In this document: positions 1 through 53,730 of the stretch, piece after piece
Position numbering within the stretch: position 1 is the first letter of the stretch
Layout: every line of letters begins with the position of its first letter
Assembly (NCBI GenBank): GCA_009694305.1
Contig: SHVL01000014.1
Coordinates: forward strand, 1-53,730
DNA: 53,730 nucleotides
Origin: Thermoleophilia bacterium
GTDB lineage: Bacteria > Actinomycetota > Thermoleophilia > Gaiellales > Gaiellaceae
Direction of reading: 5' to 3'
Translations under genes and position numbers: made by a program
The notes under the pieces: model-generated
Database searches by the model: none
Told to the model about the DNA's origin: nothing
What the model saw: only the letters and a program-made list of their open reading frames with translations

Positions 1-1
1 C

Positions 2-112
2 CTAGCCACTCTCGTCCGGAGCAGGCGAGCCACGCTCGTCACCGCAGTCTGCCTGGGCGCAGCACTCACCATCTTTGTGGTCAGATGGGCTCTGTGGTAC
101 TGGATAGCCTGA
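2..112 (+). CDS. C-terminal end of a membrane protein (partial, enters from the left)
   Basis: An open frame enters at base 2 and stops with TGA at 110-112, giving the last 36 residues of a protein. A basic stretch (VRSRR) is followed by about 20 hydrophobic residues and a Trp-rich end (RWALWYWIA), so the visible part is one C-terminal membrane helix. It sits 14 bases upstream of the CPBP protease start and is probably in the same transcript. The family cannot be recognised from this fragment. Confidence 0.5.
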   Translation, partial: LATLVRSRRATLVTAVCLGAALTIFVVRWALWYWIA

Positions 113-126
113 CGAAGAGAGGCAGC

Positions 127-831
127 ATGAGCGAAGCCAACGGATACGGAAACAGGGGGTCCCCACCTCCGTCGGACGACCGCCAGCCAGCACGGCTCAT
201 CGCCTGGGCCACCCTCGTCGGGCTGCTCGTCCTTGCGTCGTACGCATCGCGACTCACCGGTAGTACGCCGCGCGAGAATCTGCTCTACCAGTGGTCTACC
301 TTCTTTGGCGGTGTGATCCAGTACGGGATCATGCTCGTCCTCACCGTTGCGATCGCCGGAGGACTGAACCGTCCGTTGCTCGCTCTCGAGCGCCCAACGG
401 AGCCGAAAAGGGCAGCCGGCCTCGCGGTCATTGCCCTGGGCGTCATCCTCGCGGCCGCGGCCGCTGCGTCCACGGTTTTCGATGCAGGGCGCGAACAGGG
501 GCTCGTGCCCACGGGATGGGACGGCGCCCACGCGGCACCGTTTTTTGCCAACGCCGTCGTCGTCGTGCTGGCTGCGCCCATCGTCGAAGAGCTCCTCTTC
601 CGGGGCCTCGGAATGGGCCTCCTCCTCCAGTTCGTCGGCCCTGTAATGTCAATCACCGTGACCGGCATTGCCTTTGGCCTCGCGCATGGCCTCGTCCTCG
701 GGTTGCTCGTCCTTTCGATCTTCGGTGTCACGCTCGGCTGGCTTCGCTGGAAGACCGGCAGTGTCTACCCGGGCATGGTCGTGCACGGCTGCTTCAACGC
801 GGCCGCCCTCGTGGTGGCGGTGGCAGTATGA
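127..831 (+). CDS. CPBP family intramembrane metalloprotease (CAAX protease/Abi)
   Basis: This is a 234-residue polytopic membrane protein of the CPBP (CaaX protease and bacteriocin-processing) family. The three diagnostic motifs are present: EELLFR with the Glu pair at 154-155 and Arg 159, FGLAH ending at His 187, and HGCFN with His 220 and Asn 224. These line the membrane-embedded active site in Rce1-type proteases. I chose the ATG at 127 over an in-frame ATG at 85 because AGAGG lies just upstream and the earlier start would overlap the preceding gene. The stop overlaps the next start (ATGA), implying translational coupling to chorismate mutase. The substrate is unknown; bacterial members act in bacteriocin immunity, prenylated-protein-like processing or unassigned roles. 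Confidence 0.88.
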   Translation: MSEANGYGNRGSPPPSDDRQPARLIAWATLVGLLVLASYASRLTGSTPRENLLYQWSTFFGGVIQYGIMLVLTVAIAGGLNRPLLALERPTEPKRAAGLAVIALGVILAAAAAASTVFDAGREQGLVPTGWDGAHAAPFFANAVVVVLAAPIVEELLFRGLGMGLLLQFVGPVMSITVTGIAFGLAHGLVLGLLVLSIFGVTLGWLRWKTGSVYPGMVVHGCFNAAALVVAVAV

Positions 832-1094
832 AAGACCGTTTCGACGAGATCCGGGCGGAAATCGTCGAAAACGACCATGCCATCGTGGCTGCCGTCAACC
901 ATCGGCTCGACCTCGTCACGGAGCTCTGGGGGCTGAAGATCGAACGCGGGCTCGACAACTTCGATCCCGACCGGGAACAACGGCTGCGAGAGGCGCTTGC
1001 AGAAGCAAACAACGGGAGGCTCTCGGCTGCGGGCCTCGACCGGCTCGTCACCGACCTTCTTACCCTGACACGAGCCGAGCTCGAAGCGAGCTGA
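828..1094 (+). CDS. chorismate mutase, AroQ class
   Basis: An 88-residue all-helical chorismate mutase domain converting chorismate to prephenate for Phe and Tyr synthesis. The E. coli AroQ active-site set is visible with a constant offset of two: Arg 9, Arg 26, Lys 37 (in WGLKIERG), Asp 46, Arg 49 and Glu 50. It is a stand-alone domain with no prephenate dehydratase or dehydrogenase fused. The ATG overlaps the CPBP stop by four bases (ATGA). It is followed after seven bases by the convergent DUF151 gene. No leader or signal peptide is seen, so it is cytoplasmic. Confidence 0.88.
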   Translation: MKDRFDEIRAEIVENDHAIVAAVNHRLDLVTELWGLKIERGLDNFDPDREQRLREALAEANNGRLSAAGLDRLVTDLLTLTRAELEAS

Positions 1095-1101
1095 CGGCGC
1101 A

Positions 1102-1644
1102 CTAGCCCTCCTCGTCGGGCGTTAACCCTTCTGGTTCCACGGCAAACTCGTCGGGCGAAACGGTGTCGAGAAAGCGCCTGAACTCGGCGGGATCGAGGTC
1201 GGCGAGCGACTCCTGCCCGATCAGGCTGCGCGAGACCTGGTCCGCATCGAACCGGACGCCCGACTCTTCGATCACCTCGTCTGCGGCGAAGATCCTGGCG
1301 TCGCAGCGAAGAGCGAGCGCGATGGCGTCGGAGGTGCGAGCATCGACCTCGACCTCCGCCCCGTTCTGGACGAGCGTGATCCTTGCATGGAAGGTGTTCT
1401 CGCGAAGCTCCGTCACGGCGATCTGCCGGATCTCTGCGTCGAGCAACGCGACAATCGTGGTCGCAAGATCATGGGTCATCGGTCGCGATGGTTCCGCTCC
1501 CTGGAGGCACATGAGAATCGCGGCTGCTTCGGAGTGGCCGATCCAGATAGGCAGGTACATGTCTCCGTCCCGTGTCTTCAACAGGACGATCGGCTGCTTG
1601 CCGACCAGATCGAAGCTCACCCCGTAGACGGTCATCTCACGCAT
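1102..1644 (-). CDS. bifunctional nuclease (DUF151/BFN) family protein
   Basis: This 180-residue protein carries the DUF151/BFN domain at about residues 1-135, recognisable from the YLPIWIGHSEAAAI block, the RPMTHDL block and the ARTSDAIALALR block. An acidic C-terminal tail (about 140-180) contains no known domain. Plant BFN1 has RNase and DNase activity, but the role of bacterial members is not settled. The ATG at 1644 has GTGAGGG four bases upstream; a second ATG three codons later is a weaker alternative. It converges with chorismate mutase and lies downstream of tRNA-Ile and its terminator. Confidence 0.82.
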   Translation of the reverse strand: MREMTVYGVSFDLVGKQPIVLLKTRDGDMYLPIWIGHSEAAAILMCLQGAEPSRPMTHDLATTIVALLDAEIRQIAVTELRENTFHARITLVQNGAEVEVDARTSDAIALALRCDARIFAADEVIEESGVRFDADQVSRSLIGQESLADLDPAEFRRFLDTVSPDEFAVEPEGLTPDEEG

Positions 1645-1758
1645 TGGCCCTCACCCCAGTGTATCGACCGTAGGGGTGTTTCGGCCACGGAGGTCTGGCT
1701 GCGTCCGGATGACGGTGGGCTGACCGGCGCCGAAACAGAAGGTGGTGCTCCTGCCGGC

Positions 1759-1789
1759 AAAAAGAAACCCCCGCCGGAGCAGGGGTTTC
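1759..1789 (-). terminator. rho-independent terminator of tRNA-Ile
   Basis: On the minus strand an eight-pair stem (GAAACCCC with GGGGTTTC, bases 1789-1782 and 1771-1764) is followed by C-free TTTTT at 1763-1759. It starts a few bases after the tRNA-Ile 3' end and is a textbook intrinsic terminator for that gene. It also insulates the downstream DUF151 gene. Confidence 0.85.
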
Positions 1790-1794
1790 GGAAG

Positions 1795-1868
<74 letters not shown>

Positions 1869-1878
1869 GCGGTCGCCG

Positions 1879-1884
1879 AGTGTA
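1879..1884 (-). promoter_or_regulatory. putative -10 element of tRNA-Ile
   Basis: The minus strand reads TACACT, ten bases before the mature tRNA 5' end. The same hexamer precedes tRNA-Lys and lies upstream of gyrB. No convincing -35 is visible at 16-18 bases. Confidence 0.4.
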
Positions 1885-1925
1885 CCGAACGCGGGCGCAA
1901 GGCCAGGCGGATTGCCGTCCCGAGA

Positions 1926-2768
1926 CTAGTGCAATGCCTCCAGTGCCTCCACGAGCTCGGCCAGTCCGGTCTCGTCGCCGAAGTGAAGCTCGAGCTTCCC
2001 GCCCGAGATCTTCGCAGGCAGACCCGTCAGCCTCTGCGCTGCGCTCCGGGCGCGGTCTGCGAGGGCCGGGTCAACGGGCTGGCTCGTGCGATGGCGGCGG
2101 GCACCACCCTCCTGTGCCGCCTTCTCGGCAGCCCTGACCGTGAGCCCGTCCTCGGTGATCCGCTGCGCGAGCCGGCGGCGAGCGTCGTCGTCGGGCAGCG
2201 CCAGCACTGCCCGTGCGTGGCCCTCGGTGAGGTCACCACGAGCGAGCATCCACAAGACGTCCTCGGGAAGCTCGAGCAGCCGAACGCGGTTCGACACGGA
2301 CGACTTCGAACGGCCGACCCGCTCGGCCACCTCGCCGAGGGAGAGCTCGAACTCGTCGATCAGGACTGCGTACGCACGGGCCTCCTCGACCGCCGACAGG
2401 TTCTCGCGGGCGACGTTCTCGACAAGACCGAGCAGGAGAGTATCGCGGTCGTCCACGTCGCGAACGACCGCCGGGATCGTCGGCACCCCGGCCTCACGCG
2501 CCGCACGCCAGCGCCGTTCGCCGGCTATCAGCTCGTAGCCACCCTCGACGCGAGGACGCACGACCACGGGTTGAAGAACTCCCTGATGGCGAATCGAGGC
2601 CGCGAGGCCACTCGTCGCCTCGGGCTCGAAGCGGCGGCGGGGCTGCCGTGGGTTCGGGTGCACCGCTTCGACGGGCAGGTGCAACAGCTCGGCCTCACCG
2701 GCTCCGCCGATCAGTACCTCGAGGCCGCGGCCAAGGCCACGGCGAGGTGTGTCATTGACGCTCGACAA
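1926..2768 (-). CDS. parB: chromosome partitioning protein ParB (Spo0J)
   Basis: A 280-residue ParB that would bind parS sites and spread as a CTP-dependent clamp, working with ParA in origin segregation. Visible features are the N-terminal RRGLGRGL motif near residues 9-16, the CTP/spreading motif GERRWRAA at 83-90, box II LVENVARENL near 116, a helix-turn-helix around 143-165, and a C-terminal dimerisation segment. The frame has no ATG or GTG near the conserved N-terminus. The only usable start is TTG at 2768, which lies inside parA and overlaps its end by 17 bases. The much longer upstream open frame is the shadow of parA. Translation is therefore probably coupled to parA. Confidence 0.93.
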   Translation of the reverse strand: MSSVNDTPRRGLGRGLEVLIGGAGEAELLHLPVEAVHPNPRQPRRRFEPEATSGLAASIRHQGVLQPVVVRPRVEGGYELIAGERRWRAAREAGVPTIPAVVRDVDDRDTLLLGLVENVARENLSAVEEARAYAVLIDEFELSLGEVAERVGRSKSSVSNRVRLLELPEDVLWMLARGDLTEGHARAVLALPDDDARRRLAQRITEDGLTVRAAEKAAQEGGARRHRTSQPVDPALADRARSAAQRLTGLPAKISGGKLELHFGDETGLAELVEALEALH

Positions 2769-3510
2769 GTTCCATCGCCACCTTCCAGTAAGCCTCCGAG
2801 CCGGGTGAACGGCGGTCATAGGCGATTGCAGGTAGCCCGTGGCTCGGGGCCTCTGCAAGACGCACCGAGCGGGGGACAGAGGTCGTGAACACGAGGTGAC
2901 CAAAGTGCCGACGGAGCTCTTGCTCCACCTCCGCCGAGAGACGGGTGCGGCCGTCAACCATCGTGAGCAGGATCCCGGCCACGGCTAGGCGTGGGTTGAG
3001 GCGTGCCTTCACGAGGTTGATCGAGCCGAGAAGCTGCGACAACCCCTCGAGCGCGTAGTACTCGGCCTGGACGGGGACGATCACACGGTCAGCGGCGGCA
3101 AGGGCGTTCACGGTCAGTGGGCCGAACGCCGGGGGACAGTCGAGAAAGACGAACGCGTAGGGATCGGTCGCAGCGGCGTTGAGGGCGTCGGCGAGATACC
3201 TCTCGCCACCCTCGAGGGCCGAGAGCTGGACGGCCGCTGCGGCGAGCTCGGGCTTCGCCGGCACGAGATCCAGGTTCGGAAATGCCGTCGGCTTCGCGAG
3301 GTCCCCGAGAGGGACTCCGTCGAGCAGGTCGTGGGTCGAAACGCCGTTGGCGCGCCGTCCGAGCCCCGAGGTGGCGTTCGCCTGCGGATCGAGGTCAACG
3401 AGCAGGCAACGCTCGCCCGCCTCTGCGAGGCAGGCAGCGAGGTTGACGGCGGTCGTCGTCTTGCCGACGCCACCTTTCTGGTTTGCGATCGCATACACCC
3501 GGGCAGCCAC
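2752..3510 (-). CDS. parA: chromosome partitioning ATPase ParA (Soj)
   Basis: A 252-residue ParA/MinD-superfamily ATPase that moves ParB-parS complexes. The deviant Walker A motif KGGVGKTT is at residues 12-19, LLVDLDPQAN follows as the A' motif, and FLDCPPAFG is the Walker B region. The GTG start at 3510 gives MAARVYAIANQ, in register with other Soj proteins, although its Shine-Dalgarno (GAAGG) is very close. It lies 40 bases after rsmG and overlaps parB, so rsmG-parA-parB is likely one transcript. No helix-turn-helix N-terminal extension is present, which is typical of the chromosomal rather than the plasmid type. Confidence 0.95.
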   Translation of the reverse strand: MAARVYAIANQKGGVGKTTTAVNLAACLAEAGERCLLVDLDPQANATSGLGRRANGVSTHDLLDGVPLGDLAKPTAFPNLDLVPAKPELAAAAVQLSALEGGERYLADALNAAATDPYAFVFLDCPPAFGPLTVNALAAADRVIVPVQAEYYALEGLSQLLGSINLVKARLNPRLAVAGILLTMVDGRTRLSAEVEQELRRHFGHLVFTTSVPRSVRLAEAPSHGLPAIAYDRRSPGSEAYWKVAMELVERQ

Positions 3511-3549
3511 ACCTTCAGGCTAGCCAGGGCAGCGGCTATTGCTCTCGTC

Positions 3550-4140
3550 CTATGCGAGTGGGCGTTTTTGCGCCACACCGGTTCGGCGTGGGAAACGGTC
3601 AGGGGTAGGGCCCGTCTTGCGAATCACCATCAGCCCTGGTGGCGACGGCTCGAGCGAGCCGGCGATCTGCTCCGCGACACAAGCGACACGAGCGCGTTCA
3701 GCCGTCTCACCAACCCACAGGACAACGAGTCCGCCCTCGGCTACGAGCGGCAGGCACCACTCGGCCGCCGTCGGCGGGTGCGCGAGCGCCTTGGCGACGG
3801 CGACGCCAAACTGTTCGAGCTCCTGTTCTTCCGCTCTTCCCCAGACAACAGACAGGTTCGGTAGATCCGTCAGCCAGGTCTCGAGGAACGAGCACTTACG
3901 ATGCTCCGCCTCGAGCAGTGTCACGGGCCGGTCGGGAAACACGGCGGCGAGTGGAATTCCTGGTGTTCCACCGCCGGAGCCGACATCGATGATCGCACCG
4001 GCTGTGCCGGCAACGACCTCGGCCGCTTTGAGCGCATCGTCGAGCAGGGCAGAGCGGGCACGAGCAGGGTCCTTGATGGCCGTGAGGCCTGGAGTGGCGA
4101 GGACGGCGGCAAGCCATCGGTCGAGGACGGGTTGCGGCAC
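3550..4140 (-). CDS. rsmG: 16S rRNA (guanine-N7) methyltransferase RsmG (GidB)
   Basis: A SAM-dependent methyltransferase that modifies 16S rRNA at the conserved 530-loop guanine (G527 in E. coli). The glycine-rich SAM motif IIDVGSGGGTPGIPLA is at about residues 50-65, and LLEAEHRKCSFLE is the second motif. The start is uncertain. The GTG at 4140 lies 11 bases after the jag stop and suits coupling, giving 196 residues. A TTG at 4185 would give 211 residues but overlaps jag and has no ribosome-binding site. The N-terminus is shorter than in many RsmG proteins with either choice. The jag-rsmG-parA-parB order is the usual one near oriC. Confidence 0.88.
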   Translation of the reverse strand: MPQPVLDRWLAAVLATPGLTAIKDPARARSALLDDALKAAEVVAGTAGAIIDVGSGGGTPGIPLAAVFPDRPVTLLEAEHRKCSFLETWLTDLPNLSVVWGRAEEQELEQFGVAVAKALAHPPTAAEWCLPLVAEGGLVVLWVGETAERARVACVAEQIAGSLEPSPPGLMVIRKTGPTPDRFPRRTGVAQKRPLA

Positions 4141-4150
4141 CCGGAGCAGA

Positions 4151-4861
4151 TCAGTCCGCAGGCCGCCTCGGCAGGACGACGACAAACCTGGTCGGCTCGG
4201 CGCCCTCGCTCGAGGTCTCGACGTCGGGATCGTCCTTCAGCAGTTCGTGCACGATGCGACGCTCGACAGCGGTCATCGGCTCGAGCTCCACGCGGTGGCC
4301 CGTGGCGGCGGCCTGCTCGGCAGCAGCACGAGCAGCTACTTCGAGCGTCGCTGCACGACGGGCCCGGTAACCGGCGGCGTCAACGACGACGCGTAGCCGG
4401 TCGTCGCCCTGCGTGCGATGACAGATCGCGTTCGCGAGGTACTGGAGCGCGTCGATCGTCTGCCCGTTCCTGCCGATGAGCACGCCGAGGTCGGTGCCTA
4501 CGAGCGTCGCCACGAGCTCCTCGCCTCCCTCGGCAAGGGTGACGGTCGCCTCCGCGTCGCTTGCCACGATCATCCGTTCGAGGAGCCCTCGAACGATGCC
4601 GGCCTGGCTCGTATCACCGTCGTCTGTGCCGGGCACGCCTGCACCGCGCAGACCCACGACCGGAACGGCCGCCGAAGCCACGACCGACGCCGGCAGATAG
4701 CCGACACCGAGGAGCCCTCGCTCGCCTTCGCTGACGACCTGAAACGTGATCGCCTCGCGATCGAGACCGGGAATGAGGCGCTGGAGATCACGGACGGCGC
4801 TCCATTTTGCCTCGCCGACCGTTTCGCCGGTCGCCTCGACCGAGATCTGGTCGGCGCTCAC
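4151..4861 (-). CDS. jag: RNA-binding protein Jag/KhpB (Jag-N, KH and R3H domains)
   Basis: A 236-residue protein with three domains: a Jag-N domain at about 4-55 (SVEATGETVGEAKWSA, ending in GLLGVGY), a KH domain with the GRNG loop at 130-133, and an R3H domain with Arg 201 and His 205. Jag/KhpB binds RNA with KhpA and affects cell elongation and division in other bacteria. The linker between Jag-N and KH (about 60-90) is low in complexity. The GTG start overlaps the yidC stop (GTGA), and the gene is always found beside yidC. Confidence 0.92.
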   Translation of the reverse strand: MSADQISVEATGETVGEAKWSAVRDLQRLIPGLDREAITFQVVSEGERGLLGVGYLPASVVASAAVPVVGLRGAGVPGTDDGDTSQAGIVRGLLERMIVASDAEATVTLAEGGEELVATLVGTDLGVLIGRNGQTIDALQYLANAICHRTQGDDRLRVVVDAAGYRARRAATLEVAARAAAEQAAATGHRVELEPMTAVERRIVHELLKDDPDVETSSEGAEPTRFVVVLPRRPAD

Positions 4862-5706
4862 TTCTTCGTGCTCCTGCCGCCCGAGGGGCGCTTACGGCGC
4901 CGCGGGGGGCCGGCAACGGGAGGGCGCCGGGGCGCCGGTGTAGAGGGAGAGGCCTTTCCCTTCTCAACAGCTCCGTTCTCGGGCGGCGCATCCTTCGCCG
5001 GAGTCCGCGAACTGCGCTTGTCGGGCGCTTCGGGCTTGGGCATCAGCCTCCGCGTGACAAGCCCCTGCCCGGTCGTCCACAGGTTGGTCGTCAGCCAGTA
5101 GAGCATCAGTCCGGCAGGAAAATGGAGGATGAAGGGGACAAACAGCACGGGCAACACCATCAGCAAGATCCGCTGGGCGCCCTGCATCGTCGAGGACATG
5201 AAGTACGACGAGGAAAGCTGACTCGCAACGTAGATGACGAGGAGCAGAGGCCCCCAGCCGTACTTCACCGGCACCGTGATGTCCACGAGGTGAAGCCAGT
5301 CCACCGAGCCGCCGTAGAGGGGAAGCACATCCTTGGTGAAGCCCTGGAGAACGTAGAAGAGCGAGATGAAGACGGGAATCTGGAGGACGATCGGCAGGCA
5401 CGAGGCTGCCGGGTTGATCTTGTTCTCCTTGTAGAACTTCATCAACTCCTCGTTCTGGCGCTGCTTGTCGTGCTTCCACTTCTGCTGCAACGCTTTCATC
5501 TCCGGCGCGTGTGCCTGGAGGGCCTGCATCGAGTGGATCTGCTTGACCGTGACCGGCACGAGCACCACGCGAACCATGATCGTGAGGGCGACGATCGACC
5601 AGGCCCACGAGAAGCCCACCGTCTCGTGAAGCCAGATGAGTGCCGACTCGAGGAAGCGCTCGAGCGGCTGCAGCGGATTGGAAAGGCCAAAAACCTGGAC
5701 GATCAT
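4858..5706 (-). CDS. yidC: membrane protein insertase YidC/Oxa1
   Basis: A 282-residue short-form YidC without the large periplasmic P1 domain of Gram-negative proteins. The conserved core runs from the first helix (WSIVALTIMVRVVLVPV) through the charged hairpin (MKALQQKWKHDKQRQNEELMK, shown only in part by family) to the later helices (SCLPIVLQIPVFISLFYVL). A basic Pro-rich tail after residue 230 ends in KK and probably contacts ribosomes. It inserts membrane proteins with or without SecYEG. The gene overlaps yidD upstream (ATGA) and jag downstream (GTGA). Confidence 0.95.
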   Translation of the reverse strand: MIVQVFGLSNPLQPLERFLESALIWLHETVGFSWAWSIVALTIMVRVVLVPVTVKQIHSMQALQAHAPEMKALQQKWKHDKQRQNEELMKFYKENKINPAASCLPIVLQIPVFISLFYVLQGFTKDVLPLYGGSVDWLHLVDITVPVKYGWGPLLLVIYVASQLSSSYFMSSTMQGAQRILLMVLPVLFVPFILHFPAGLMLYWLTTNLWTTGQGLVTRRLMPKPEAPDKRSSRTPAKDAPPENGAVEKGKASPSTPAPRRPPVAGPPRRRKRPSGGRSTKK

Positions 5707-5960
5707 GCCGGGCGCTCCGTCTCGCTCTGCCGACGCCCAAACCGCGCGTTCTCCGCCCGGTCTACGCCGCCGTGCGTCCAGGGGTTACAGCGCAGGAGCC
5801 GCCATCCGGTCAGCGCGCCTCCCCTGAGCAGTCCATGCGCACGGAATGCGTCGATCGAATACTGCGAGCAGGTCGGGTGGAACTTGCACGTACCTGCCGG
5901 CGTCAGCAGCCCGAATGTATGCCGCCAGACGTGGACGAGGGCGATGCCGGCGTTTCTCAC
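5703..5960 (-). CDS. yidD: membrane protein insertion efficiency factor YidD
   Basis: An 85-residue protein with the family signature CKFHPTCSQY (Cys 25 and Cys 31), followed by GGxLTGWRLLRCNPW. YidD is a small amphipathic inner-membrane-associated protein that assists YidC insertion and is almost always encoded between rnpA and yidC, as here. The GTG start overlaps the rnpA stop (GTGA) and the stop overlaps the yidC ATG. Confidence 0.95.
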   Translation of the reverse strand: MRNAGIALVHVWRHTFGLLTPAGTCKFHPTCSQYSIDAFRAHGLLRGGALTGWRLLRCNPWTHGGVDRAENARFGRRQSETERPA

Positions 5961-6307
5961 GCTGTCACCTTGCCGAGCACCTCGGTCACCTGCTCCACGA
6001 GCCAGGCGTGACCGCGCGTGTCAGCCGGTTCGGCGACACCGGAGCGTGCCGCAAGGACGTAGTCGCGGCCAACGGGAACGTCCGTGGCGAGACCCTGCCA
6101 CGTCTCGCGCAACTGACGCTTGAGCCGATTACGGACGGCCGCGTTTCCGACGGCCTTCGGCACCGCAAGGCCGAGACGCGGCTCGCCGGACGGGTCGTCC
6201 TCACGCGGAAACCAGTGCAGCGTCAGATAGCGCGTCGAGACCGACCGCCCCTGTCGATAGACCGCGTCGAAGTCCTTCGACCGTGACAGGCGATACCGGC
6301 GCTCCAC
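5957..6307 (-). CDS. rnpA: ribonuclease P protein component
   Basis: A 116-residue basic protein subunit of RNase P, which matures the 5' ends of tRNAs. The RNR signature NAAVRNRLKRQLRE is at residues 55-68 and the N-terminal RLSRSKDFDAVYRQG block is typical. GTG is the start. It begins 15 bases after rpmH, forming the conserved rpmH-rnpA pair, and overlaps yidD. Confidence 0.95.
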   Translation of the reverse strand: MERRYRLSRSKDFDAVYRQGRSVSTRYLTLHWFPREDDPSGEPRLGLAVPKAVGNAAVRNRLKRQLRETWQGLATDVPVGRDYVLAARSGVAEPADTRGHAWLVEQVTEVLGKVTA

Positions 6308-6322
6308 AGGCAGGACGCGCGC

Positions 6323-6457
6323 TCAGGCGGAGAGGCGCTTGCGCCCCTTGGCGCGGCGGCGCTTCAGGATCATCTGTCCGGCGCGAGTTGACATGCGAGC
6401 ACGAAAACCGTGCTTGCGCTTGCGGCGTCGGACGTTTGGCTGATACGTACGTTTCAC
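6323..6457 (-). CDS. rpmH: 50S ribosomal protein L34
   Basis: A 44-residue ribosomal protein, very rich in Arg and Lys. It starts with GTG as [18 protein letters not shown] and continues with [10 protein letters not shown], the universal L34 pattern, ending KRLSA. It heads the minus-strand transcript that leaves oriC leftward. AGAG lies upstream of the GTG and a TATACT -10 candidate sits at 6514-6519 on the minus strand. Confidence 0.97.
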
Positions 6458-6513
6458 AGTACAACTCTCTCGGTCGGCGATTCGTGGCCGCAACGTGCGG
6501 ACATGGGTGAGCC

Positions 6514-6519
6514 AGTATA
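6514..6519 (-). promoter_or_regulatory. putative -10 of the rpmH-rnpA transcript
   Basis: The minus strand reads TATACT about 57 bases upstream of the rpmH GTG. An 11-base palindrome (TGAGGTCCTCA, 6522-6532) overlaps where the -35 should be, and no good -35 hexamer is seen. The assignment rests on the -10 and its location. Confidence 0.4.
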
Positions 6520-6541
6520 GATGAGGTCCTCACCCGCCGAC

Positions 6542-6550
6542 TTATCCACA
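6542..6550 (+). promoter_or_regulatory. DnaA box, perfect consensus
   Basis: TTATCCACA matches the R1-type consensus at all nine positions, within the rpmH-dnaA gap. Confidence 0.85.
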
Positions 6551-6629
6551 GGCATCAAGCACCAGCGGGCGGGTAAAAGTGCTGCAGAACGTCGATGGGT
6601 TGTTGCCATCCAAGGCTCTCCTCGACCGT

Positions 6630-6661
6630 TTGTCCACAGGTGTGGATATCTATGTGGATCC
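6630..6661. promoter_or_regulatory. cluster of three DnaA boxes in opposing orientation
   Basis: TTGTCCACA reads on the plus strand at 6630-6638. ATATCCACA (bases 6649-6641) and GGATCCACA (6661-6653) read on the minus strand. The first pair is almost a palindrome separated by two bases, which would place DnaA monomers head to head next to the A+T-rich segment. Confidence 0.7.
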
Positions 6662-6694
6662 CCATAAATACCTGCAAAACAATGCTTTATGCTC

Positions 6695-6710
6695 AAAGAG
6701 TGATCTCTTT
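6695..6710. repeat. small perfect dyad upstream of dnaA
   Basis: AAAGAG and CTCTTT form a six-base inverted repeat around TGAT, about 80 bases before the dnaA start and ahead of the TATGCT -10 candidate. It may be an operator or part of the unwinding region; it is too small to assign firmly. Confidence 0.35.
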
Positions 6711-6738
6711 CGGACAAGTGGGATCCTTGCCGAGACGG

Positions 6739-6747
6739 TGCTATGCT
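6739..6747 (+). promoter_or_regulatory. putative extended -10 for dnaA
   Basis: TGCTATGCT resembles an extended -10 (TGnTATnnT) 41 bases before the dnaA ATG. There is no -35 at normal spacing. DnaA boxes just upstream would allow autoregulation. Confidence 0.35.
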
Positions 6748-6787
6748 CGCCGTCCGCGAGACCGACCACGAGAGGAGGCCCCGAAGG

Positions 6788-8155
6788 ATGGAGTACACCG
6801 TCGAGCAAACCGCCGAACAACTGTGGGACGATGTCTCGGGCCGACTCCAGGAGGCCCTCAACGAGACGACGTACGCTACGTGGTTCGGCGATGCGTCCGC
6901 AGGTGACCTCAGCGACGACGCATTCTCGCTCGTCGTTCCAAACGATTTCACGCGTGAGTGGATCGAGGGTCACTTCCTCGGTTTCGTAAAGGCGGCCGCA
7001 CGCGATACCCTCGGCCGTGACATTCGCGTCACGCTGACGGTACGCGACCCCGGGAACGACGTGAGCGAGCCGGCAGGAGAAGTCGCTGCCGGCCCCACCG
7101 CCGATTCAGCCACCCCGGCGTCTGCTCCCGCGAGCCCCAAGTACACCTTCGATCTCTTCGTGATCGGCTCCTCGAACCGCTTCGCTCATGCCGCCGCGCT
7201 CGCTGTGGCCGAAGCGCCGGCCCAGGCCTACAACCCTCTCTTCATCTACGGCGGCACGGGGCTCGGCAAGACGCACCTGATGCAGGCGATCGGGCAATAC
7301 GTGAGCCAGCACACGAAGGGCGCCACCACGCGGTACGTGACGAGCGAGACATTCATGAACGACTTCATCAACTCGCTCCGTGACAAGCGCATCGAAGGGT
7401 TCAAGCAGCGCTACCGGACCTACGACGTCCTTCTCGTGGACGACATCCAGTTCTTCGAGGGGAAAGAGCGGATTCAGGAGGAGTTCTTCCACACGTTCAA
7501 CTCTCTCTACGAAGCCGGCCGGCAGATCGTCATCTCCTCCGATCGGCCTCCGAAGGAGATCGCAACGCTCGAGGAACGGCTGCGCTCACGGTTCGAGTGG
7601 GGGTTGATCACCGACATCCAGCCGCCCGACCTCGAAACACGGATTGCGATCCTCCGCAAAAGAGTAACCACCAACTGGATCGAGATCGCCGATCCCGAGG
7701 TGATCACCTTCATCGCCGGCCGCGTCTCCACGAACATCCGTGAGCTCGAGGGCGCGCTCACGCGGGTGGTCGCATTCTCGTCGCTGACGGGAAGGGAGTT
7801 GACCGTCGAGCTCGCCGAAGAGGTTCTGCGCGACCTCTTCCCCGACGGTGGCGCGATCCCCGTAGTAACGATCAACCGAATCCAGGAGACCGTCTCGGAT
7901 CGGTTCGGGCTTTCGGTGCTGGAGCTCTGCAGTCAGCGCCGTTCACAGGCCGTTGCCTACCCGAGACAGGTAGCGATGTACCTCTCACGCGAACTGACGG
8001 ACGCCTCGCTGCCGAAGATCGGCAAGGAGTTCGGCGGCCGCGACCACACGACCGTGATCCATGCGACGACCAAGATTTCACGCCTGATTTCCGAGGATAG
8101 ATCTGTGTACAACCTTGTGCAAGACCTCACCACCCGGATCAAGCAGGCCCGGTGA
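6788..8155 (+). CDS. dnaA: chromosomal replication initiator DnaA
   Basis: A 455-residue AAA+ initiator that binds DnaA boxes and melts oriC. Domain I (about 1-75) is the DnaB/regulator interaction domain, domain II (about 90-118) is a short Ala/Pro-rich linker, and domain III carries Walker A GGTGLGKT at 155-162 and Walker B LLVDD with Asp 218-219. Domain IV ends with the DNA-binding signature [11 protein letters not shown]. The ATG at 6788 follows GAGGAGG and AAGG; an upstream in-frame ATG at 6743 would add 15 unconserved residues and overlap the probable -10. Linker II is much shorter than in Streptomyces. Confidence 0.97.
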
Positions 8156-8205
8156 TCTGTGGAGTCCTGTCCCATCGAGCCATCGCCCTGTGGGACCTGT
8201 CCTCT

Positions 8206-8214
8206 TTGTCCACG
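8206..8214 (+). promoter_or_regulatory. degenerate DnaA box in the dnaA-dnaN gap
   Basis: TTGTCCACG differs from the consensus at two positions. The 158-base gap between dnaA and dnaN also contains the inverted repeat GTCCCA (8169-8174) and TGGGAC (8191-8196). In many Gram-positive bacteria this gap contains part of the origin, but here the evidence is weak. Confidence 0.4.
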
Positions 8215-8313
8215 AATCGATCAACACGTGCAAACGCCGGTGTAGAGCCGATCCAGGTCGTCCTCCCCGTCATTCACACTCCCTATGTACTACTACAAGA
8301 GGTTCTCTAAATA

Positions 8314-9441
8314 ATGAGTGGCATAGACGTAACAGTTGGTTCGGGCCTCAACGTGACTTGCGACAGGGATCAGCTCGTCGCAGCGCTCACCACCGTCTCG
8401 CGGGTTGTTTCGTCTCGTGGCTCGGTGCAGGTTCTCTCGGGCGTACTCCTGCGTCCGGGCGGTGACGTTCTTGAACTCGCGGCTACCGACATGGAGTTGT
8501 CGCTCCGTACGACGCTGGCGGCGGAGATCGAGGGCGACAGCGCCGTCGTCGTTCCCGGCAAGCTCCTCGTCGATCTGGCGAGGCTCCTTCCGGCCTCCGA
8601 GGTGACGATCGACTACCGGCCCGACGACGGGGTCGTCCACATCTCGAGTGGAAGCTACTCCTCGAAGCTCAACGTCTTCGCCGCAGAGGATTTTCCTCGC
8701 CTGCCGGCCATCGATCTAGCTCGACACACGATTGCATCCGCATCCCTGCTCGAGACGGTGGATCGGGTCGCTAAATCGGCTTCGAGAGACGAGTCCCGAC
8801 CGGTGCTGACCGGGATCCAGGTGCGGTTCGAGGGCAAGCGCCTACTCATGGCGGCGACGGACTCGTACCGGCTCTCGTTCAAGGAGACGGAACTCGAGGC
8901 CGAGGGCCCCAACCTCGAGGCGATCATCCCGGCTCGCGCGCTCACCGAACTCACACGGATCGCCGCTGGAACCGAGACGGTCGAGCTTGCCGTCAACGAG
9001 AACACGGTCATCTTCGGAACGGGAGACACCTGGCTCACCACGCGCCGGATCGACGGCCAGTTCCCGGATGTGAGTCGGCTGCTGCCGGAGTCGTTCGAGA
9101 TCGAGGTAGACCTTCCGCGTGCCGAGTTGCTCGATGTTGTTCGTCGTGCCGCCGTGCTGGCAGTGCGCAACTCCCCGCTCCGACTGCGATTTGCCGAAGG
9201 CGAGTTGACGATCTCGGCACAGAGCCAGGATGTTGGTGAGACGACCGAATCGCTGCCGGTCGCCTACACGGGCGAGCCTCTCGAGATTGGCTTCAACGCC
9301 GAGTTTCTTGCCGAAGGCGTCGATTCGGTGCGGGGTGAGACGGTGCGGCTGAAGCTGATCAATCCGCTTCGGCCCGGCCTGATCACGTCTGCCGACGACT
9401 CGTTCTGGTACCTGATCATGCCGATCAGGCTCGCAGGCTGA
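8314..9441 (+). CDS. dnaN: DNA polymerase III sliding clamp (beta subunit)
   Basis: A 375-residue clamp made of three similar domains that dimerises around DNA and tethers polymerase. Family blocks include SRGSVQVLSGVLL near the N-terminus, GKLLVDLARLLP, the mid-domain DESRPVLTGIQ block, TDSYRLSFKE, and the C-terminal LKLINPLRPGLI followed by YLIMPIRL. The ATG at 8314 follows AAGAGG at about 11 bases. Its stop TGA is overlapped by the inferred CTG start of recF. Confidence 0.97.
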   Translation: MSGIDVTVGSGLNVTCDRDQLVAALTTVSRVVSSRGSVQVLSGVLLRPGGDVLELAATDMELSLRTTLAAEIEGDSAVVVPGKLLVDLARLLPASEVTIDYRPDDGVVHISSGSYSSKLNVFAAEDFPRLPAIDLARHTIASASLLETVDRVAKSASRDESRPVLTGIQVRFEGKRLLMAATDSYRLSFKETELEAEGPNLEAIIPARALTELTRIAAGTETVELAVNENTVIFGTGDTWLTTRRIDGQFPDVSRLLPESFEIEVDLPRAELLDVVRRAAVLAVRNSPLRLRFAEGELTISAQSQDVGETTESLPVAYTGEPLEIGFNAEFLAEGVDSVRGETVRLKLINPLRPGLITSADDSFWYLIMPIRLAG

Positions 9442-10499
9442 TCGTCGCTTCGGTCACGCTTCGCGACTTCCGGTCGTACGCCCGGCTCGAGTTGGCCCTG
9501 GCGCCGGGCCTCGTTCTCGTGACGGGTGCGAACGGGTCGGGCAAGACGAACCTTCTTGAATCGCTGCATGTCGGGACACAGGGATTCTCGCCCCGGACGC
9601 GCTCCGACACACAGCTGATCCGTCAGGGCTCGACGGCCGCCCGGATCGAACTGAGCGGGACGCGCGGTCCGACACCCGTCTCGGTTGCGGTGGGACTCTC
9701 CGCCGACGAGCCGCGGCGTGCGCGTCTCGACGGCGCAGCACTTCGTTCGGCAGAGCAACTGCGCTCCGAGCTCGTGACACTGGTCTTCACACCGGACAGA
9801 CTCGCGATCGTCAAGGGTGGCCCTGCGGCACGGCGGGCCTACATCGACCGCACGCTTGCACGCCTGTACCCCGCTCGCGCCCACATTCCAATCGACTACG
9901 CGACGGCCGTAGGACAGCGAAACGCAGCACTGCGCCGGGTCTCGCTCGGACTTTCGCACCGCGATGTGCTGGCACCGTGGACGGCCCAGGTCGCCGACCT
10001 CGGGGCCATGCTGACGGCATCTCGCCGTGACGTGATCGAGTTGCTGCAGCCAGGTTTTGGCGAGAGGGCCGACGAGCTCGGCCTCGAGGACGCGTTGCTC
10101 GGCTACGCCGCCGAGCCACCGACGATCGCGGCTCTCGAGAAGCGCCTCGACCGCGACATCGAGAGAGGCATCACCGGTATCGGGCCCCACCTCGACGAGA
10201 TTGCGGTTCGCTCGAGTGAGCGCGACCTCCGGACATTTGGCTCGCAGGGTGAACAGCGCCTCGCCGTGCTCTCGTTGCTCCTCGCCGAGGCCGAGCTGAT
10301 TGCGTTGCGCCGCCGGGTGCCGCCACTCTTGCTTCTCGACGACGCCTTCTCGGAGCTCGACGAGAACCGCCGCCGTATTCTCAGCGAGCGGATCGGCGCG
10401 GTCGGCCAGACGATCGTCACTGCAACGGGCACCGAGGCGCTTCCCCTCGCACCGGCGCAGTTGCTTCGCGTCACTCCCGGCCGCGTCGAGATTTCCTGA
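9438..10499 (+). CDS. recF: DNA replication and repair protein RecF
   Basis: A 353-residue SMC-like ATPase that helps load RecA at gaps. Walker A GANGSGKT is at residues 30-37, and the ABC signature and Walker B (LLLLDDAFSELDENRR) are near the C-terminus. The conserved first strand and the LRDFRSYARLEL block lie upstream of the first ATG, GTG or TTG in frame (TTG at 9492). The only start-like codon that retains them is CTG at 9438, which forms a CTGA overlap with the dnaN stop. This start aligns exactly with Met 1 of E. coli RecF. Starting at the TTG would remove 18 conserved residues. The stop overlaps the next ATG (TGATG). Confidence 0.93.
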   Translation: MIVASVTLRDFRSYARLELALAPGLVLVTGANGSGKTNLLESLHVGTQGFSPRTRSDTQLIRQGSTAARIELSGTRGPTPVSVAVGLSADEPRRARLDGAALRSAEQLRSELVTLVFTPDRLAIVKGGPAARRAYIDRTLARLYPARAHIPIDYATAVGQRNAALRRVSLGLSHRDVLAPWTAQVADLGAMLTASRRDVIELLQPGFGERADELGLEDALLGYAAEPPTIAALEKRLDRDIERGITGIGPHLDEIAVRSSERDLRTFGSQGEQRLAVLSLLLAEAELIALRRRVPPLLLLDDAFSELDENRRRILSERIGAVGQTIVTATGTEALPLAPAQLLRVTPGRVEIS

Positions 10500-10963
10500 T
10501 GGAGCGACTCGAGGATTCGGTGCGGGGCGTGCTGCGTGGTGCGGGCGTGCCCGATGCCGGTGCTCTTGCCGACGTTGTTCGCGTCTGGCCCATCACCGTC
10601 GGTGACGCCATCTCACGCGCCGCCTGGCCCCAGCGCATCGCGCGCGACGGAACGCTTCTCGTGGCCGCGAGCTCCTCGACCTGGGCGTTCGAGCTAGGCC
10701 TCCTCGCCGACGAGATCCTTGCGAAGCTCACTGCGGCAGTGGGCGAAGGGGCTCCCACGGGAATCCGATTTGCTCCCGGGGCCGTTCCCTCACCGGCGGC
10801 ACCGGTTGCGGATGCGACACCGGTAGCCCGTCCCGTGGCCGACGACGCGACCCGCCTTCTTGCCGATGAGCTCACGCTCGCGATGACCGACGAGAAGCTG
10901 CGTGGGACGATCGCGCGAGCTGCCGCTGCGAGTCTGGCAAGAGCCGCCGCCGACCGTCATTTC

Positions 10964-10966
<3 letters not shown>
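10499..10966 (+). CDS. DciA-like protein (DUF721)
   Basis: A 155-residue protein whose first about 85 residues match the DUF721/DciA pattern (VWPITVGDAIS, then the hydrophobic strand GTLLVAASSSTWAFEL). DciA is the ancestral loader or operator of the replicative helicase DnaB in bacteria without DnaC. The C-terminal half is Ala/Pro-rich and looks disordered. The position between recF and gyrB is the usual one in actinobacteria. The ATG overlaps the recF stop by one base. Confidence 0.82.
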
Positions 10967-16010
<5,044 letters not shown>

Positions 16011-16014
16011 CGGT

Positions 16015-16782
16015 TTACTCGCTGCTCCCGGCGAGCTTCGACAACGCTGTCAGCAGGTCGATCGGGATCGGAAAGATGATCGTCGAGTTGTTGTTCGACC
16101 CGATCTCGAGCAGCGTCTGCAGGTAGCGAAGCTGCACGGTGATGGGCTCCTGCGCCATCACGGCGGCAGCGTCCTTCAACCGCTCGGATGCCTGGTACTC
16201 GCCTTCGGCCGAGATCACCTTGGCACGTCGCTCCCGCTCGGCCTCGGCCTGACGCGCCATGGCGCGCTGCATATCGCTCGGGATCTCGACGTCCTTGACC
16301 TCGACAACCGAGACCTTGATGCCCCACGGTGAGGTGGCGTCGTCGATGATCGTCTGGAGGATGCCGTTGATCTTGTCGCGCTCCGAGAGGAGCTCGTCGA
16401 GTACGTGCTGACCCAGGACAGAGCGCAGCGTCGTCTGCGCGATCTGTGAGGTGGCGTTCATGTAGTTCTCCACCTGCACGATCGCCGCCTTTGGCTCGAC
16501 GATCCGGAAGTAGGCAACGGCGTTGACACGAACCGGCACGTTGTCCTTCGTGATCACCTCCTGCGGCGGAACGTTCAGGGTCACCGTCCGCAACTCGACC
16601 TTCTCCATCTTGTCCACGAACGGGATCAGGAAGAACAGCCCGGGGCCCTTCGGCTCCGGCAGCAGCCGGCCGAGCCGGAAGATGACGCCCCTCTCGTACT
16701 CCCTTGCGATCTTCACCGTCGCGGAGAAGAGAACAACCAGCAGCACGATGACGACAGCGGCCACGATCAGAGCGACATTCAC
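16015..16782 (-). CDS. SPFH/band 7 family protein (slipin, stomatin-like)
   Basis: A 255-residue membrane-anchored scaffold protein. Residues 5-25 form an N-terminal hydrophobic anchor, followed by the band 7 domain ([41 protein letters not shown]) and a helical region rich in Ala, Glu and Arg ([20 protein letters not shown] in part). The end of the chain carries the oligomerisation strand STIIFPIP. Slipins form rings in the membrane and often work with a membrane NfeD-type or protease partner, but no nfeD gene is adjacent here. The GTG start has an excellent GGAGGAAG ribosome-binding site. Confidence 0.9.
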
Positions 16783-16953
16783 GCGATCTTCCTCCGGTGG
16801 GGGAAAGCTTTTGCGCCGTGCACCACTGATTTGGCCCGTCGGTTGACCACGGATCCCTGCGGGTAAGGATATTTCACGACAGTAAGGATTCTAGCAGGGT
16901 GGTGCCGAATCCCCTCGGGAGAGCGGTATTCTCCGCCGCCACCAGGATATGTC

Positions 16954-19047
16954 GTGAAGCCTCTTCTTGCCGTCATCACCGTCGTTCTGGCCCTGGCGTT
17001 GCCCGCGGCGGCCTCGGCGAGCCTTGCCTCGATCACGTTCCGGTCGGTGCCCGTCACAGGGGGAAGGCCCTTGCCCGTGACGACCGGGCGATTCGATCTC
17101 GTCGGGGTCCGCTGGCACGGCCCGGGATCGGTGCGGTTCAGTGCGCGTGCGACCGACGGCACCTGGGGACCCTGGCTCGCCGCCGCCCTCGAGGAGGACG
17201 ACCAACCGGACATCGGAGCCCGCGAGAACGCAGCAACCGGCGGCTGGCGCCTCGGCAGTCCGACCTGGGTCGGGCCGGCCAATGCGATCCGCTATCGGGT
17301 GTCGGGCCGCGTCACCGACCTGCGCGCGTCTCTTGTCCGCAGCCCCGAGCAGATGATTCCGCTTCGGGCCGTCGCCAGTGCAGGGTCTCCGGCGATCGTG
17401 CCGCGGAGTACGTGGGGTGCCGACGAGTCGATCGGCGGCGAAGGCCCGGGCTTTGCCCCGAGCGTGCGCTTTGCGATCGTCCACCACACGGCTGGACCGA
17501 ACGACTACTCGCCCTCACAGGCGGCGGCCATCATGCGCGGAATCCAGCTCTATCACGTCAAATCGAACGGCTGGAGCGACATTGGCTACAACTTTCTCGT
17601 AGACCGCTACGGCACCGTGTACGAGGGCCGGCACGGGGGTATCGAGCAAAACGTGATCGGCGCGCATGCTCGAGGCTTCAACACCGGCTCGGTCGGCGTG
17701 GCTGTGATCGGCACCTTTGGCACGACGGCGATTCCGGCGGCGGCTTCCCGGTCACTCGAGAAGCTGCTCGCCTGGCGACTCGACCTCGCCCATGTCGATC
17801 CTCTCGCCGACGTCACTGTTATCTCGGGCGGCAGCGAGCGGTATCTCCCGGGCGTTCCGGTCACGCTTCGCGCGGTGTCCGGCCACCGTGACACGGGGCA
17901 AACGGAGTGCCCCGGGAACCTCCTGTACGCCCAGCTTGACGCCATAGCGGGCACGTCGCTCGGCATCGGTCTTCCCAAGCTCTTCGACCCGGCAGTGAAG
18001 GGATCTCTCGGAGGGCCGGTGCGCTTCACGGCGCGCGTCTCGGCGGCGCTTGCGTGGCGGATATCCGTGGTAGACGCACTCGGGCAGGAACGTGCTGCAG
18101 GTGCGGGGCGTGGGCCGGTCGTGGACTGGAGCTGGGATGCCTCCCTCGTCGCGGGAACCGGCATCCGCTGGAGCATGGGGGTCGAGGGTGCCAGACCTGT
18201 CACGGGTACCTTCGGCAAGTCCACGAAGGACGCGCCGCTCGCTCTTGTGCACCTCGCTGCCGACCCGGTGACGATCAGCCCGAATGACGACGGCGTCGCC
18301 GACATCGCCATCGTCACGTACGAGACAACGACGACGGCCACGGTGACGGCAACGCTTCTCGACGCGACCGGAGCCCAGGTAGTGGAGATCGTTCCTCCGA
18401 CCCGTCTTCCGGCAGGGGAACACACTTTTTCGTTCGATGGGAGCGGGCAGCCTGACGGCGTTTACGGAATCGTCGTGCGTGCAACCGACGCTCGCGGATT
18501 CGTCGTCATGGAGCAGCTCCAGATGACGGTGATCCGGACGCTCGGCCCGTCGTCGGTCTCGCCCCCGATCTTCACGCCAAACGGGGACGGGAAGGGAGAT
18601 GCGCTCCGCGTCTCGTTTTTCCTCACCGCTCCGGCGACCGTCAGGCTGCGTGTCCTGCATGAGGGTGTCTGGGTCGCGACACTCTTCAACGGGCCCCTGC
18701 AGGCGGGCAAGCAGACGATCACCTGGGACGGTACAAAGCGGCTCGGAGCCGCCCCGGATGGCGACTACACTGCCGTCGTCGAGGTCACCGACACGACCGG
18801 GACAATCGCAGCCACGCTGCCGTTTCTGCGGGACGCGACCCCTCCGGGGATCCGTCTTTTCAGCCGGCCGCTGCGTCTCCGGGTCTCGGAGGCTGCCCGG
18901 GTGACCGTGCGTGTGAACGGTTCGGTCAGACATCTCGAAGCTGCGGGCCCCGGCTACCTCACACTCGCCGGTGTTCGCCGGATCCGGGCGCTTCTCGTCG
19001 TTGCGCGCGATGCAGCCGGAAATCAGACCGTCCTTCGCCGCCCCTGA
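16954..19047 (+). CDS. secreted N-acetylmuramoyl-L-alanine amidase / PGRP with FlgD-like Ig domains
   Basis: A 697-residue exported protein. Residues 1-22 form a signal peptide ending ASAS. The amidase_2/PGRP domain spans about 140-335, with zinc ligands in AIVHHT (His 177, next to His 178), SGHRD (His 311) and TECPG (Cys 319), so it should be catalytically active on peptidoglycan. Two FlgD-type Ig-like domains follow: SPNDDG near 442 and FTPNGDG near 540, each with a calcium-loop-like Asp/Asn cluster and a WDG turn. The GTG at 16954 follows AGGA; a nearby ATG at 16949 meets a stop after two codons. It is monocistronic between divergent slipin and fabZ. Confidence 0.88.
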
Positions 19048-19163
19048 GCTTCGGCTCGACCGCAACGAATCATGTCGTCCGGACAGTAGACTTGCCCTGT
19101 GCAATCGTCCCGCCGTTCACGCGTCCGACACTCCGCCCCCGTCGGTGGGGGAGGAGCCGCAGC

Positions 19164-19604
19164 GTGATTCCCGAGGCACCGTTCGGCAAGGAGGAGATCG
19201 AGCGCATCCTGCCTCACCGGGATCCATTCCTGCTCCTCGACGAGGTGATCGAGCTCGAGCCAGGCCGGAAGGTCGTTGCCACCCGCCTCGTGCGTGCCGA
19301 CGACTGGTGGTTTCCGGGGCACTTTCCCGACAGGCCCGTGATGCCGGGCGTTCTGATCGTCGAGGCGATGGCACAAGCCGGTGCCGTCGCGGTGCTCGTC
19401 GAGGAGGAGAACCGGGGCAAGATAGCCTTCTTCGCAGGCATCGACGAATGCCGCTTCAAGCGCATCGTCTCGCCGGGGGAGACGCTCACGCTGACCTGTG
19501 AGATCGACGCCATGCGTGGGCCGATCGGCCGCGGCAAGGCAACGGCAACAGTTGACGGCGCGCTTGCTGCCCGCGGCACGCTGACGTTTGCGGTGGAGCG
19601 ATGA
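19164..19604 (+). CDS. fabZ: 3-hydroxyacyl-[ACP] dehydratase FabZ
   Basis: A 146-residue hot-dog-fold dehydratase that removes water from beta-hydroxyacyl-ACP in fatty acid elongation. The signature [12 protein letters not shown] is near residues 13-24, catalytic His 53 is in FPGHFP, and Glu 67 is in VEAMAQ. The start is GTG at 19164 with GGGGAGGAG upstream; the longer open frame back to 19092 has an Arg/Pro-rich, unconserved extension. It heads the fab block and its stop overlaps fabH (ATGA). Confidence 0.93.
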
Positions 19605-20632
19605 TCGGGTCGGCCACGGGAGTGGCAATCGGGATCACGGGCCTCGGCTCGAACGTGCCCGAGACCGTGATGACGAACGACGATCTGGCGCGGCTTATCG
19701 ACACGTCGGACGAATGGATCCGTGAGCGCACCGGGATCCGCGAGCGTCGGATCGCCACCCGGGACGAGGCTCTCAGCGATATCGCGCTGCCCGCAGCGCG
19801 ACAGGCACTCGCCGAGGCAGGCGCGCAGCCTTCCGAGATCGATCTCGTGATCTGCGCCACCGTCACTCCGGACATGCTGTTCCCGACAGCCGCGGCGCTG
19901 ATGGCCGACACGCTCGAGCTGCGGAACGCGGCGGCCTACGATCTGGCCGCGGGCTGCACCGGGTTCATGTATGCGATCACCCAGGCCTACGGGATGCTGG
20001 CATCGGGTCTTTCGAAGAAGACGCTCGTGATCGGCGCTGACGTGCTCTCGAAGACGCTCGACTGGGAGGATCGATCGACAGTGGTGCTGTTTGGCGACGG
20101 TGCGGGCGCGGTCGTGATGGAGCCCGTCTCGACGGGGGGATTCCTCGGTTTCGAGCTCGGTGCCGATGGCGGCGGGGGCGTCCATCTCTCCTATCCGGGC
20201 AGCGGCTCCCGGTATTTCGACGGCTCGAAGCCTTCTCTCGAGATGAACGGCCGTGAGGTGTTCAAGTTCGCGACCCGGGTGATGGTGTCGTCGGCGACGG
20301 CCGTCCTCGAGCAGTGTGGCAAGACGATCGCCGACGTCGATTGCTACGTCCCACACCAGGCGAACAAGCGGATCATCGACTACGCGGTCGAAAAGCTTGG
20401 TATTTCACCCGAGCGAACCGTCGTGAACGTTGACCGTTTCGGGAACACCTCGTCGGGGTCGATCCCCCTCGCCCTCGTGGATGCGCGCGCGGAGGGACGT
20501 CTAACGGAAGGAGCGCTCGTGTTGATGACCGGTATGGGTGCAGGCCTCACGTGGGGTTCGGCACTGCTCCAATGGGGCGGGAAAGCCCAGTTGGGGAACG
20601 CTATCGGCCTTCCTGCGGCGGTCGTCGCGTGA
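19601..20632 (+). CDS. fabH: beta-ketoacyl-ACP synthase III
   Basis: A 343-residue KAS III that starts fatty acid synthesis by condensing acyl-CoA with malonyl-ACP. The catalytic triad is visible: Cys 119 in AAGCTGF, His 252 in PHQAN and Asn 282 in [10 protein letters not shown]. The N-terminal [12 protein letters not shown] block is typical. About a dozen residues beyond the usual end ([14 protein letters not shown]) are unremarkable. It overlaps fabZ and fabD by four bases on each side, so the enzymes are translationally coupled. Confidence 0.96.
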
Positions 20633-21576
20633 GCACGCGAGAGAGTGCCGCAACGGGCAAAGTCGCATTCTGCTTTCCGGGACAAGGTGCCCTCGAAGCG
20701 GGCATGGGCCGCGAGCTCGCGGAGGCTGTGCCGGCGGCAATGGACGTCTACCGTGTCGGCAGCGAGGCCTCGGGCCTCGACCTGCAGAAGCTCTGTTTCG
20801 AGACGCCACTCGAGGAGCTGGTTGACACCGAGGTGCAGCAGCCGGCCCTGATAGCAACATCCCTTGCCATCCTGGCAGCGATCCGCGACCAGGGGCTCGA
20901 GCCTGACATCGTTGTGGGTCATTCCGTCGGGGAGTTCGCCGCGCTCGCATCGGTCTCGGCCATCGGTACAGCCGAGGCGATCGGATTCGTGCGCGAGCGA
21001 GGTCTTGCGATGGCGGAGGCGGCCCGGTTGCATCCGGGAGCGATGGCAGCGATTCTCGGCCTCGAGGACGAGGCGGTCGAGGAGCTGTGCAACAGGATCG
21101 AGGGAGTCTGGCCCGCGAACTACAACTGCCCCGGCCAGGTCGTCGTGTCAGGTGAGCACGCCGCAGTCGATCGTCTCTGTGTCGAAGCCGAATCCATCGG
21201 TGCCAGGCGGGCGATCAAGCTGAAGGTCTCGGGAGCGTTCCACAGCCCCCTCGTCGGACGGGCTGCCGATCGCCTCCGTCCGGCGATCGAGTCGATCCGC
21301 TTCCAGGATCCGGTAGCACCCTTCATGTCCACCGTGACCGCTCACGTCGAGCCTGTAACCCGGTTCGCCTCGATTCTCGTGGAACAGCTGACGGCGCCCG
21401 TGAAGTTCACGCAGGCCGCCAGAGAGCTCGTGCAGGATGGTGTCACGACGTTTGTCGAGGTCGGTCCGGGGAACGTGCTCTCGGGGCTGATCAAGCGCAT
21501 CGACAGGAGCGTTCGGGCTATTTCCGTCAACGATGCCGCCAGCCTCGAGAAGGCAAGAGAGATGCTCGCGACATGA
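20629..21576 (+). CDS. fabD: malonyl-CoA:ACP transacylase FabD
   Basis: A 315-residue acyltransferase that loads malonyl groups onto ACP. FPGQGA lies near the N-terminus, the nucleophile is Ser 99 in GHSVGEF, and His 205 in AFHSPL completes the dyad. FVEVGPGNVLSGL closes the domain. The GTG start overlaps the fabH stop (GTGA). The longer reading frame upstream is antisense-free shadow within fabH. The stop overlaps fabG (ATGA). Confidence 0.95.
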   Translation: MSTRESAATGKVAFCFPGQGALEAGMGRELAEAVPAAMDVYRVGSEASGLDLQKLCFETPLEELVDTEVQQPALIATSLAILAAIRDQGLEPDIVVGHSVGEFAALASVSAIGTAEAIGFVRERGLAMAEAARLHPGAMAAILGLEDEAVEELCNRIEGVWPANYNCPGQVVVSGEHAAVDRLCVEAESIGARRAIKLKVSGAFHSPLVGRAADRLRPAIESIRFQDPVAPFMSTVTAHVEPVTRFASILVEQLTAPVKFTQAARELVQDGVTTFVEVGPGNVLSGLIKRIDRSVRAISVNDAASLEKAREMLAT

Positions 21577-22301
21577 GCGACTTCTGCTCGCTCGAGGGCA
21601 TGACCGCTCTCGTCACCGGAGCCTCTCGGGGCATCGGCCGTGCAATTGCAGTGGAGCTCGCTGCCGCGGGCGCCTCGGTCGTGGTCGGGTATCGCACAGG
21701 CCAGGAGGAGGCAGACGCGGTCGCGCGCGAGATCGGCGGCCGGGCCGTTCAGGCCGACGTCTCCGACCCGGCGTCGGCTCTTGCGCTCGTGCAGGAGGCC
21801 GGGGATCTCGACATCCTCGTGAACAACGCGGGGCTCACACGCGACGGCCTGCTCGCCCGCATGAGCGACGACGACTGGCACACCGTGATGGAGACGAACC
21901 TCTCGTCGGTCTTCTACACCTGCCGCGCTGCGGCGAGGCCGATGATGAAGAAGCGGTCAGGTGCGATCGTCAACGTCTCATCGGTCGTCGGCGTCCACGG
22001 AAACGGGGGGCAGACGAACTACGCGGCGTCGAAAGCGGGCATGATCGGTTTCACGAAGTCGCTCGCGCGTGAGCTCGGCAGCCGGAACGTCCGGGCAAAC
22101 GTCGTTGCGCCCGGCTACATCACCACCCAGCTCACGGACGTGCTTCCGCAAGAGGCGACCGACGCGCTGCTCCAGCAAACGCCACTCGGCCGACTCGGCG
22201 CCCCGGCGGATGTCGCCGGAGCCGTCCGATTTCTCTGCTCCCATCAGGCCTCATTCGTCACGGGCGAAGTGCTGCTCGTTGACGGTGGCCTCGGGATGTA
22301 G
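21573..22301 (+). CDS. fabG: 3-oxoacyl-[ACP] reductase FabG
   Basis: A 242-residue short-chain dehydrogenase reducing beta-ketoacyl-ACP with NADPH. The cofactor motif TGASRGIG is near 15-22, NNAG is present, and the catalytic residues are Ser 137, Tyr 150 and Lys 154 (NYAASKAG). The context makes FabG the natural assignment among many SDR homologues. It ends 11 bases before fabF, leaving no room for acpP. Confidence 0.94.
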   Translation: MSDFCSLEGMTALVTGASRGIGRAIAVELAAAGASVVVGYRTGQEEADAVAREIGGRAVQADVSDPASALALVQEAGDLDILVNNAGLTRDGLLARMSDDDWHTVMETNLSSVFYTCRAAARPMMKKRSGAIVNVSSVVGVHGNGGQTNYAASKAGMIGFTKSLARELGSRNVRANVVAPGYITTQLTDVLPQEATDALLQQTPLGRLGAPADVAGAVRFLCSHQASFVTGEVLLVDGGLGM

Positions 22302-22312
22302 CCTACTTTCCC

Positions 22313-23575
22313 GTGGATCAAAGTAACGGCAGACGGAGAATCGTCGTAACCGGGATCGGCGCGGTCAGCTCCCTCGGGAACACGGCCGAGGACACCTGGG
22401 CAGGCCTGATTGCAGGCCGTTCGGGTGCAGGCCCGATCACGCAGTTCGATTCGACCGGCTACGCCGTGCATTTCGCATGCGAGGTCAGAGACCTCGATGT
22501 GACGGACTACATGGACTACAAGGCGTCGCGACGGATGGATCGTTTCACGCATCTCGCGATCGCGGCGGCCCGGCAGGCCGAGACGGATTCGGGGCTCGCG
22601 ATCGCACCGATAGCCGAGCGTGTGGGTGCCGCGATCGCCACCGGGATCGGAGGCTTGCGGTCGTTCGAGACGTGCGTCAACCAGCTGAACGACAAGGGGC
22701 CTGATCGCGTCAGCCCGTTCTCGATCGTCCAGATCATTCCGAATCTCGCAGCCGGTTGGGTCTCGATCGAGCTCGGCACCCGTGGGCCGCTCCTTTCTCA
22801 GTGCACTGCGTGTGCCGCCTCGAACATGGCGATCGGCGACGGCGTGGACGCGATTCGCCTCGGCCGGGCCGACGCGATGATCTGCGGTGGCACGGAGGCT
22901 CCGGTGACGCGGGTGAGCATCTCGGGCTTTGCCGCGATGCGGGCGATCTCGACGAGGAACGACGATCCCGAGCGCGGCTCACGTCCGTTCGACGGCGAGC
23001 GTGACGGCTTTGTCATGGGTGAGGCAGCCGGTGTGCTCGTGATCGAGGCGCTCGAGCACGCGAAGGAGCGTGGCGCCCGGATCTATGCGGAGATTCTGGG
23101 TTACGGCGTCTCCTCCGACGCGAACCACGTTTCTGACCCCGATCCGACGGGGCAGAACCCCGCCCGGGCACTCACGATGGCGTTCGCCGATGCCGGCATC
23201 ACGCCGGAGGACGTGGGCTACATCAATGCTCACGGCACCTCGACCCCCGCGGGCGACTCGGGCGAGACGCGGGTCATCAAGGTCGCGCTCGGTGAGGACA
23301 AGGCCTACCGGACACCGATCTCCTCGACGAAGGGCGCGACGGGGCACTGTCTCGGCGCTGCGGGAGCAATGGAGGCGATCTTCACGATCCTCGCGCTGCA
23401 GCGCGGGATTCTGCCTCCCACGATCAACCAGACGACACCGGATCCCACCTGTGACCTCGACTACATCCCGAACGAGGCACGCCATGAACAGGTCGAGATC
23501 GGCGTCTCGAACTCCTTTGGCTTCGGCGGCCACAACGCGTGCCTCGTATTTCGCCGCTGGCACGATGAGCCCTGA
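22313..23575 (+). CDS. fabF: beta-ketoacyl-ACP synthase II
   Basis: A 420-residue elongating condensing enzyme. The active site is Cys 167 (in CTACAAS), His 307 (AHGTSTPAGD) and His 345 (KGATGHCLGAAG). The C-terminal NSFGFGGHNACLVF is characteristic. The start is GTG at 22313, only 11 bases after fabG, with no strong Shine-Dalgarno. In most bacteria acpP lies between fabG and fabF, but here it does not. Confidence 0.95.
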   Translation: MDQSNGRRRIVVTGIGAVSSLGNTAEDTWAGLIAGRSGAGPITQFDSTGYAVHFACEVRDLDVTDYMDYKASRRMDRFTHLAIAAARQAETDSGLAIAPIAERVGAAIATGIGGLRSFETCVNQLNDKGPDRVSPFSIVQIIPNLAAGWVSIELGTRGPLLSQCTACAASNMAIGDGVDAIRLGRADAMICGGTEAPVTRVSISGFAAMRAISTRNDDPERGSRPFDGERDGFVMGEAAGVLVIEALEHAKERGARIYAEILGYGVSSDANHVSDPDPTGQNPARALTMAFADAGITPEDVGYINAHGTSTPAGDSGETRVIKVALGEDKAYRTPISSTKGATGHCLGAAGAMEAIFTILALQRGILPPTINQTTPDPTCDLDYIPNEARHEQVEIGVSNSFGFGGHNACLVFRRWHDEP

Positions 23576-23649
23576 CGCGTCTCTGCGGTGAAGGGCCGGT
23601 GGGCTGAGCTCGTCTTTCCGACTTCCCGTGGAGCACGGGGGCATCCGGC

Positions 23650-24414
23650 TTGAGCACGTTGCGCGCGCGCTGCCCCGACTGTCGCACGCTGACAGCGGTC
23701 GCGGTCGGGACGGAATACCAGTGCCACAGCTGCGGCCGTGAATATGCCGCCGGTCTCGTGCGTGTTCCCCGGGCGTGGGGAGCAGGTGGCGAGATGATGG
23801 CCGCCGCTGCCTGGCTCGAGCTCCCGTATCCCGAGGCTGCCGTGATCGAGGAGGAGACCCTGGAGGAACAGGTGGCTTCGCAACGACGCAATCTGCCTGC
23901 GCTCCCGCTTGTCCTCGGTGGCTGTTGTTGCGCCCACGTCGGCGCTGTGCGCGGACTTGCCGGCCGTCCGGGCCGGCTCGCTGTCATCTGGGTTGATGCC
24001 CACGGTGACCTCAACACCCCGGAGAGCTCCCCTTCGGGGAACACCTGGGGGATGCCGTTGCGCATGGTGCTCGACGCCGCCGACGTTCGTCCCGAGGATG
24101 TCGCTCTCGTCGGGACGCGCAACCTCGACTCGTCCGAGGTCGCGTACCTTGCAACCGTGGAGGTCGATGAGGACATCGGACGGGCACTCGACGGCTGTGG
24201 CCGGGTCTACGTCGCCTTCGACTGCGACGTCCTGCGGCCCGAAGAGGTCGCGGTGTTCGTGCCGGAGCCGGGTGGTTGGACGTTGCCCGAGGCCGAGGCG
24301 CTCCTTCGAGATGTCGCCGAGAGGTGCACGTTGGCGGGCCTCGGATTGACGGGACTGAGTGCGGGCGCCGACGCTGCGGTCGCGACCCGTCTCGCCCGAG
24401 CAGCCGGCCTGTAG
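23650..24414 (+). CDS. ureohydrolase (arginase/agmatinase) fold protein with N-terminal zinc ribbon
   Basis: A 254-residue protein with an unusual architecture. Residues 8-28 form a four-Cys zinc ribbon (CPDC and CHSC; Cys 8, 11, 25, 28). The rest follows the arginase superfamily: WVDAHGDLNTP with Asp 116, His 118 and Asp 120, and FDCDVL with Asp 191 and Asp 193. The first metal motif, GGDH in arginases, reads GGCCCAH (90-96), placing Cys 93 where the His ligand should be. The binuclear manganese centre may therefore be altered. The start is TTG at 23650 (GGGGG upstream) and is uncertain. It sits between fabF and accD, 35 bases before the latter, but its substrate is unknown. Confidence 0.72.
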   Translation: MSTLRARCPDCRTLTAVAVGTEYQCHSCGREYAAGLVRVPRAWGAGGEMMAAAAWLELPYPEAAVIEEETLEEQVASQRRNLPALPLVLGGCCCAHVGAVRGLAGRPGRLAVIWVDAHGDLNTPESSPSGNTWGMPLRMVLDAADVRPEDVALVGTRNLDSSEVAYLATVEVDEDIGRALDGCGRVYVAFDCDVLRPEEVAVFVPEPGGWTLPEAEALLRDVAERCTLAGLGLTGLSAGADAAVATRLARAAGL

Positions 24415-24449
24415 CCCCGCGGTGGCGAGGCGGGTCTAAGATGGTGGAG

Positions 24450-25304
24450 ATGTCTGCCACCGACAAGGTCGATGTCTCGATCGAGCACAAGCAGGTGACG
24501 CTCGACGACGGGACGGTGAAGAAGCACCCGAACACCTGCCCTGGCTGCGGGTCGCATTACCGCGACGACGAACTGCAGGCGAGCCTTCGTGTCTGCCCGC
24601 AGTGCGAGTACCACTTCCCGGTTCGTGGCCTCGAGCGCATCGAGCAACTTGCCGACCCTGGTAGCTTCGCCGAGGACGAGAGCGCGTTGCGCTCGGGTGA
24701 CCCGCTCGAGTTCTTCGACCTCAGGCCCTACACCGAGCGTCTTGCGGAGGCCGAGGAGTCCACAGGGCTTGGCGATGCGATGATCACCGGCTCTGCCCTG
24801 ATCGAAGCGCTGCCGTGTCGCCTTGCCGTGATGGACTTCTCTTTCATGGGAGGCTCGATGGGGAGCGTCGTGGGTGAGAAGTTCGCCCGCGCGTGCGACC
24901 ATGCGGCTGCCGACCGGCTGCCGCTCGTCTCCGTCTCGTCGTCGGGTGGCGCGCGCATGCAGGAGGGAATCCTGGCGCTCATGCAGCTGCCGAAGACGAT
25001 CTGCGCACTCGAGGAACTGCACGCGTCGGGCGGCGTCATGATCTCCGTGCTCGCTCACCCGACGACCGGCGGACTCCTCGCGAGCTTTGCCTCGCTCGGC
25101 GACGTGCTCGTTGCGGAGCCGGGCGCCCTGATGTCGTTTGCCGGGCCGAGGGTCGTGGCACAGACGACGCGCGAGAAGCTCCCCGACGACTTCGGCCTTG
25201 CCGAGTCGAATCTCCGCTTCGGTCACATCGACAGGATCGTGCCGAGGCAGGAGCTGCGCCCGGTTCTCGCCCAGCTGATCCGGCTCTTTCGGCGGACGGC
25301 ATGA
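24450..25304 (+). CDS. accD: acetyl-CoA carboxylase carboxyltransferase subunit beta
   Basis: A 284-residue beta subunit that with AccA transfers carboxyl from biotin to acetyl-CoA, forming malonyl-CoA. The N-terminal zinc finger has Cys 30, 33, 49 and 52. The crotonase-like core includes MGGSMGSVVGEK, SSGGARMQEG, HPTTGGLLASFASLGD and FAGPRV. The ATG at 24450 has GGTGGAG just upstream; ATG at 24441 is the alternative. The stop overlaps the accA ATG (ATGA). Separate AccD and AccA differ from the fused acyl-CoA carboxylase beta chains of Mycobacteriales. Confidence 0.95.
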   Translation: MSATDKVDVSIEHKQVTLDDGTVKKHPNTCPGCGSHYRDDELQASLRVCPQCEYHFPVRGLERIEQLADPGSFAEDESALRSGDPLEFFDLRPYTERLAEAEESTGLGDAMITGSALIEALPCRLAVMDFSFMGGSMGSVVGEKFARACDHAAADRLPLVSVSSSGGARMQEGILALMQLPKTICALEELHASGGVMISVLAHPTTGGLLASFASLGDVLVAEPGALMSFAGPRVVAQTTREKLPDDFGLAESNLRFGHIDRIVPRQELRPVLAQLIRLFRRTA

Positions 25305-26233
25305 CGAGCGACGCCGAGCTCGGCCTACGCGACCGGCTTGCCCGGTTGAGCGGGGTCAAGCTCCTGCGCGGCACGCGACTCTCGGCAGAGTTCGAGCGTC
25401 TGCAGCGGCAGCTCGAACGGCTGAAGGACGACACCTCTGACGAGGAGATCTGGCAGCGCGTCGAGCTTGCACGGCACAAGGACAGGCCGTACACGCTCGA
25501 CTACGTGGAGCGAATCCTCGACGACTTCTTCGAGCTTCACGGTGACCGCGGCCGGATGGACGACCACGCGATCGTGGCGGGGATCGGCAAGCTCGAAGGG
25601 CGTACGATCGCACTGCTCGGGCATCAGAAGGGCCGTGATCTGAAGGAGCGCACGAAGCGCAACTTCGGCATGGCCTACCCGGAGGGATATCGCAAGGCGG
25701 TCCGCGTGATGGAGCTTGCAGATCGGCACGGGTTTCCACTCGTCACACTCGTTGACACCCCGGGCGCCTTTCCGGGTGTCGCCGCAGAACAGCATGGCCA
25801 GGGCGGTGCTATCGCGCGCTCTCAGGCCATGATGATGCGGCTCGGAGTGCCGACGGTCTCGGTCGTGATCGGCGAGGGCGGCTCCGGCGGCGCGATCGCG
25901 ATTGCCGTCGCCGACCGCGTGCTGATGCAGGAGAACGCGATCTACTCGGTGATCTCTCCCGAAGGGTGTGCAGCGATTCTCTGGCGCGACGCCTCGCAGG
26001 CGAAGAAGGCGGCCTCCGCCTTCCGGCTCGACGCTGCCCACTGTCTCGACCTCGGCGTCATCGAGGGCATCGTTCCCGAGCCGGTCGGAGGAGCGCAGAC
26101 GGACGTAGACGCGGCCGCGCTGTTCCTCCGGGAATCGGTCGTCTCTCACCTGCATGAGCTCGACGGCACTGCGTCGGACGATCTCAGGCGAGCCCGGCGT
26201 GCGAAGTTTCGCTCCATGGGCGTTTTCGCCTAG
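25301..26233 (+). CDS. accA: acetyl-CoA carboxylase carboxyltransferase subunit alpha
   Basis: A 310-residue alpha subunit. An N-terminal coiled region (about 30-60) precedes the conserved core: DDFFELHGDR, GHQKGRD with KRNFGMAYPEGYRKA, DTPGAFPGVAAE, and GEGGSGGAIAI. The ATG overlaps accD by four bases. It ends the plus-strand fab/acc block. No accB or accC genes are in the window, so the biotin carboxylase half must be encoded elsewhere. Confidence 0.95.
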   Translation: MTSDAELGLRDRLARLSGVKLLRGTRLSAEFERLQRQLERLKDDTSDEEIWQRVELARHKDRPYTLDYVERILDDFFELHGDRGRMDDHAIVAGIGKLEGRTIALLGHQKGRDLKERTKRNFGMAYPEGYRKAVRVMELADRHGFPLVTLVDTPGAFPGVAAEQHGQGGAIARSQAMMMRLGVPTVSVVIGEGGSGGAIAIAVADRVLMQENAIYSVISPEGCAAILWRDASQAKKAASAFRLDAAHCLDLGVIEGIVPEPVGGAQTDVDAAALFLRESVVSHLHELDGTASDDLRRARRAKFRSMGVFA

Positions 26234-26241
26234 CCCGCCAT

Positions 26242-26271
26242 CTCTCCACAGTTTCCACAGGCTTATCCCCG
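26242..26271 (+). promoter_or_regulatory. cluster of DnaA-box-like sequences downstream of accA
   Basis: Three nine-base sequences resembling DnaA boxes lie in 30 bases of the 154-base convergent gap: CTCTCCACA (26242-26250), GTTTCCACA (26251-26259) and TTATCCCCG (26263-26271). Each differs from TTATCCACA at two positions. A dyad ACGATTT (26282-26288) and AAATCGT (26299-26305) follows. The site is about 20 kb from oriC. It could titrate DnaA or be chance. Confidence 0.35.
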
Positions 26272-26387
26272 GTTGCAAAGAACGATTTTTCCAGGTGTAA
26301 ATCGTGTAGAGGGTGAAGATGTGAGGGTTCGTACCGGACTCCGAGGCACCACGATGTCGAGGAACGAAACGCACCGAGGTCGAGCTC

Positions 26388-28616
26388 TCAGGCTCCCGAC
26401 ATCCGGTCGAGCAGGAGCGAGGCAGCCCCCTTGTCCAGCATCTCGTTCAGGTTGCCGCACTTGGGACTTTGCACGCAGGAGGGACAGCCGCTCGTGCAGG
26501 GGCACCCACGGAGCAGGCGCGCCGTGTCGGAGACCCAGCCGCCAAAGCACTCGAAGCCCCGCTCGGTGATCCCGACACCTCCTGCGTGGCCGTCATAGAC
26601 GAAGACGGTCGGCAGGCCGGTCTGGAAGTGCACGTTGGTCGAGAGGCCGCCGATGTCCCAGCGGTCGCACATGGCCCAGAGCGGCAGCAGCGAGATGAGC
26701 GCATGCTCGGTTGCGTGGAGGGCGCCGAGCAGCTTTGGCATCTCCTCCAGACCCTCGAGCAGGTCGTCGCCGGGCGAGAACCAGACGGCTTCTGTCGGGA
26801 AGGTTACCTCGGGCAGGGCCAGCGGCACAACGGCGAGGGTCGAGCCGCCGCGGATCGCCTTTCGCTGGTAGGCGATCACCTGTTCGGTCACGGCAACCGT
26901 TCCGAAGTGGAGATCGACCCCCCCGATCCGTTCGCAGCGCAGCGGCTGCTCGATTGCCGTCTGGGTGTCTTTCTGCACCTGCGTGTACCAGTCCACTCCG
27001 GCCGGCTCCACGAGGGCGGTGCGCGCGCCGTCGTCGAGCGTACGCACGAGGTACTGCGCACCGAGATGGAGGTAGACGGCGCCTTCGTGGACCGAGGAGT
27101 ACGCACGCTCCCGCTCGATCAGCCCCAGCACAGCACCCGTTGTCGCGTCCACGATCGTGAACGAATCGCGACCGCCCGAGCGGAGAGAGAAGCGGCCGGC
27201 GGGTGTGTCGCGACCGGTCCAGACAAACCCGGCGGGTGTCTTCTCGAGCTCGGGCAGCAACGCGGCTCGTTCGAGCGCCTCCGGGCCGAGAGTCGGCACG
27301 TCACGTTGGGCAACGGGGCCCTCGAACGCGGCGGCGCACACGTGAAGGTCGAGGATTCGAGGATTCGCATGATCGAGCCGGGTTGCCTCGACGCGCCGTC
27401 CGAGCAGTGACTCCGGCTCACGCATGAAGAACTGGTCGAGGGCATCCTCGCTCGCGACCAGCACGGCAAGGCCGTGCTGGCGCCGACCCGCGCGGCCCCA
27501 CTGTTGGCGCAACGAGGCGACGGTCCCGGGGAAGCCGACCGAGATTGCACAGTCGAGTTGCCCGATGTCGATGCCGAGCTCGAGAGCATCTGTTGCGGAG
27601 ACGCCGAGCAACTCTCCCTCCATCAGCCGTCGTTCGATCTCGCGCCGCTGCGCAGGCGTATAGCCGGCCCGGTAGGGCGCGAGCCGGGCGGCCGTCGCCG
27701 TATCGACGCGATCGGCGGTGAAACGGTGGATCAATTCGGCCGCCTTTCGACTCTTGGCGAAGCAGATCGTGCGAAGCCCCCGGGAGACGAGGCCCGCCAT
27801 CAGAAGCGAGGCCTCGGAGAGCGCGCTCGCACGGATGCCGAGCTCCGGGTCGAGGAGGGCGGGGTTCCAGAGGACGATGTCGCGCTCCGCACGGGTGGAG
27901 GTGTCGGTCTCGACGATCGTTGCCGTCTCTCCGGTGAGCGCGACGGCGAGCTCTGCCGGGTTCGCGATCGTGGCCGAGGCGAGCAGGAAGCGGGGCTCGG
28001 CTCCGTAGAGGTGGGCGAGTCGCCGCAGCCGCCGGATCACGTTCCCCACGTGCGAGCCGAAGACACCCCGGTAGACGTGAGCCTCGTCCACGACGACGTA
28101 CCGCAGGTTGTAGAGGACGTCGCCCCAGAGGTCGTGGTGCGGGAGGATGCCGAGGTGCAGCATGTCCGGATTCGTGAGAATCAGGTTTGCCGATCGCCGG
28201 ATCTGCGCTCGACGCTCTGGCTCGGTGTCGCCGTCGTAGATCGCCGGCCGCACACCCGGTAGGCGGAACCCTGCGATGCCCCTCGCCTGATCCTGGGTGA
28301 GCGCCTTGGTCGGATAGAGGTAGATCGCTCGCGCAGTCGGCTCACGGACGATCGCGTCGAGCACCGGCAGGTTGAACGCCAGCGACTTTCCCGACGCCGT
28401 CCCCGTCGTCACGAGAACGTTCTCGCCGCGTGTGGCTGCCTCCCAGGTCTCTCCCTGGTGCGCGTAGAGCCCGTCGATGCCCATCCGGGTGAGCGCGGCC
28501 GTGACGTGGGGGTCGAGACCGGCCGGTAGCGCCTCGAGCCGCGCTTCACGTGCAGGCTCGGTCGCGCGAAAGGCCATCTCGTCGCCCACGAGGAGCTCGT
28601 CCCAGGGCCGCGTCAC
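26388..28616 (-). CDS. DEAD/DEAH-box helicase with DUF1998 zinc domain (MrfA/Hrq1-like)
   Basis: A 742-residue superfamily 2 helicase. Walker A TTGTASGKS is near residues 70-78, followed by YPTKALTQDQ, DEAH box VVDEAHVYRG, SATI, and motif VI QWGRAGR. The C-terminal DUF1998 region has the Cys cluster CPCTSGCPSCVQSPKCGN. B. subtilis MrfA and yeast Hrq1, with this layout, unwind DNA 3'-5' and act in mitomycin-type or crosslink repair, so a repair role is likely. The GTG start at 28616 overlaps the thioredoxin stop (GTGA). The long frame upstream of it is shadow. Confidence 0.9.
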   Translation of the reverse strand: MTRPWDELLVGDEMAFRATEPAREARLEALPAGLDPHVTAALTRMGIDGLYAHQGETWEAATRGENVLVTTGTASGKSLAFNLPVLDAIVREPTARAIYLYPTKALTQDQARGIAGFRLPGVRPAIYDGDTEPERRAQIRRSANLILTNPDMLHLGILPHHDLWGDVLYNLRYVVVDEAHVYRGVFGSHVGNVIRRLRRLAHLYGAEPRFLLASATIANPAELAVALTGETATIVETDTSTRAERDIVLWNPALLDPELGIRASALSEASLLMAGLVSRGLRTICFAKSRKAAELIHRFTADRVDTATAARLAPYRAGYTPAQRREIERRLMEGELLGVSATDALELGIDIGQLDCAISVGFPGTVASLRQQWGRAGRRQHGLAVLVASEDALDQFFMREPESLLGRRVEATRLDHANPRILDLHVCAAAFEGPVAQRDVPTLGPEALERAALLPELEKTPAGFVWTGRDTPAGRFSLRSGGRDSFTIVDATTGAVLGLIERERAYSSVHEGAVYLHLGAQYLVRTLDDGARTALVEPAGVDWYTQVQKDTQTAIEQPLRCERIGGVDLHFGTVAVTEQVIAYQRKAIRGGSTLAVVPLALPEVTFPTEAVWFSPGDDLLEGLEEMPKLLGALHATEHALISLLPLWAMCDRWDIGGLSTNVHFQTGLPTVFVYDGHAGGVGITERGFECFGGWVSDTARLLRGCPCTSGCPSCVQSPKCGNLNEMLDKGAASLLLDRMSGA

Positions 28617-28933
28617 CCGCTGATGTACTGCGCAAACGCTCGCTCGTAGCGGCTCTTGCTCTGGGGTCCCGCGAGCGTCTCCCGCGCTTCGCCACCGATG
28701 AAGAGGATCACGGTCGGAACGGAGAGAACGCCGTACCGCGACGGCGTTCCCAGATTGACGTCGATGTCGAGCTTGACGAGCCGCACGCGCCCCGCTGCCG
28801 CTGCCGCTATCTCCGTCAGCGCGGGCTCGATCGCCTTGCACGGACGGCACCACGGGGCGCCGAACTCGACGATCACGGGAACGTCGCTCGAGAGAACATC
28901 GGTCGCGAACGTCGCGTCGGTCACCTCGTCCAT
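28613..28933 (-). CDS. thioredoxin-family protein
   Basis: A 106-residue single-domain thioredoxin fold. The active site is WCRPC rather than the usual WCGPC, and the cis-Pro region SVPTVILF is normal. The Arg in the CxxC motif should shift redox potential, so a specific disulfide reductase role is as likely as general thioredoxin. The ATG at 28933 is the first in register with the fold; the longer frame upstream is not conserved. It is coupled to the downstream helicase by a GTGA overlap and follows the glycosyltransferase by 61 bases. Confidence 0.88.
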   Translation of the reverse strand: MDEVTDATFATDVLSSDVPVIVEFGAPWCRPCKAIEPALTEIAAAAAGRVRLVKLDIDVNLGTPSRYGVLSVPTVILFIGGEARETLAGPQSKSRYERAFAQYISG

Positions 28934-28994
28934 GCGGTAAGTGTAGGCGGATGACGGGTTTCGCCCCGCTGTCCGCGCGGCTGTGCGACGTGGA

Positions 28995-29717
28995 CTACAG
29001 TCGTCCGCGAAGGGCGCGATACCGGAGCGCGGGCACGCGGAGTATCGCCTCGACGACGATCGAGCCCCCCATCTTCGACTCGCCGACACGCCGGTCTACG
29101 AACGTGATGGGGATCTCGGTGATGGTGAAACCCTGCAGGAGCGCCCTGTAGGCCATCTCGATCTGGAAGCCATAGCCTTTTGCCTCGACCGCGTCGAGGT
29201 CGATCCCCGCGAGCACGTCCCGCTTGAAGCACCTGAACCCGCCCGTGAGATCACGCACGCTCACGCCCAGGATGATGCGAGCGTAGAGGCTCCCCCCGCG
29301 CGAGACGAGCGTTCGGACGGCGCCCCAGTTGACGGTACCGCCGCCCTCCACCCAGCGAGAGCCGAGCGTCACGTCGGCGCCCGCTTCGCACGTGGCGACG
29401 AGCCGGGGCACATCGGCCGGGTCGTGCGAGAAGTCACAGTCGATCTCGAGCACGAGCGAGGCCCCGGCGGCAAGTGCGTGCCTGAACCCCGCGATGTAGG
29501 CCGGCCCGAGCCCGTCCTTTCCTGGTCGGTGGAGAACCTCGACCCAGGGAAGCTCGGCGGCGAGTGCATCGGCCAGTGCTCCGGTGCCGTCCGGCGAGTT
29601 GTCGTCGATCACGAGTACCCGGTCGCGTCCCGTGTCGAGGTACTCGCCGAGCGCCCGCACCATCGGCTCGAGGTTCTCGCGCTCGTTGTAGGTCGGGAGG
29701 CAGACCATCGCTCGCAT
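28995..29717 (-). CDS. glycosyltransferase family 2, polyprenol-phosphate mannosyltransferase-like
   Basis: A 240-residue cytoplasmic GT-A enzyme without C-terminal membrane helices. VCLPTYNERENL and VLVIDDNSPDGT mark the nucleotide site, and LEIDCDFSHDP carries the DxD-type metal motif. LTGGFRCFKRDVL and the C-terminal ESKMGG are hallmarks of the dolichol/polyprenol-phosphate-mannose synthase group. It probably makes polyprenol-phosphate-mannose for lipoglycans or protein mannosylation; donor specificity cannot be read from sequence. ATG at 29717 is used here, but ATG at 29708 has better spacing to GAGGG. Confidence 0.87.
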   Translation of the reverse strand: MRAMVCLPTYNERENLEPMVRALGEYLDTGRDRVLVIDDNSPDGTGALADALAAELPWVEVLHRPGKDGLGPAYIAGFRHALAAGASLVLEIDCDFSHDPADVPRLVATCEAGADVTLGSRWVEGGGTVNWGAVRTLVSRGGSLYARIILGVSVRDLTGGFRCFKRDVLAGIDLDAVEAKGYGFQIEMAYRALLQGFTITEIPITFVDRRVGESKMGGSIVVEAILRVPALRYRALRGRL

Positions 29718-29757
29718 CCCTCAATCTTGCACGTCTGGCCGCCCCTATGATCGAGGT

Positions 29758-31464
29758 ATGGTCGCGGCGCTTCCTCGTAACACCGATCTGGCCGATCAGT
29801 TCGAGCTGCTCGCCGATCTCTCGGAGATCCTCGGAGAGCAGTCGTTTCGGGTCGCGGCCTACCGCCGGGCAGCCACGAGGATCCGGGACACGGGCTCTTC
29901 GGTCGCCGAGTTGGCCCTCCAGGGGAAGGCGAAGGAGCTACCGGACATCGGCAAGACGATCGAGGCGAAGATCGTGGAGATTGCAGAGACCGGTGAAATG
30001 GAGGCGCTCGTGAGCCGTCGTGCCGAGGTTCCCGGTGAGGTTGCGTCATTCATGCGACTCCCGGGTCTCGGCCCGAAGACCGCCGCACGGTTCTGGCGCG
30101 AGCTCGACATCACGACGCTTGCCGAGTTGAAGGTGGCAGCCGAGTCCGAGAGGATCAGGGCGCTCCCGGGGATGGGAGCGGCGAAAGAGGCAAAGATCCT
30201 CAGGGCGCTTGCCGCGGGGGAGGGCCCGGTCGAGCCCCGCAGAGGGTTACTCGGGACGGGGCTGCCGGTCGCCCGAGAGGTCGTCGAGGCTCTCCGCGCC
30301 CACCCCTCGACGATCGACGTGTCGGAAGCGGGCAGCACCCGCCGCCGTCGTGAGACGTTCCGTGATCTCGACGTGATCGCGACCGCGACCGATCCGGCGG
30401 CTCTGACAGCCCACTTCGTCTCGCTGCCCTGGGTTCTCGAGGTCGTCGCTCATGGCGACACGAAAGCGACCGTGATCGACAGGGGAGGACTGCGTCTGGA
30501 TCTCCGCGTGGTTCCGCCCGAAAGCTTCGGCGATCTCCTCCAGCACTTCACCGGCTCGAAGGAGCACAACATCGCGCTGCGCGAGGATGCCCAGCGGCGT
30601 GGGCTCTCCATCTCCGAGTACGGAGTGACCGTGGTCGAGACAGGGGAGGTGAAGACGTTTCGTGACGAGGCGGCGTTGTACGACTTCCTCGGCTACTCCT
30701 TCATCCCGCCGGAGCTGCGAGAGTCGAGCGGTGAGCTCGAGGCGGCTCGCGCCGGGATGCTGCCGCAGCTCGTCGAACTCCGAGACCTCCGGGGCGAGAT
30801 GCACTGTCACTCCGACTGGTCGGCGGACTGTGATGCGACGATCGAGGAGATGGCGCTCGCCGCGGCCGCGTGCGGGTACGAGTTCCTCTGCCTCACCGAC
30901 CATTCACACTATCTCCGTGACGGCAGGATCGAGGACCAGTGGATCGAGATCGAGACCGTCAACGAGCGCCTGGAGTCGATCCGTGTCCTCCGCGGTGTCG
31001 AGGCGAACATCAATGCGAAGGGCGTCGTAGACGTTCCCGACGAGGTGCTGGCGGAGCTCGACTGGGTTGTGGCCTCGCTGCACACATCGCTCGACAACAG
31101 CCCTACCGAGAGAGTGCTTGCGGCGATCGACAATCCGCACGTTGACTGCATCGGCCACCTGACCGGCCGTCTGATCTCTCGCCGTCCCGGTGCCGAGCTG
31201 GACATCGAGCGGGTGATCAGCCGCGCCGCCGAGACCGGAACGGCGCTCGAGATCAACAGCCAACCAGACCGTCTCGACATGCGCGATGTCCACGCTCGGC
31301 TTGCCGGGGAGGCGGGAGTTTCGATCCCGGTGACGACCGACGCGCACTCGACAGGGTCGTTCTCCTATGCCGAGCTCGGGATCGGGCAGGCCCGGCGAGC
31401 CTGGCTGACGAAGGACGCTGTCCTCAACACGCGGCCCTGGGTCGAGATCAGGGGGAAGCGATGA
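29758..31464 (+). CDS. polX: DNA polymerase X family protein with PHP domain (PolX)
   Basis: A 568-residue two-part repair polymerase. The N-terminal helix-hairpin-helix and Pol X core includes LPGLGPKTAARFW and the catalytic Asp triad: Asp 203 and Asp 205 (RDLDVI) and Asp 248 (LRLDLRVV). The PHP exonuclease/phosphoesterase domain starts near 345 with MHCHSDWS (His 349, His 351) and continues with LTDHSH, GVEANI, HTSLDN and TTDAHS. Bacterial PolX fills gaps in base-excision repair and has 3'-5' exonuclease activity in the PHP domain. It is divergent from the glycosyltransferase and overlaps the decarboxylase by four bases. Confidence 0.94.
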   Translation: MVAALPRNTDLADQFELLADLSEILGEQSFRVAAYRRAATRIRDTGSSVAELALQGKAKELPDIGKTIEAKIVEIAETGEMEALVSRRAEVPGEVASFMRLPGLGPKTAARFWRELDITTLAELKVAAESERIRALPGMGAAKEAKILRALAAGEGPVEPRRGLLGTGLPVAREVVEALRAHPSTIDVSEAGSTRRRRETFRDLDVIATATDPAALTAHFVSLPWVLEVVAHGDTKATVIDRGGLRLDLRVVPPESFGDLLQHFTGSKEHNIALREDAQRRGLSISEYGVTVVETGEVKTFRDEAALYDFLGYSFIPPELRESSGELEAARAGMLPQLVELRDLRGEMHCHSDWSADCDATIEEMALAAAACGYEFLCLTDHSHYLRDGRIEDQWIEIETVNERLESIRVLRGVEANINAKGVVDVPDEVLAELDWVVASLHTSLDNSPTERVLAAIDNPHVDCIGHLTGRLISRRPGAELDIERVISRAAETGTALEINSQPDRLDMRDVHARLAGEAGVSIPVTTDAHSTGSFSYAELGIGQARRAWLTKDAVLNTRPWVEIRGKR

Positions 31465-32765
31465 GCACCTTTCGTGAGGACGGCGCGGCTGCGCTCGACT
31501 GGGTCGCGAACTACCTGGAGACGATCAACGAGCATCCGGTGCTGTCACAGGTCGAGCCCGGTGCGATCCGCGCAGCACTCCCGGCCGCACCGCCCGAGGG
31601 TGCGGAGCCGTTTTCCGCGGTGCTGCGCGATCTGGACGAGATCCTGATGCCGGGCATGACCCACTGGCAGAGCCCGCGCTACTTCGCCTACTTCGCGACG
31701 ACGGCAGCCGAGCCGGGCATCCTGGCCGAGCTTCTGATCGCCGGGCTCAACCAGGTCGGCATCCTCTGGCGCGCCTCACCCGCGTTGCAGGAGCTCGAGG
31801 AGGTGACGCTCGACTGGCTGCGACAGCTTCTCGGCCTGCCCGACCCGCTTCACGGGCACATCGAGGACACGGCTTCTTCGGGCCTGATCACGGCACTTGC
31901 AGCTGCCCGCGCGGCGCGTCCCGACCGGAGGGTTGTCGTCTGCTCCGAGCACACGCACTCCTCGACCCTGAAGGCAGCGCGATTGCTCGAGCTCGACCTC
32001 CGGCGAGCTCCGGCCGACGCGACGTTCGCGATGCGGCCCGACGAACTCGATCTCGGCGATGCCTGCGCTGTCGTCGCAACGGTTGGCACGACCTCGTCCG
32101 CGGCGATCGACCCTGTTGCAGCGATTGCCGACAGGGCCGCAGCCGAGGGTGTGTGGCTTCACGTCGATGCGGCCTACGCAGGCGCAGCTGCTGTGTGCCC
32201 GGAGTTCCGGCGCCACTTCGACGGCTGGGAACGTGCCGACTCGATCGGCGTCAACCCCCACAAGTGGCTGTTCACACCGATGGATTGCTCGGTGTTCTTC
32301 TGCCGCCGCCCGGACGACCTCCGTCGTGCGTTCAGCCTCGTGCCGGAGTATCTGCGGGTAGACGAAGACGTTGTCAGCCTCAGCGAGTACGCCTCGCCGC
32401 TCGGACGACGGTTCCGTGCGCTCAAGCTCTGGGCGACCCTGCGGTGTTTCGGACGCGAGGGACTGCAGTCGATCATCCGCGAGCACGTGCGGCTTGCGGC
32501 GCTCTTCGAGGGCTGGGTCGCCAGGGAGCCGGGGTGGGAGCTGTGTGCGCCGCGCCACTTCTCGCTCGTGTGCTTCCGCAGGGTCGGCAGCGACGAGGAG
32601 AACGAGGAGATCATGCGGCGGGCCAACGACAGCGGCGAGATCTTTCTCTCTCACACGAAGCTCGACGGCCGGTTCGTTCTGCGCCTCGCGATCGGCAACG
32701 CCCGTACGACCGAGGCGGACGTGGCGCTGGCGTGGGACGTCCTGCGCCGCGAAGCCGTGCGCTAG
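31461..32765 (+). CDS. PLP-dependent aromatic-L-amino-acid (group II) decarboxylase
   Basis: A 434-residue fold-type I PLP enzyme. The Schiff-base Lys is 268 in NPHKWL, and VHVDAAYAGAA-like LHVDAAYAG supplies the Asp that binds the pyridine nitrogen. The N-terminal HPVLSQVEPG and HWQSPRYFAYF blocks are those of aromatic amino acid, Tyr or Trp decarboxylases. The His-Thr pair in CSEHTHSS stacks on the cofactor. The product is likely tryptamine, tyramine or phenethylamine, but substrate choice is not readable. It starts within the polX stop (ATGA), a pairing with no obvious metabolic logic. Confidence 0.88.
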   Translation: MSTFREDGAAALDWVANYLETINEHPVLSQVEPGAIRAALPAAPPEGAEPFSAVLRDLDEILMPGMTHWQSPRYFAYFATTAAEPGILAELLIAGLNQVGILWRASPALQELEEVTLDWLRQLLGLPDPLHGHIEDTASSGLITALAAARAARPDRRVVVCSEHTHSSTLKAARLLELDLRRAPADATFAMRPDELDLGDACAVVATVGTTSSAAIDPVAAIADRAAAEGVWLHVDAAYAGAAAVCPEFRRHFDGWERADSIGVNPHKWLFTPMDCSVFFCRRPDDLRRAFSLVPEYLRVDEDVVSLSEYASPLGRRFRALKLWATLRCFGREGLQSIIREHVRLAALFEGWVAREPGWELCAPRHFSLVCFRRVGSDEENEEIMRRANDSGEIFLSHTKLDGRFVLRLAIGNARTTEADVALAWDVLRREAVR

Positions 32766-32817
32766 CTGCGCTACCCGCGCGATCCCGGGATCCGCCCGCC
32801 TGCCTAGTATTCTTCGC

Positions 32818-33162
32818 GTGCGCCTCGTCTGCATAGGTCTCGCTGCCGGCCTGTTCAGCGCGCTATTCGGTGTTGGCGGCGGCCTCGTTATCGTTCCCCT
32901 GCTCATCGGACTGGCTGCGTTCGGTACGAGAGAAGCGACGGCCACTTCACTCGCGGCCATCGCCATCGCAGCGTTAGCCGGTGCCATCCTGTACGCAGTC
33001 CATGGGGCGATCGATCCTGGCTACGCAGCTCTCGTCGGAGTCCCTGCGATGGCCGGCGTCCTCATCGGCACGGCAATGCAACAGCGGCTTTCGAGCCGGG
33101 TGCTGACCCTTTCCTTTGCGGTGTTTCTTGCCGGCGTCGGCGTCTGGCTCCTCGCAGGATGA
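32818..33162 (+). CDS. half-size TauE/SafE family membrane protein (first of a pair)
   Basis: A 114-residue protein of about four membrane helices. It carries a single TauE/SafE half: LFSALFGVGGGLVIVPLL near the N-terminus, then TSLAAI and a Gly-rich second pair of helices. Normal TauE/SafE permeases are about 240-270 residues and contain two such halves. The GTG at 32818 matches the conserved beginning; longer frame upstream overlaps the decarboxylase gene as shadow. The stop overlaps the second half gene (ATGA), so both subunits are probably made together. Family members export sulfite or organosulfonates; the substrate here is unknown. Confidence 0.82.
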   Translation: MRLVCIGLAAGLFSALFGVGGGLVIVPLLIGLAAFGTREATATSLAAIAIAALAGAILYAVHGAIDPGYAALVGVPAMAGVLIGTAMQQRLSSRVLTLSFAVFLAGVGVWLLAG

Positions 33163-33542
33163 GCACGACAACGATCGTCGGCGCGGTCTGCCTCGGCCTC
33201 GTCGCGGGAATCATGTCCGGTCTTCTGGGTGTCGGCGGCGGCATCCTCTTCGTTCCTGTCCTTCTCGTTCTGGGCCTCGGCCAGGTCGAGGCGGCAGCAA
33301 CCTCGTTGCTCGCCATCGTCCCGGCGGCCACTCTCGGCGCCTACAGGCAGTCGCAGTACGGCAACCTCCGGCTGCGGCCCGCCCTGATCATCGGTGTCGC
33401 TTCGATCGTCGGTGTTGCCGTGGGTGTTCAGATAGCCACGTCGTTGCCGGAGGATCTCCTGCGCCGTCTGTTCGGCGTCCTGGCCATCGCCGTGGCCGCC
33501 CAGCTCGCGTGGCGTGCCCGACGGGACAGCGTTTCATCGTGA
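33159..33542 (+). CDS. half-size TauE/SafE family membrane protein (second of a pair)
   Basis: A 127-residue protein of about four helices repeating the same half-domain: MSGLLGVGGGILFVPVLL, ATSLLAIVP, GNLRLRPAL. Together with the preceding gene it would make one complete two-half transporter. The ATG overlaps the previous stop by four bases. The C-terminus is basic (AWRARR). Both halves keep the GVGGG motif, so neither looks like a decaying fragment. Confidence 0.85.
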   Translation: MSTTTIVGAVCLGLVAGIMSGLLGVGGGILFVPVLLVLGLGQVEAAATSLLAIVPAATLGAYRQSQYGNLRLRPALIIGVASIVGVAVGVQIATSLPEDLLRRLFGVLAIAVAAQLAWRARRDSVSS

Positions 33543-33571
33543 TTCGCGTTTCAGAGCTACCGTAGACCCTA

Positions 33572-35020
33572 GTGAAGCGGACGTCCCTCCTCGCGCTCCT
33601 CGCTCTTCTCGTCGCTGTGGCCGCCCTCGTGTCGCTTGCGGCAGCCGCACCGGGCGAGCCAGAGGCCTCGGCCGTGGCGCTCGTCTCCCGGGTGGTGCAA
33701 CCGGAAGCCCCCGACGAGGTCTCTCTTGCATTGACGGCGCCGCCACCCGGTGACCAGACGGTGGCCGCGTACGCGTATCCGGCCGACGGCTCGATCGTCC
33801 GGATCGGCTCAGCGGGTGCCCGGGCCGTTGCCCGGCCCGGTGTTTCCTCGATTGCACAGAGCGGTGTCGGTGCCCTGGCGGTGACGCTGTTTGGCGGGGA
33901 GATATCCGCGGAGTCGCTCGATGTGAGGGCGACCGCCGCCGCCGGCTCGGTGAACGCATCCGGTGACGTCTCGTCATCGTCTGTTACGGGTCTCAGCGTC
34001 CTCGGGCAGCTGATCACGCCGGCCCCGAACATGGTGGTCGCCCTTGCCGACTGGGGAATCCTCGAGGTGCTCTCATCGACCTCGGAGACGACCCGCGTAG
34101 CGCCCCGGACAGCGAACGTATCGCTCGTTGCACTGCGCATCCAGCTGACCTCGGCCCACGGCGGTCTGCCTGCGGGGAGCTCGATCGAGGTCGGCGTGAT
34201 ATCTGCAGCTGTCGCCGCTGCTGCCACTGTCGTTCCCCCGAAGAAGCCCGTCAAGCCGCCGCCCGCGAGGCCCTTGCCCCGTCCGGTGATCCCCCCGGAT
34301 GCGCCGCGGGAGCCCGGAACGTCGATCGCCGGGGTTCCCGCGGAGGTCGTGCGTCCCGCTCCCGAGGTCTCGGCCCAGCTGTCGAGCGGTGGCTATGTCT
34401 TCCCCGTCTTCGGTCCAGCCTCGTTCGGCGACACGTTCGGTGCCCCACGTGCGGACGTCTCCGGAGGATGGCATCACGGTGAGGACATCTTCTCTCCGCT
34501 CGGCACGCCGTTGCTCGCCGTGGCAGACGGAACGGTCTTCTCTGTCGGCTGGAACGACATCGGCGGCTGGCGGCTGTGGGTGCGCGACCACGCGGGCAAC
34601 GAGTTCTACTATGCGCACCTCTCGGCCTATGCGCCGCTCGCTGTCAACGGTGGGCAGGTCAGGGCGGGAGACGTTGTCGGCTTCATGGGGAAGACGGGCG
34701 ACGCCGAGTTCACCCCCGTCCATCTCCATTTCGAGATCCACCCGGTCTCGCTGTTCTCGCTCGGCTACGACGGGGCCGTGGCGCCGTATCCGTTCCTCAA
34801 CGCCTGGCGTCGAGCACAGGACGTCTCGTTCGACGCAGGTCGCGCCTACCTTCCCCTCGGCGGCCCCGCAGGGGCACATGGTGCCATTGCGCCACCGGCC
34901 GGGGCCATGTTGCTCGAGGCCGACGACATCTCGTCCTCGAGCGGCCTCATTCCCGGAGCACTGGCAGCGGCTCTCTCCCGCCGGGCTCCCAAGAGCCCGG
35001 CGGGGGGAGGCGACCGCTAG
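33572..35020 (+). CDS. secreted M23 (LytM-type) metallopeptidase
   Basis: A 482-residue exported protein. The signal peptide is at about 1-26 (hydrophobic core LLALLALLVAVAALVSLAAA). Residues 27-215 form a beta-rich domain of unclear type resembling surface-anchor modules, followed by a Pro-rich linker (about 225-270). The M23 domain has HxxxD ligands His 301 and Asp 305 (WHHGEDIF) and HLHFEIH (His 384, His 386), so it should cleave peptidoglycan cross-bridges or act as a LytM activator. GTG at 33572 is the start. A strong hairpin lies in its last codons. Confidence 0.87.
   Translation: MKRTSLLALLALLVAVAALVSLAAAAPGEPEASAVALVSRVVQPEAPDEVSLALTAPPPGDQTVAAYAYPADGSIVRIGSAGARAVARPGVSSIAQSGVGALAVTLFGGEISAESLDVRATAAAGSVNASGDVSSSSVTGLSVLGQLITPAPNMVVALADWGILEVLSSTSETTRVAPRTANVSLVALRIQLTSAHGGLPAGSSIEVGVISAAVAAAATVVPPKKPVKPPPARPLPRPVIPPDAPREPGTSIAGVPAEVVRPAPEVSAQLSSGGYVFPVFGPASFGDTFGAPRADVSGGWHHGEDIFSPLGTPLLAVADGTVFSVGWNDIGGWRLWVRDHAGNEFYYAHLSAYAPLAVNGGQVRAGDVVGFMGKTGDAEFTPVHLHFEIHPVSLFSLGYDGAVAPYPFLNAWRRAQDVSFDAGRAYLPLGGPAGAHGAIAPPAGAMLLEADDISSSSGLIPGALAAALSRRAPKSPAGGGDR
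34979..35002. repeat. 10-bp perfect hairpin at the end of the M23 gene
   Basis: CGCCGGGCTC and GAGCCCGGCG flank a CCAA loop. The hairpin sits in the last 15 codons of the M23 gene, at a convergent junction with the next minus-strand gene. There is no T-run on either side, so it is not a standard intrinsic terminator, but it could slow polymerase or protect the 3' end. Confidence 0.55.
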
Positions 35021-35023
35021 CGG

Positions 35024-35527
35024 CTACTTCTCGGTGGCTTCGGCCATGTCCGTCTCGGCGTCGGCAGCACCGTTCGTCGAAACAGCATCCTCGGAGTCAG
35101 TGGCGCCAAAGTCGAACTCCTCGAGCGGCTGGAGATCGTCGTCTCCGGCCACCTTGTCCATCAGCCAGTTGCGGGTCTGGGGCCCCGACCACGGGTTGTA
35201 GAGCGCACCGGCGATGAGTCCGGCAAGCAGCATCGCATTCCGACTTTTCGTGCTCTTCTTCCTGCCCTTGAGGGTTCCCGCCGCCCTGCCGAAGTCCTCG
35301 AGCGCCTTGCGGAGACTCTCCTGCACTTTCGCGTCGGTGGCAAGACGCGAAGCCGATTTGGCTGCGCCGCCATCCCTGGCGTCCTTCGCCAGCGGCCCGT
35401 AGAGCTGCTTTGCCGCGGACAGAGCGTCCCTGAGGTCGCTGCGGAACTCCTTGTCGTTCAGCGCGCGATCGAGATACGGCTTGAGCGCCTCGACCGTCGG
35501 CCCGACCTTCATATCTTTTCTGGCCAT
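35024..35527 (-). CDS. hypothetical protein with single membrane segment
   Basis: A 167-residue protein of no family I recognise. The first about 90 residues are helical and charged (VEALKPYLDRALNDKEFRSDL and similar), a basic stretch GRKKSTKSRN precedes a short hydrophobic segment at about 103-113 (MLLAGLIAGALY), and the C-terminal third is acidic. This resembles a small membrane-tethered cytoplasmic protein. The ATG at 35527 follows GGAAAGGA; a TTG eight codons earlier is less likely. It is divergent from the small ORF before the MMPL gene. Confidence 0.65.
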   Translation of the reverse strand: MARKDMKVGPTVEALKPYLDRALNDKEFRSDLRDALSAAKQLYGPLAKDARDGGAAKSASRLATDAKVQESLRKALEDFGRAAGTLKGRKKSTKSRNAMLLAGLIAGALYNPWSGPQTRNWLMDKVAGDDDLQPLEEFDFGATDSEDAVSTNGAADAETDMAEATEK

Positions 35528-35566
35528 TCCGGCCGTCCTTTCCTCGTACAACGTGGGAGCAGCAGT

Positions 35567-35740
35567 ATGACGATGCTTCGTCGGCTACGATGGATTCAAC
35601 TCGTGCTCGGCGTCAAACGAATCCTTTGCGCTGCAGTGACGATCGTCACCAGCTTGCTCTATCTCTGGTTTGCAGCGGTGCGCTCGGTGCCTGGCGTGCG
35701 GCGTCGGAAGGCAGCAGCGAGAACCGGGAAGCACGGTTGA
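35567..35740 (+). CDS. small predicted membrane protein (57 residues)
   Basis: An ATG at 35567, preceded by GTGGGAG at about eight bases, opens a 57-codon frame. The product is basic at both ends (MLRRLRW and RRRKAAARTGKHG) with one hydrophobic stretch between (ILCAAVTIVTSLLYLWFAAV), predicting one membrane helix. Its stop overlaps the ATG of the MMPL transporter by one base (TGATG), the arrangement of translationally coupled genes. No homologue is recognised. It may be a small accessory subunit or a coupling leader for the transporter. Confidence 0.5.
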   Translation: MTMLRRLRWIQLVLGVKRILCAAVTIVTSLLYLWFAAVRSVPGVRRRKAAARTGKHG

Positions 35741-37917
35741 TGGAACGCTGGACGCGGTTCGTTCTCCGCCACCGATTCATAGCTCTTGCCCTCTGGGCCG
35801 CCACGGTTGCCGTTGCCATCGTGGGCTCGGCGAAGCTCTCCGACCTCCTGACGAACCGGTTCACGTTGCCGGGCACCGATTCACAGCGCGCAGAGCAGAT
35901 CCTTCGTGACAACTTCGGGCAGCACTCGACAGGCGCATTTACGCTCGTGGTCGAGAGCGACGGCGCACCGGCGCTGACGCTTCTACCGGATGCTCGCGCA
36001 GCCGCCGCCCGGGCCACCTCGGAGCTCCCGACCGGACGGCTCGTCTCGGTGCTCCCGGTGACGGATACCGTCATCGCCGCCCAGATCGTCTCCGAGCTCG
36101 AGCCCGCCGACGCGAAGGGCAGCACCGCGGCGATGCGTGAGGCTGCGGGCTCGATTCCGGGCGCGCAGATGTATCTGACGGGGCAAGCTGCCACCGAGTA
36201 CGACCTCGACCCCGTCTTTGCCGCCGATCTCAAGAAGGGGGAGCTGTATCTCGCGATCCCGATTGCGCTCGTCATCCTCATCTTCACCTTCGGCACGCTG
36301 TCATTCGTCGTGCCGTTCCTCGTCTCGCTCGTGACCATTCCGACGACGCTCGGGATCATCTGGGTGATTGCCAACTACTTGGAGCTGACGACCTACCTCA
36401 CGAACCTCGTCACGCTGATCGGCTTCGGGATCGCGATCGACTACTCGCTGCTGATGGTGTATCGGTTCAGGGAGGAGCTTCGGAACGGCCAGGAGCGAGA
36501 CGAGGCGATCGTGACGATGATGACCACGGCAGGCCGGGCGGTCGTGTTCTCCGGCACCGCCGTCGCCATCGGGCTCGCGCTGCTGCTCTTCATGCCTCTC
36601 TCCTTCATGCGCGGTTTCGGGATCGGGGGCCTGATCATCCCGACTGTCTCGGTGCTAGCCGCGCTGACCTTCCTGCCGGTCGTCCTGTCGCTTTTCGGGC
36701 AAAGGCTCGAGCGGGTCAGGCTCCTGCCCTCGAAGTTCCTGGATCGTCGCGCCGACCACGAGCGTGGCTTCTGGGCAAAGCTCGCTCGCTGGATCATGCG
36801 TCGGCCCTGGTTCGTTGCGATTGGTGCGACATCCCTTCTCCTCCTGATGGCCGCTCCGGCCCTTGCCCTGCAGCTCGGGCCGGGCTCGAACGAGGGGATT
36901 CCCCAGAACCTCGAGTCCGTGCAGGGACTGAACATCCTGAGTGGCGCGGTTGGTGCGGGCGCAACGACCCCGACCGCGATCGCTATCGACACCGGCAAAG
37001 TCGGCGGCGCCTCGACACCCGGGGTCGAGGCTGCGGTGGGCAGGTTGCGTAAGGGCCTCGAGGCCGATCCGGAGGTCGCCCGCGTCGATTTCAGGCCCGG
37101 TGACCCCCAGTACGTTGACGCAAGCGGCCGCTACCTGAACGTGCAGGTCATCGGCAAGAGCGACTACGGCAAGATCGCAAGCCTCGACTTCGTAGACCGG
37201 CTGCGGGGAGAGATCATCCCTGCGGCGGCATTCCCTGCCGGCGTCACGGTCGTCGCAGGGGGAGGGCCGCCAGGGGGAAAGGACTTCCTCGATCTCACCT
37301 ACGGCTGGTTCGTCTGGCTCGTCGTGGCCGTGCTGCTCGCGACCTACGTGCTGCTCGTGCGCGCGTTCCGCTCCCTGCTGCTGCCCCTCAAGGCGATCGT
37401 CCTCAACTGCCTCTCGATCGCTGCCGCGTATGGCCTCATGGTTGCCGTCTTCAAGTGGGGTTGGGGTGAGCCGTTCGGACTGATCTCGTACGACCAGATC
37501 GAGGGTTGGATTCCGGTGATCATGTTCGCGATGCTGTTCGGGCTGTCGATGGACTACGAGGTGTTTCTCGTCAGCCGGATGCGGGAGGAGTGGGACGCCG
37601 GTGCCTCGAACGAGGAGGCGGTCGTCGTCGGCCTGGAGAAGACGGGACGGCTCGTGACCGCTGCAGGACTGATCATGTTCGCTGCGTTCATGGGCTTTGT
37701 TGCCGGCTCGATCGTCGGGTTGCAGCAGTTCGGATTCGGGCTTGCAGCCGCAATCCTGATCGACGTGACGATCGCCCGCTCCCTTCTCGTGCCCGCTTCG
37801 ATGCAGTTGTTCGGCGCGTACAACTGGTGGCTGCCGGAAGGGGTGGCGAGGGTCGTTCGCGTGCCCTCGTCACCCCTCGGCGAGCATCGGTCGATCCTCG
37901 GGTCAAGCGGGAAGTGA
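35740..37917 (+). CDS. MMPL-family RND transporter
   Basis: A 725-residue membrane protein with two MMPL domains in tandem, about 12 helices and two extracytoplasmic loops. The Gly-rich/Asp-Tyr motifs GFGIAIDYSLLMVYRFREEL (first half, about residue 230) and LFGLSMDYEVFLVSRMREE (second half) are the proton-relay signatures of this family. MMPL proteins export lipids or take part in envelope biogenesis in actinobacteria. ATG at 35740 is chosen; the 50-codon extension upstream is the out-of-frame shadow of the small ORF. No TetR regulator is adjacent. Confidence 0.92.
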   Translation: MERWTRFVLRHRFIALALWAATVAVAIVGSAKLSDLLTNRFTLPGTDSQRAEQILRDNFGQHSTGAFTLVVESDGAPALTLLPDARAAAARATSELPTGRLVSVLPVTDTVIAAQIVSELEPADAKGSTAAMREAAGSIPGAQMYLTGQAATEYDLDPVFAADLKKGELYLAIPIALVILIFTFGTLSFVVPFLVSLVTIPTTLGIIWVIANYLELTTYLTNLVTLIGFGIAIDYSLLMVYRFREELRNGQERDEAIVTMMTTAGRAVVFSGTAVAIGLALLLFMPLSFMRGFGIGGLIIPTVSVLAALTFLPVVLSLFGQRLERVRLLPSKFLDRRADHERGFWAKLARWIMRRPWFVAIGATSLLLLMAAPALALQLGPGSNEGIPQNLESVQGLNILSGAVGAGATTPTAIAIDTGKVGGASTPGVEAAVGRLRKGLEADPEVARVDFRPGDPQYVDASGRYLNVQVIGKSDYGKIASLDFVDRLRGEIIPAAAFPAGVTVVAGGGPPGGKDFLDLTYGWFVWLVVAVLLATYVLLVRAFRSLLLPLKAIVLNCLSIAAAYGLMVAVFKWGWGEPFGLISYDQIEGWIPVIMFAMLFGLSMDYEVFLVSRMREEWDAGASNEEAVVVGLEKTGRLVTAAGLIMFAAFMGFVAGSIVGLQQFGFGLAAAILIDVTIARSLLVPASMQLFGAYNWWLPEGVARVVRVPSSPLGEHRSILGSSGK

Positions 37918-37958
37918 CGCACAACCGCGGTTGACGCTCTTGCCCGTACGCTTGAGGG

Positions 37959-38612
37959 ATGCACGTGCCTCCCCTGATCCGTGGCCCGCTCGTCGTTCGT
38001 TCCGCCTCCCTCGTCTTTGGCCTCTTTCTGTTCGCTGTCGGCATCGTCTTTCTGCTGGAGTCGGGGCTCGGGCTCTCGCCATGGGACGTTCTCGCCCAGG
38101 GCATCTCGGATCACACCCCGCTGTCGTTCGGCACCGCAAACATCGTTACCGGGGTCTGCGTCCTTGCCGTCGCGTGGGCACTCGGGGCGCGGATCGGCCC
38201 TGGCACCGTCGCCAATGCCGTCCTGATCGGTCTGATGATCGACTGGCTGACCTCGATCGACGCGATCGACGACCTCTCCGACGCGACGCTCGCAGTTCGA
38301 GCCGTTCTCATGGTGGGCGGGATCACGATCATCGGTATCGGCTCGGGCTTCTATATCGGAGCCGGAATGGGGGCAGGCCCCCGGGACTCCTTGATGCTCG
38401 TTACCGCACGGCGTCTGGGCGTGCGGATCGGAGCCACCCGTGCCATTCTCGAGATCGGAGCGGCCCTCACCGGGTTTGCCCTTGGTGGCACGGTCGGGAT
38501 CGGAACCGTCGCTTTTGCGTTCGGGATCGGCCCCGCGGTCGAGCTCTCGTTCTGGCTTCTTGCACACAGCCCGATAGCGGACGCACCACCGGATGCCTCG
38601 CACGCGGTGTGA
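37959..38612 (+). CDS. YczE/YitT-like integral membrane protein
   Basis: A 217-residue protein with about five or six hydrophobic helices. The GLGLSPWDVLAQGIS motif near residue 36 and the related GAGMGAGPRDSLMLVTARR near 135 form a duplicated pattern seen in YczE-type membrane proteins, whose function is not established. It starts 42 bases after the MMPL gene and 20 bases before rmlA. A transport role is guesswork. Confidence 0.75.
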   Translation: MHVPPLIRGPLVVRSASLVFGLFLFAVGIVFLLESGLGLSPWDVLAQGISDHTPLSFGTANIVTGVCVLAVAWALGARIGPGTVANAVLIGLMIDWLTSIDAIDDLSDATLAVRAVLMVGGITIIGIGSGFYIGAGMGAGPRDSLMLVTARRLGVRIGATRAILEIGAALTGFALGGTVGIGTVAFAFGIGPAVELSFWLLAHSPIADAPPDASHAV

Positions 38613-38631
38613 TCCCGGTTAGCATCGCAGC

Positions 38632-39408
38632 ATGAAGGGACTTGTCTGTGCGGGGGGAGAGGCGACGCGGCTCGGTGAGCTGACGCGCGTCACCAACAAG
38701 CATCTGCTGCCGCTTGGTAGTTGGCCGATGGTCTACTACCCGCTGCAACTCCTTCAGCTCGCGGGTATCCGCGAGGTGCTTGTCGTGACGGGGAAGGCCC
38801 ACGCCGGGCAGATGATCGACCTTCTCGGTGACGGACACCTCACGGTCAGAGGTGGCGAGACACCGCTGCTCGAGCTCGATCTCACCTACAGGGTGCAGAC
38901 GCAACCGGGTGGGATCGCCGAGGTGGTGGGGATGGCCGAGGACTTCGCGGGCGGCGAGCCGCTCGTCGTCGTTCTCGGCGACAACATCTTCGAGTATTCC
39001 CATGCGGCGGAGATCGCCTCCTGGGGCGCGGGTGCCGGAGGTGCGCAGGTCTTCGTGAAGGACGTCCCTGACCCCGAGAACTTCGGCGTCGTCGTTTACG
39101 ACGGCGAGGGAAACGTGGTGGACCTTGCCGAGAAGGCCGGCATCGTCGATCTCCGGTATCCCTCACCACCGACAAACGACGCGGTGGTAGGCCTCTACTG
39201 CTATCCCCCGGATGTCTTCTCCGTCATCGCGGGCCTCGCTCGCTCGAGTCGGGGCGAGCTCGAGATCACGGATGTCAACCGTGCCTACGCCGAGCGTGGA
39301 GAGCTGTCCGTCGTTCCGGTGCGCGGCTGGTGGGAAGACGCGGGCAAGCACTGGCAGCATCTCGCCGAGATCGGGAGCATGATCGACGAGACGGGTGTCA
39401 ACAAGTGA
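38632..39408 (+). CDS. rmlA: glucose-1-phosphate thymidylyltransferase RmlA
   Basis: A 258-residue nucleotidyltransferase making dTDP-glucose, the first step to dTDP-L-rhamnose. The signature at the N-terminus is GGEATRLGELTRVTNKHLLP, with Glu where many enzymes have Gly or Ser. VLGDNIFEYS carries the metal-binding Asp, and EKAG plus ITDVNRAY are typical. It is about 30 residues shorter than E. coli RmlA, lacking the C-terminal tail, as in several actinobacterial relatives. It overlaps rmlC (GTGA). Confidence 0.9.
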   Translation: MKGLVCAGGEATRLGELTRVTNKHLLPLGSWPMVYYPLQLLQLAGIREVLVVTGKAHAGQMIDLLGDGHLTVRGGETPLLELDLTYRVQTQPGGIAEVVGMAEDFAGGEPLVVVLGDNIFEYSHAAEIASWGAGAGGAQVFVKDVPDPENFGVVVYDGEGNVVDLAEKAGIVDLRYPSPPTNDAVVGLYCYPPDVFSVIAGLARSSRGELEITDVNRAYAERGELSVVPVRGWWEDAGKHWQHLAEIGSMIDETGVNK

Positions 39409-39875
39409 GCGTCGAGGGGATCGTGCGGATCCCGTTGCGGCGATTCGCCGACGAGCGCGGCTGGTTCTGTGAGCTGCGGCGCGAGAGCCTCTTGCCGAAG
39501 CCCACGGTGCAGACCAACGTCTCGACGTCCCGCAAGGGCGTCATCCGCGGCCTCCACTTCCACGAGCGTGGTCAGGATGACCTCTTTACCTGTCTGCAGG
39601 GAACGGCGCGGGTCGTCGTGCTCGACCGGAACACGGGAGCCACCTACACGGAGGACATCGGGGACGAGAACCCCGTTGCCCTCTATATTCCCGGGCGGCA
39701 TGCGCACGGCTTCGAGGCGATCACCGACCTGTTGTTCGTCTATCACGTAACGGAGGAGTACGATCCTGCCGACCCCGATGAGCACGGGATCGCGTGGGAC
39801 GACCCTCGCGTGAAGGACCTGTGGAGCACCACGAACCCGATTCTCTCCGCGCGAGACACCGCCGCCGCGTTCTGA
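39405..39875 (+). CDS. rmlC: dTDP-4-dehydrorhamnose 3,5-epimerase RmlC
   Basis: A 156-residue cupin. RGLHFHERGQDD contains the catalytic His; GRHAHGFEAITD and YHVTEEYDPADPDEHGIAWDD are the family's closing blocks. The start is GTG at 39405 overlapping the rmlA stop; a longer frame upstream is shadow. The third step of dTDP-rhamnose synthesis. The end overlaps the rmlD reading frame. Confidence 0.92.
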   Translation: MSVEGIVRIPLRRFADERGWFCELRRESLLPKPTVQTNVSTSRKGVIRGLHFHERGQDDLFTCLQGTARVVVLDRNTGATYTEDIGDENPVALYIPGRHAHGFEAITDLLFVYHVTEEYDPADPDEHGIAWDDPRVKDLWSTTNPILSARDTAAAF

Positions 39876-40666
39876 TCACGGGAGCCGGCGGCCAACTCGG
39901 CGTCGCGCTTTCCGGGGTCTTCGCAGCGGATGCTGTCAGTGCGCTGACGCGGGCGGACTGGGACGTGCGGTTTCCAGCCCCTGCTGCCCTCGCGGTGCCG
40001 GACATCGTCCTGCATTGCGCTGCCTGGACGGATGTGGACGGGGCCGAGGACGATCCGCAGGGTGCCGCCGAGGCGAATGTGGGTGGCACGGCTCATGTGG
40101 CCGAGCTCGGAGCACCGGTCGTCGTGTACTCCTCCGACTACGTATTCGACGGCCGCAAGGGCCGGCCGTACGTCGAATCCGACAGTCCGAGCCCGGTGTC
40201 CGCATACGGCCGCTCGAAGGTCCACGGTGAGGCGGCAGCGGGCGGCCAGGCCTGGATCGTGCGCAGCTCGTGGCTCTTCGGCCCGTCCGGGCACAACTTC
40301 CTTCGCACCATGCTCCGTCTCGGGGCCGAACGGGACGAGGTTGCCGTCGTGGATGATCAGCGGGGCTGCCCGACCTACGTCGGACACCTGGCAGCTGCGA
40401 CGCGCGAGCTCGTGGACGCCGCCATGCCGTTCGGCGTCTGGCATCTCGCGGCGTCGGGAGACTGCACCTGGGCCGACCTGGCAGAGGCGATCTTCGAGGA
40501 GTCCGGTCTGCATTGCCGGGTCAGACGCATCTCGACCGCGGAGTACGGAGCGAGGGCTCGGCGCCCACCGGCGGCGATCCTGCGCAGCGACAGGGGTGCG
40601 CCCGACCTTCCTCACTGGCGCGAGGGCCTCGCAGAGTGTCTCGCCGAGCTCGGCAAGGCGGGCTAA
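39821..40666 (+). CDS. rmlD: dTDP-4-dehydrorhamnose reductase RmlD
   Basis: A 281-residue SDR-fold reductase giving dTDP-L-rhamnose. The NADPH motif TGAGGQLG is near residue 18, YVFDG and SSDYVFDGRKG follow, and the catalytic YxxxK is AYGRSK. The start is uncertain. The GTG at 39821 (AAGGA just upstream) keeps the whole first strand RRVLIT and overlaps rmlC by 55 bases. A CTG at 39872 in a CTGA overlap would delete half of that strand. GTG at 39794 is a third option. The gene ends the rmlA-rmlC-rmlD operon. Confidence 0.88.
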   Translation: MEHHEPDSLRARHRRRVLITGAGGQLGVALSGVFAADAVSALTRADWDVRFPAPAALAVPDIVLHCAAWTDVDGAEDDPQGAAEANVGGTAHVAELGAPVVVYSSDYVFDGRKGRPYVESDSPSPVSAYGRSKVHGEAAAGGQAWIVRSSWLFGPSGHNFLRTMLRLGAERDEVAVVDDQRGCPTYVGHLAAATRELVDAAMPFGVWHLAASGDCTWADLAEAIFEESGLHCRVRRISTAEYGARARRPPAAILRSDRGAPDLPHWREGLAECLAELGKAG

Positions 40667-40693
40667 TGCCCGGTCCGGGTTGTGCGGTGCCGC

Positions 40694-41797
40694 CTACCTG
40701 ACGAGCTCGAGCTCGGCACAGGCGGCGAGAAGGCGTCGAGTGTCATGGGTCGGCGCTTCGAAGCGCCGAGCAGGCGGGAGGGGACGGACGAGGCGTGTGA
40801 CGGCCTCAACGGTGGCAATCGGAATCTTCTCGAGCCTGATCTGGTTCGCGAACGAGATCACGGTGTCACCGGTGAAGAGGAACGCGCCGACGCCGGTTTC
40901 GCCGGCGAGGTCTCTGGCCCAGGCGACGCCGGTCGCACCGGAGGAGGAAAACGATCGGCACGTTGCCCCCGAGAGCGCTGCCCGGATCGTCTGCTGATCG
41001 AACCGTTCGCTCGAGAACGAGATCGTCTCGCGGCAGGAGCCGAGGTCCGAGGCCCGACCGCAACTTGTGTACGAGAGCACGGCCGTCTTGCCCGTCAGGC
41101 CGGCGCCCGTCAGTTGCCCGCCCTCGAACCAGCGGCCTACCCAGGCGAGTGGGAGCCCCGGCATCCGGTGGAGAGAGGCGAATCGTTCCGGAAGGGGGAT
41201 GAACGGATGTGCTCGGGTGACGCAGTTCGCGAGAGCCTCGACCCCGAGCGTGGGCGGCTCGAACGCGGCTGTACCACGGGTCGGCCGTAGCCGCAGGAGA
41301 GCCCGGCCGACCTGACCAGGTCGGCCGAGGACGGCGATTGCGAGGACACCGCTGTAGAGAACAGCCCCGCTTTGACCGACCACGACAGGAGCACTACGCA
41401 CCGTTGTCCGGACGCAGGACCCGTCGAGCAGCCGGGGGATATCGTCGAGGGAGAGCGCATATTTTCGGCGCCGCACCTGCATCCAGAGGGGATACCCGCA
41501 CCTCGTGCTCGTGAAGGGATCGAGCCTGTGGCCGAAGCGCTGACACGCTCCGTACCCGAGGTCGTCTACCCGGTCGCCGCTGGCTGTTTCGGCGTGGGTT
41601 ACCGGCAGGCCGTCGAACGTTCTGCCGAGCCACCACGCTTTCTCGGTCTGTTCGACCTGTGCCATCTGCTCCGAGAGAGAAGGAGCGAACACCTCCAGCT
41701 TGACCAGGGTGTAGGCGGTGGTTGCGACGAGCGCCAGGACGAGGACGGCGACCGCCGAGATAATCGTGCTTCGCCGGGGTGGGTGCGGTCGTCGCAT
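40694..41797 (-). CDS. hypothetical membrane-anchored extracytoplasmic protein
   Basis: A 367-residue protein not recognised. A basic N-terminus (RRPHPPRR) and one hydrophobic segment at about 12-35 predict a signal anchor; the rest should lie outside the membrane. About nine Cys residues in the outer part (for example GYGACQRFG, TRCGYP, GSCVRTT, TSCGRASDLGSC) suggest several disulfides. Two similar halves may exist, each with a Cys pair and an aromatic core, but this is tentative. It is inserted in reverse between rmlD and rmlB, converging with rmlD. Confidence 0.7.
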   Translation of the reverse strand: MRRPHPPRRSTIISAVAVLVLALVATTAYTLVKLEVFAPSLSEQMAQVEQTEKAWWLGRTFDGLPVTHAETASGDRVDDLGYGACQRFGHRLDPFTSTRCGYPLWMQVRRRKYALSLDDIPRLLDGSCVRTTVRSAPVVVGQSGAVLYSGVLAIAVLGRPGQVGRALLRLRPTRGTAAFEPPTLGVEALANCVTRAHPFIPLPERFASLHRMPGLPLAWVGRWFEGGQLTGAGLTGKTAVLSYTSCGRASDLGSCRETISFSSERFDQQTIRAALSGATCRSFSSSGATGVAWARDLAGETGVGAFLFTGDTVISFANQIRLEKIPIATVEAVTRLVRPLPPARRFEAPTHDTRRLLAACAELELVR

Positions 41798-41855
41798 CCG
41801 GTGATCGTGCCGGAAACCGCGTGGGCGCTGCCGACACTGTGGCTACCCTGTAGCG

Positions 41856-42845
41856 ATGCGCGTGCTCGTCACCGGTGGCGCCGGGTTCATCGGCTCCCAT
41901 TTCGTGCGGTTGCTCGCGGGTGGTGGCGCCAGCGTCGTTGTGCTCGACAAGCTCACCTACGCGGGGAATCTCGCAAATCTCGAGGGGATCGACCACGTGT
42001 TCGTCCACGGTGACATCGCCGACCCGGCAGCGGTCGCAACTGCGGCAGCGGGCTGCGACGCAATCGTGAACTTTGCGGCGGAGACGCACGTTGACCGCTC
42101 GATCCTCGGCCCGGCGGAGTTCGTGCACACCGACGTGCTCGGAACGATGTGCCTGCTCGAGGCCGCCCGCGAGAGCGGCGCCCGGTACGTCCAGGTGTCC
42201 ACCGACGAGGTCTACGGCGACCTCGAGGCGGGCGGGCGGGCACGCGAGGGAGATCCTCTGCGACCATCGAGCCCGTACAGCGCTGCAAAGGCCGGCGGCG
42301 ATCTGCAGGTGCTCGCCTACGTGCGCACCTACGGAGTGCGTGCCTCCATCACGCGTGGAGCAAATACGTACGGCCCCAATCAGTACCCCGAGAAGCTCGT
42401 GCCTCTCTTTGTCACGAATGCCTTCGAGGGCGAGCCGTTGCCGGTCTACGGGGACGGCAAGCAGGTGCGCGAATGGCTCCACGCCGAGGATCACTGTGCA
42501 GGTGTCGAACGCGTCCTCCACGAGGGCGCTCCCGGCGAGATCTACAACATCGGGGGTGAGGATCACGAGAACATCGAGGTCACGCGTCGGATCCTGGAAC
42601 TGACGGGAGCCGACCCGGCGCTTGTCCGTCACGTCGAGGATCGAGCCGGGCACGATCGCCGCTACGCTGTGGACGACTCGAAGCTCCGGGCGCTCGGATG
42701 GACTCCGGAGCACTCGTTCGGCGAAGGTGGTCTTTCCGCCACCGTCGAGTGGTATCACGAGAACCGCGCCTGGTGGGAGCCGATCAAATCGGGCGTGTAC
42801 CGTGCCTACTACGAAGAGCAATACGCAAACAGACTCAAGGCCTGA
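41856..42845 (+). CDS. rmlB: dTDP-glucose 4,6-dehydratase RmlB
   Basis: A 329-residue extended SDR. The NAD motif GGAGFIGSH is at the N-terminus, AETHVDRSI follows, and the catalytic STDEVYGD and PYSAAKAGGD (YxxxK) motifs are intact. ANTYGPNQYPEKLVPLF is diagnostic for RmlB. It completes the dTDP-rhamnose set but is separated from rmlACD by the reverse gene. The start ATG lies 58 bases from the divergent hypothetical gene, so it has its own promoter region. Confidence 0.94.
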   Translation: MRVLVTGGAGFIGSHFVRLLAGGGASVVVLDKLTYAGNLANLEGIDHVFVHGDIADPAAVATAAAGCDAIVNFAAETHVDRSILGPAEFVHTDVLGTMCLLEAARESGARYVQVSTDEVYGDLEAGGRAREGDPLRPSSPYSAAKAGGDLQVLAYVRTYGVRASITRGANTYGPNQYPEKLVPLFVTNAFEGEPLPVYGDGKQVREWLHAEDHCAGVERVLHEGAPGEIYNIGGEDHENIEVTRRILELTGADPALVRHVEDRAGHDRRYAVDDSKLRALGWTPEHSFGEGGLSATVEWYHENRAWWEPIKSGVYRAYYEEQYANRLKA

Positions 42846-42880
42846 GCCGTCTTACCGAGAATACCTCTCGTAGGCCTTTT

Positions 42881-44281
42881 ATGATGCGTCGCGTACTCGT
42901 TCCCTTTCTGTCACTCGCCCTTGCGGGGACTGCAGCCGCGGCTGCATCTACCCGGCCCTCGGAGCCGACTTTTGTCGCGTCTCTCGCCGCGTTGTCGTTA
43001 CCGGTCTACGTGCTCACGGGCGGCGGCTACGGGCACGGCGTCGGCCTCAACCAGTACGGAGCCTTCGGCCAGGCCAGTGCCGGCAGAGGCTATCGGGACA
43101 TCCTGGCGTTCTACTATCCGGGTACCGAGTTGTCGAAGGCCCCGACCGGGAAGGTCAGGGTTCTGATTGGTGACGGTCGCGTGGCGGTGAAGATCTCTTC
43201 GCCCGTGCCGTTCTCTGTCCGGGACGGCTCGGGTACGGTTGCGGAGATCGGCCCGGGAGAGATCGTCATCACGCCAGCCCTCCGGATCGTCGTCGAGGGA
43301 AAGCCGGTGCGACTTCCGGGGCCGCTCGCGTTTGTCGCCGGTAAAGGCGCTCCCCTCCGGATGGACGGCAAGGACTATCGCGGCGAGATCCGCCTCTCGG
43401 TTGTCGGCGCCAAGCTGCAGGCGATCAACGTCCTCGGTCTCGACGCGTACCTCGTCGGCGTCGTGCCCGGAGAGATGCCGAAGGAATGGCCTGCGGCTGC
43501 GCTGCAGGCGCAGGCCGTGGCCGCACGCTCCTATGCGCTTGCGAGCATCGTCAAGGACAGGCCCTTCGATCTCTACTCCGACACGCGCAGCCAGGTCTAC
43601 TACGGCGTCGCTGCAGAGTCGCCGTCCACGACGGCGGCCGTGAAGGCGACGAGGGGCGAGATCCTCAGCTACGGCGGCAAGGTGGCGACGGCGTTCTACT
43701 ATTCGTCTTCCGGAGGGCGTACGGCCTCGAGCAAGGACGTGTTCGGAGCCGTGTTGCCGTACCTGCAGGCTCGCGACGACCCGTGGGACACCCTGTCGCC
43801 CTATCATCGTTGGACGCCGCGCACCTTCACCCCGGTGACGTTGGGACAGGCCCTCCGGCTGTCGGGCCCGGTCGTGGATGTCCAGGTGGTACCTACCGAA
43901 TCTGGCCGGCCTGAGTCCGTTACGTTCGTCAAGAAGAGCGGCGCGCGCGTGCTGCTACGGGCCGCCGACGTGCGAGCCCGGCTCGTCCTCCGTTCGACGG
44001 CGTTCAGGATCGGCGTGCTCCGCATCGCCCGTCCCTCCGCGTCCGTCGCTCCGGGGACACCCGTCGTCATCTCCGGTATCGCCCGTGACGTGACCGCTCC
44101 CGTGCTCGAGAAGCTCGGCGTCAACGGCACCTGGCTCGCGTCCGTGAACCTGAAGCCTGAGCCCGGCGGCACGTTCTCCGCCACGGTGACGCCGAAGTTG
44201 ACGGCGACCTACCGACTCGTGGCCGAGGGCGTTGTCGGCCCGGCGCTCGCAGTCACGGTCACCGCCAAGGCCACGCAGTGA
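42881..44281 (+). CDS. SpoIID/LytB-domain secreted protein
   Basis: A 466-residue exported protein. A signal peptide spans about 1-23 (VPFLSLALAGTAAAAA). The SpoIID core includes GHGVGLNQYGAFGQA near 45-60 and GVVPGEMPKEWPAAALQAQAVAARSYAL near 205 (shown here by its key blocks PGEMP and QAVAARSYA), YYSSSGGRT, and a C-terminal Ig-like domain. SpoIID is a lytic transglycosylase in sporulation; non-spore-forming actinobacteria keep homologues for wall remodelling. ATG at 42881 or 42884 starts it. It overlaps the subtilisin-like gene by four bases. Confidence 0.87.
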   Translation: MMRRVLVPFLSLALAGTAAAAASTRPSEPTFVASLAALSLPVYVLTGGGYGHGVGLNQYGAFGQASAGRGYRDILAFYYPGTELSKAPTGKVRVLIGDGRVAVKISSPVPFSVRDGSGTVAEIGPGEIVITPALRIVVEGKPVRLPGPLAFVAGKGAPLRMDGKDYRGEIRLSVVGAKLQAINVLGLDAYLVGVVPGEMPKEWPAAALQAQAVAARSYALASIVKDRPFDLYSDTRSQVYYGVAAESPSTTAAVKATRGEILSYGGKVATAFYYSSSGGRTASSKDVFGAVLPYLQARDDPWDTLSPYHRWTPRTFTPVTLGQALRLSGPVVDVQVVPTESGRPESVTFVKKSGARVLLRAADVRARLVLRSTAFRIGVLRIARPSASVAPGTPVVISGIARDVTAPVLEKLGVNGTWLASVNLKPEPGGTFSATVTPKLTATYRLVAEGVVGPALAVTVTAKATQ

Positions 44282-45924
44282 GCGCGAGAGCAGCGGCTGC
44301 TGTCGCCATCGTGACGGCCGTTTTGACATGCGGCCTTGTCGGGGCACCTCGTGCAGCCGCTGCCCGCTTTGCCGTGGGAGTTGCTCCGCACGAGAGCAGC
44401 ATGGCGCTAGCGAAGCGCCTGTCGGCTCGCGGTGCAACCCGTATCGTCGATCTCCGGCCGATCCGCGCGTTGACCGTTTCGGCACCCGATGCCGACGCGC
44501 TTCGCGGCGTTCCCGGAGCGCTCTACGTGGAGCGGCTCCGTAGCCGCCGGCCGTCGTATGTTCCGAATGATCCCTTCTTCGCACGTCAGTGGTATGCGAC
44601 CCAGAACCGCGCATTCGACACCTGGCTCGAGCCACCACCTTTCGCTTCCGTGCGCGTCGCCGTGATCGACTCGGGCATAGACGGAAGCCACCCCGAGTTC
44701 CGGGGGCGGATTGCTGCCTCGAAGAGCTTCGTCGAGGGCCCTGCGACGGTCGATACCCAGGGCCACGGAACGTTCGTCGCCGGGCTTATCGCGGCCGGCA
44801 CGAATGACGGGCTCGGGATTGCGGGCCTCGCACCACCTGCGGAGCTTCTGATCGCGAAGGTCGTCGGGCCGCAGCGGTCGATTCCGGTCGAGGCCGAGGT
44901 GAAGGCGATTCGCTGGGCGGTAGCAAACGGAGCGCGCATCATCAACATGAGCCTCGGCGGCCCTCGCGACCCGCTCAAACCGAGCAGGGATACGTACTCG
45001 AAGCTCGAGGCAGATGCTGTCGCCTACGCGGTCTCGAAGGGCGTGCTCGTTGTCGCCGCGGTCGGCAACTCGGATCAGTCACCTGCTCAGCCGTGGCCGT
45101 ACGCGAGCTGGCCTGCCGCGCTGCCACACGTCGTGGGGGTCAGCGCCCTCGGTCGGTCGGGCGGCTCGCCGGGGTTCTCGAACCGTGACGCCCAGTTCAA
45201 CGACATTGCGGCCCCCGGTGAGGACCTGCTCTCGACGTTCCCCAGGCAGCTCACATCCGTGTTCCTCGACTGCGCCGAGCAGGGATACTCGAGCTGCGGC
45301 CCGCAGGAGTTTCGCGCAGCCGAGGGAACGAGCTTCGCTGCCCCACAGGTGACCGCTGCAGCGGCCGTGCTGCTCGCGACCTCACCCGGGTTGAAGCCCG
45401 ATCAGGTGACGGCACTCCTCGTTGGCAGTGCCGTCGATTCGACCCCTGCCAACGGCTGTAGTCTGTGCCACCCGGGGAGAGATCGGTACACGGGCTTCGG
45501 GCGCCTCGATCAGGCCGCCGCGCTCGGGCTTCTTGCCACGGGATTTCCACCGGCCGACAGATACGAGCCGAACGACGGTGGCGGCACGAGCGCCTACACG
45601 CTCTACGGGGGCCGCCGCCGGGTCGAAGCGACGCTCGACTACTGGAACGACCGGGATGACGTCTATCGCGTCTATCTCCGCGCCGGTGAACGCCTCGTGG
45701 TGACAGCAGATGCCGGAGCCTTCGTGCGTCCGGCACTCGTAGTGTGGCGCCCCGGGACGTTGACGGTAGACACGGGATCCCCGGCGGTGCGGCGTCTGGC
45801 TGTGCGCGGAGCCGGTATCGCGCTCGGGTATCGCGCCCGTACTTCTGGCTGGTACCTCCTTGATGTGCGTGCGACGAAATCCGTCTCGGGCCGGTATCGC
45901 CTCACCGTGTCCAGGGCGCCCTAG
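44278..45924 (+). CDS. secreted subtilisin-like serine protease (S8)
   Basis: A 548-residue exported peptidase. Signal peptide at about 1-28, propeptide-like region to about 95, and the S8 domain with Asp 131 (VIDSGID), His 163 (GHGTFVAG), oxyanion Asn 264 and Ser 352 (GTSFAAPQV). The C-terminal about 110 residues (YEPNDGGG, DDVYRVYLRAGERL) form a pre-peptidase C-terminal (PPC) domain that is usually removed on secretion. Cys pairs in the catalytic part (DCAEQGYSSCG, NGCSLCHPG) suggest disulfides. The GTG start overlaps SpoIID. Confidence 0.9.
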   Translation: MSARAAAAVAIVTAVLTCGLVGAPRAAAARFAVGVAPHESSMALAKRLSARGATRIVDLRPIRALTVSAPDADALRGVPGALYVERLRSRRPSYVPNDPFFARQWYATQNRAFDTWLEPPPFASVRVAVIDSGIDGSHPEFRGRIAASKSFVEGPATVDTQGHGTFVAGLIAAGTNDGLGIAGLAPPAELLIAKVVGPQRSIPVEAEVKAIRWAVANGARIINMSLGGPRDPLKPSRDTYSKLEADAVAYAVSKGVLVVAAVGNSDQSPAQPWPYASWPAALPHVVGVSALGRSGGSPGFSNRDAQFNDIAAPGEDLLSTFPRQLTSVFLDCAEQGYSSCGPQEFRAAEGTSFAAPQVTAAAAVLLATSPGLKPDQVTALLVGSAVDSTPANGCSLCHPGRDRYTGFGRLDQAAALGLLATGFPPADRYEPNDGGGTSAYTLYGGRRRVEATLDYWNDRDDVYRVYLRAGERLVVTADAGAFVRPALVVWRPGTLTVDTGSPAVRRLAVRGAGIALGYRARTSGWYLLDVRATKSVSGRYRLTVSRAP

Positions 45925-45954
45925 GGGCATCATCCCGGTCTGGAACCACGTCGC

Positions 45955-46602
45955 CTAGACGTTGAGCAACTCGTCCTCGGGGACGTCCCGGAGGATCCGG
46001 GCGGGGCAACCGACGACGACGACCCGTGGTGGGACATCCCTGGTGACGACCGCGCCCGCGCCGACGAAGGCGTCTTCCCCGATCTCGATCTGCGGGCAGA
46101 TGACGGCGCCACCACCGATTCGCGCACCCCGGCGAATCGTGGGCCCCTTGACGTTACCGAATCGTTTCTCGGTGCGGCCCATCCAGTTGTCGTTCGTGGT
46201 GACGACACGCGGCGCGATGAAGACGTGTTCCTCGATGGTCGAGTAGGCGGTGATATAGGCGTCCGCCTGGATCCTCGTCATCGCACCGATCGTCGTGTCG
46301 TTCTCGACGAGCGAGCCTCTGCCGACGACGACGTCGTCACCGATCGTGACGCGTTCGCGGACGCAGGACTGGTCGCCGAGAATCACGCGCTCGCCGACCC
46401 GCGTCCCCGCGAAGACGATCGCTCCGGTCGAGACGACCGTGCCGGCGCCGATCACGGTGGGCGGCAGCACTTCGCGCTTCGCCGTCGAGCGGGGCGAGAG
46501 CGTCGGCTCCTTGCCGACGACGGCGTTCTCGAGCACTTTGACTCCGGCTCCGAGAACGGTGCCGGGGTAGACGATCGCGCTCGGGTGGATCTCCGTGCTC
46601 AT
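45955..46602 (-). CDS. hexapeptide-repeat acyltransferase (WbpD/WlbB-like)
   Basis: A 215-residue left-handed beta-helix acyltransferase with many [LIV]GxxxxV hexapeptides. ITAYSTIEEHVFIAPRVVTTND and GARIGGGAVICPQIEIGEDAFVGAGAVV-type blocks (given here by family) match the sugar 3-N-acetyltransferase group. With the neighbouring oxidoreductase and UDP-HexNAc dehydrogenase it fits the step that acetylates UDP-GlcNAc(3NH2)A. It is last in the minus-strand operon, overlapping the oxidoreductase by four bases. Another sugar or amino-acid substrate is possible. Confidence 0.8.
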   Translation of the reverse strand: MSTEIHPSAIVYPGTVLGAGVKVLENAVVGKEPTLSPRSTAKREVLPPTVIGAGTVVSTGAIVFAGTRVGERVILGDQSCVRERVTIGDDVVVGRGSLVENDTTIGAMTRIQADAYITAYSTIEEHVFIAPRVVTTNDNWMGRTEKRFGNVKGPTIRRGARIGGGAVICPQIEIGEDAFVGAGAVVTRDVPPRVVVVGCPARILRDVPEDELLNV

Positions 46603-47573
46603 GCGGGCGTGCCGGTGCGGAGCGATGTCGTCAGCCGGTCGAGCGTGCGTACGACAGCAAGTCCGTCGGTCGCCTCACGATGGTCACCGGGCCCTTCGGC
46701 GACGAGCTTCAGGAAGTGTTGCAGCTCGAGCTTCAGGGGCTCGTCCCCTGCAATCTTCGGGCTGAAAATATCGCCCGTGCGGGTGCGCCACTCCCCGTGG
46801 GTCGGCTCCCAGGGGCCCTTCTCGTAGACCGTCACCTTGCGCTCGAGCTCCATGTCGTCGAAGACGACCATCTTCTCCCGCCCGACCACCGTCATCTTCC
46901 GCATCTTGTGTGGGTCGAGCCACGAGAGGTGCATATGCGCGACCTTCCCGGACGGAAAGCGGAGGAAGCAGAAGACGACGTCCTCGATGCCTGGCTGGAC
47001 GAAGTCCTGCCCGTATGCGACAACCTCAGAGGGCTCCTCTTCGAGCAGCCACAGGATCACGGAGAGGTCGTGGACACCGAGCGACCAGAGGGCATTCTCG
47101 TTCGAGCGGATCACGCCGAGGTTCTGCCGGTTGCCGTAGACACAGGCGACGTCGCCGAGCCCCCCGGAGTCAACGAGCTCTTTCACCTTGCGTAATCCCG
47201 GGTGGTAGAGGAGCAGGTGGCCCGGCATCAGGACGAGGCCGTTCGCGCGCGCAAGGCCGACGAGCTCCTCCATCTCCTCGCCGCGCATCGCCGGCGGCTT
47301 CTCGACGAAGACGTGCTTGCCCGCTTCGAGCGCCTGCTTTGCAAGGGCGTAGTGCGACGGCACGGGGGTCGCGATCGACACGGCCTCGACGGTGTCGTCG
47401 GCAAGCGCCCCGGTAAGGGAATCGCTGATCGTGGCCTGCGGGTAGCGGGTCGCGTACTCCGCCTGGCGGGCAGCATCCGTGTCGATGACCCAGGCGAGGT
47501 CCGACAGATCTCCTACGACCCGCGCGACGTTCTTACCCCAGTCACCGACGCCCGCGTGGGCGACGCGGATCAC
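46599..47573 (-). CDS. Gfo/Idh/MocA-family oxidoreductase (WbpB/WlbA-like)
   Basis: A 324-residue NAD-dependent oxidoreductase. HAGVGDWGKNVAR forms the Rossmann motif, VEKPPAM is the family's conserved Lys-Pro motif, and GHLLLYHPGLRKVKELV is typical of WbpB/WlbA. These enzymes oxidise the C3 hydroxyl of UDP-GlcNAcA to the ketone. GTG is the start, overlapping the dehydrogenase stop (GTGA). The partner aminotransferase (WbpE) is not in the window. Confidence 0.82.
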   Translation of the reverse strand: MIRVAHAGVGDWGKNVARVVGDLSDLAWVIDTDAARQAEYATRYPQATISDSLTGALADDTVEAVSIATPVPSHYALAKQALEAGKHVFVEKPPAMRGEEMEELVGLARANGLVLMPGHLLLYHPGLRKVKELVDSGGLGDVACVYGNRQNLGVIRSNENALWSLGVHDLSVILWLLEEEPSEVVAYGQDFVQPGIEDVVFCFLRFPSGKVAHMHLSWLDPHKMRKMTVVGREKMVVFDDMELERKVTVYEKGPWEPTHGEWRTRTGDIFSPKIAGDEPLKLELQHFLKLVAEGPGDHREATDGLAVVRTLDRLTTSLRTGTPA

Positions 47574-48841
47574 AGCTTCCAGACCTTTTCGTGGGTGATC
47601 CCGCGCCGCCCGACGGCGTTCCTCAGGTCAACGATCAGATGCGCGTCGGTGACGAGTTGCGTGTAGTCGATGTCCGTGTGTGCGGTTGCGATCACGACCG
47701 CGTCGTAGGCTCCGGGCTCGAGTGGTTGCGAGGCGAGCTCCATGCCGTGCTCGACGAATGAGGGGACGTGCGGGTCGTGGTAGGAGACATCTGCACCGGC
47801 GTTCAGCAGCAGCTCGATCAGTTTCACGGCGGGCGACTCACGCATGTCGGAGATATCAGCCTTGTACGCCACCCCGAGCACGAGAATCCGCGAGCCCTTG
47901 AGTGACTTGCCCGAGCCGTGGTTCAGTGCCTGTGAGACGCGCGAACGGCAGTAGTAGGGCATGTTCTGGTTGACCTCACCTGCAAGCTCGATGAAGCGCG
48001 TCGAAAAATCGTACTCGCGCGCCTTCCAGGTGAGGTAGAACGGGTCGATCGGGATGCAGTGACCGCCGAGGCCGGGCCCCGGATCGAAGCGCATGAAGCC
48101 GAATGGCTTCGTCGCGGCGGCATCGACGACCTCCCAGATGTCGATGCCCATCCGGTCGCACAGCTGCGCCAGCTCGTTGACGAGAGCGATGTTGACCGAG
48201 CGAAAGATGTTTTCGAGCAGCTTCGTCAGCTCTGCTGCCTCGGGTGTCGAGACCCGGTGGATGGTGTCGATCGCGCTGCCGTACAACGCAGCCGCGGCGT
48301 TGGTCGAGGCCTCGTTGATGCCACCGACGACCTTTGGCACGGTCTTCGTCGTGTGATCGGTCCTGCCGGGGTCGATGCGCTCGGGTGAGAAGGCGAGGTA
48401 GAAGTCCACACCGGCGACGAGGCCCGAGCCACGCTCCAGGATGGGCAGCAGTTCGTCGCGTGTGGTGCCGGGGTATGTCGTCGATTCGAGCACGACGAGG
48501 TGGCCTGTGCGTAGTCGCATCGATATCTCGGCGGCGGCGGCGCAGACGATCGAGAGGTCGGGCTCCCGTTGTTTCGAGAGGGGGGTTGGCAGCGCGATCA
48601 CGATCGCGTCGGCTTCGCGTAGCTCGTCGTAGTCGGTCGTGGCGTGCAGGAGGCGCCCGTCTATGATCTGCTTCAGTTTCTCGCTCGGAACGTCCTCGAT
48701 GTAGCTCTCGCCACGGTTGAGCTGATCAACTCTTTCGGGGCTGACGTCCACGAGCAGGACGGAGCGGCCTGCGTCTGCAAAGACCTGGGCGAGCGGCACG
48801 CCGACGTAGCCGGCTCCGATGATTGCAACGTCGCGACGCAC
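47570..48841 (-). CDS. wbpA: UDP-N-acetyl-D-glucosamine 6-dehydrogenase (WbpA-type)
   Basis: A 423-residue UDP-sugar dehydrogenase oxidising C6 of a UDP-HexNAc to the uronate. The NAD motif IIGAGYVGVPLA opens the chain; the catalytic Cys is in GGHCIPIDPFYLTWKA. That ending is characteristic of UDP-GlcNAc dehydrogenases; ManNAc dehydrogenase (WecC) normally has GHCIAVDPWF. GVAYKADISDMRESPA closes the C-terminal domain. The GTG at 48841 has AGGA about ten bases upstream; the longer frame is Pro/Arg-rich shadow. It follows the Mur-ligase-like gene by 50 bases. Confidence 0.86.
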   Translation of the reverse strand: MRRDVAIIGAGYVGVPLAQVFADAGRSVLLVDVSPERVDQLNRGESYIEDVPSEKLKQIIDGRLLHATTDYDELREADAIVIALPTPLSKQREPDLSIVCAAAAEISMRLRTGHLVVLESTTYPGTTRDELLPILERGSGLVAGVDFYLAFSPERIDPGRTDHTTKTVPKVVGGINEASTNAAAALYGSAIDTIHRVSTPEAAELTKLLENIFRSVNIALVNELAQLCDRMGIDIWEVVDAAATKPFGFMRFDPGPGLGGHCIPIDPFYLTWKAREYDFSTRFIELAGEVNQNMPYYCRSRVSQALNHGSGKSLKGSRILVLGVAYKADISDMRESPAVKLIELLLNAGADVSYHDPHVPSFVEHGMELASQPLEPGAYDAVVIATAHTDIDYTQLVTDAHLIVDLRNAVGRRGITHEKVWKL

Positions 48842-48891
48842 AGCAGGGAATCCTACCGCGGTGGGCGGCGGCGCCCGGGCAGGACGCGCGC

Positions 48892-50097
48892 TCAGCCGGG
48901 CGTGTGCAGGAGGTTGCACGCGCTGCACTGGCCTTCGCGGTGGCAGCCTTCGCGCCAGCAGCGGACGTCCATCGTGCGTGACAGCAGGATCCGCAGTAGG
49001 TGATCGGCCCGGTTCGAGCCCTTGAGCACGACGAGGTCACCGTCGCGCAGGGCGGTTCGGTAGTGCTCTGCCGCCTCGCGTACGGTGGCGAACATCAGCA
49101 GAGCGCCGCCGGATTCGGCTACGAGCTTCCTGACACGGTTGGCCTGTGACCCGACGAACGCTACCTCGTCGGCGACCGCGAGCCCGCTACGGGCGAACCT
49201 GGTGTACACCCTCGAGCTGCTGCCGGCGTAATCCGAGAGCGAGCCGACAATGAGGACTTTGCGGGTCGCCCGCGCATCTGCTATGAACTCGAGCACGGGG
49301 TCGAGCGACCACGCCGGCGCCTTGCAGTCGTCCCGGATGAATGTCACGCCACCCTGGACGACGGCACTCATACGGGCGGGTACGGGCTCGAAGTGCGCCA
49401 CCGACTCGAGTGCGTCGTCCAGCGGGTGCCCCAGGGCGTGCGCCACTCCGAGCGCTGCGAGCACGCTCGTAGCGGATTGCTTCCCGTGCAGCCGTGTCCG
49501 TACCGGACGAGAGCTGCCTCCGACCTGCAGCATGAACTCGAGGTGATCAGGCCACGAAGAGCGCACCTCTGAGACCCGAAGCGTGGCTTGCGGCGACTCG
49601 CCGAAGGAAATCACACGCCCTCGAAACCCCTCCGTCATGGTCATCGCATACGCATCGTCGGCGTTCAGAACGGCGATCCCGTCGTCGGGTAGGGCTTCGA
49701 TGAGCGCTCGCTTCTCGGCCGTGACGGCCTCGAGGGTGCGGAACTCTGTGAAGTGGTCACGACCGATGCACGTGACGACGCCGATCCGGGGTTGCAGGAG
49801 TTGCGCGATCTGGTTGACGCTTCCGGGCCGCCAGGCGGCCACCTCCGCCACGCAGACCGCATCGCCCGTTCGCGTCTGCAGAATCGCTCGTCCCACCTGA
49901 GAGATTCGATTCGAATTCGCCGGCGTCGATGTCGTTCCCGGACCAAGGATGGCGACGATCAGCTCCTTTGTCGTCGTCTTGCCCGCACTCCCTGTCACAC
50001 CGACGAAGGTCGTATTCCGGAGGCGTCGGCGCTGCGCCGTACCGGCGACGAGCCCGAGTCGTAGAAGGGTGGCCCGGACAGCGGCCTCACCCGGCAG
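48892..50097 (-). CDS. Mur ligase family protein with C-terminal Cys-rich tail
   Basis: An ATP-dependent Mur-ligase-like protein of about 400 residues. TTFVGVTGSAGKTTTKEL contains the P-loop, and IGVVTCIGRDH, LNADDAYA, HGKQSATSVLAALGVA and IRDDCKAPAWSLDPVLEF match the MurF-like central and C-terminal domains. The last residues carry four Cys in C-x4-C-x5-C-x2-C (CWREGC, CSAC), a possible metal site absent from normal Mur ligases. The conserved strand before the P-loop lies upstream of the only normal start (GTG at 49998). No ATG, GTG or TTG exists before the upstream stop; CTG at 50097 is assumed. It probably joins an amino acid to a sugar uronate or wall precursor. Confidence 0.72.
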   Translation of the reverse strand: MPGEAAVRATLLRLGLVAGTAQRRRLRNTTFVGVTGSAGKTTTKELIVAILGPGTTSTPANSNRISQVGRAILQTRTGDAVCVAEVAAWRPGSVNQIAQLLQPRIGVVTCIGRDHFTEFRTLEAVTAEKRALIEALPDDGIAVLNADDAYAMTMTEGFRGRVISFGESPQATLRVSEVRSSWPDHLEFMLQVGGSSRPVRTRLHGKQSATSVLAALGVAHALGHPLDDALESVAHFEPVPARMSAVVQGGVTFIRDDCKAPAWSLDPVLEFIADARATRKVLIVGSLSDYAGSSSRVYTRFARSGLAVADEVAFVGSQANRVRKLVAESGGALLMFATVREAAEHYRTALRDGDLVVLKGSNRADHLLRILLSRTMDVRCWREGCHREGQCSACNLLHTPG

Positions 50098-50155
50098 AAA
50101 CCGGCGCCCTGTGAGCGTGAGCTGACGCTGTGAACCGATGAGTTATCATAGGGCA

Positions 50156-52003
50156 GTGTGCGGGATTGCCGGGATCTGGGAGCGGTCGGGCCGCCCCGTC
50201 AACCGTGCAGCTCTGGAACGGATGGCTGCGATTCTCCAGCACCGTGGCCCCGACGGCTCCGGCATCCACCTGGACGGCGAACTGGGCCTTGCCAACCGGC
50301 GTCTTGCCATTGTCGATCCATCGCCAGCCGGCGAGCAGCCGATGGGTCTCGAGAGCCGGGGGCTGTGGCTCACCTACAACGGTGAGATTCACAACTACGT
50401 CGAGCTCCGGAAGGAACTGGAGTCGAGCGGTGCGCGGTTCCGGACGGACACCGACACAGAGGTCGTCCTCGAGGCCTATGCAGCATGGGGGATGGGGTGT
50501 TTCGAGCGCTTCAACGGCATGTGGGCGCTTGGCCTGTGGGATGGGCGTGAGCGGCAACTCGTTCTTTCCCGTGACCGGTTCGGGATCAAGCCCCTGTGTT
50601 ATTCGCTGCGCGGCGGCCGGATCTGTTTTGCCTCCGAACCGAAGGCCATCCTTACCGCCTTTCCGCAGGAGCGGGAGCCCGACAACGCGGAGATCGGCCG
50701 TTTCCTCGCCGGTCATTACCCCGATACGGGCGAGGCCACCTTCTTCGCCGGGATCAGCAATCTGCCGGCCGCGCACTGCCTTGTCGTCACTCCTACCTCG
50801 ATCGGCGAGATCGGCTACTGGGGCTTTCAGCCGGGCGTTGAGGCACCGATGCGCGATGCGGAGGAGCAGTTCCGCGAGCTTCTTCGCGAGTCCGTCCGGA
50901 TCCGGATGCGCAGTGATGTCCCCGTCGGGGCGTGTCTCTCGGGAGGCCTAGACTCCAGCGCGATCGCGGCACTCGTCGAGGTGCCGCCGGGACGCCCGAT
51001 GCAGTGCTTCTCGCTGCGGTATGACGGTTCACGCGACGACGAGAGCCGGTATGCCGCAGCAGCGGCCCGGGATGACCGCTTCTCGATCACCTGGGTGCGG
51101 CCTGCTGGCGATGACCTGCTGGACACGATCGGTCGTATCGTCTGGCATCACGATGCGCCGACGCCGCTCCGCGGCCGGCTTGCCCAGTGGGCTGTGATGC
51201 AGGAGGCGGGAAAGCACGTCAAGGTCGTGCTCGACGGCCAGGGTGGAGACGAGTTGCTCGCCGGGTATTCGCGCTACGTCTTTCCGTACGTGGTTGACCG
51301 ACTTCGTCGGCCGACCCGGGCCGGGGGAATCGTCCGGGAGCTTTCAGACCTTGCTCGAATCGAGACCCGCAGCCGACTCTGGTTTCTCTCCCGCACGCCT
51401 TTGCAGCCGGCGCAGCGGGCGCTCGGCCTACCGCCGTGGGTGTGCGGGAGGGCCGAAGGGCGCGCGTTTCGCCGGAGCGTGGATGTCTCGCCCGGCGAGC
51501 GGGAGCGTCCGTATGCGAGCTCGGTCAACAACATGCTCTGGCACGAATTGCGCCACGAGGGCCTGCCCGAGGTTCTGCACGCCGAGGATGCGCTCAGCAT
51601 GGCGTTCTCGATCGAGTCGCGGACGCCGTTCCTCGACCACCGTCTCGTCGAGCTGTGTTTCTCGCTGCCGTATACCGAAAAGATCGGCGGCGGCTGGACA
51701 AAGAGCCTGCTGCGGCGTTCTCTCGCAGGCGACGTGCCGCCCGAGATCCTTGCCCGTCGTCGCAAGCTCGGGTTCTCGTCTCCGGCCGGCACGTGGCTTC
51801 GTCGCGATGACACGTGGCGAGGGGTGCGGGATCTCCTGCTCGACCCACGCTGCCTCGGGCGCGGCATCCTCGACGGCCGCCGGCTCGAGCGCGCGCTCAG
51901 GGTCTACGAGCGAGCTCCGGAGGTGGTTCGCGTGCACCGCACGGTCCGTATCTGGGCCTGGATCACGCTCGAACTGTGGTTCCGTCAGTTCATTGACGCC
52001 TGA
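50156..52003 (+). CDS. asnB: asparagine synthase-like glutamine amidotransferase (AsnB family)
   Basis: A 615-residue two-domain enzyme. The N-terminal Ntn glutaminase needs Cys as residue 2: GTG at 50156 followed by TGC gives MCGIAGIWE, so this start is firm although an ATG at 50138 is in frame. RGPDGSG and YNGEIHNY bind glutamine. The synthetase domain has SGGLDSSAIAAL near 262 and DGQGGDELLAGY. It either makes Asn or, as with AsnB homologues in O-antigen clusters, amidates a sugar uronate. Its place beside WbpA-like genes favours the second. It is divergent from the Mur-ligase-like gene. Confidence 0.88.
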   Translation: MCGIAGIWERSGRPVNRAALERMAAILQHRGPDGSGIHLDGELGLANRRLAIVDPSPAGEQPMGLESRGLWLTYNGEIHNYVELRKELESSGARFRTDTDTEVVLEAYAAWGMGCFERFNGMWALGLWDGRERQLVLSRDRFGIKPLCYSLRGGRICFASEPKAILTAFPQEREPDNAEIGRFLAGHYPDTGEATFFAGISNLPAAHCLVVTPTSIGEIGYWGFQPGVEAPMRDAEEQFRELLRESVRIRMRSDVPVGACLSGGLDSSAIAALVEVPPGRPMQCFSLRYDGSRDDESRYAAAAARDDRFSITWVRPAGDDLLDTIGRIVWHHDAPTPLRGRLAQWAVMQEAGKHVKVVLDGQGGDELLAGYSRYVFPYVVDRLRRPTRAGGIVRELSDLARIETRSRLWFLSRTPLQPAQRALGLPPWVCGRAEGRAFRRSVDVSPGERERPYASSVNNMLWHELRHEGLPEVLHAEDALSMAFSIESRTPFLDHRLVELCFSLPYTEKIGGGWTKSLLRRSLAGDVPPEILARRRKLGFSSPAGTWLRRDDTWRGVRDLLLDPRCLGRGILDGRRLERALRVYERAPEVVRVHRTVRIWAWITLELWFRQFIDA

Positions 52004-52009
52004 GCAGCG

Positions 52010-53065
52010 TCAGGGACGGCGTCCCGGCAGCGCCTCGCCGAGCACGGCCGCAATCCGTTCTGCGGCGCGCCCGTCCCCGTAGAGCTCCGGCCGGCCCGGC
52101 GGCATCCGGGCATCACCGATTGCCGTTGCGATGCGGTCGGGGTCGTCGTCAACCAGAACGTTCGCCCCGGCTTCGACCGTGGCCACCCATTCGGTAGACG
52201 GGCGCATCGTCACGCAGGGAACGCCGTACCAGTAGGCCTCCTTCTGGAGGCCACCCGAGTCGGTCGCTATCACTGCCGCCTGCGAGGCCAGAGCCGCGAA
52301 GTCCAGGTAGCCGAGGGGGTCGATTACGGTGATCGACGGGGGCACTTCGATCCCCTGCGCTGCCAGCACGTTTCGCGTTCTCGGGTGCGCCGGCAGCACG
52401 ACCCGGTGGGCCGAGCGGCCGAGGCCCGCCACGATCCGTCGCAGCCGCTCCGGCTGCACGTTGGCCTCACGGTGCACCGTCGCGAGGACGAACGCCCCGG
52501 GTTCCACGCCGAGTGCGGCAAGGATGCCGGAGCGCTCGCGGGCCAGAGGCGCAAACCGGGCCACCGCATCGGCCATCACGTCGCCGACGACGTGGATCTC
52601 GCCTGTCACTTCCTCGCCACGGAGGATTGCGGCCGAGCGTTCGTCGGGTGCGAACAGGAACGAGGAGAGGCGGTCTACCTCGATTCTGTTGCGCTCCTCG
52701 GGCATCGTCAGGTCGCCGCTGCGTAACCCTGCCTCGACGTGCGCGACGGGGTACCCGGCCCCGGCACCGGCTCCCGCGAGTGTCGAGTTCGTGTCACCGT
52801 AGACGAGGACGGTGTCTGGCCGTTGCTGCGTCACCGTTGCGCGTAGAGCCTGTTCGATCGTCGCTACCTCGGATGTGCGGAGGTCGAGAGCGATGGCGGG
52901 AGCGCGAAGCGAGAGCTCGTCGAAGAAGACCGCCGACAGGGAGGCATCCCAGTGCTGACCGGTGTGCACGACGATCTCCTCGATCCCTTCATGGCGAAGG
53001 GCCGCAGAGAGCGGCGCCGACTTGATGAACTGTGGTCGGTTGCCGACGACCGTGAGCACTTTCAC
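52010..53065 (-). CDS. UDP-N-acetylglucosamine 2-epimerase family (WecB/WbpI-like)
   Basis: A 351-residue GT-B-fold non-hydrolysing epimerase. VVGNRPQFIK opens the chain; the catalytic set is in YGDTNST, HVEAGLRSGD, PEERNRIEVDRLS, TVHREAN and DSGGLQKEA. It inverts C2 of a UDP-GlcNAc derivative: UDP-GlcNAc if WecB, or UDP-GlcNAc(3NAc)A if WbpI. The nearby WbpA/B/D-like genes make the WbpI role attractive. The GTG at 53065 is in register with the family; the upstream extension is not conserved. It converges with asnB at a six-base gap. Confidence 0.87.
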   Translation of the reverse strand: MKVLTVVGNRPQFIKSAPLSAALRHEGIEEIVVHTGQHWDASLSAVFFDELSLRAPAIALDLRTSEVATIEQALRATVTQQRPDTVLVYGDTNSTLAGAGAGAGYPVAHVEAGLRSGDLTMPEERNRIEVDRLSSFLFAPDERSAAILRGEEVTGEIHVVGDVMADAVARFAPLARERSGILAALGVEPGAFVLATVHREANVQPERLRRIVAGLGRSAHRVVLPAHPRTRNVLAAQGIEVPPSITVIDPLGYLDFAALASQAAVIATDSGGLQKEAYWYGVPCVTMRPSTEWVATVEAGANVLVDDDPDRIATAIGDARMPPGRPELYGDGRAAERIAAVLGEALPGRRP

Positions 53066-53192
53066 GAGCGTCGCCTCGACCGCGGGGAGCGGCTGTGCAT
53101 CGTGTGAGCGTAGCCGCCTCGATCCCGCGGGCGCGATGCTCACGCCCGCTGCCCCGCGCACGTGGGTGTCGCCCTGGTCGGCATCGCGCGGC

Positions 53193-53198
53193 TACACT
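53193..53198 (+). promoter_or_regulatory. putative -10 element of tRNA-Lys
   Basis: TACACT lies 12 bases before the mature tRNA 5' end, the same hexamer and nearly the same distance as before tRNA-Ile. No good -35 is visible. Confidence 0.4.
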
Positions 53199-53210
53199 TC
53201 GGATCCGCTC

Positions 53211-53283
53211 GGGCCGTTAGCTCAGTTGGTAGAGCAGGGGACTCTTAATCCCAAGGTCGAAGGTTCGAATCCTTCACGGCCCA
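53211..53283 (+). tRNA. tRNA-Lys (CTT anticodon)
   Basis: A 73-base cloverleaf. Acceptor GGGCCGT pairs with ACGGCCC, with discriminator A. The D arm is GCTCAGTTGGTAGAGC and the anticodon loop CTCTTAA gives CTT. The anticodon stem has one G-A mismatch at its first pair (27-43). The T arm has GGTTCGAATCC. CCA is not encoded. No intrinsic terminator was recognised in the 108 bases to the next gene. Confidence 0.97.
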
Positions 53284-53391
53284 TTGAAGGAACGGCTTGG
53301 ACACGTGGATCCGGGCCGGTTTCAATTCAGCCGCCTGGATGGCGTGTCCCAACGGTGTCCCGGCTCCAGCCTGTCGCCGCGCACGAGGCGA

Positions 53392-53730
53392 TCACAGGGC
53401 CCTTGCTGACTCGAAGATTTGCGTGTACTCAGCTGCGGCAGTTGTCCCGAGTGGCAGGAGCGGCGGTCGGGTGTTGCCAGCGGGAATACCCTGAAGGACG
53501 AGTCCGAGCTTGGCTTTTTGGTTGTAGCTTCCCGCCTCCATGTGCTGGATCCACGGCAGGAGCCCCGCCATCAGACGTGCTGCGCGCTCGGCCTGACCGG
53601 ATGTGACGGCTTCCAGCACTTCGACATGCTCGCGTGGGAACACGTTCGCGGTACCTGCGATCCAGCTTGTAACGCCCCAGCGGAAGTAGTCGAGCGCCTG
53701 ATCGTCGGAGCCGCAGCTGACCTGAAGGCG
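53392..53730 (-). CDS. DapA / dihydrodipicolinate synthase family protein (C-terminal part)
   Basis: The frame runs off the right edge, so the N-terminal part is missing; 112 residues are visible. SCGSDDQALDYFRWGVTSWIAGTANVFP matches, by its key blocks GVTSWIAG and ANVFP, the strand and turn after the Schiff-base Lys in the class I aldolase DapA/NanA family. The C-terminal helices (NQKAKLGLVLQGIP, then RPPLLPL) are also typical. The substrate cannot be decided from this half; many members are not lysine enzymes. The gene converges with tRNA-Lys. Confidence 0.8.
   Translation of the reverse strand, partial: RLQVSCGSDDQALDYFRWGVTSWIAGTANVFPREHVEVLEAVTSGQAERAARLMAGLLPWIQHMEAGSYNQKAKLGLVLQGIPAGNTRPPLLPLGTTAAAEYTQIFESARAL

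Follow-up and report, generated by a model that had tools for sequence, protein, structure and literature searches.

A lineage-specific, Cys-type ureohydrolase-fold protein with a zinc-ribbon-like head encoded in the fab-acc block of Gaiellales

Results

A ureohydrolase-fold gene lies between fabF and accD

The window (the whole stretch of DNA that was analysed, 53,730 nucleotides of a Gaiellales genome) carries a fab-acc block in which fabZ, fabH, fabD, fabG, fabF and accA were confirmed by NCBIfam. Between fabF (22313-23575, + strand) and accD (24441-25304, + strand), the latter just under its NCBIfam cut-off (314.4 versus 317.45) and followed by accA (25301-26233, + strand), there is a gene on the same strand at 23650-24414 that encodes a 254-residue protein, with a TTG start and a TAG stop. 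The gene is present in the open reading frame list and was further defined by Pfam, the alignment and a structural model. Its product matches the Arginase family PF00491 with 92.1 bits (cut-off 22) over residues 71-246. The open reading frame, coordinates and ureohydrolase fold assigned in a previous sequence-only reading were correct. The protein reached no NCBIfam cut-off, the best match being rocF (TIGR01229; 79.6 versus 227.6 bits). Next to the acc genes lies a DEAH-box helicase gene (26388-28853, - strand), which scored slightly below the cut-off of the 'helicase/secretion neighborhood' model.

The model of the whole protein, built from a 46-row alignment, had a mean pLDDT of 92.9 and a pTM of 0.92, and its top Foldseek matches were arginases. 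The Thermus arginase 2ef4 matched model residues 21-254 (VIA; Z 27.5, 2.0 A, 221 residues); hence, in the model, the residues from about position 31 onward look like a complete, compact arginase domain, to which a Cys4 stretch has been added as a head. This head consists of two CxxC knuckles, Cys8/Cys11 and Cys25/Cys28 (codons within 23671-23733, + strand), which were invariant in 30 of 30 aligned rows. It gave many Pfam zinc-ribbon matches, all of them below cut-off (best E 0.0006 for the window protein and 0.00011 for any member), and when modelled alone it reached a pLDDT of 69; a Foldseek search with this head-alone model returned nothing significant (best E 0.13), the nearest matches being mostly ribosomal chains. 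Given the poor model of the head, the non-significant fold matches and the sub-cut-off Pfam matches, the head is, by its Cys pattern, a likely zinc ribbon. The N-terminal four-Cys ribbon of the sequence-only reading was borne out in its CxxC...CxxC pattern, while its identity as a ribbon found sub-threshold matches only.

Cys93 stands at the position of the first metal-ligand His

In the HMMER comparison with solved arginases, the GGCCC sequence of the window protein aligned to GGDHS without a gap, with Cys92 in place of the Asp, Cys93 in place of the ligand His and Cys94 in place of the Ser. Hence, Cys93 stands at the position of the arginase first metal-ligand His. His96, the last residue of the GGCCCAH motif (residues 90-96; 23917-23937), is located three residues past Cys93 and does not replace the ligand His; a gapped reading with His96 as the ligand was considered and is not favoured by the ungapped HMMER alignment. 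The sequence-only reading had equated GGDH with GGCCCAH: the triple Cys is there, but the true match is GGDHS with GGCCC, and His96 is not the equivalent of the ligand. Its statement that the other five ligands are intact held in full: Asp116, His118 and Asp120 are found in DAHGD (residues 116-120; 23995-24009), and Asp191 and Asp193 in DCD (24220-24228), so that, with Cys93, all six metal-ligand positions are occupied.

The conservation of these residues was analysed in a motif table comprising the window and 123 hits (from 152 after removal of identical stretches), in which 52 rows form the family; the table includes some fragments from contig edges, and the window was counted twice (as itself and as L003). 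Both Cys93 and His96 were kept in 51/51 family rows covering the position. Cys94 was kept in 50 of them and replaced by Ser in the other, whereas at position 92 there were 45 rows with Cys, 5 with Asp and 1 with Ser. A relative in G060 is 77% identical to the window protein. In a 30-row alignment the four Cys of the head, Cys93, Cys94, His96 and the five other ligands were all invariant. The dN/dS ratio was 0.10-0.24 in seven pairs (dS 0.56-1.37), and the gene is under purifying selection. A sequencing error behind the triple Cys, which the sequence-only reading had left as a doubt, was rejected, as was a frameshift, since the motif recurs in dozens of independent genomes.

The family is confined to the order Gaiellales among the genomes searched

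Some match at E 1e-5 was found in 110 of the 129 genomes of the order, and a strong orthologue (>130 bits) in 68 of them. By taxonomic family, these strong matches were distributed as 66/103 in that of the window, 2/5 in f3, 0/16 in f2 and 0/5 in f4. Additional short contig-edge fragments were present in G035 and G086. No family-level score was found outside the order among 299 genomes of the class and 396 of the phylum, where the best match (G289, 130 bits) carries a GGDC motif, and one IMG/VR scan gave no viral relative. In a scan of GTDB contigs, among the matches listed (at least 595 pattern stretches), 80 loci were kept, of which 36 belong to the family with 57-67% identity; the other kept loci had only 30-44% identity, leaving a gap below the family loci. 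The record titles of the listed family loci read Thermoleophilia, Gaiellaceae, Actinobacteria and similar, with one Burkholderiales. This last record (L035, JAICUZ010000035.1) contains the whole fab-HAD-gene-acc cluster of the Gaiellales lineage, and is likely a mislabelled MAG or contig.

The guanidine-handling residues of arginases are replaced, and the amino-acid end of the pocket is kept

The catalytic, guanidine-handling and pocket roles given here for the aligned residues are those of their arginase counterparts. Trp133, in SPSGNTWG (residues 127-134; 24028-24051), stands at the position of the catalytic proton-relay His (His141 of rat arginase), and a Trp was found there in 52/52 family rows. 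Gly235, in TGL (residues 234-236; 24349-24357), stands at the position of the guanidinium-binding Glu (Glu277 of rat arginase); among the 51 covering rows it was Gly in 49 and Ala in 2, with a gap in the remaining row. The arginase Thr position was occupied by Met in 44, Val in 4 and Ile in 3 rows. In 29 rows that carry the His ligand (His-type rows), the catalytic His and the Glu were present in all and the Thr in 28. Of the marks of an arginase proper (RocF, EC 3.5.3.1), the window protein did not reach the rocF cut-off, and the His ligand of GGDHS, the proton-relay His and the guanidinium Glu were absent from the family.

The residues lining the amino-acid end of the arginase pocket were kept: Asn122 and Ser127 in 52/52 rows, Ser129 in 51/52 (one Thr), Asn131 in 51/52 (one Asp), and Arg157, Asp160 and Glu163 in 51/51 covering rows. 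When compared with RocF (TIGR01229; Thermus 2ef4, Bacillus 1cev), the window protein shares the whole fold (Z 27.5), five ligands and the amino-acid-end residues, but the His ligand, the proton-relay His, the Thr and the Glu of RocF are all replaced. Because of the changes of the proton-relay His to Trp, of the Glu to Gly/Ala and of the Thr to Met/Val/Ile, hydrolysis of arginine or agmatine by the window protein is predicted to be unlikely, in agreement with the sequence-only reading, which had found the location of the gene hard to reconcile with arginine or agmatine catabolism. With the guanidine-handling residues lost and a ribbon-like head gained, the substrate is probably not arginine, and a different C-N substrate is plausible.

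The position before accD is conserved in the family but is separable from the catalytic domain

The search of homologues and of their neighbourhoods that had been proposed in the sequence-only reading was run, and both the motif and the fab-acc setting were conserved across the Gaiellales family. Of the 36 family loci listed, 35 have accD as the next gene in the same orientation, the remaining one ending at the gene, and 30 have fabF upstream. A HAD gene of the 2-haloacid-dehalogenase type was upstream in 32 of the 36, often with a GNAT gene. A 4-base overlap between the gene start and the HAD or GNAT gene before it was seen in the three loci that were read in detail. The best solved match of the HAD was 3smv, an (S)-2-haloacid dehalogenase / L-azetidine-2-carboxylate hydrolase.

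In two relatives from f3 (L125 and L126) the head is absent and the HAD gene is located directly upstream of the headless gene; the 15 kb of L125 yielded neither fab nor acc genes. In this headless f3 locus a gene for a SnoaL-like small protein follows the gene (L125:8999-9418). We also analysed accD in eight hand-picked genomes (six without a strong match, plus G122 and G123): accD was present in 8/8, and in 0/8 was the gene beside it, being on another contig than accD in G122 and G123. Among the accD loci that do not have the gene here, fabF is the immediate neighbour of accD in L158, L160 and L161, and in L155 and L159 the HAD alone lies between them. The accD match of G087 (L159) contains one internal TGA.

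The HAD was rejected as an obligate partner, since it is absent from the window locus and present without the gene in L155 and L159, and for the same reason it gives little functional help; in L006 fabF also ends directly before the gene, and the HAD found in G000 is only 40% identical and lies on another contig. The gene is also neither always present with accD nor always beside it, as would be expected of an acetyl-CoA carboxylase subunit or obligate partner. Since the headless relatives are found outside this setting, and fabF-accD is kept in genomes without the gene, the product is probably not a subunit of acetyl-CoA carboxylase. The fab-acc location stressed by the sequence-only reading was thus confirmed and is conserved, but the catalytic domain also occurs without the head and in other locations.

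These data bear on the possibility that the protein is a non-catalytic regulator or scaffold, whose head would contact RNA or another protein (perhaps one encoded in the fab-acc operon), while the old active site would serve as a ligand or metal sensor. The loss of three residues needed by arginase, the fixed place before accD, the presence of a Cys4 head also in the AccD sequence and the mostly ribosomal, non-significant neighbours of the head model are all consistent with it. No evidence was found for a shared origin of this head and that of AccD. However, a pure scaffold would not need the conserved ligand positions and amino-acid-end pocket, fabF-accD persists in genomes that do without the gene, and one of the two headless relatives was seen away from acc. 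We regard this reading as a serious but doubtful one.

Comparison with zmARG and other solved enzymes

DcsB, the N-omega-hydroxy-L-arginine amidinohydrolase of D-cycloserine synthesis, also has a Cys in place of the first ligand His. Its solved structures (6LUG and others) match the family profile (E 8.7e-18); by its PDB name the substrate of DcsB is a guanidine, which differs from the substrate predicted here for the family. A published precedent for the ligand swap is zmARG, the dimeric arginase of Zymomonas mobilis ZM4, solved as PDB 6KSY. According to that report (PMC6988801), metal 1 is coordinated by Cys92, Asp116, Asp120, Asp212 and a bridging water, zinc was modelled in the crystal, and activity on arginine was obtained only with manganese. 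Both zmARG and the window protein have the arginase fold and a Cys for the first His ligand (GGDCL in zmARG). In contrast to the family, zmARG has no ribbon-like head in its aligned part, has no equivalent of Cys94 or His96 (GGDCLVS), keeps a His, in an HAH stretch, where the family has Trp, and has a reported arginase activity (PMC6988801).

Given this activity, the window protein could be a guanidine ureohydrolase of the ordinary kind, an arginase, agmatinase or guanidinobutyrase, with a drifted but working site: zmARG is reported to be active on arginine with Mn although it has GGDC and its motifs are degenerate, so that arginase activity may survive the loss of motifs, and rocF is the best NCBIfam match. 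Yet the rocF score lies at 79.6 against a cut-off of 227.6, the change of His to Trp is found in 52/52 rows and that of Glu to Gly/Ala in 51/51 covering rows, while zmARG keeps a His in the first of these stretches. In the genome of the window, moreover, C95 carries a GGDH arginase-family gene and C86 a further one. An ordinary guanidine ureohydrolase is an unlikely explanation.

A literature search gave no paper joining a ureohydrolase with a zinc ribbon, and none pairing any two of arginase family, zinc ribbon and Thermoleophilia; for GGDCS together with arginase it returned PMC6988801 alone.

A Cys at the first ligand position marks a broad clade

The rows outside the family are of two kinds in the motif table, GGDH types and GGDC, AGNC, AGEC or SDC types; both sets were retrieved as best hits to the Gaiellales family and are an uneven sample of the superfamily. 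In a tree calculated after the motif columns had been removed, one change accounted for the Cys/His difference, with 29 His rows split from 43 Cys and 18 family rows at 99* SH-aLRT, and the Gaiellales family (18 of its 52 rows) formed one clade, also at 99* SH-aLRT. The same result was obtained when zmARG was added and L002, which has a very long branch, was omitted; zmARG fell among the Cys-types, on a long branch. These trees were quick searches with SH-aLRT support only and with sampling biased to the best hits of the family, and they therefore suggest a single Cys/His change as the simplest reading, not as a proof.

The exchange of the first ligand His for Cys is thus not new, being found across a broad clade of the arginase family and in the solved zmARG. 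The novelty attached to it by the sequence-only reading is contradicted by the 43 non-family Cys rows and by 6KSY; a known enzyme with the same motif, the finding that was said to speak against that reading, exists for the ligand swap (zmARG) but not for the GG[CDS]CC.H pattern. The GGDC proteins, from Actinomycetota, Cyanobacteriota, Pseudomonadota, Chloroflexota and others, share with the family the Cys ligand and the side of the tree, but have GGDC, not GGCCC. Among 44 other Cys-type rows the catalytic His was present in 21 and the Glu in 20, whereas the family lacks both. A second group of 16 Cys-type proteins (100* support), from other Thermoleophilia families (L133, L134, L136-L138 and L140-L150), has AGEC, AAEC, SDC and similar motifs and is without the catalytic His and Glu.

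Three positions after the first ligand, each of the 29 His-type rows has Ala or Ser and the family has His, whereas the residue in the other Cys-types was Glu (16), Ala (9), Asp (6), Ser, Cys or Gly. The position of window residue 96 (23935-23937) is thus Glu, Asp or His in many Cys-types, as if compensating for the Cys, and a compensating contact of this residue to metal A is possible from the alignment. The same pattern, together with the almost invariant Cys93, Cys94 and His96, which a ligand swap does not fully explain, might be read as a redox or soft-metal switch, in which Cys92-Cys93-Cys94-X-His96 would turn the protein on and off by a reversible disulfide or by capture of Zn, Cu or Ni. 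However, Cys92 is Asp in 5 rows and Ser in 1, and Cys94 is Ser in one row, so that a disulfide is not obligatory, and we consider such a switch improbable.

Discussion

The reading that we prefer, with a probability of about one half, is that the gene encodes a member of a Gaiellales-specific subfamily of Cys-type (zmARG-type) binuclear ureohydrolases, with Cys93 as a metal ligand and a substrate that is amino-acid-like and not a guanidine. What is specific to the lineage is Cys94, His96, the Trp for the catalytic His, the loss of the Glu and the Thr, the head and the place before accD-accA. In the proposed mechanism, two divalent metals would activate a bridging water, which would then hydrolyse a C-N bond of a small, amino-acid-like substrate. 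The group that is split would not be a guanidine, as Trp, Met/Val/Ile and Gly/Ala stand where arginase has its proton-relay His, its Thr and its Glu, respectively. By analogy with Cys92 of zmARG, Cys93 would ligate metal A, and His96, one helical turn past it, may help to hold this metal. The four-Cys head is probably a contact module outside the active site, with a bound structural zinc, and the gene, although carried in the fab-acc operon, would probably not provide a carboxylase subunit. As a counterpoint, a protein that has lost three residues for catalysis or binding may just as well not be an enzyme. In a bolder version, which seems to us very unlikely, Cys93 and His96, perhaps together with Cys94, would make up a new soft-ligand variant of the site that prefers Zn, Fe or Ni over Mn. 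It would perform a hydrolysis not known in the superfamily, on a substrate that is made or used in parallel with malonyl-CoA synthesis, and the head would connect the protein to the fab-acc machinery.

These results mark out an uncharacterised ureohydrolase subfamily in a common soil lineage. The single ancient His/Cys change suggested by the trees would set apart a large and mostly unstudied branch of the ureohydrolases, and a protein with its ligands and amino-acid pocket intact, but with the guanidine residues gone, offers a direct test of the extent to which the chemistry of this fold has moved beyond guanidines.

Follow-up and report, generated by a model that had tools for sequence, protein, structure and literature searches.

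We describe what appears, from sequence, to be a coherent small family of Mur-related amide-bond-forming enzymes, apparently undescribed, which we name here MurL-Cys4 and define by membership of one clade together with a C-terminal C-x4-C-x5-C-x2-C tail. Its representative studied here is encoded in a 53,730-nucleotide stretch of Thermoleophilia DNA (hereafter the window), which is the entire contig C37 of the 2.47-Mb, 97% complete draft genome G000, and its predicted features support an ATP-dependent amide ligase of Mur type that stands apart from MurC-F. The conserved unit, as far as gene neighborhoods indicate, is the ligase with an AsnB-like amidotransferase, optionally joined by a peptidyl-tRNA hydrolase (Pth), and the uronate genes that follow the ligase in the window are not defining. 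We put at roughly 0.5 the probability that ligase and amidotransferase together perform ATP-dependent amide ligation and amidation of a carboxylated building block, often for surface glycans. If true, this would be a new Mur ligase branch outside peptidoglycan synthesis, allied with an amidotransferase and, unexpectedly, with Pth.

The ligase core and its cysteine tail

Pfam found two domains and no others in the window ligase: the ATP-binding middle domain Mur_ligase_M (PF08245; 49441..49998, minus strand; E 8e-29, 101.5 bits), with the P-loop TGSAGKTTT, and Mur_ligase_C (PF02875; 49015..49374, minus; E 3e-9, 38.2 bits), both above cut-off and together placing the protein in the Mur ligase superfamily. 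The murF profile TIGR01143 gave 181.1 bits (cut-off 288.6) and the MurT profile NF045635 18.2 bits (cut-off 800), so that the protein falls into neither group by score. An AlphaFold model (52 sequences; pLDDT 90.8, pTM 0.90) matched MurF best among PDB structures (4qf5, TM 0.78), with MurC and MurE also matched, and has just one helix before the P-loop in place of the N-terminal UDP-sugar-binding domain. Ahead of the P-loop there are at most 49 residues in the longest frame, versus ~110 or more in most MurF-like matches; hence the N-terminal UDP-MurNAc-binding domain of MurF is absent.

The open reading frame at 48892..49998 (minus), as first delimited, is real, and its C-terminal end reads ...MDVRCWREGCHREGQCSACNLLHTPG, but the start at 49998 makes the ligase too short, because GTG 49998 falls within the P-loop strand and residues farther upstream still align. 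The frame stays open up to 50142, and the upstream residues GRRFLPGEAAVR...RRRLRNTTFVG match a relative in locus L025 (54% identity); Pfam, open frame, and alignment thus give a gene at 48892..50142 (end approximate; minus) for a protein of ~400-416 amino acids. No ATG, GTG, or TTG was found between 49998 and 50142, only a CTG at 50097; start at this codon, another rare start, or a base error are all conceivable.

MurL-Cys4 members have lost the UDP-sugar domain from the N-terminus and retain the core of an ATP-dependent ligase, with conserved P-loop, Mg-site E, H, the Lys of the E-K motif, N-x-D-D, the R of G-R-M, and K-G. The Y-N-A-N of MurF has become W-K-A-P or similar, so the substrate probably differs from that of MurF. 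The core is basic, with a median pI of 9.15 (n=13) versus 5.7 in MurF-like controls (n=138), figures that are uncorrected for kinship.

By direct reading, the tail lies at 48916..48960 (minus) as VRC-WREG-C-HREGQ-C-SA-C, which bears out the preliminary description of a four-cysteine ending foreign to MurC-F. The pattern occurred in 0 of 20,000 shuffles of the window protein and is therefore not due to chance, while none of 166 other Mur ligases carries three or more Cys within its last 45 residues. Identical spacing was seen in 15 of the 17 recovered clade members, from the window genome's family and from alpha-, beta-, and gammaproteobacteria; the tail is missing from L025 and from a Devosia protein (L031), and is thus not indispensable. 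Structure prediction, proposed earlier for the tail, gave a good overall ligase fold, but the tail itself was modeled at low confidence (pLDDT about 50) and was unresolved in both structure models. The compact Cys4 tail is probably a metal site. A tail that is not conserved, or a ligase always found with cell-wall mur genes, had been named in advance as evidence against the idea, and neither was seen, the spacing recurring as above and no member lying in a mur cluster.

Distribution of the family

The family was sought in >1,600 genomes, in bacterial and archaeal genome contigs by a scan, and in proteobacterial genomes by profile search, and the resulting counts (at least 17 members at at least 16 loci among the matches listed) are lower bounds. 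The window protein falls in the clade and bears the tail. Among the matches listed, further members are those of Rhodoferax (L028) and Undibacterium (L029) and of loci L165, L166, L167 (a tandem pair), L168, L179, L180, and L188; a single Burkholderiaceae genome (G401) holds two copies (L030 and L169), and a plasmid of Gemmobacter aquarius HYN0069 carries another (L189; WP_108437331.1), an example of the members in cultured bacteria that make the family testable. Within the window's own class and phylum, relatives were found in one further genome only (G015, of the same family as the window genome); it encodes a tail-less relative, L025, and a tail-bearing one, L026, whose sequence contains a run of N. 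Members, L025, and the tail-less L031 form one clade with a support of 1.0 in a tree of the sequences then available, which left out L026, L179, L180, L188, and L189. A clear member was present in 5 of 369 sampled genomes of Rhodoferax's class, seed counted, so the family is sparse.

Other matches in the window's phylum were rejected as members, being MurF-like, tail-less, and extended at the N-terminus ahead of the P-loop; so was L027, a Mur ligase that shares its contig with a D-Ala-D-Ala-ligase-like gene. At L167 (9024-11698, minus), a tandem pair of Cys-tailed ligases, each ~36% identical to the Rhodoferax protein, has neither Pth nor AsnB in its vicinity. No description of the family turned up in the openly licensed literature on Mur ligases with peptidyl-tRNA hydrolase, asparagine synthase, or XrtA, which is weak evidence of novelty.

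Genomic partners

The AsnB-like glutamine-dependent amidotransferase gene of the window (50156..52003, plus; PF00733 E 2e-73, PF13537 E 4e-41) is divergent from the ligase gene, as the preliminary description had it, and probably starts at GTG 50156 (MCGIAGIW) instead of 50138. It scores 418 bits with TIGR01536, 373 bits with the XrtA/PEP-CTERM amidotransferase model TIGR03108 (cut-off 816.9, not reached), and 315 bits with TIGR03104, well below cut-off; TIGR03108 is passed by the AsnB partners of L170/L030 (1021 bits) and L180 (1112 bits). An AsnB-like gene directly adjoins the ligase in 7 of the 16 recovered loci, in surroundings that are otherwise unrelated: divergently in the window, L025, and L169, directly upstream on the same strand in L030, L166, and L188, and directly downstream in L028, there without the N-terminal Cys. 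L180 has one within the same cluster, 5 kb off, and in about half of the loci no AsnB stands alongside the ligase. The L028 gene (9853-11637, plus) begins MTILAG rather than MCGI and matches GATase only partially, so its product is probably without glutaminase activity.

Since AsnB-like genes are frequent in polysaccharide loci, adjacency in exosortase loci (L030 and L180) is partly expected; the pairing is seen more cleanly in L188 and L025. The L188 pair adjoins genes read as recA/alaS/lysC-like, and nothing else there is shared. The AsnB orthologue beside the L025 ligase is 67% identical to that of the window. Of 101 relatives of the window genome, the two that hold the ligase, G000 and G015, are also the only ones with the AsnB orthologue (67-70% identity), the next best matches reaching 40-43%.

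Pth enters as a fused domain. It follows the tail in L028, L029, L030, L165, L169, and L179, and at L168 the order is reversed, a single 637-residue frame (9152-11065, minus) running Pth-Mur ligase-Cys4 tail; over these fusions PF01195 matches at E about 1e-37 to 2e-43. A small tree places the N-terminal Pth of L168 apart from the C-terminal ones, which suggests two independent fusions. Residues aligned with N10, H20, N68, and D93 of E. coli Pth are kept in all seven fused domains, which thus combine the PF01195 match with N10, H20, and D93; N114 is replaced by R or K in each of them. Their pI is 6.2-7.4 in five of the seven, versus 8-9 for housekeeping Pth. Eight of the 15 tail-bearing members, the window protein included, have no fused Pth. 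Directly behind the Mur-Cys4-Pth fusion of L030, in an exosortase-A locus, lies a gene for a second, distinct Mur ligase of 504 residues (9826-11340, plus).

The minus-strand order of ligase, WbpA-, WbpB-, and WbpD-like genes in the window was described correctly. The WbpA-like nucleotide-sugar 6-dehydrogenase (47570..48841, minus; TIGR03026 428 bits) starts at GTG 48841, 50 bp past the ligase stop, and the WbpB-like Gfo/Idh/MocA oxidoreductase (46599..47573, minus; PF01408; NF040723 147 bits, below cut-off) and WbpD-like hexapeptide acetyltransferase (45955..46602, minus; PF00132 E 1e-28; TIGR03570 104 bits, below cut-off) genes each overlap the preceding gene by 4 bp. On the far side of AsnB is a WecB/WbpI-like UDP-GlcNAc 2-epimerase gene (52010..53161, minus; PF02350 E 5e-85; TIGR00236 237 bits, above cut-off). 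WbpE, required for UDP-GlcNAc(3NAc)A, is absent from the operon; the genome has 13 DegT-type aminotransferase matches at other places, of which seven are strong. At 13 relative loci, tblastn found no match to the window WbpB or WbpD and a single WbpA-like dehydrogenase (L169, 27% identity), and the 5.2-kb L025 contig holds the AsnB-ligase pair, no Wbp gene, and an MFS gene after the ligase on the opposite strand. The Wbp genes are thus probably neighbors rather than constant partners, and we rejected the uronate operon as the conserved context. Of the system first proposed, amide ligation plus amidation of a uronate, the pairing of an amide ligase with AsnB stood up to the co-occurrence search, whereas the definition by WbpA/B/D and the uronate link as a general rule did not.

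Elsewhere in the window, two consecutive exported-looking genes occupy 42698-45924 (plus); the second encodes a subtilase that matches the type VII secretion mycosin model TIGR03921 below its threshold (184 of 279 bits). An apparent dTDP-rhamnose-type set (RmlA/C/D/B-like, by reading only) spans 38632-42845 (plus) and is interrupted by a minus-strand frame at 40694-41797.

Many relatives lie in surface-polysaccharide loci, in keeping with the setting first proposed; the exosortase-A loci among them, like the Pth fusions in either order, had escaped the preliminary description. L030/L170, L179, L028, and L180 are exosortase-A (XrtA/PEP-CTERM) exopolysaccharide loci, a call based on an above-cut-off match to TIGR03109, TIGR03098, TIGR03099, TIGR03100, TIGR03694, or TIGR03108; L166 (pyruvyl transferase), L169 (glycosyltransferase and UDP-sugar dehydrogenase), and the Gemmobacter locus L189 (glycosyltransferases and pyruvyl transferase) are further glycan loci. 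Exosortase-A and other polysaccharide contexts together account for about half of the loci, and L029, L165, L167, L168, and L188 are outside recognizable ones. FemAB-like proteins (PF13480) are encoded near the ligase in L028, L179, and L180. No match to exosortase (PF09721) was found in the window genome. A CapK-like reading of two L166 genes was dropped, as Pfam gave them no match. At L180, a gene for a sugar-transfer-associated ATP-grasp protein (PF14397; 10811-11929, plus) is head-to-head with the Cys-tailed ligase gene, ~10 bp apart.

Proposed function and comparison with known systems

Most likely, MurL-Cys4 would turn a carboxylate into an acyl phosphate and couple it to an amine, probably that of an amino acid, while AsnB would amidate a carboxylate, either on the substrate or on the product; together they would yield a building block both amidated and aminoacylated, which in many hosts would go into a surface polysaccharide. 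The sequences show the fold, the missing N-domain, the intact ligase motifs, the conserved tail, the AsnB pairing, the Pth fusions, and the polysaccharide settings; the substrates, the order of these steps, and metal binding we infer. A chemical precedent is known from Porphyromonas gingivalis, where the linking sugar 2-N-seryl,3-N-acetylglucuronamide depends on a Wbp pathway, the AsnB-like WbpS, and VimA/E, and the authors of that work noted related genes in PEP-CTERM loci and a still-sought exosortase acceptor, speculating that the exosortase-attached compound is an amino-acid-modified sugar (PMC7468200). The exosortase-A link found here bears on the question of which compound exosortases attach to PEP-CTERM proteins.

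Other explanations deserve weighing against ligation plus AsnB amidation. Tentatively, the pair may modify UDP-HexNAcA from the adjacent WbpA/B/D, so that its glycan in the window organism would contain uronic acids carrying aminoacyl or amide groups; the preferred reading can include this one as a special case. The close gene order with its 50-bp gap and 4-bp overlaps, the 2-epimerase gene past AsnB, and the P. gingivalis precedent of a Wbp pathway and AsnB-like WbpS yielding an amidated, serine-bearing uronate (PMC7468200) all agree with it, but WbpB and WbpD adjoin none of the 13 relative loci, the only WbpA-like match is remote, the L025 ligase is followed by an opposite-strand MFS gene, and P. 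gingivalis manages without a Mur ligase, FemAB-like VimA being proposed for the amino acid step. Very improbable is an ordinary divergent peptidoglycan MurF paralogue with a degenerate, functionless tail: the top curated models are murF and the top structures MurF, yet the score is 181 bits against 288.6, the UDP-MurNAc domain and YNAN are gone, members are absent from mur clusters, the window genome and G399/G400 have MurF-like matches besides, and the tail is strictly conserved.

An aminoacyl-tRNA as amine donor is speculative; it would account for the Pth fusion, the known substrate of Pth being N-blocked aminoacyl-tRNA. In such a scheme, which we regard as unlikely, MurL-Cys4 would join a carboxylate to the free amine of aminoacyl-tRNA, the tRNA protecting the carboxyl of the amino acid, Pth (fused or free) would release the N-blocked amino acid, and the tail would help to hold the tRNA. 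Fusion in both domain orders with the N-terminal Pth apart in the small tree, the four residues kept in all seven fused domains, the basic core, and the nearby FemAB-like proteins favor it, whereas the basic charge may instead serve lipid phosphates or polyanionic glycans, the fused Pth are mostly less basic than housekeeping Pth, which argues against tight tRNA binding, 8 of 15 tail-bearing members lack the fusion, and we know of no tRNA-using Mur ligase. An extended version is more of a long shot: the acyl group that MurL-Cys4 transfers to the aminoacyl-tRNA amine would come from an amino acid or a carboxylated sugar, Pth would set the product free, and amidation by AsnB would give, in some hosts, the amino-sugar compound that exosortase-type systems may attach to proteins. 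Also improbable is a small-molecule route with no glycan link, in which the pair would produce a soluble, amidated compound resembling a dipeptide, by analogy with N-acetylglutaminylglutamine amide. The L188 pair beside recA/alaS/lysC-like genes, the L025 pair without glycan genes, the window AsnB's match to TIGR03104, and the fact that the N-domain-less Mur ligases FolC, CapB, and CphA act on amino acids and peptides would fit such a compound; the exosortase-A or other polysaccharide setting of about half of the loci and an AsnB score well under the TIGR03104 cut-off speak against it.

Set beside known systems, MurL-Cys4 and its partners combine familiar parts differently. N-acetylglutaminylglutamine amide synthesis likewise pairs an AsnB-type amidotransferase with an ATP-dependent amide ligase, but that ligase belongs to another family than Mur. 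Bacterial Pth (PF01195) shares its catalytic residues with the fused domain of seven relatives, whereas theirs is joined to a Mur ligase and the window protein has none. The WbpS/XrtA amidotransferases (TIGR03108) are alike in being AsnB-type and in occurring in Wbp or exosortase-A loci, and in P. gingivalis the WbpS-type enzyme produces a uronamide (PMC7468200), but the described Wbp/Vim linking-sugar pathway is without a Mur ligase and the window AsnB, at 373 of 817 bits, does not pass TIGR03108. MurF has in common with MurL-Cys4 the ATP-binding middle domain, the C-terminal domain, and the P-loop, Lys, and Mg-site residues; in contrast, MurL-Cys4 has no UDP-sugar domain and no YNAN, and has a basic core, a Cys4 tail, and AsnB and Pth partners. 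The isoglutaminyl lipid II synthase MurT/GatD combines a UDP-domain-less Mur ligase that has a four-Cys site with a glutamine amidotransferase partner, all three features recurring here; yet the four Cys are C-terminal in MurL-Cys4 and lie in an internal insertion in MurT, the MurT score is 18 of 800 bits, and the partner, unlike GatD, is AsnB-type (PF00733 plus GATase_7) with an ATP domain of its own.
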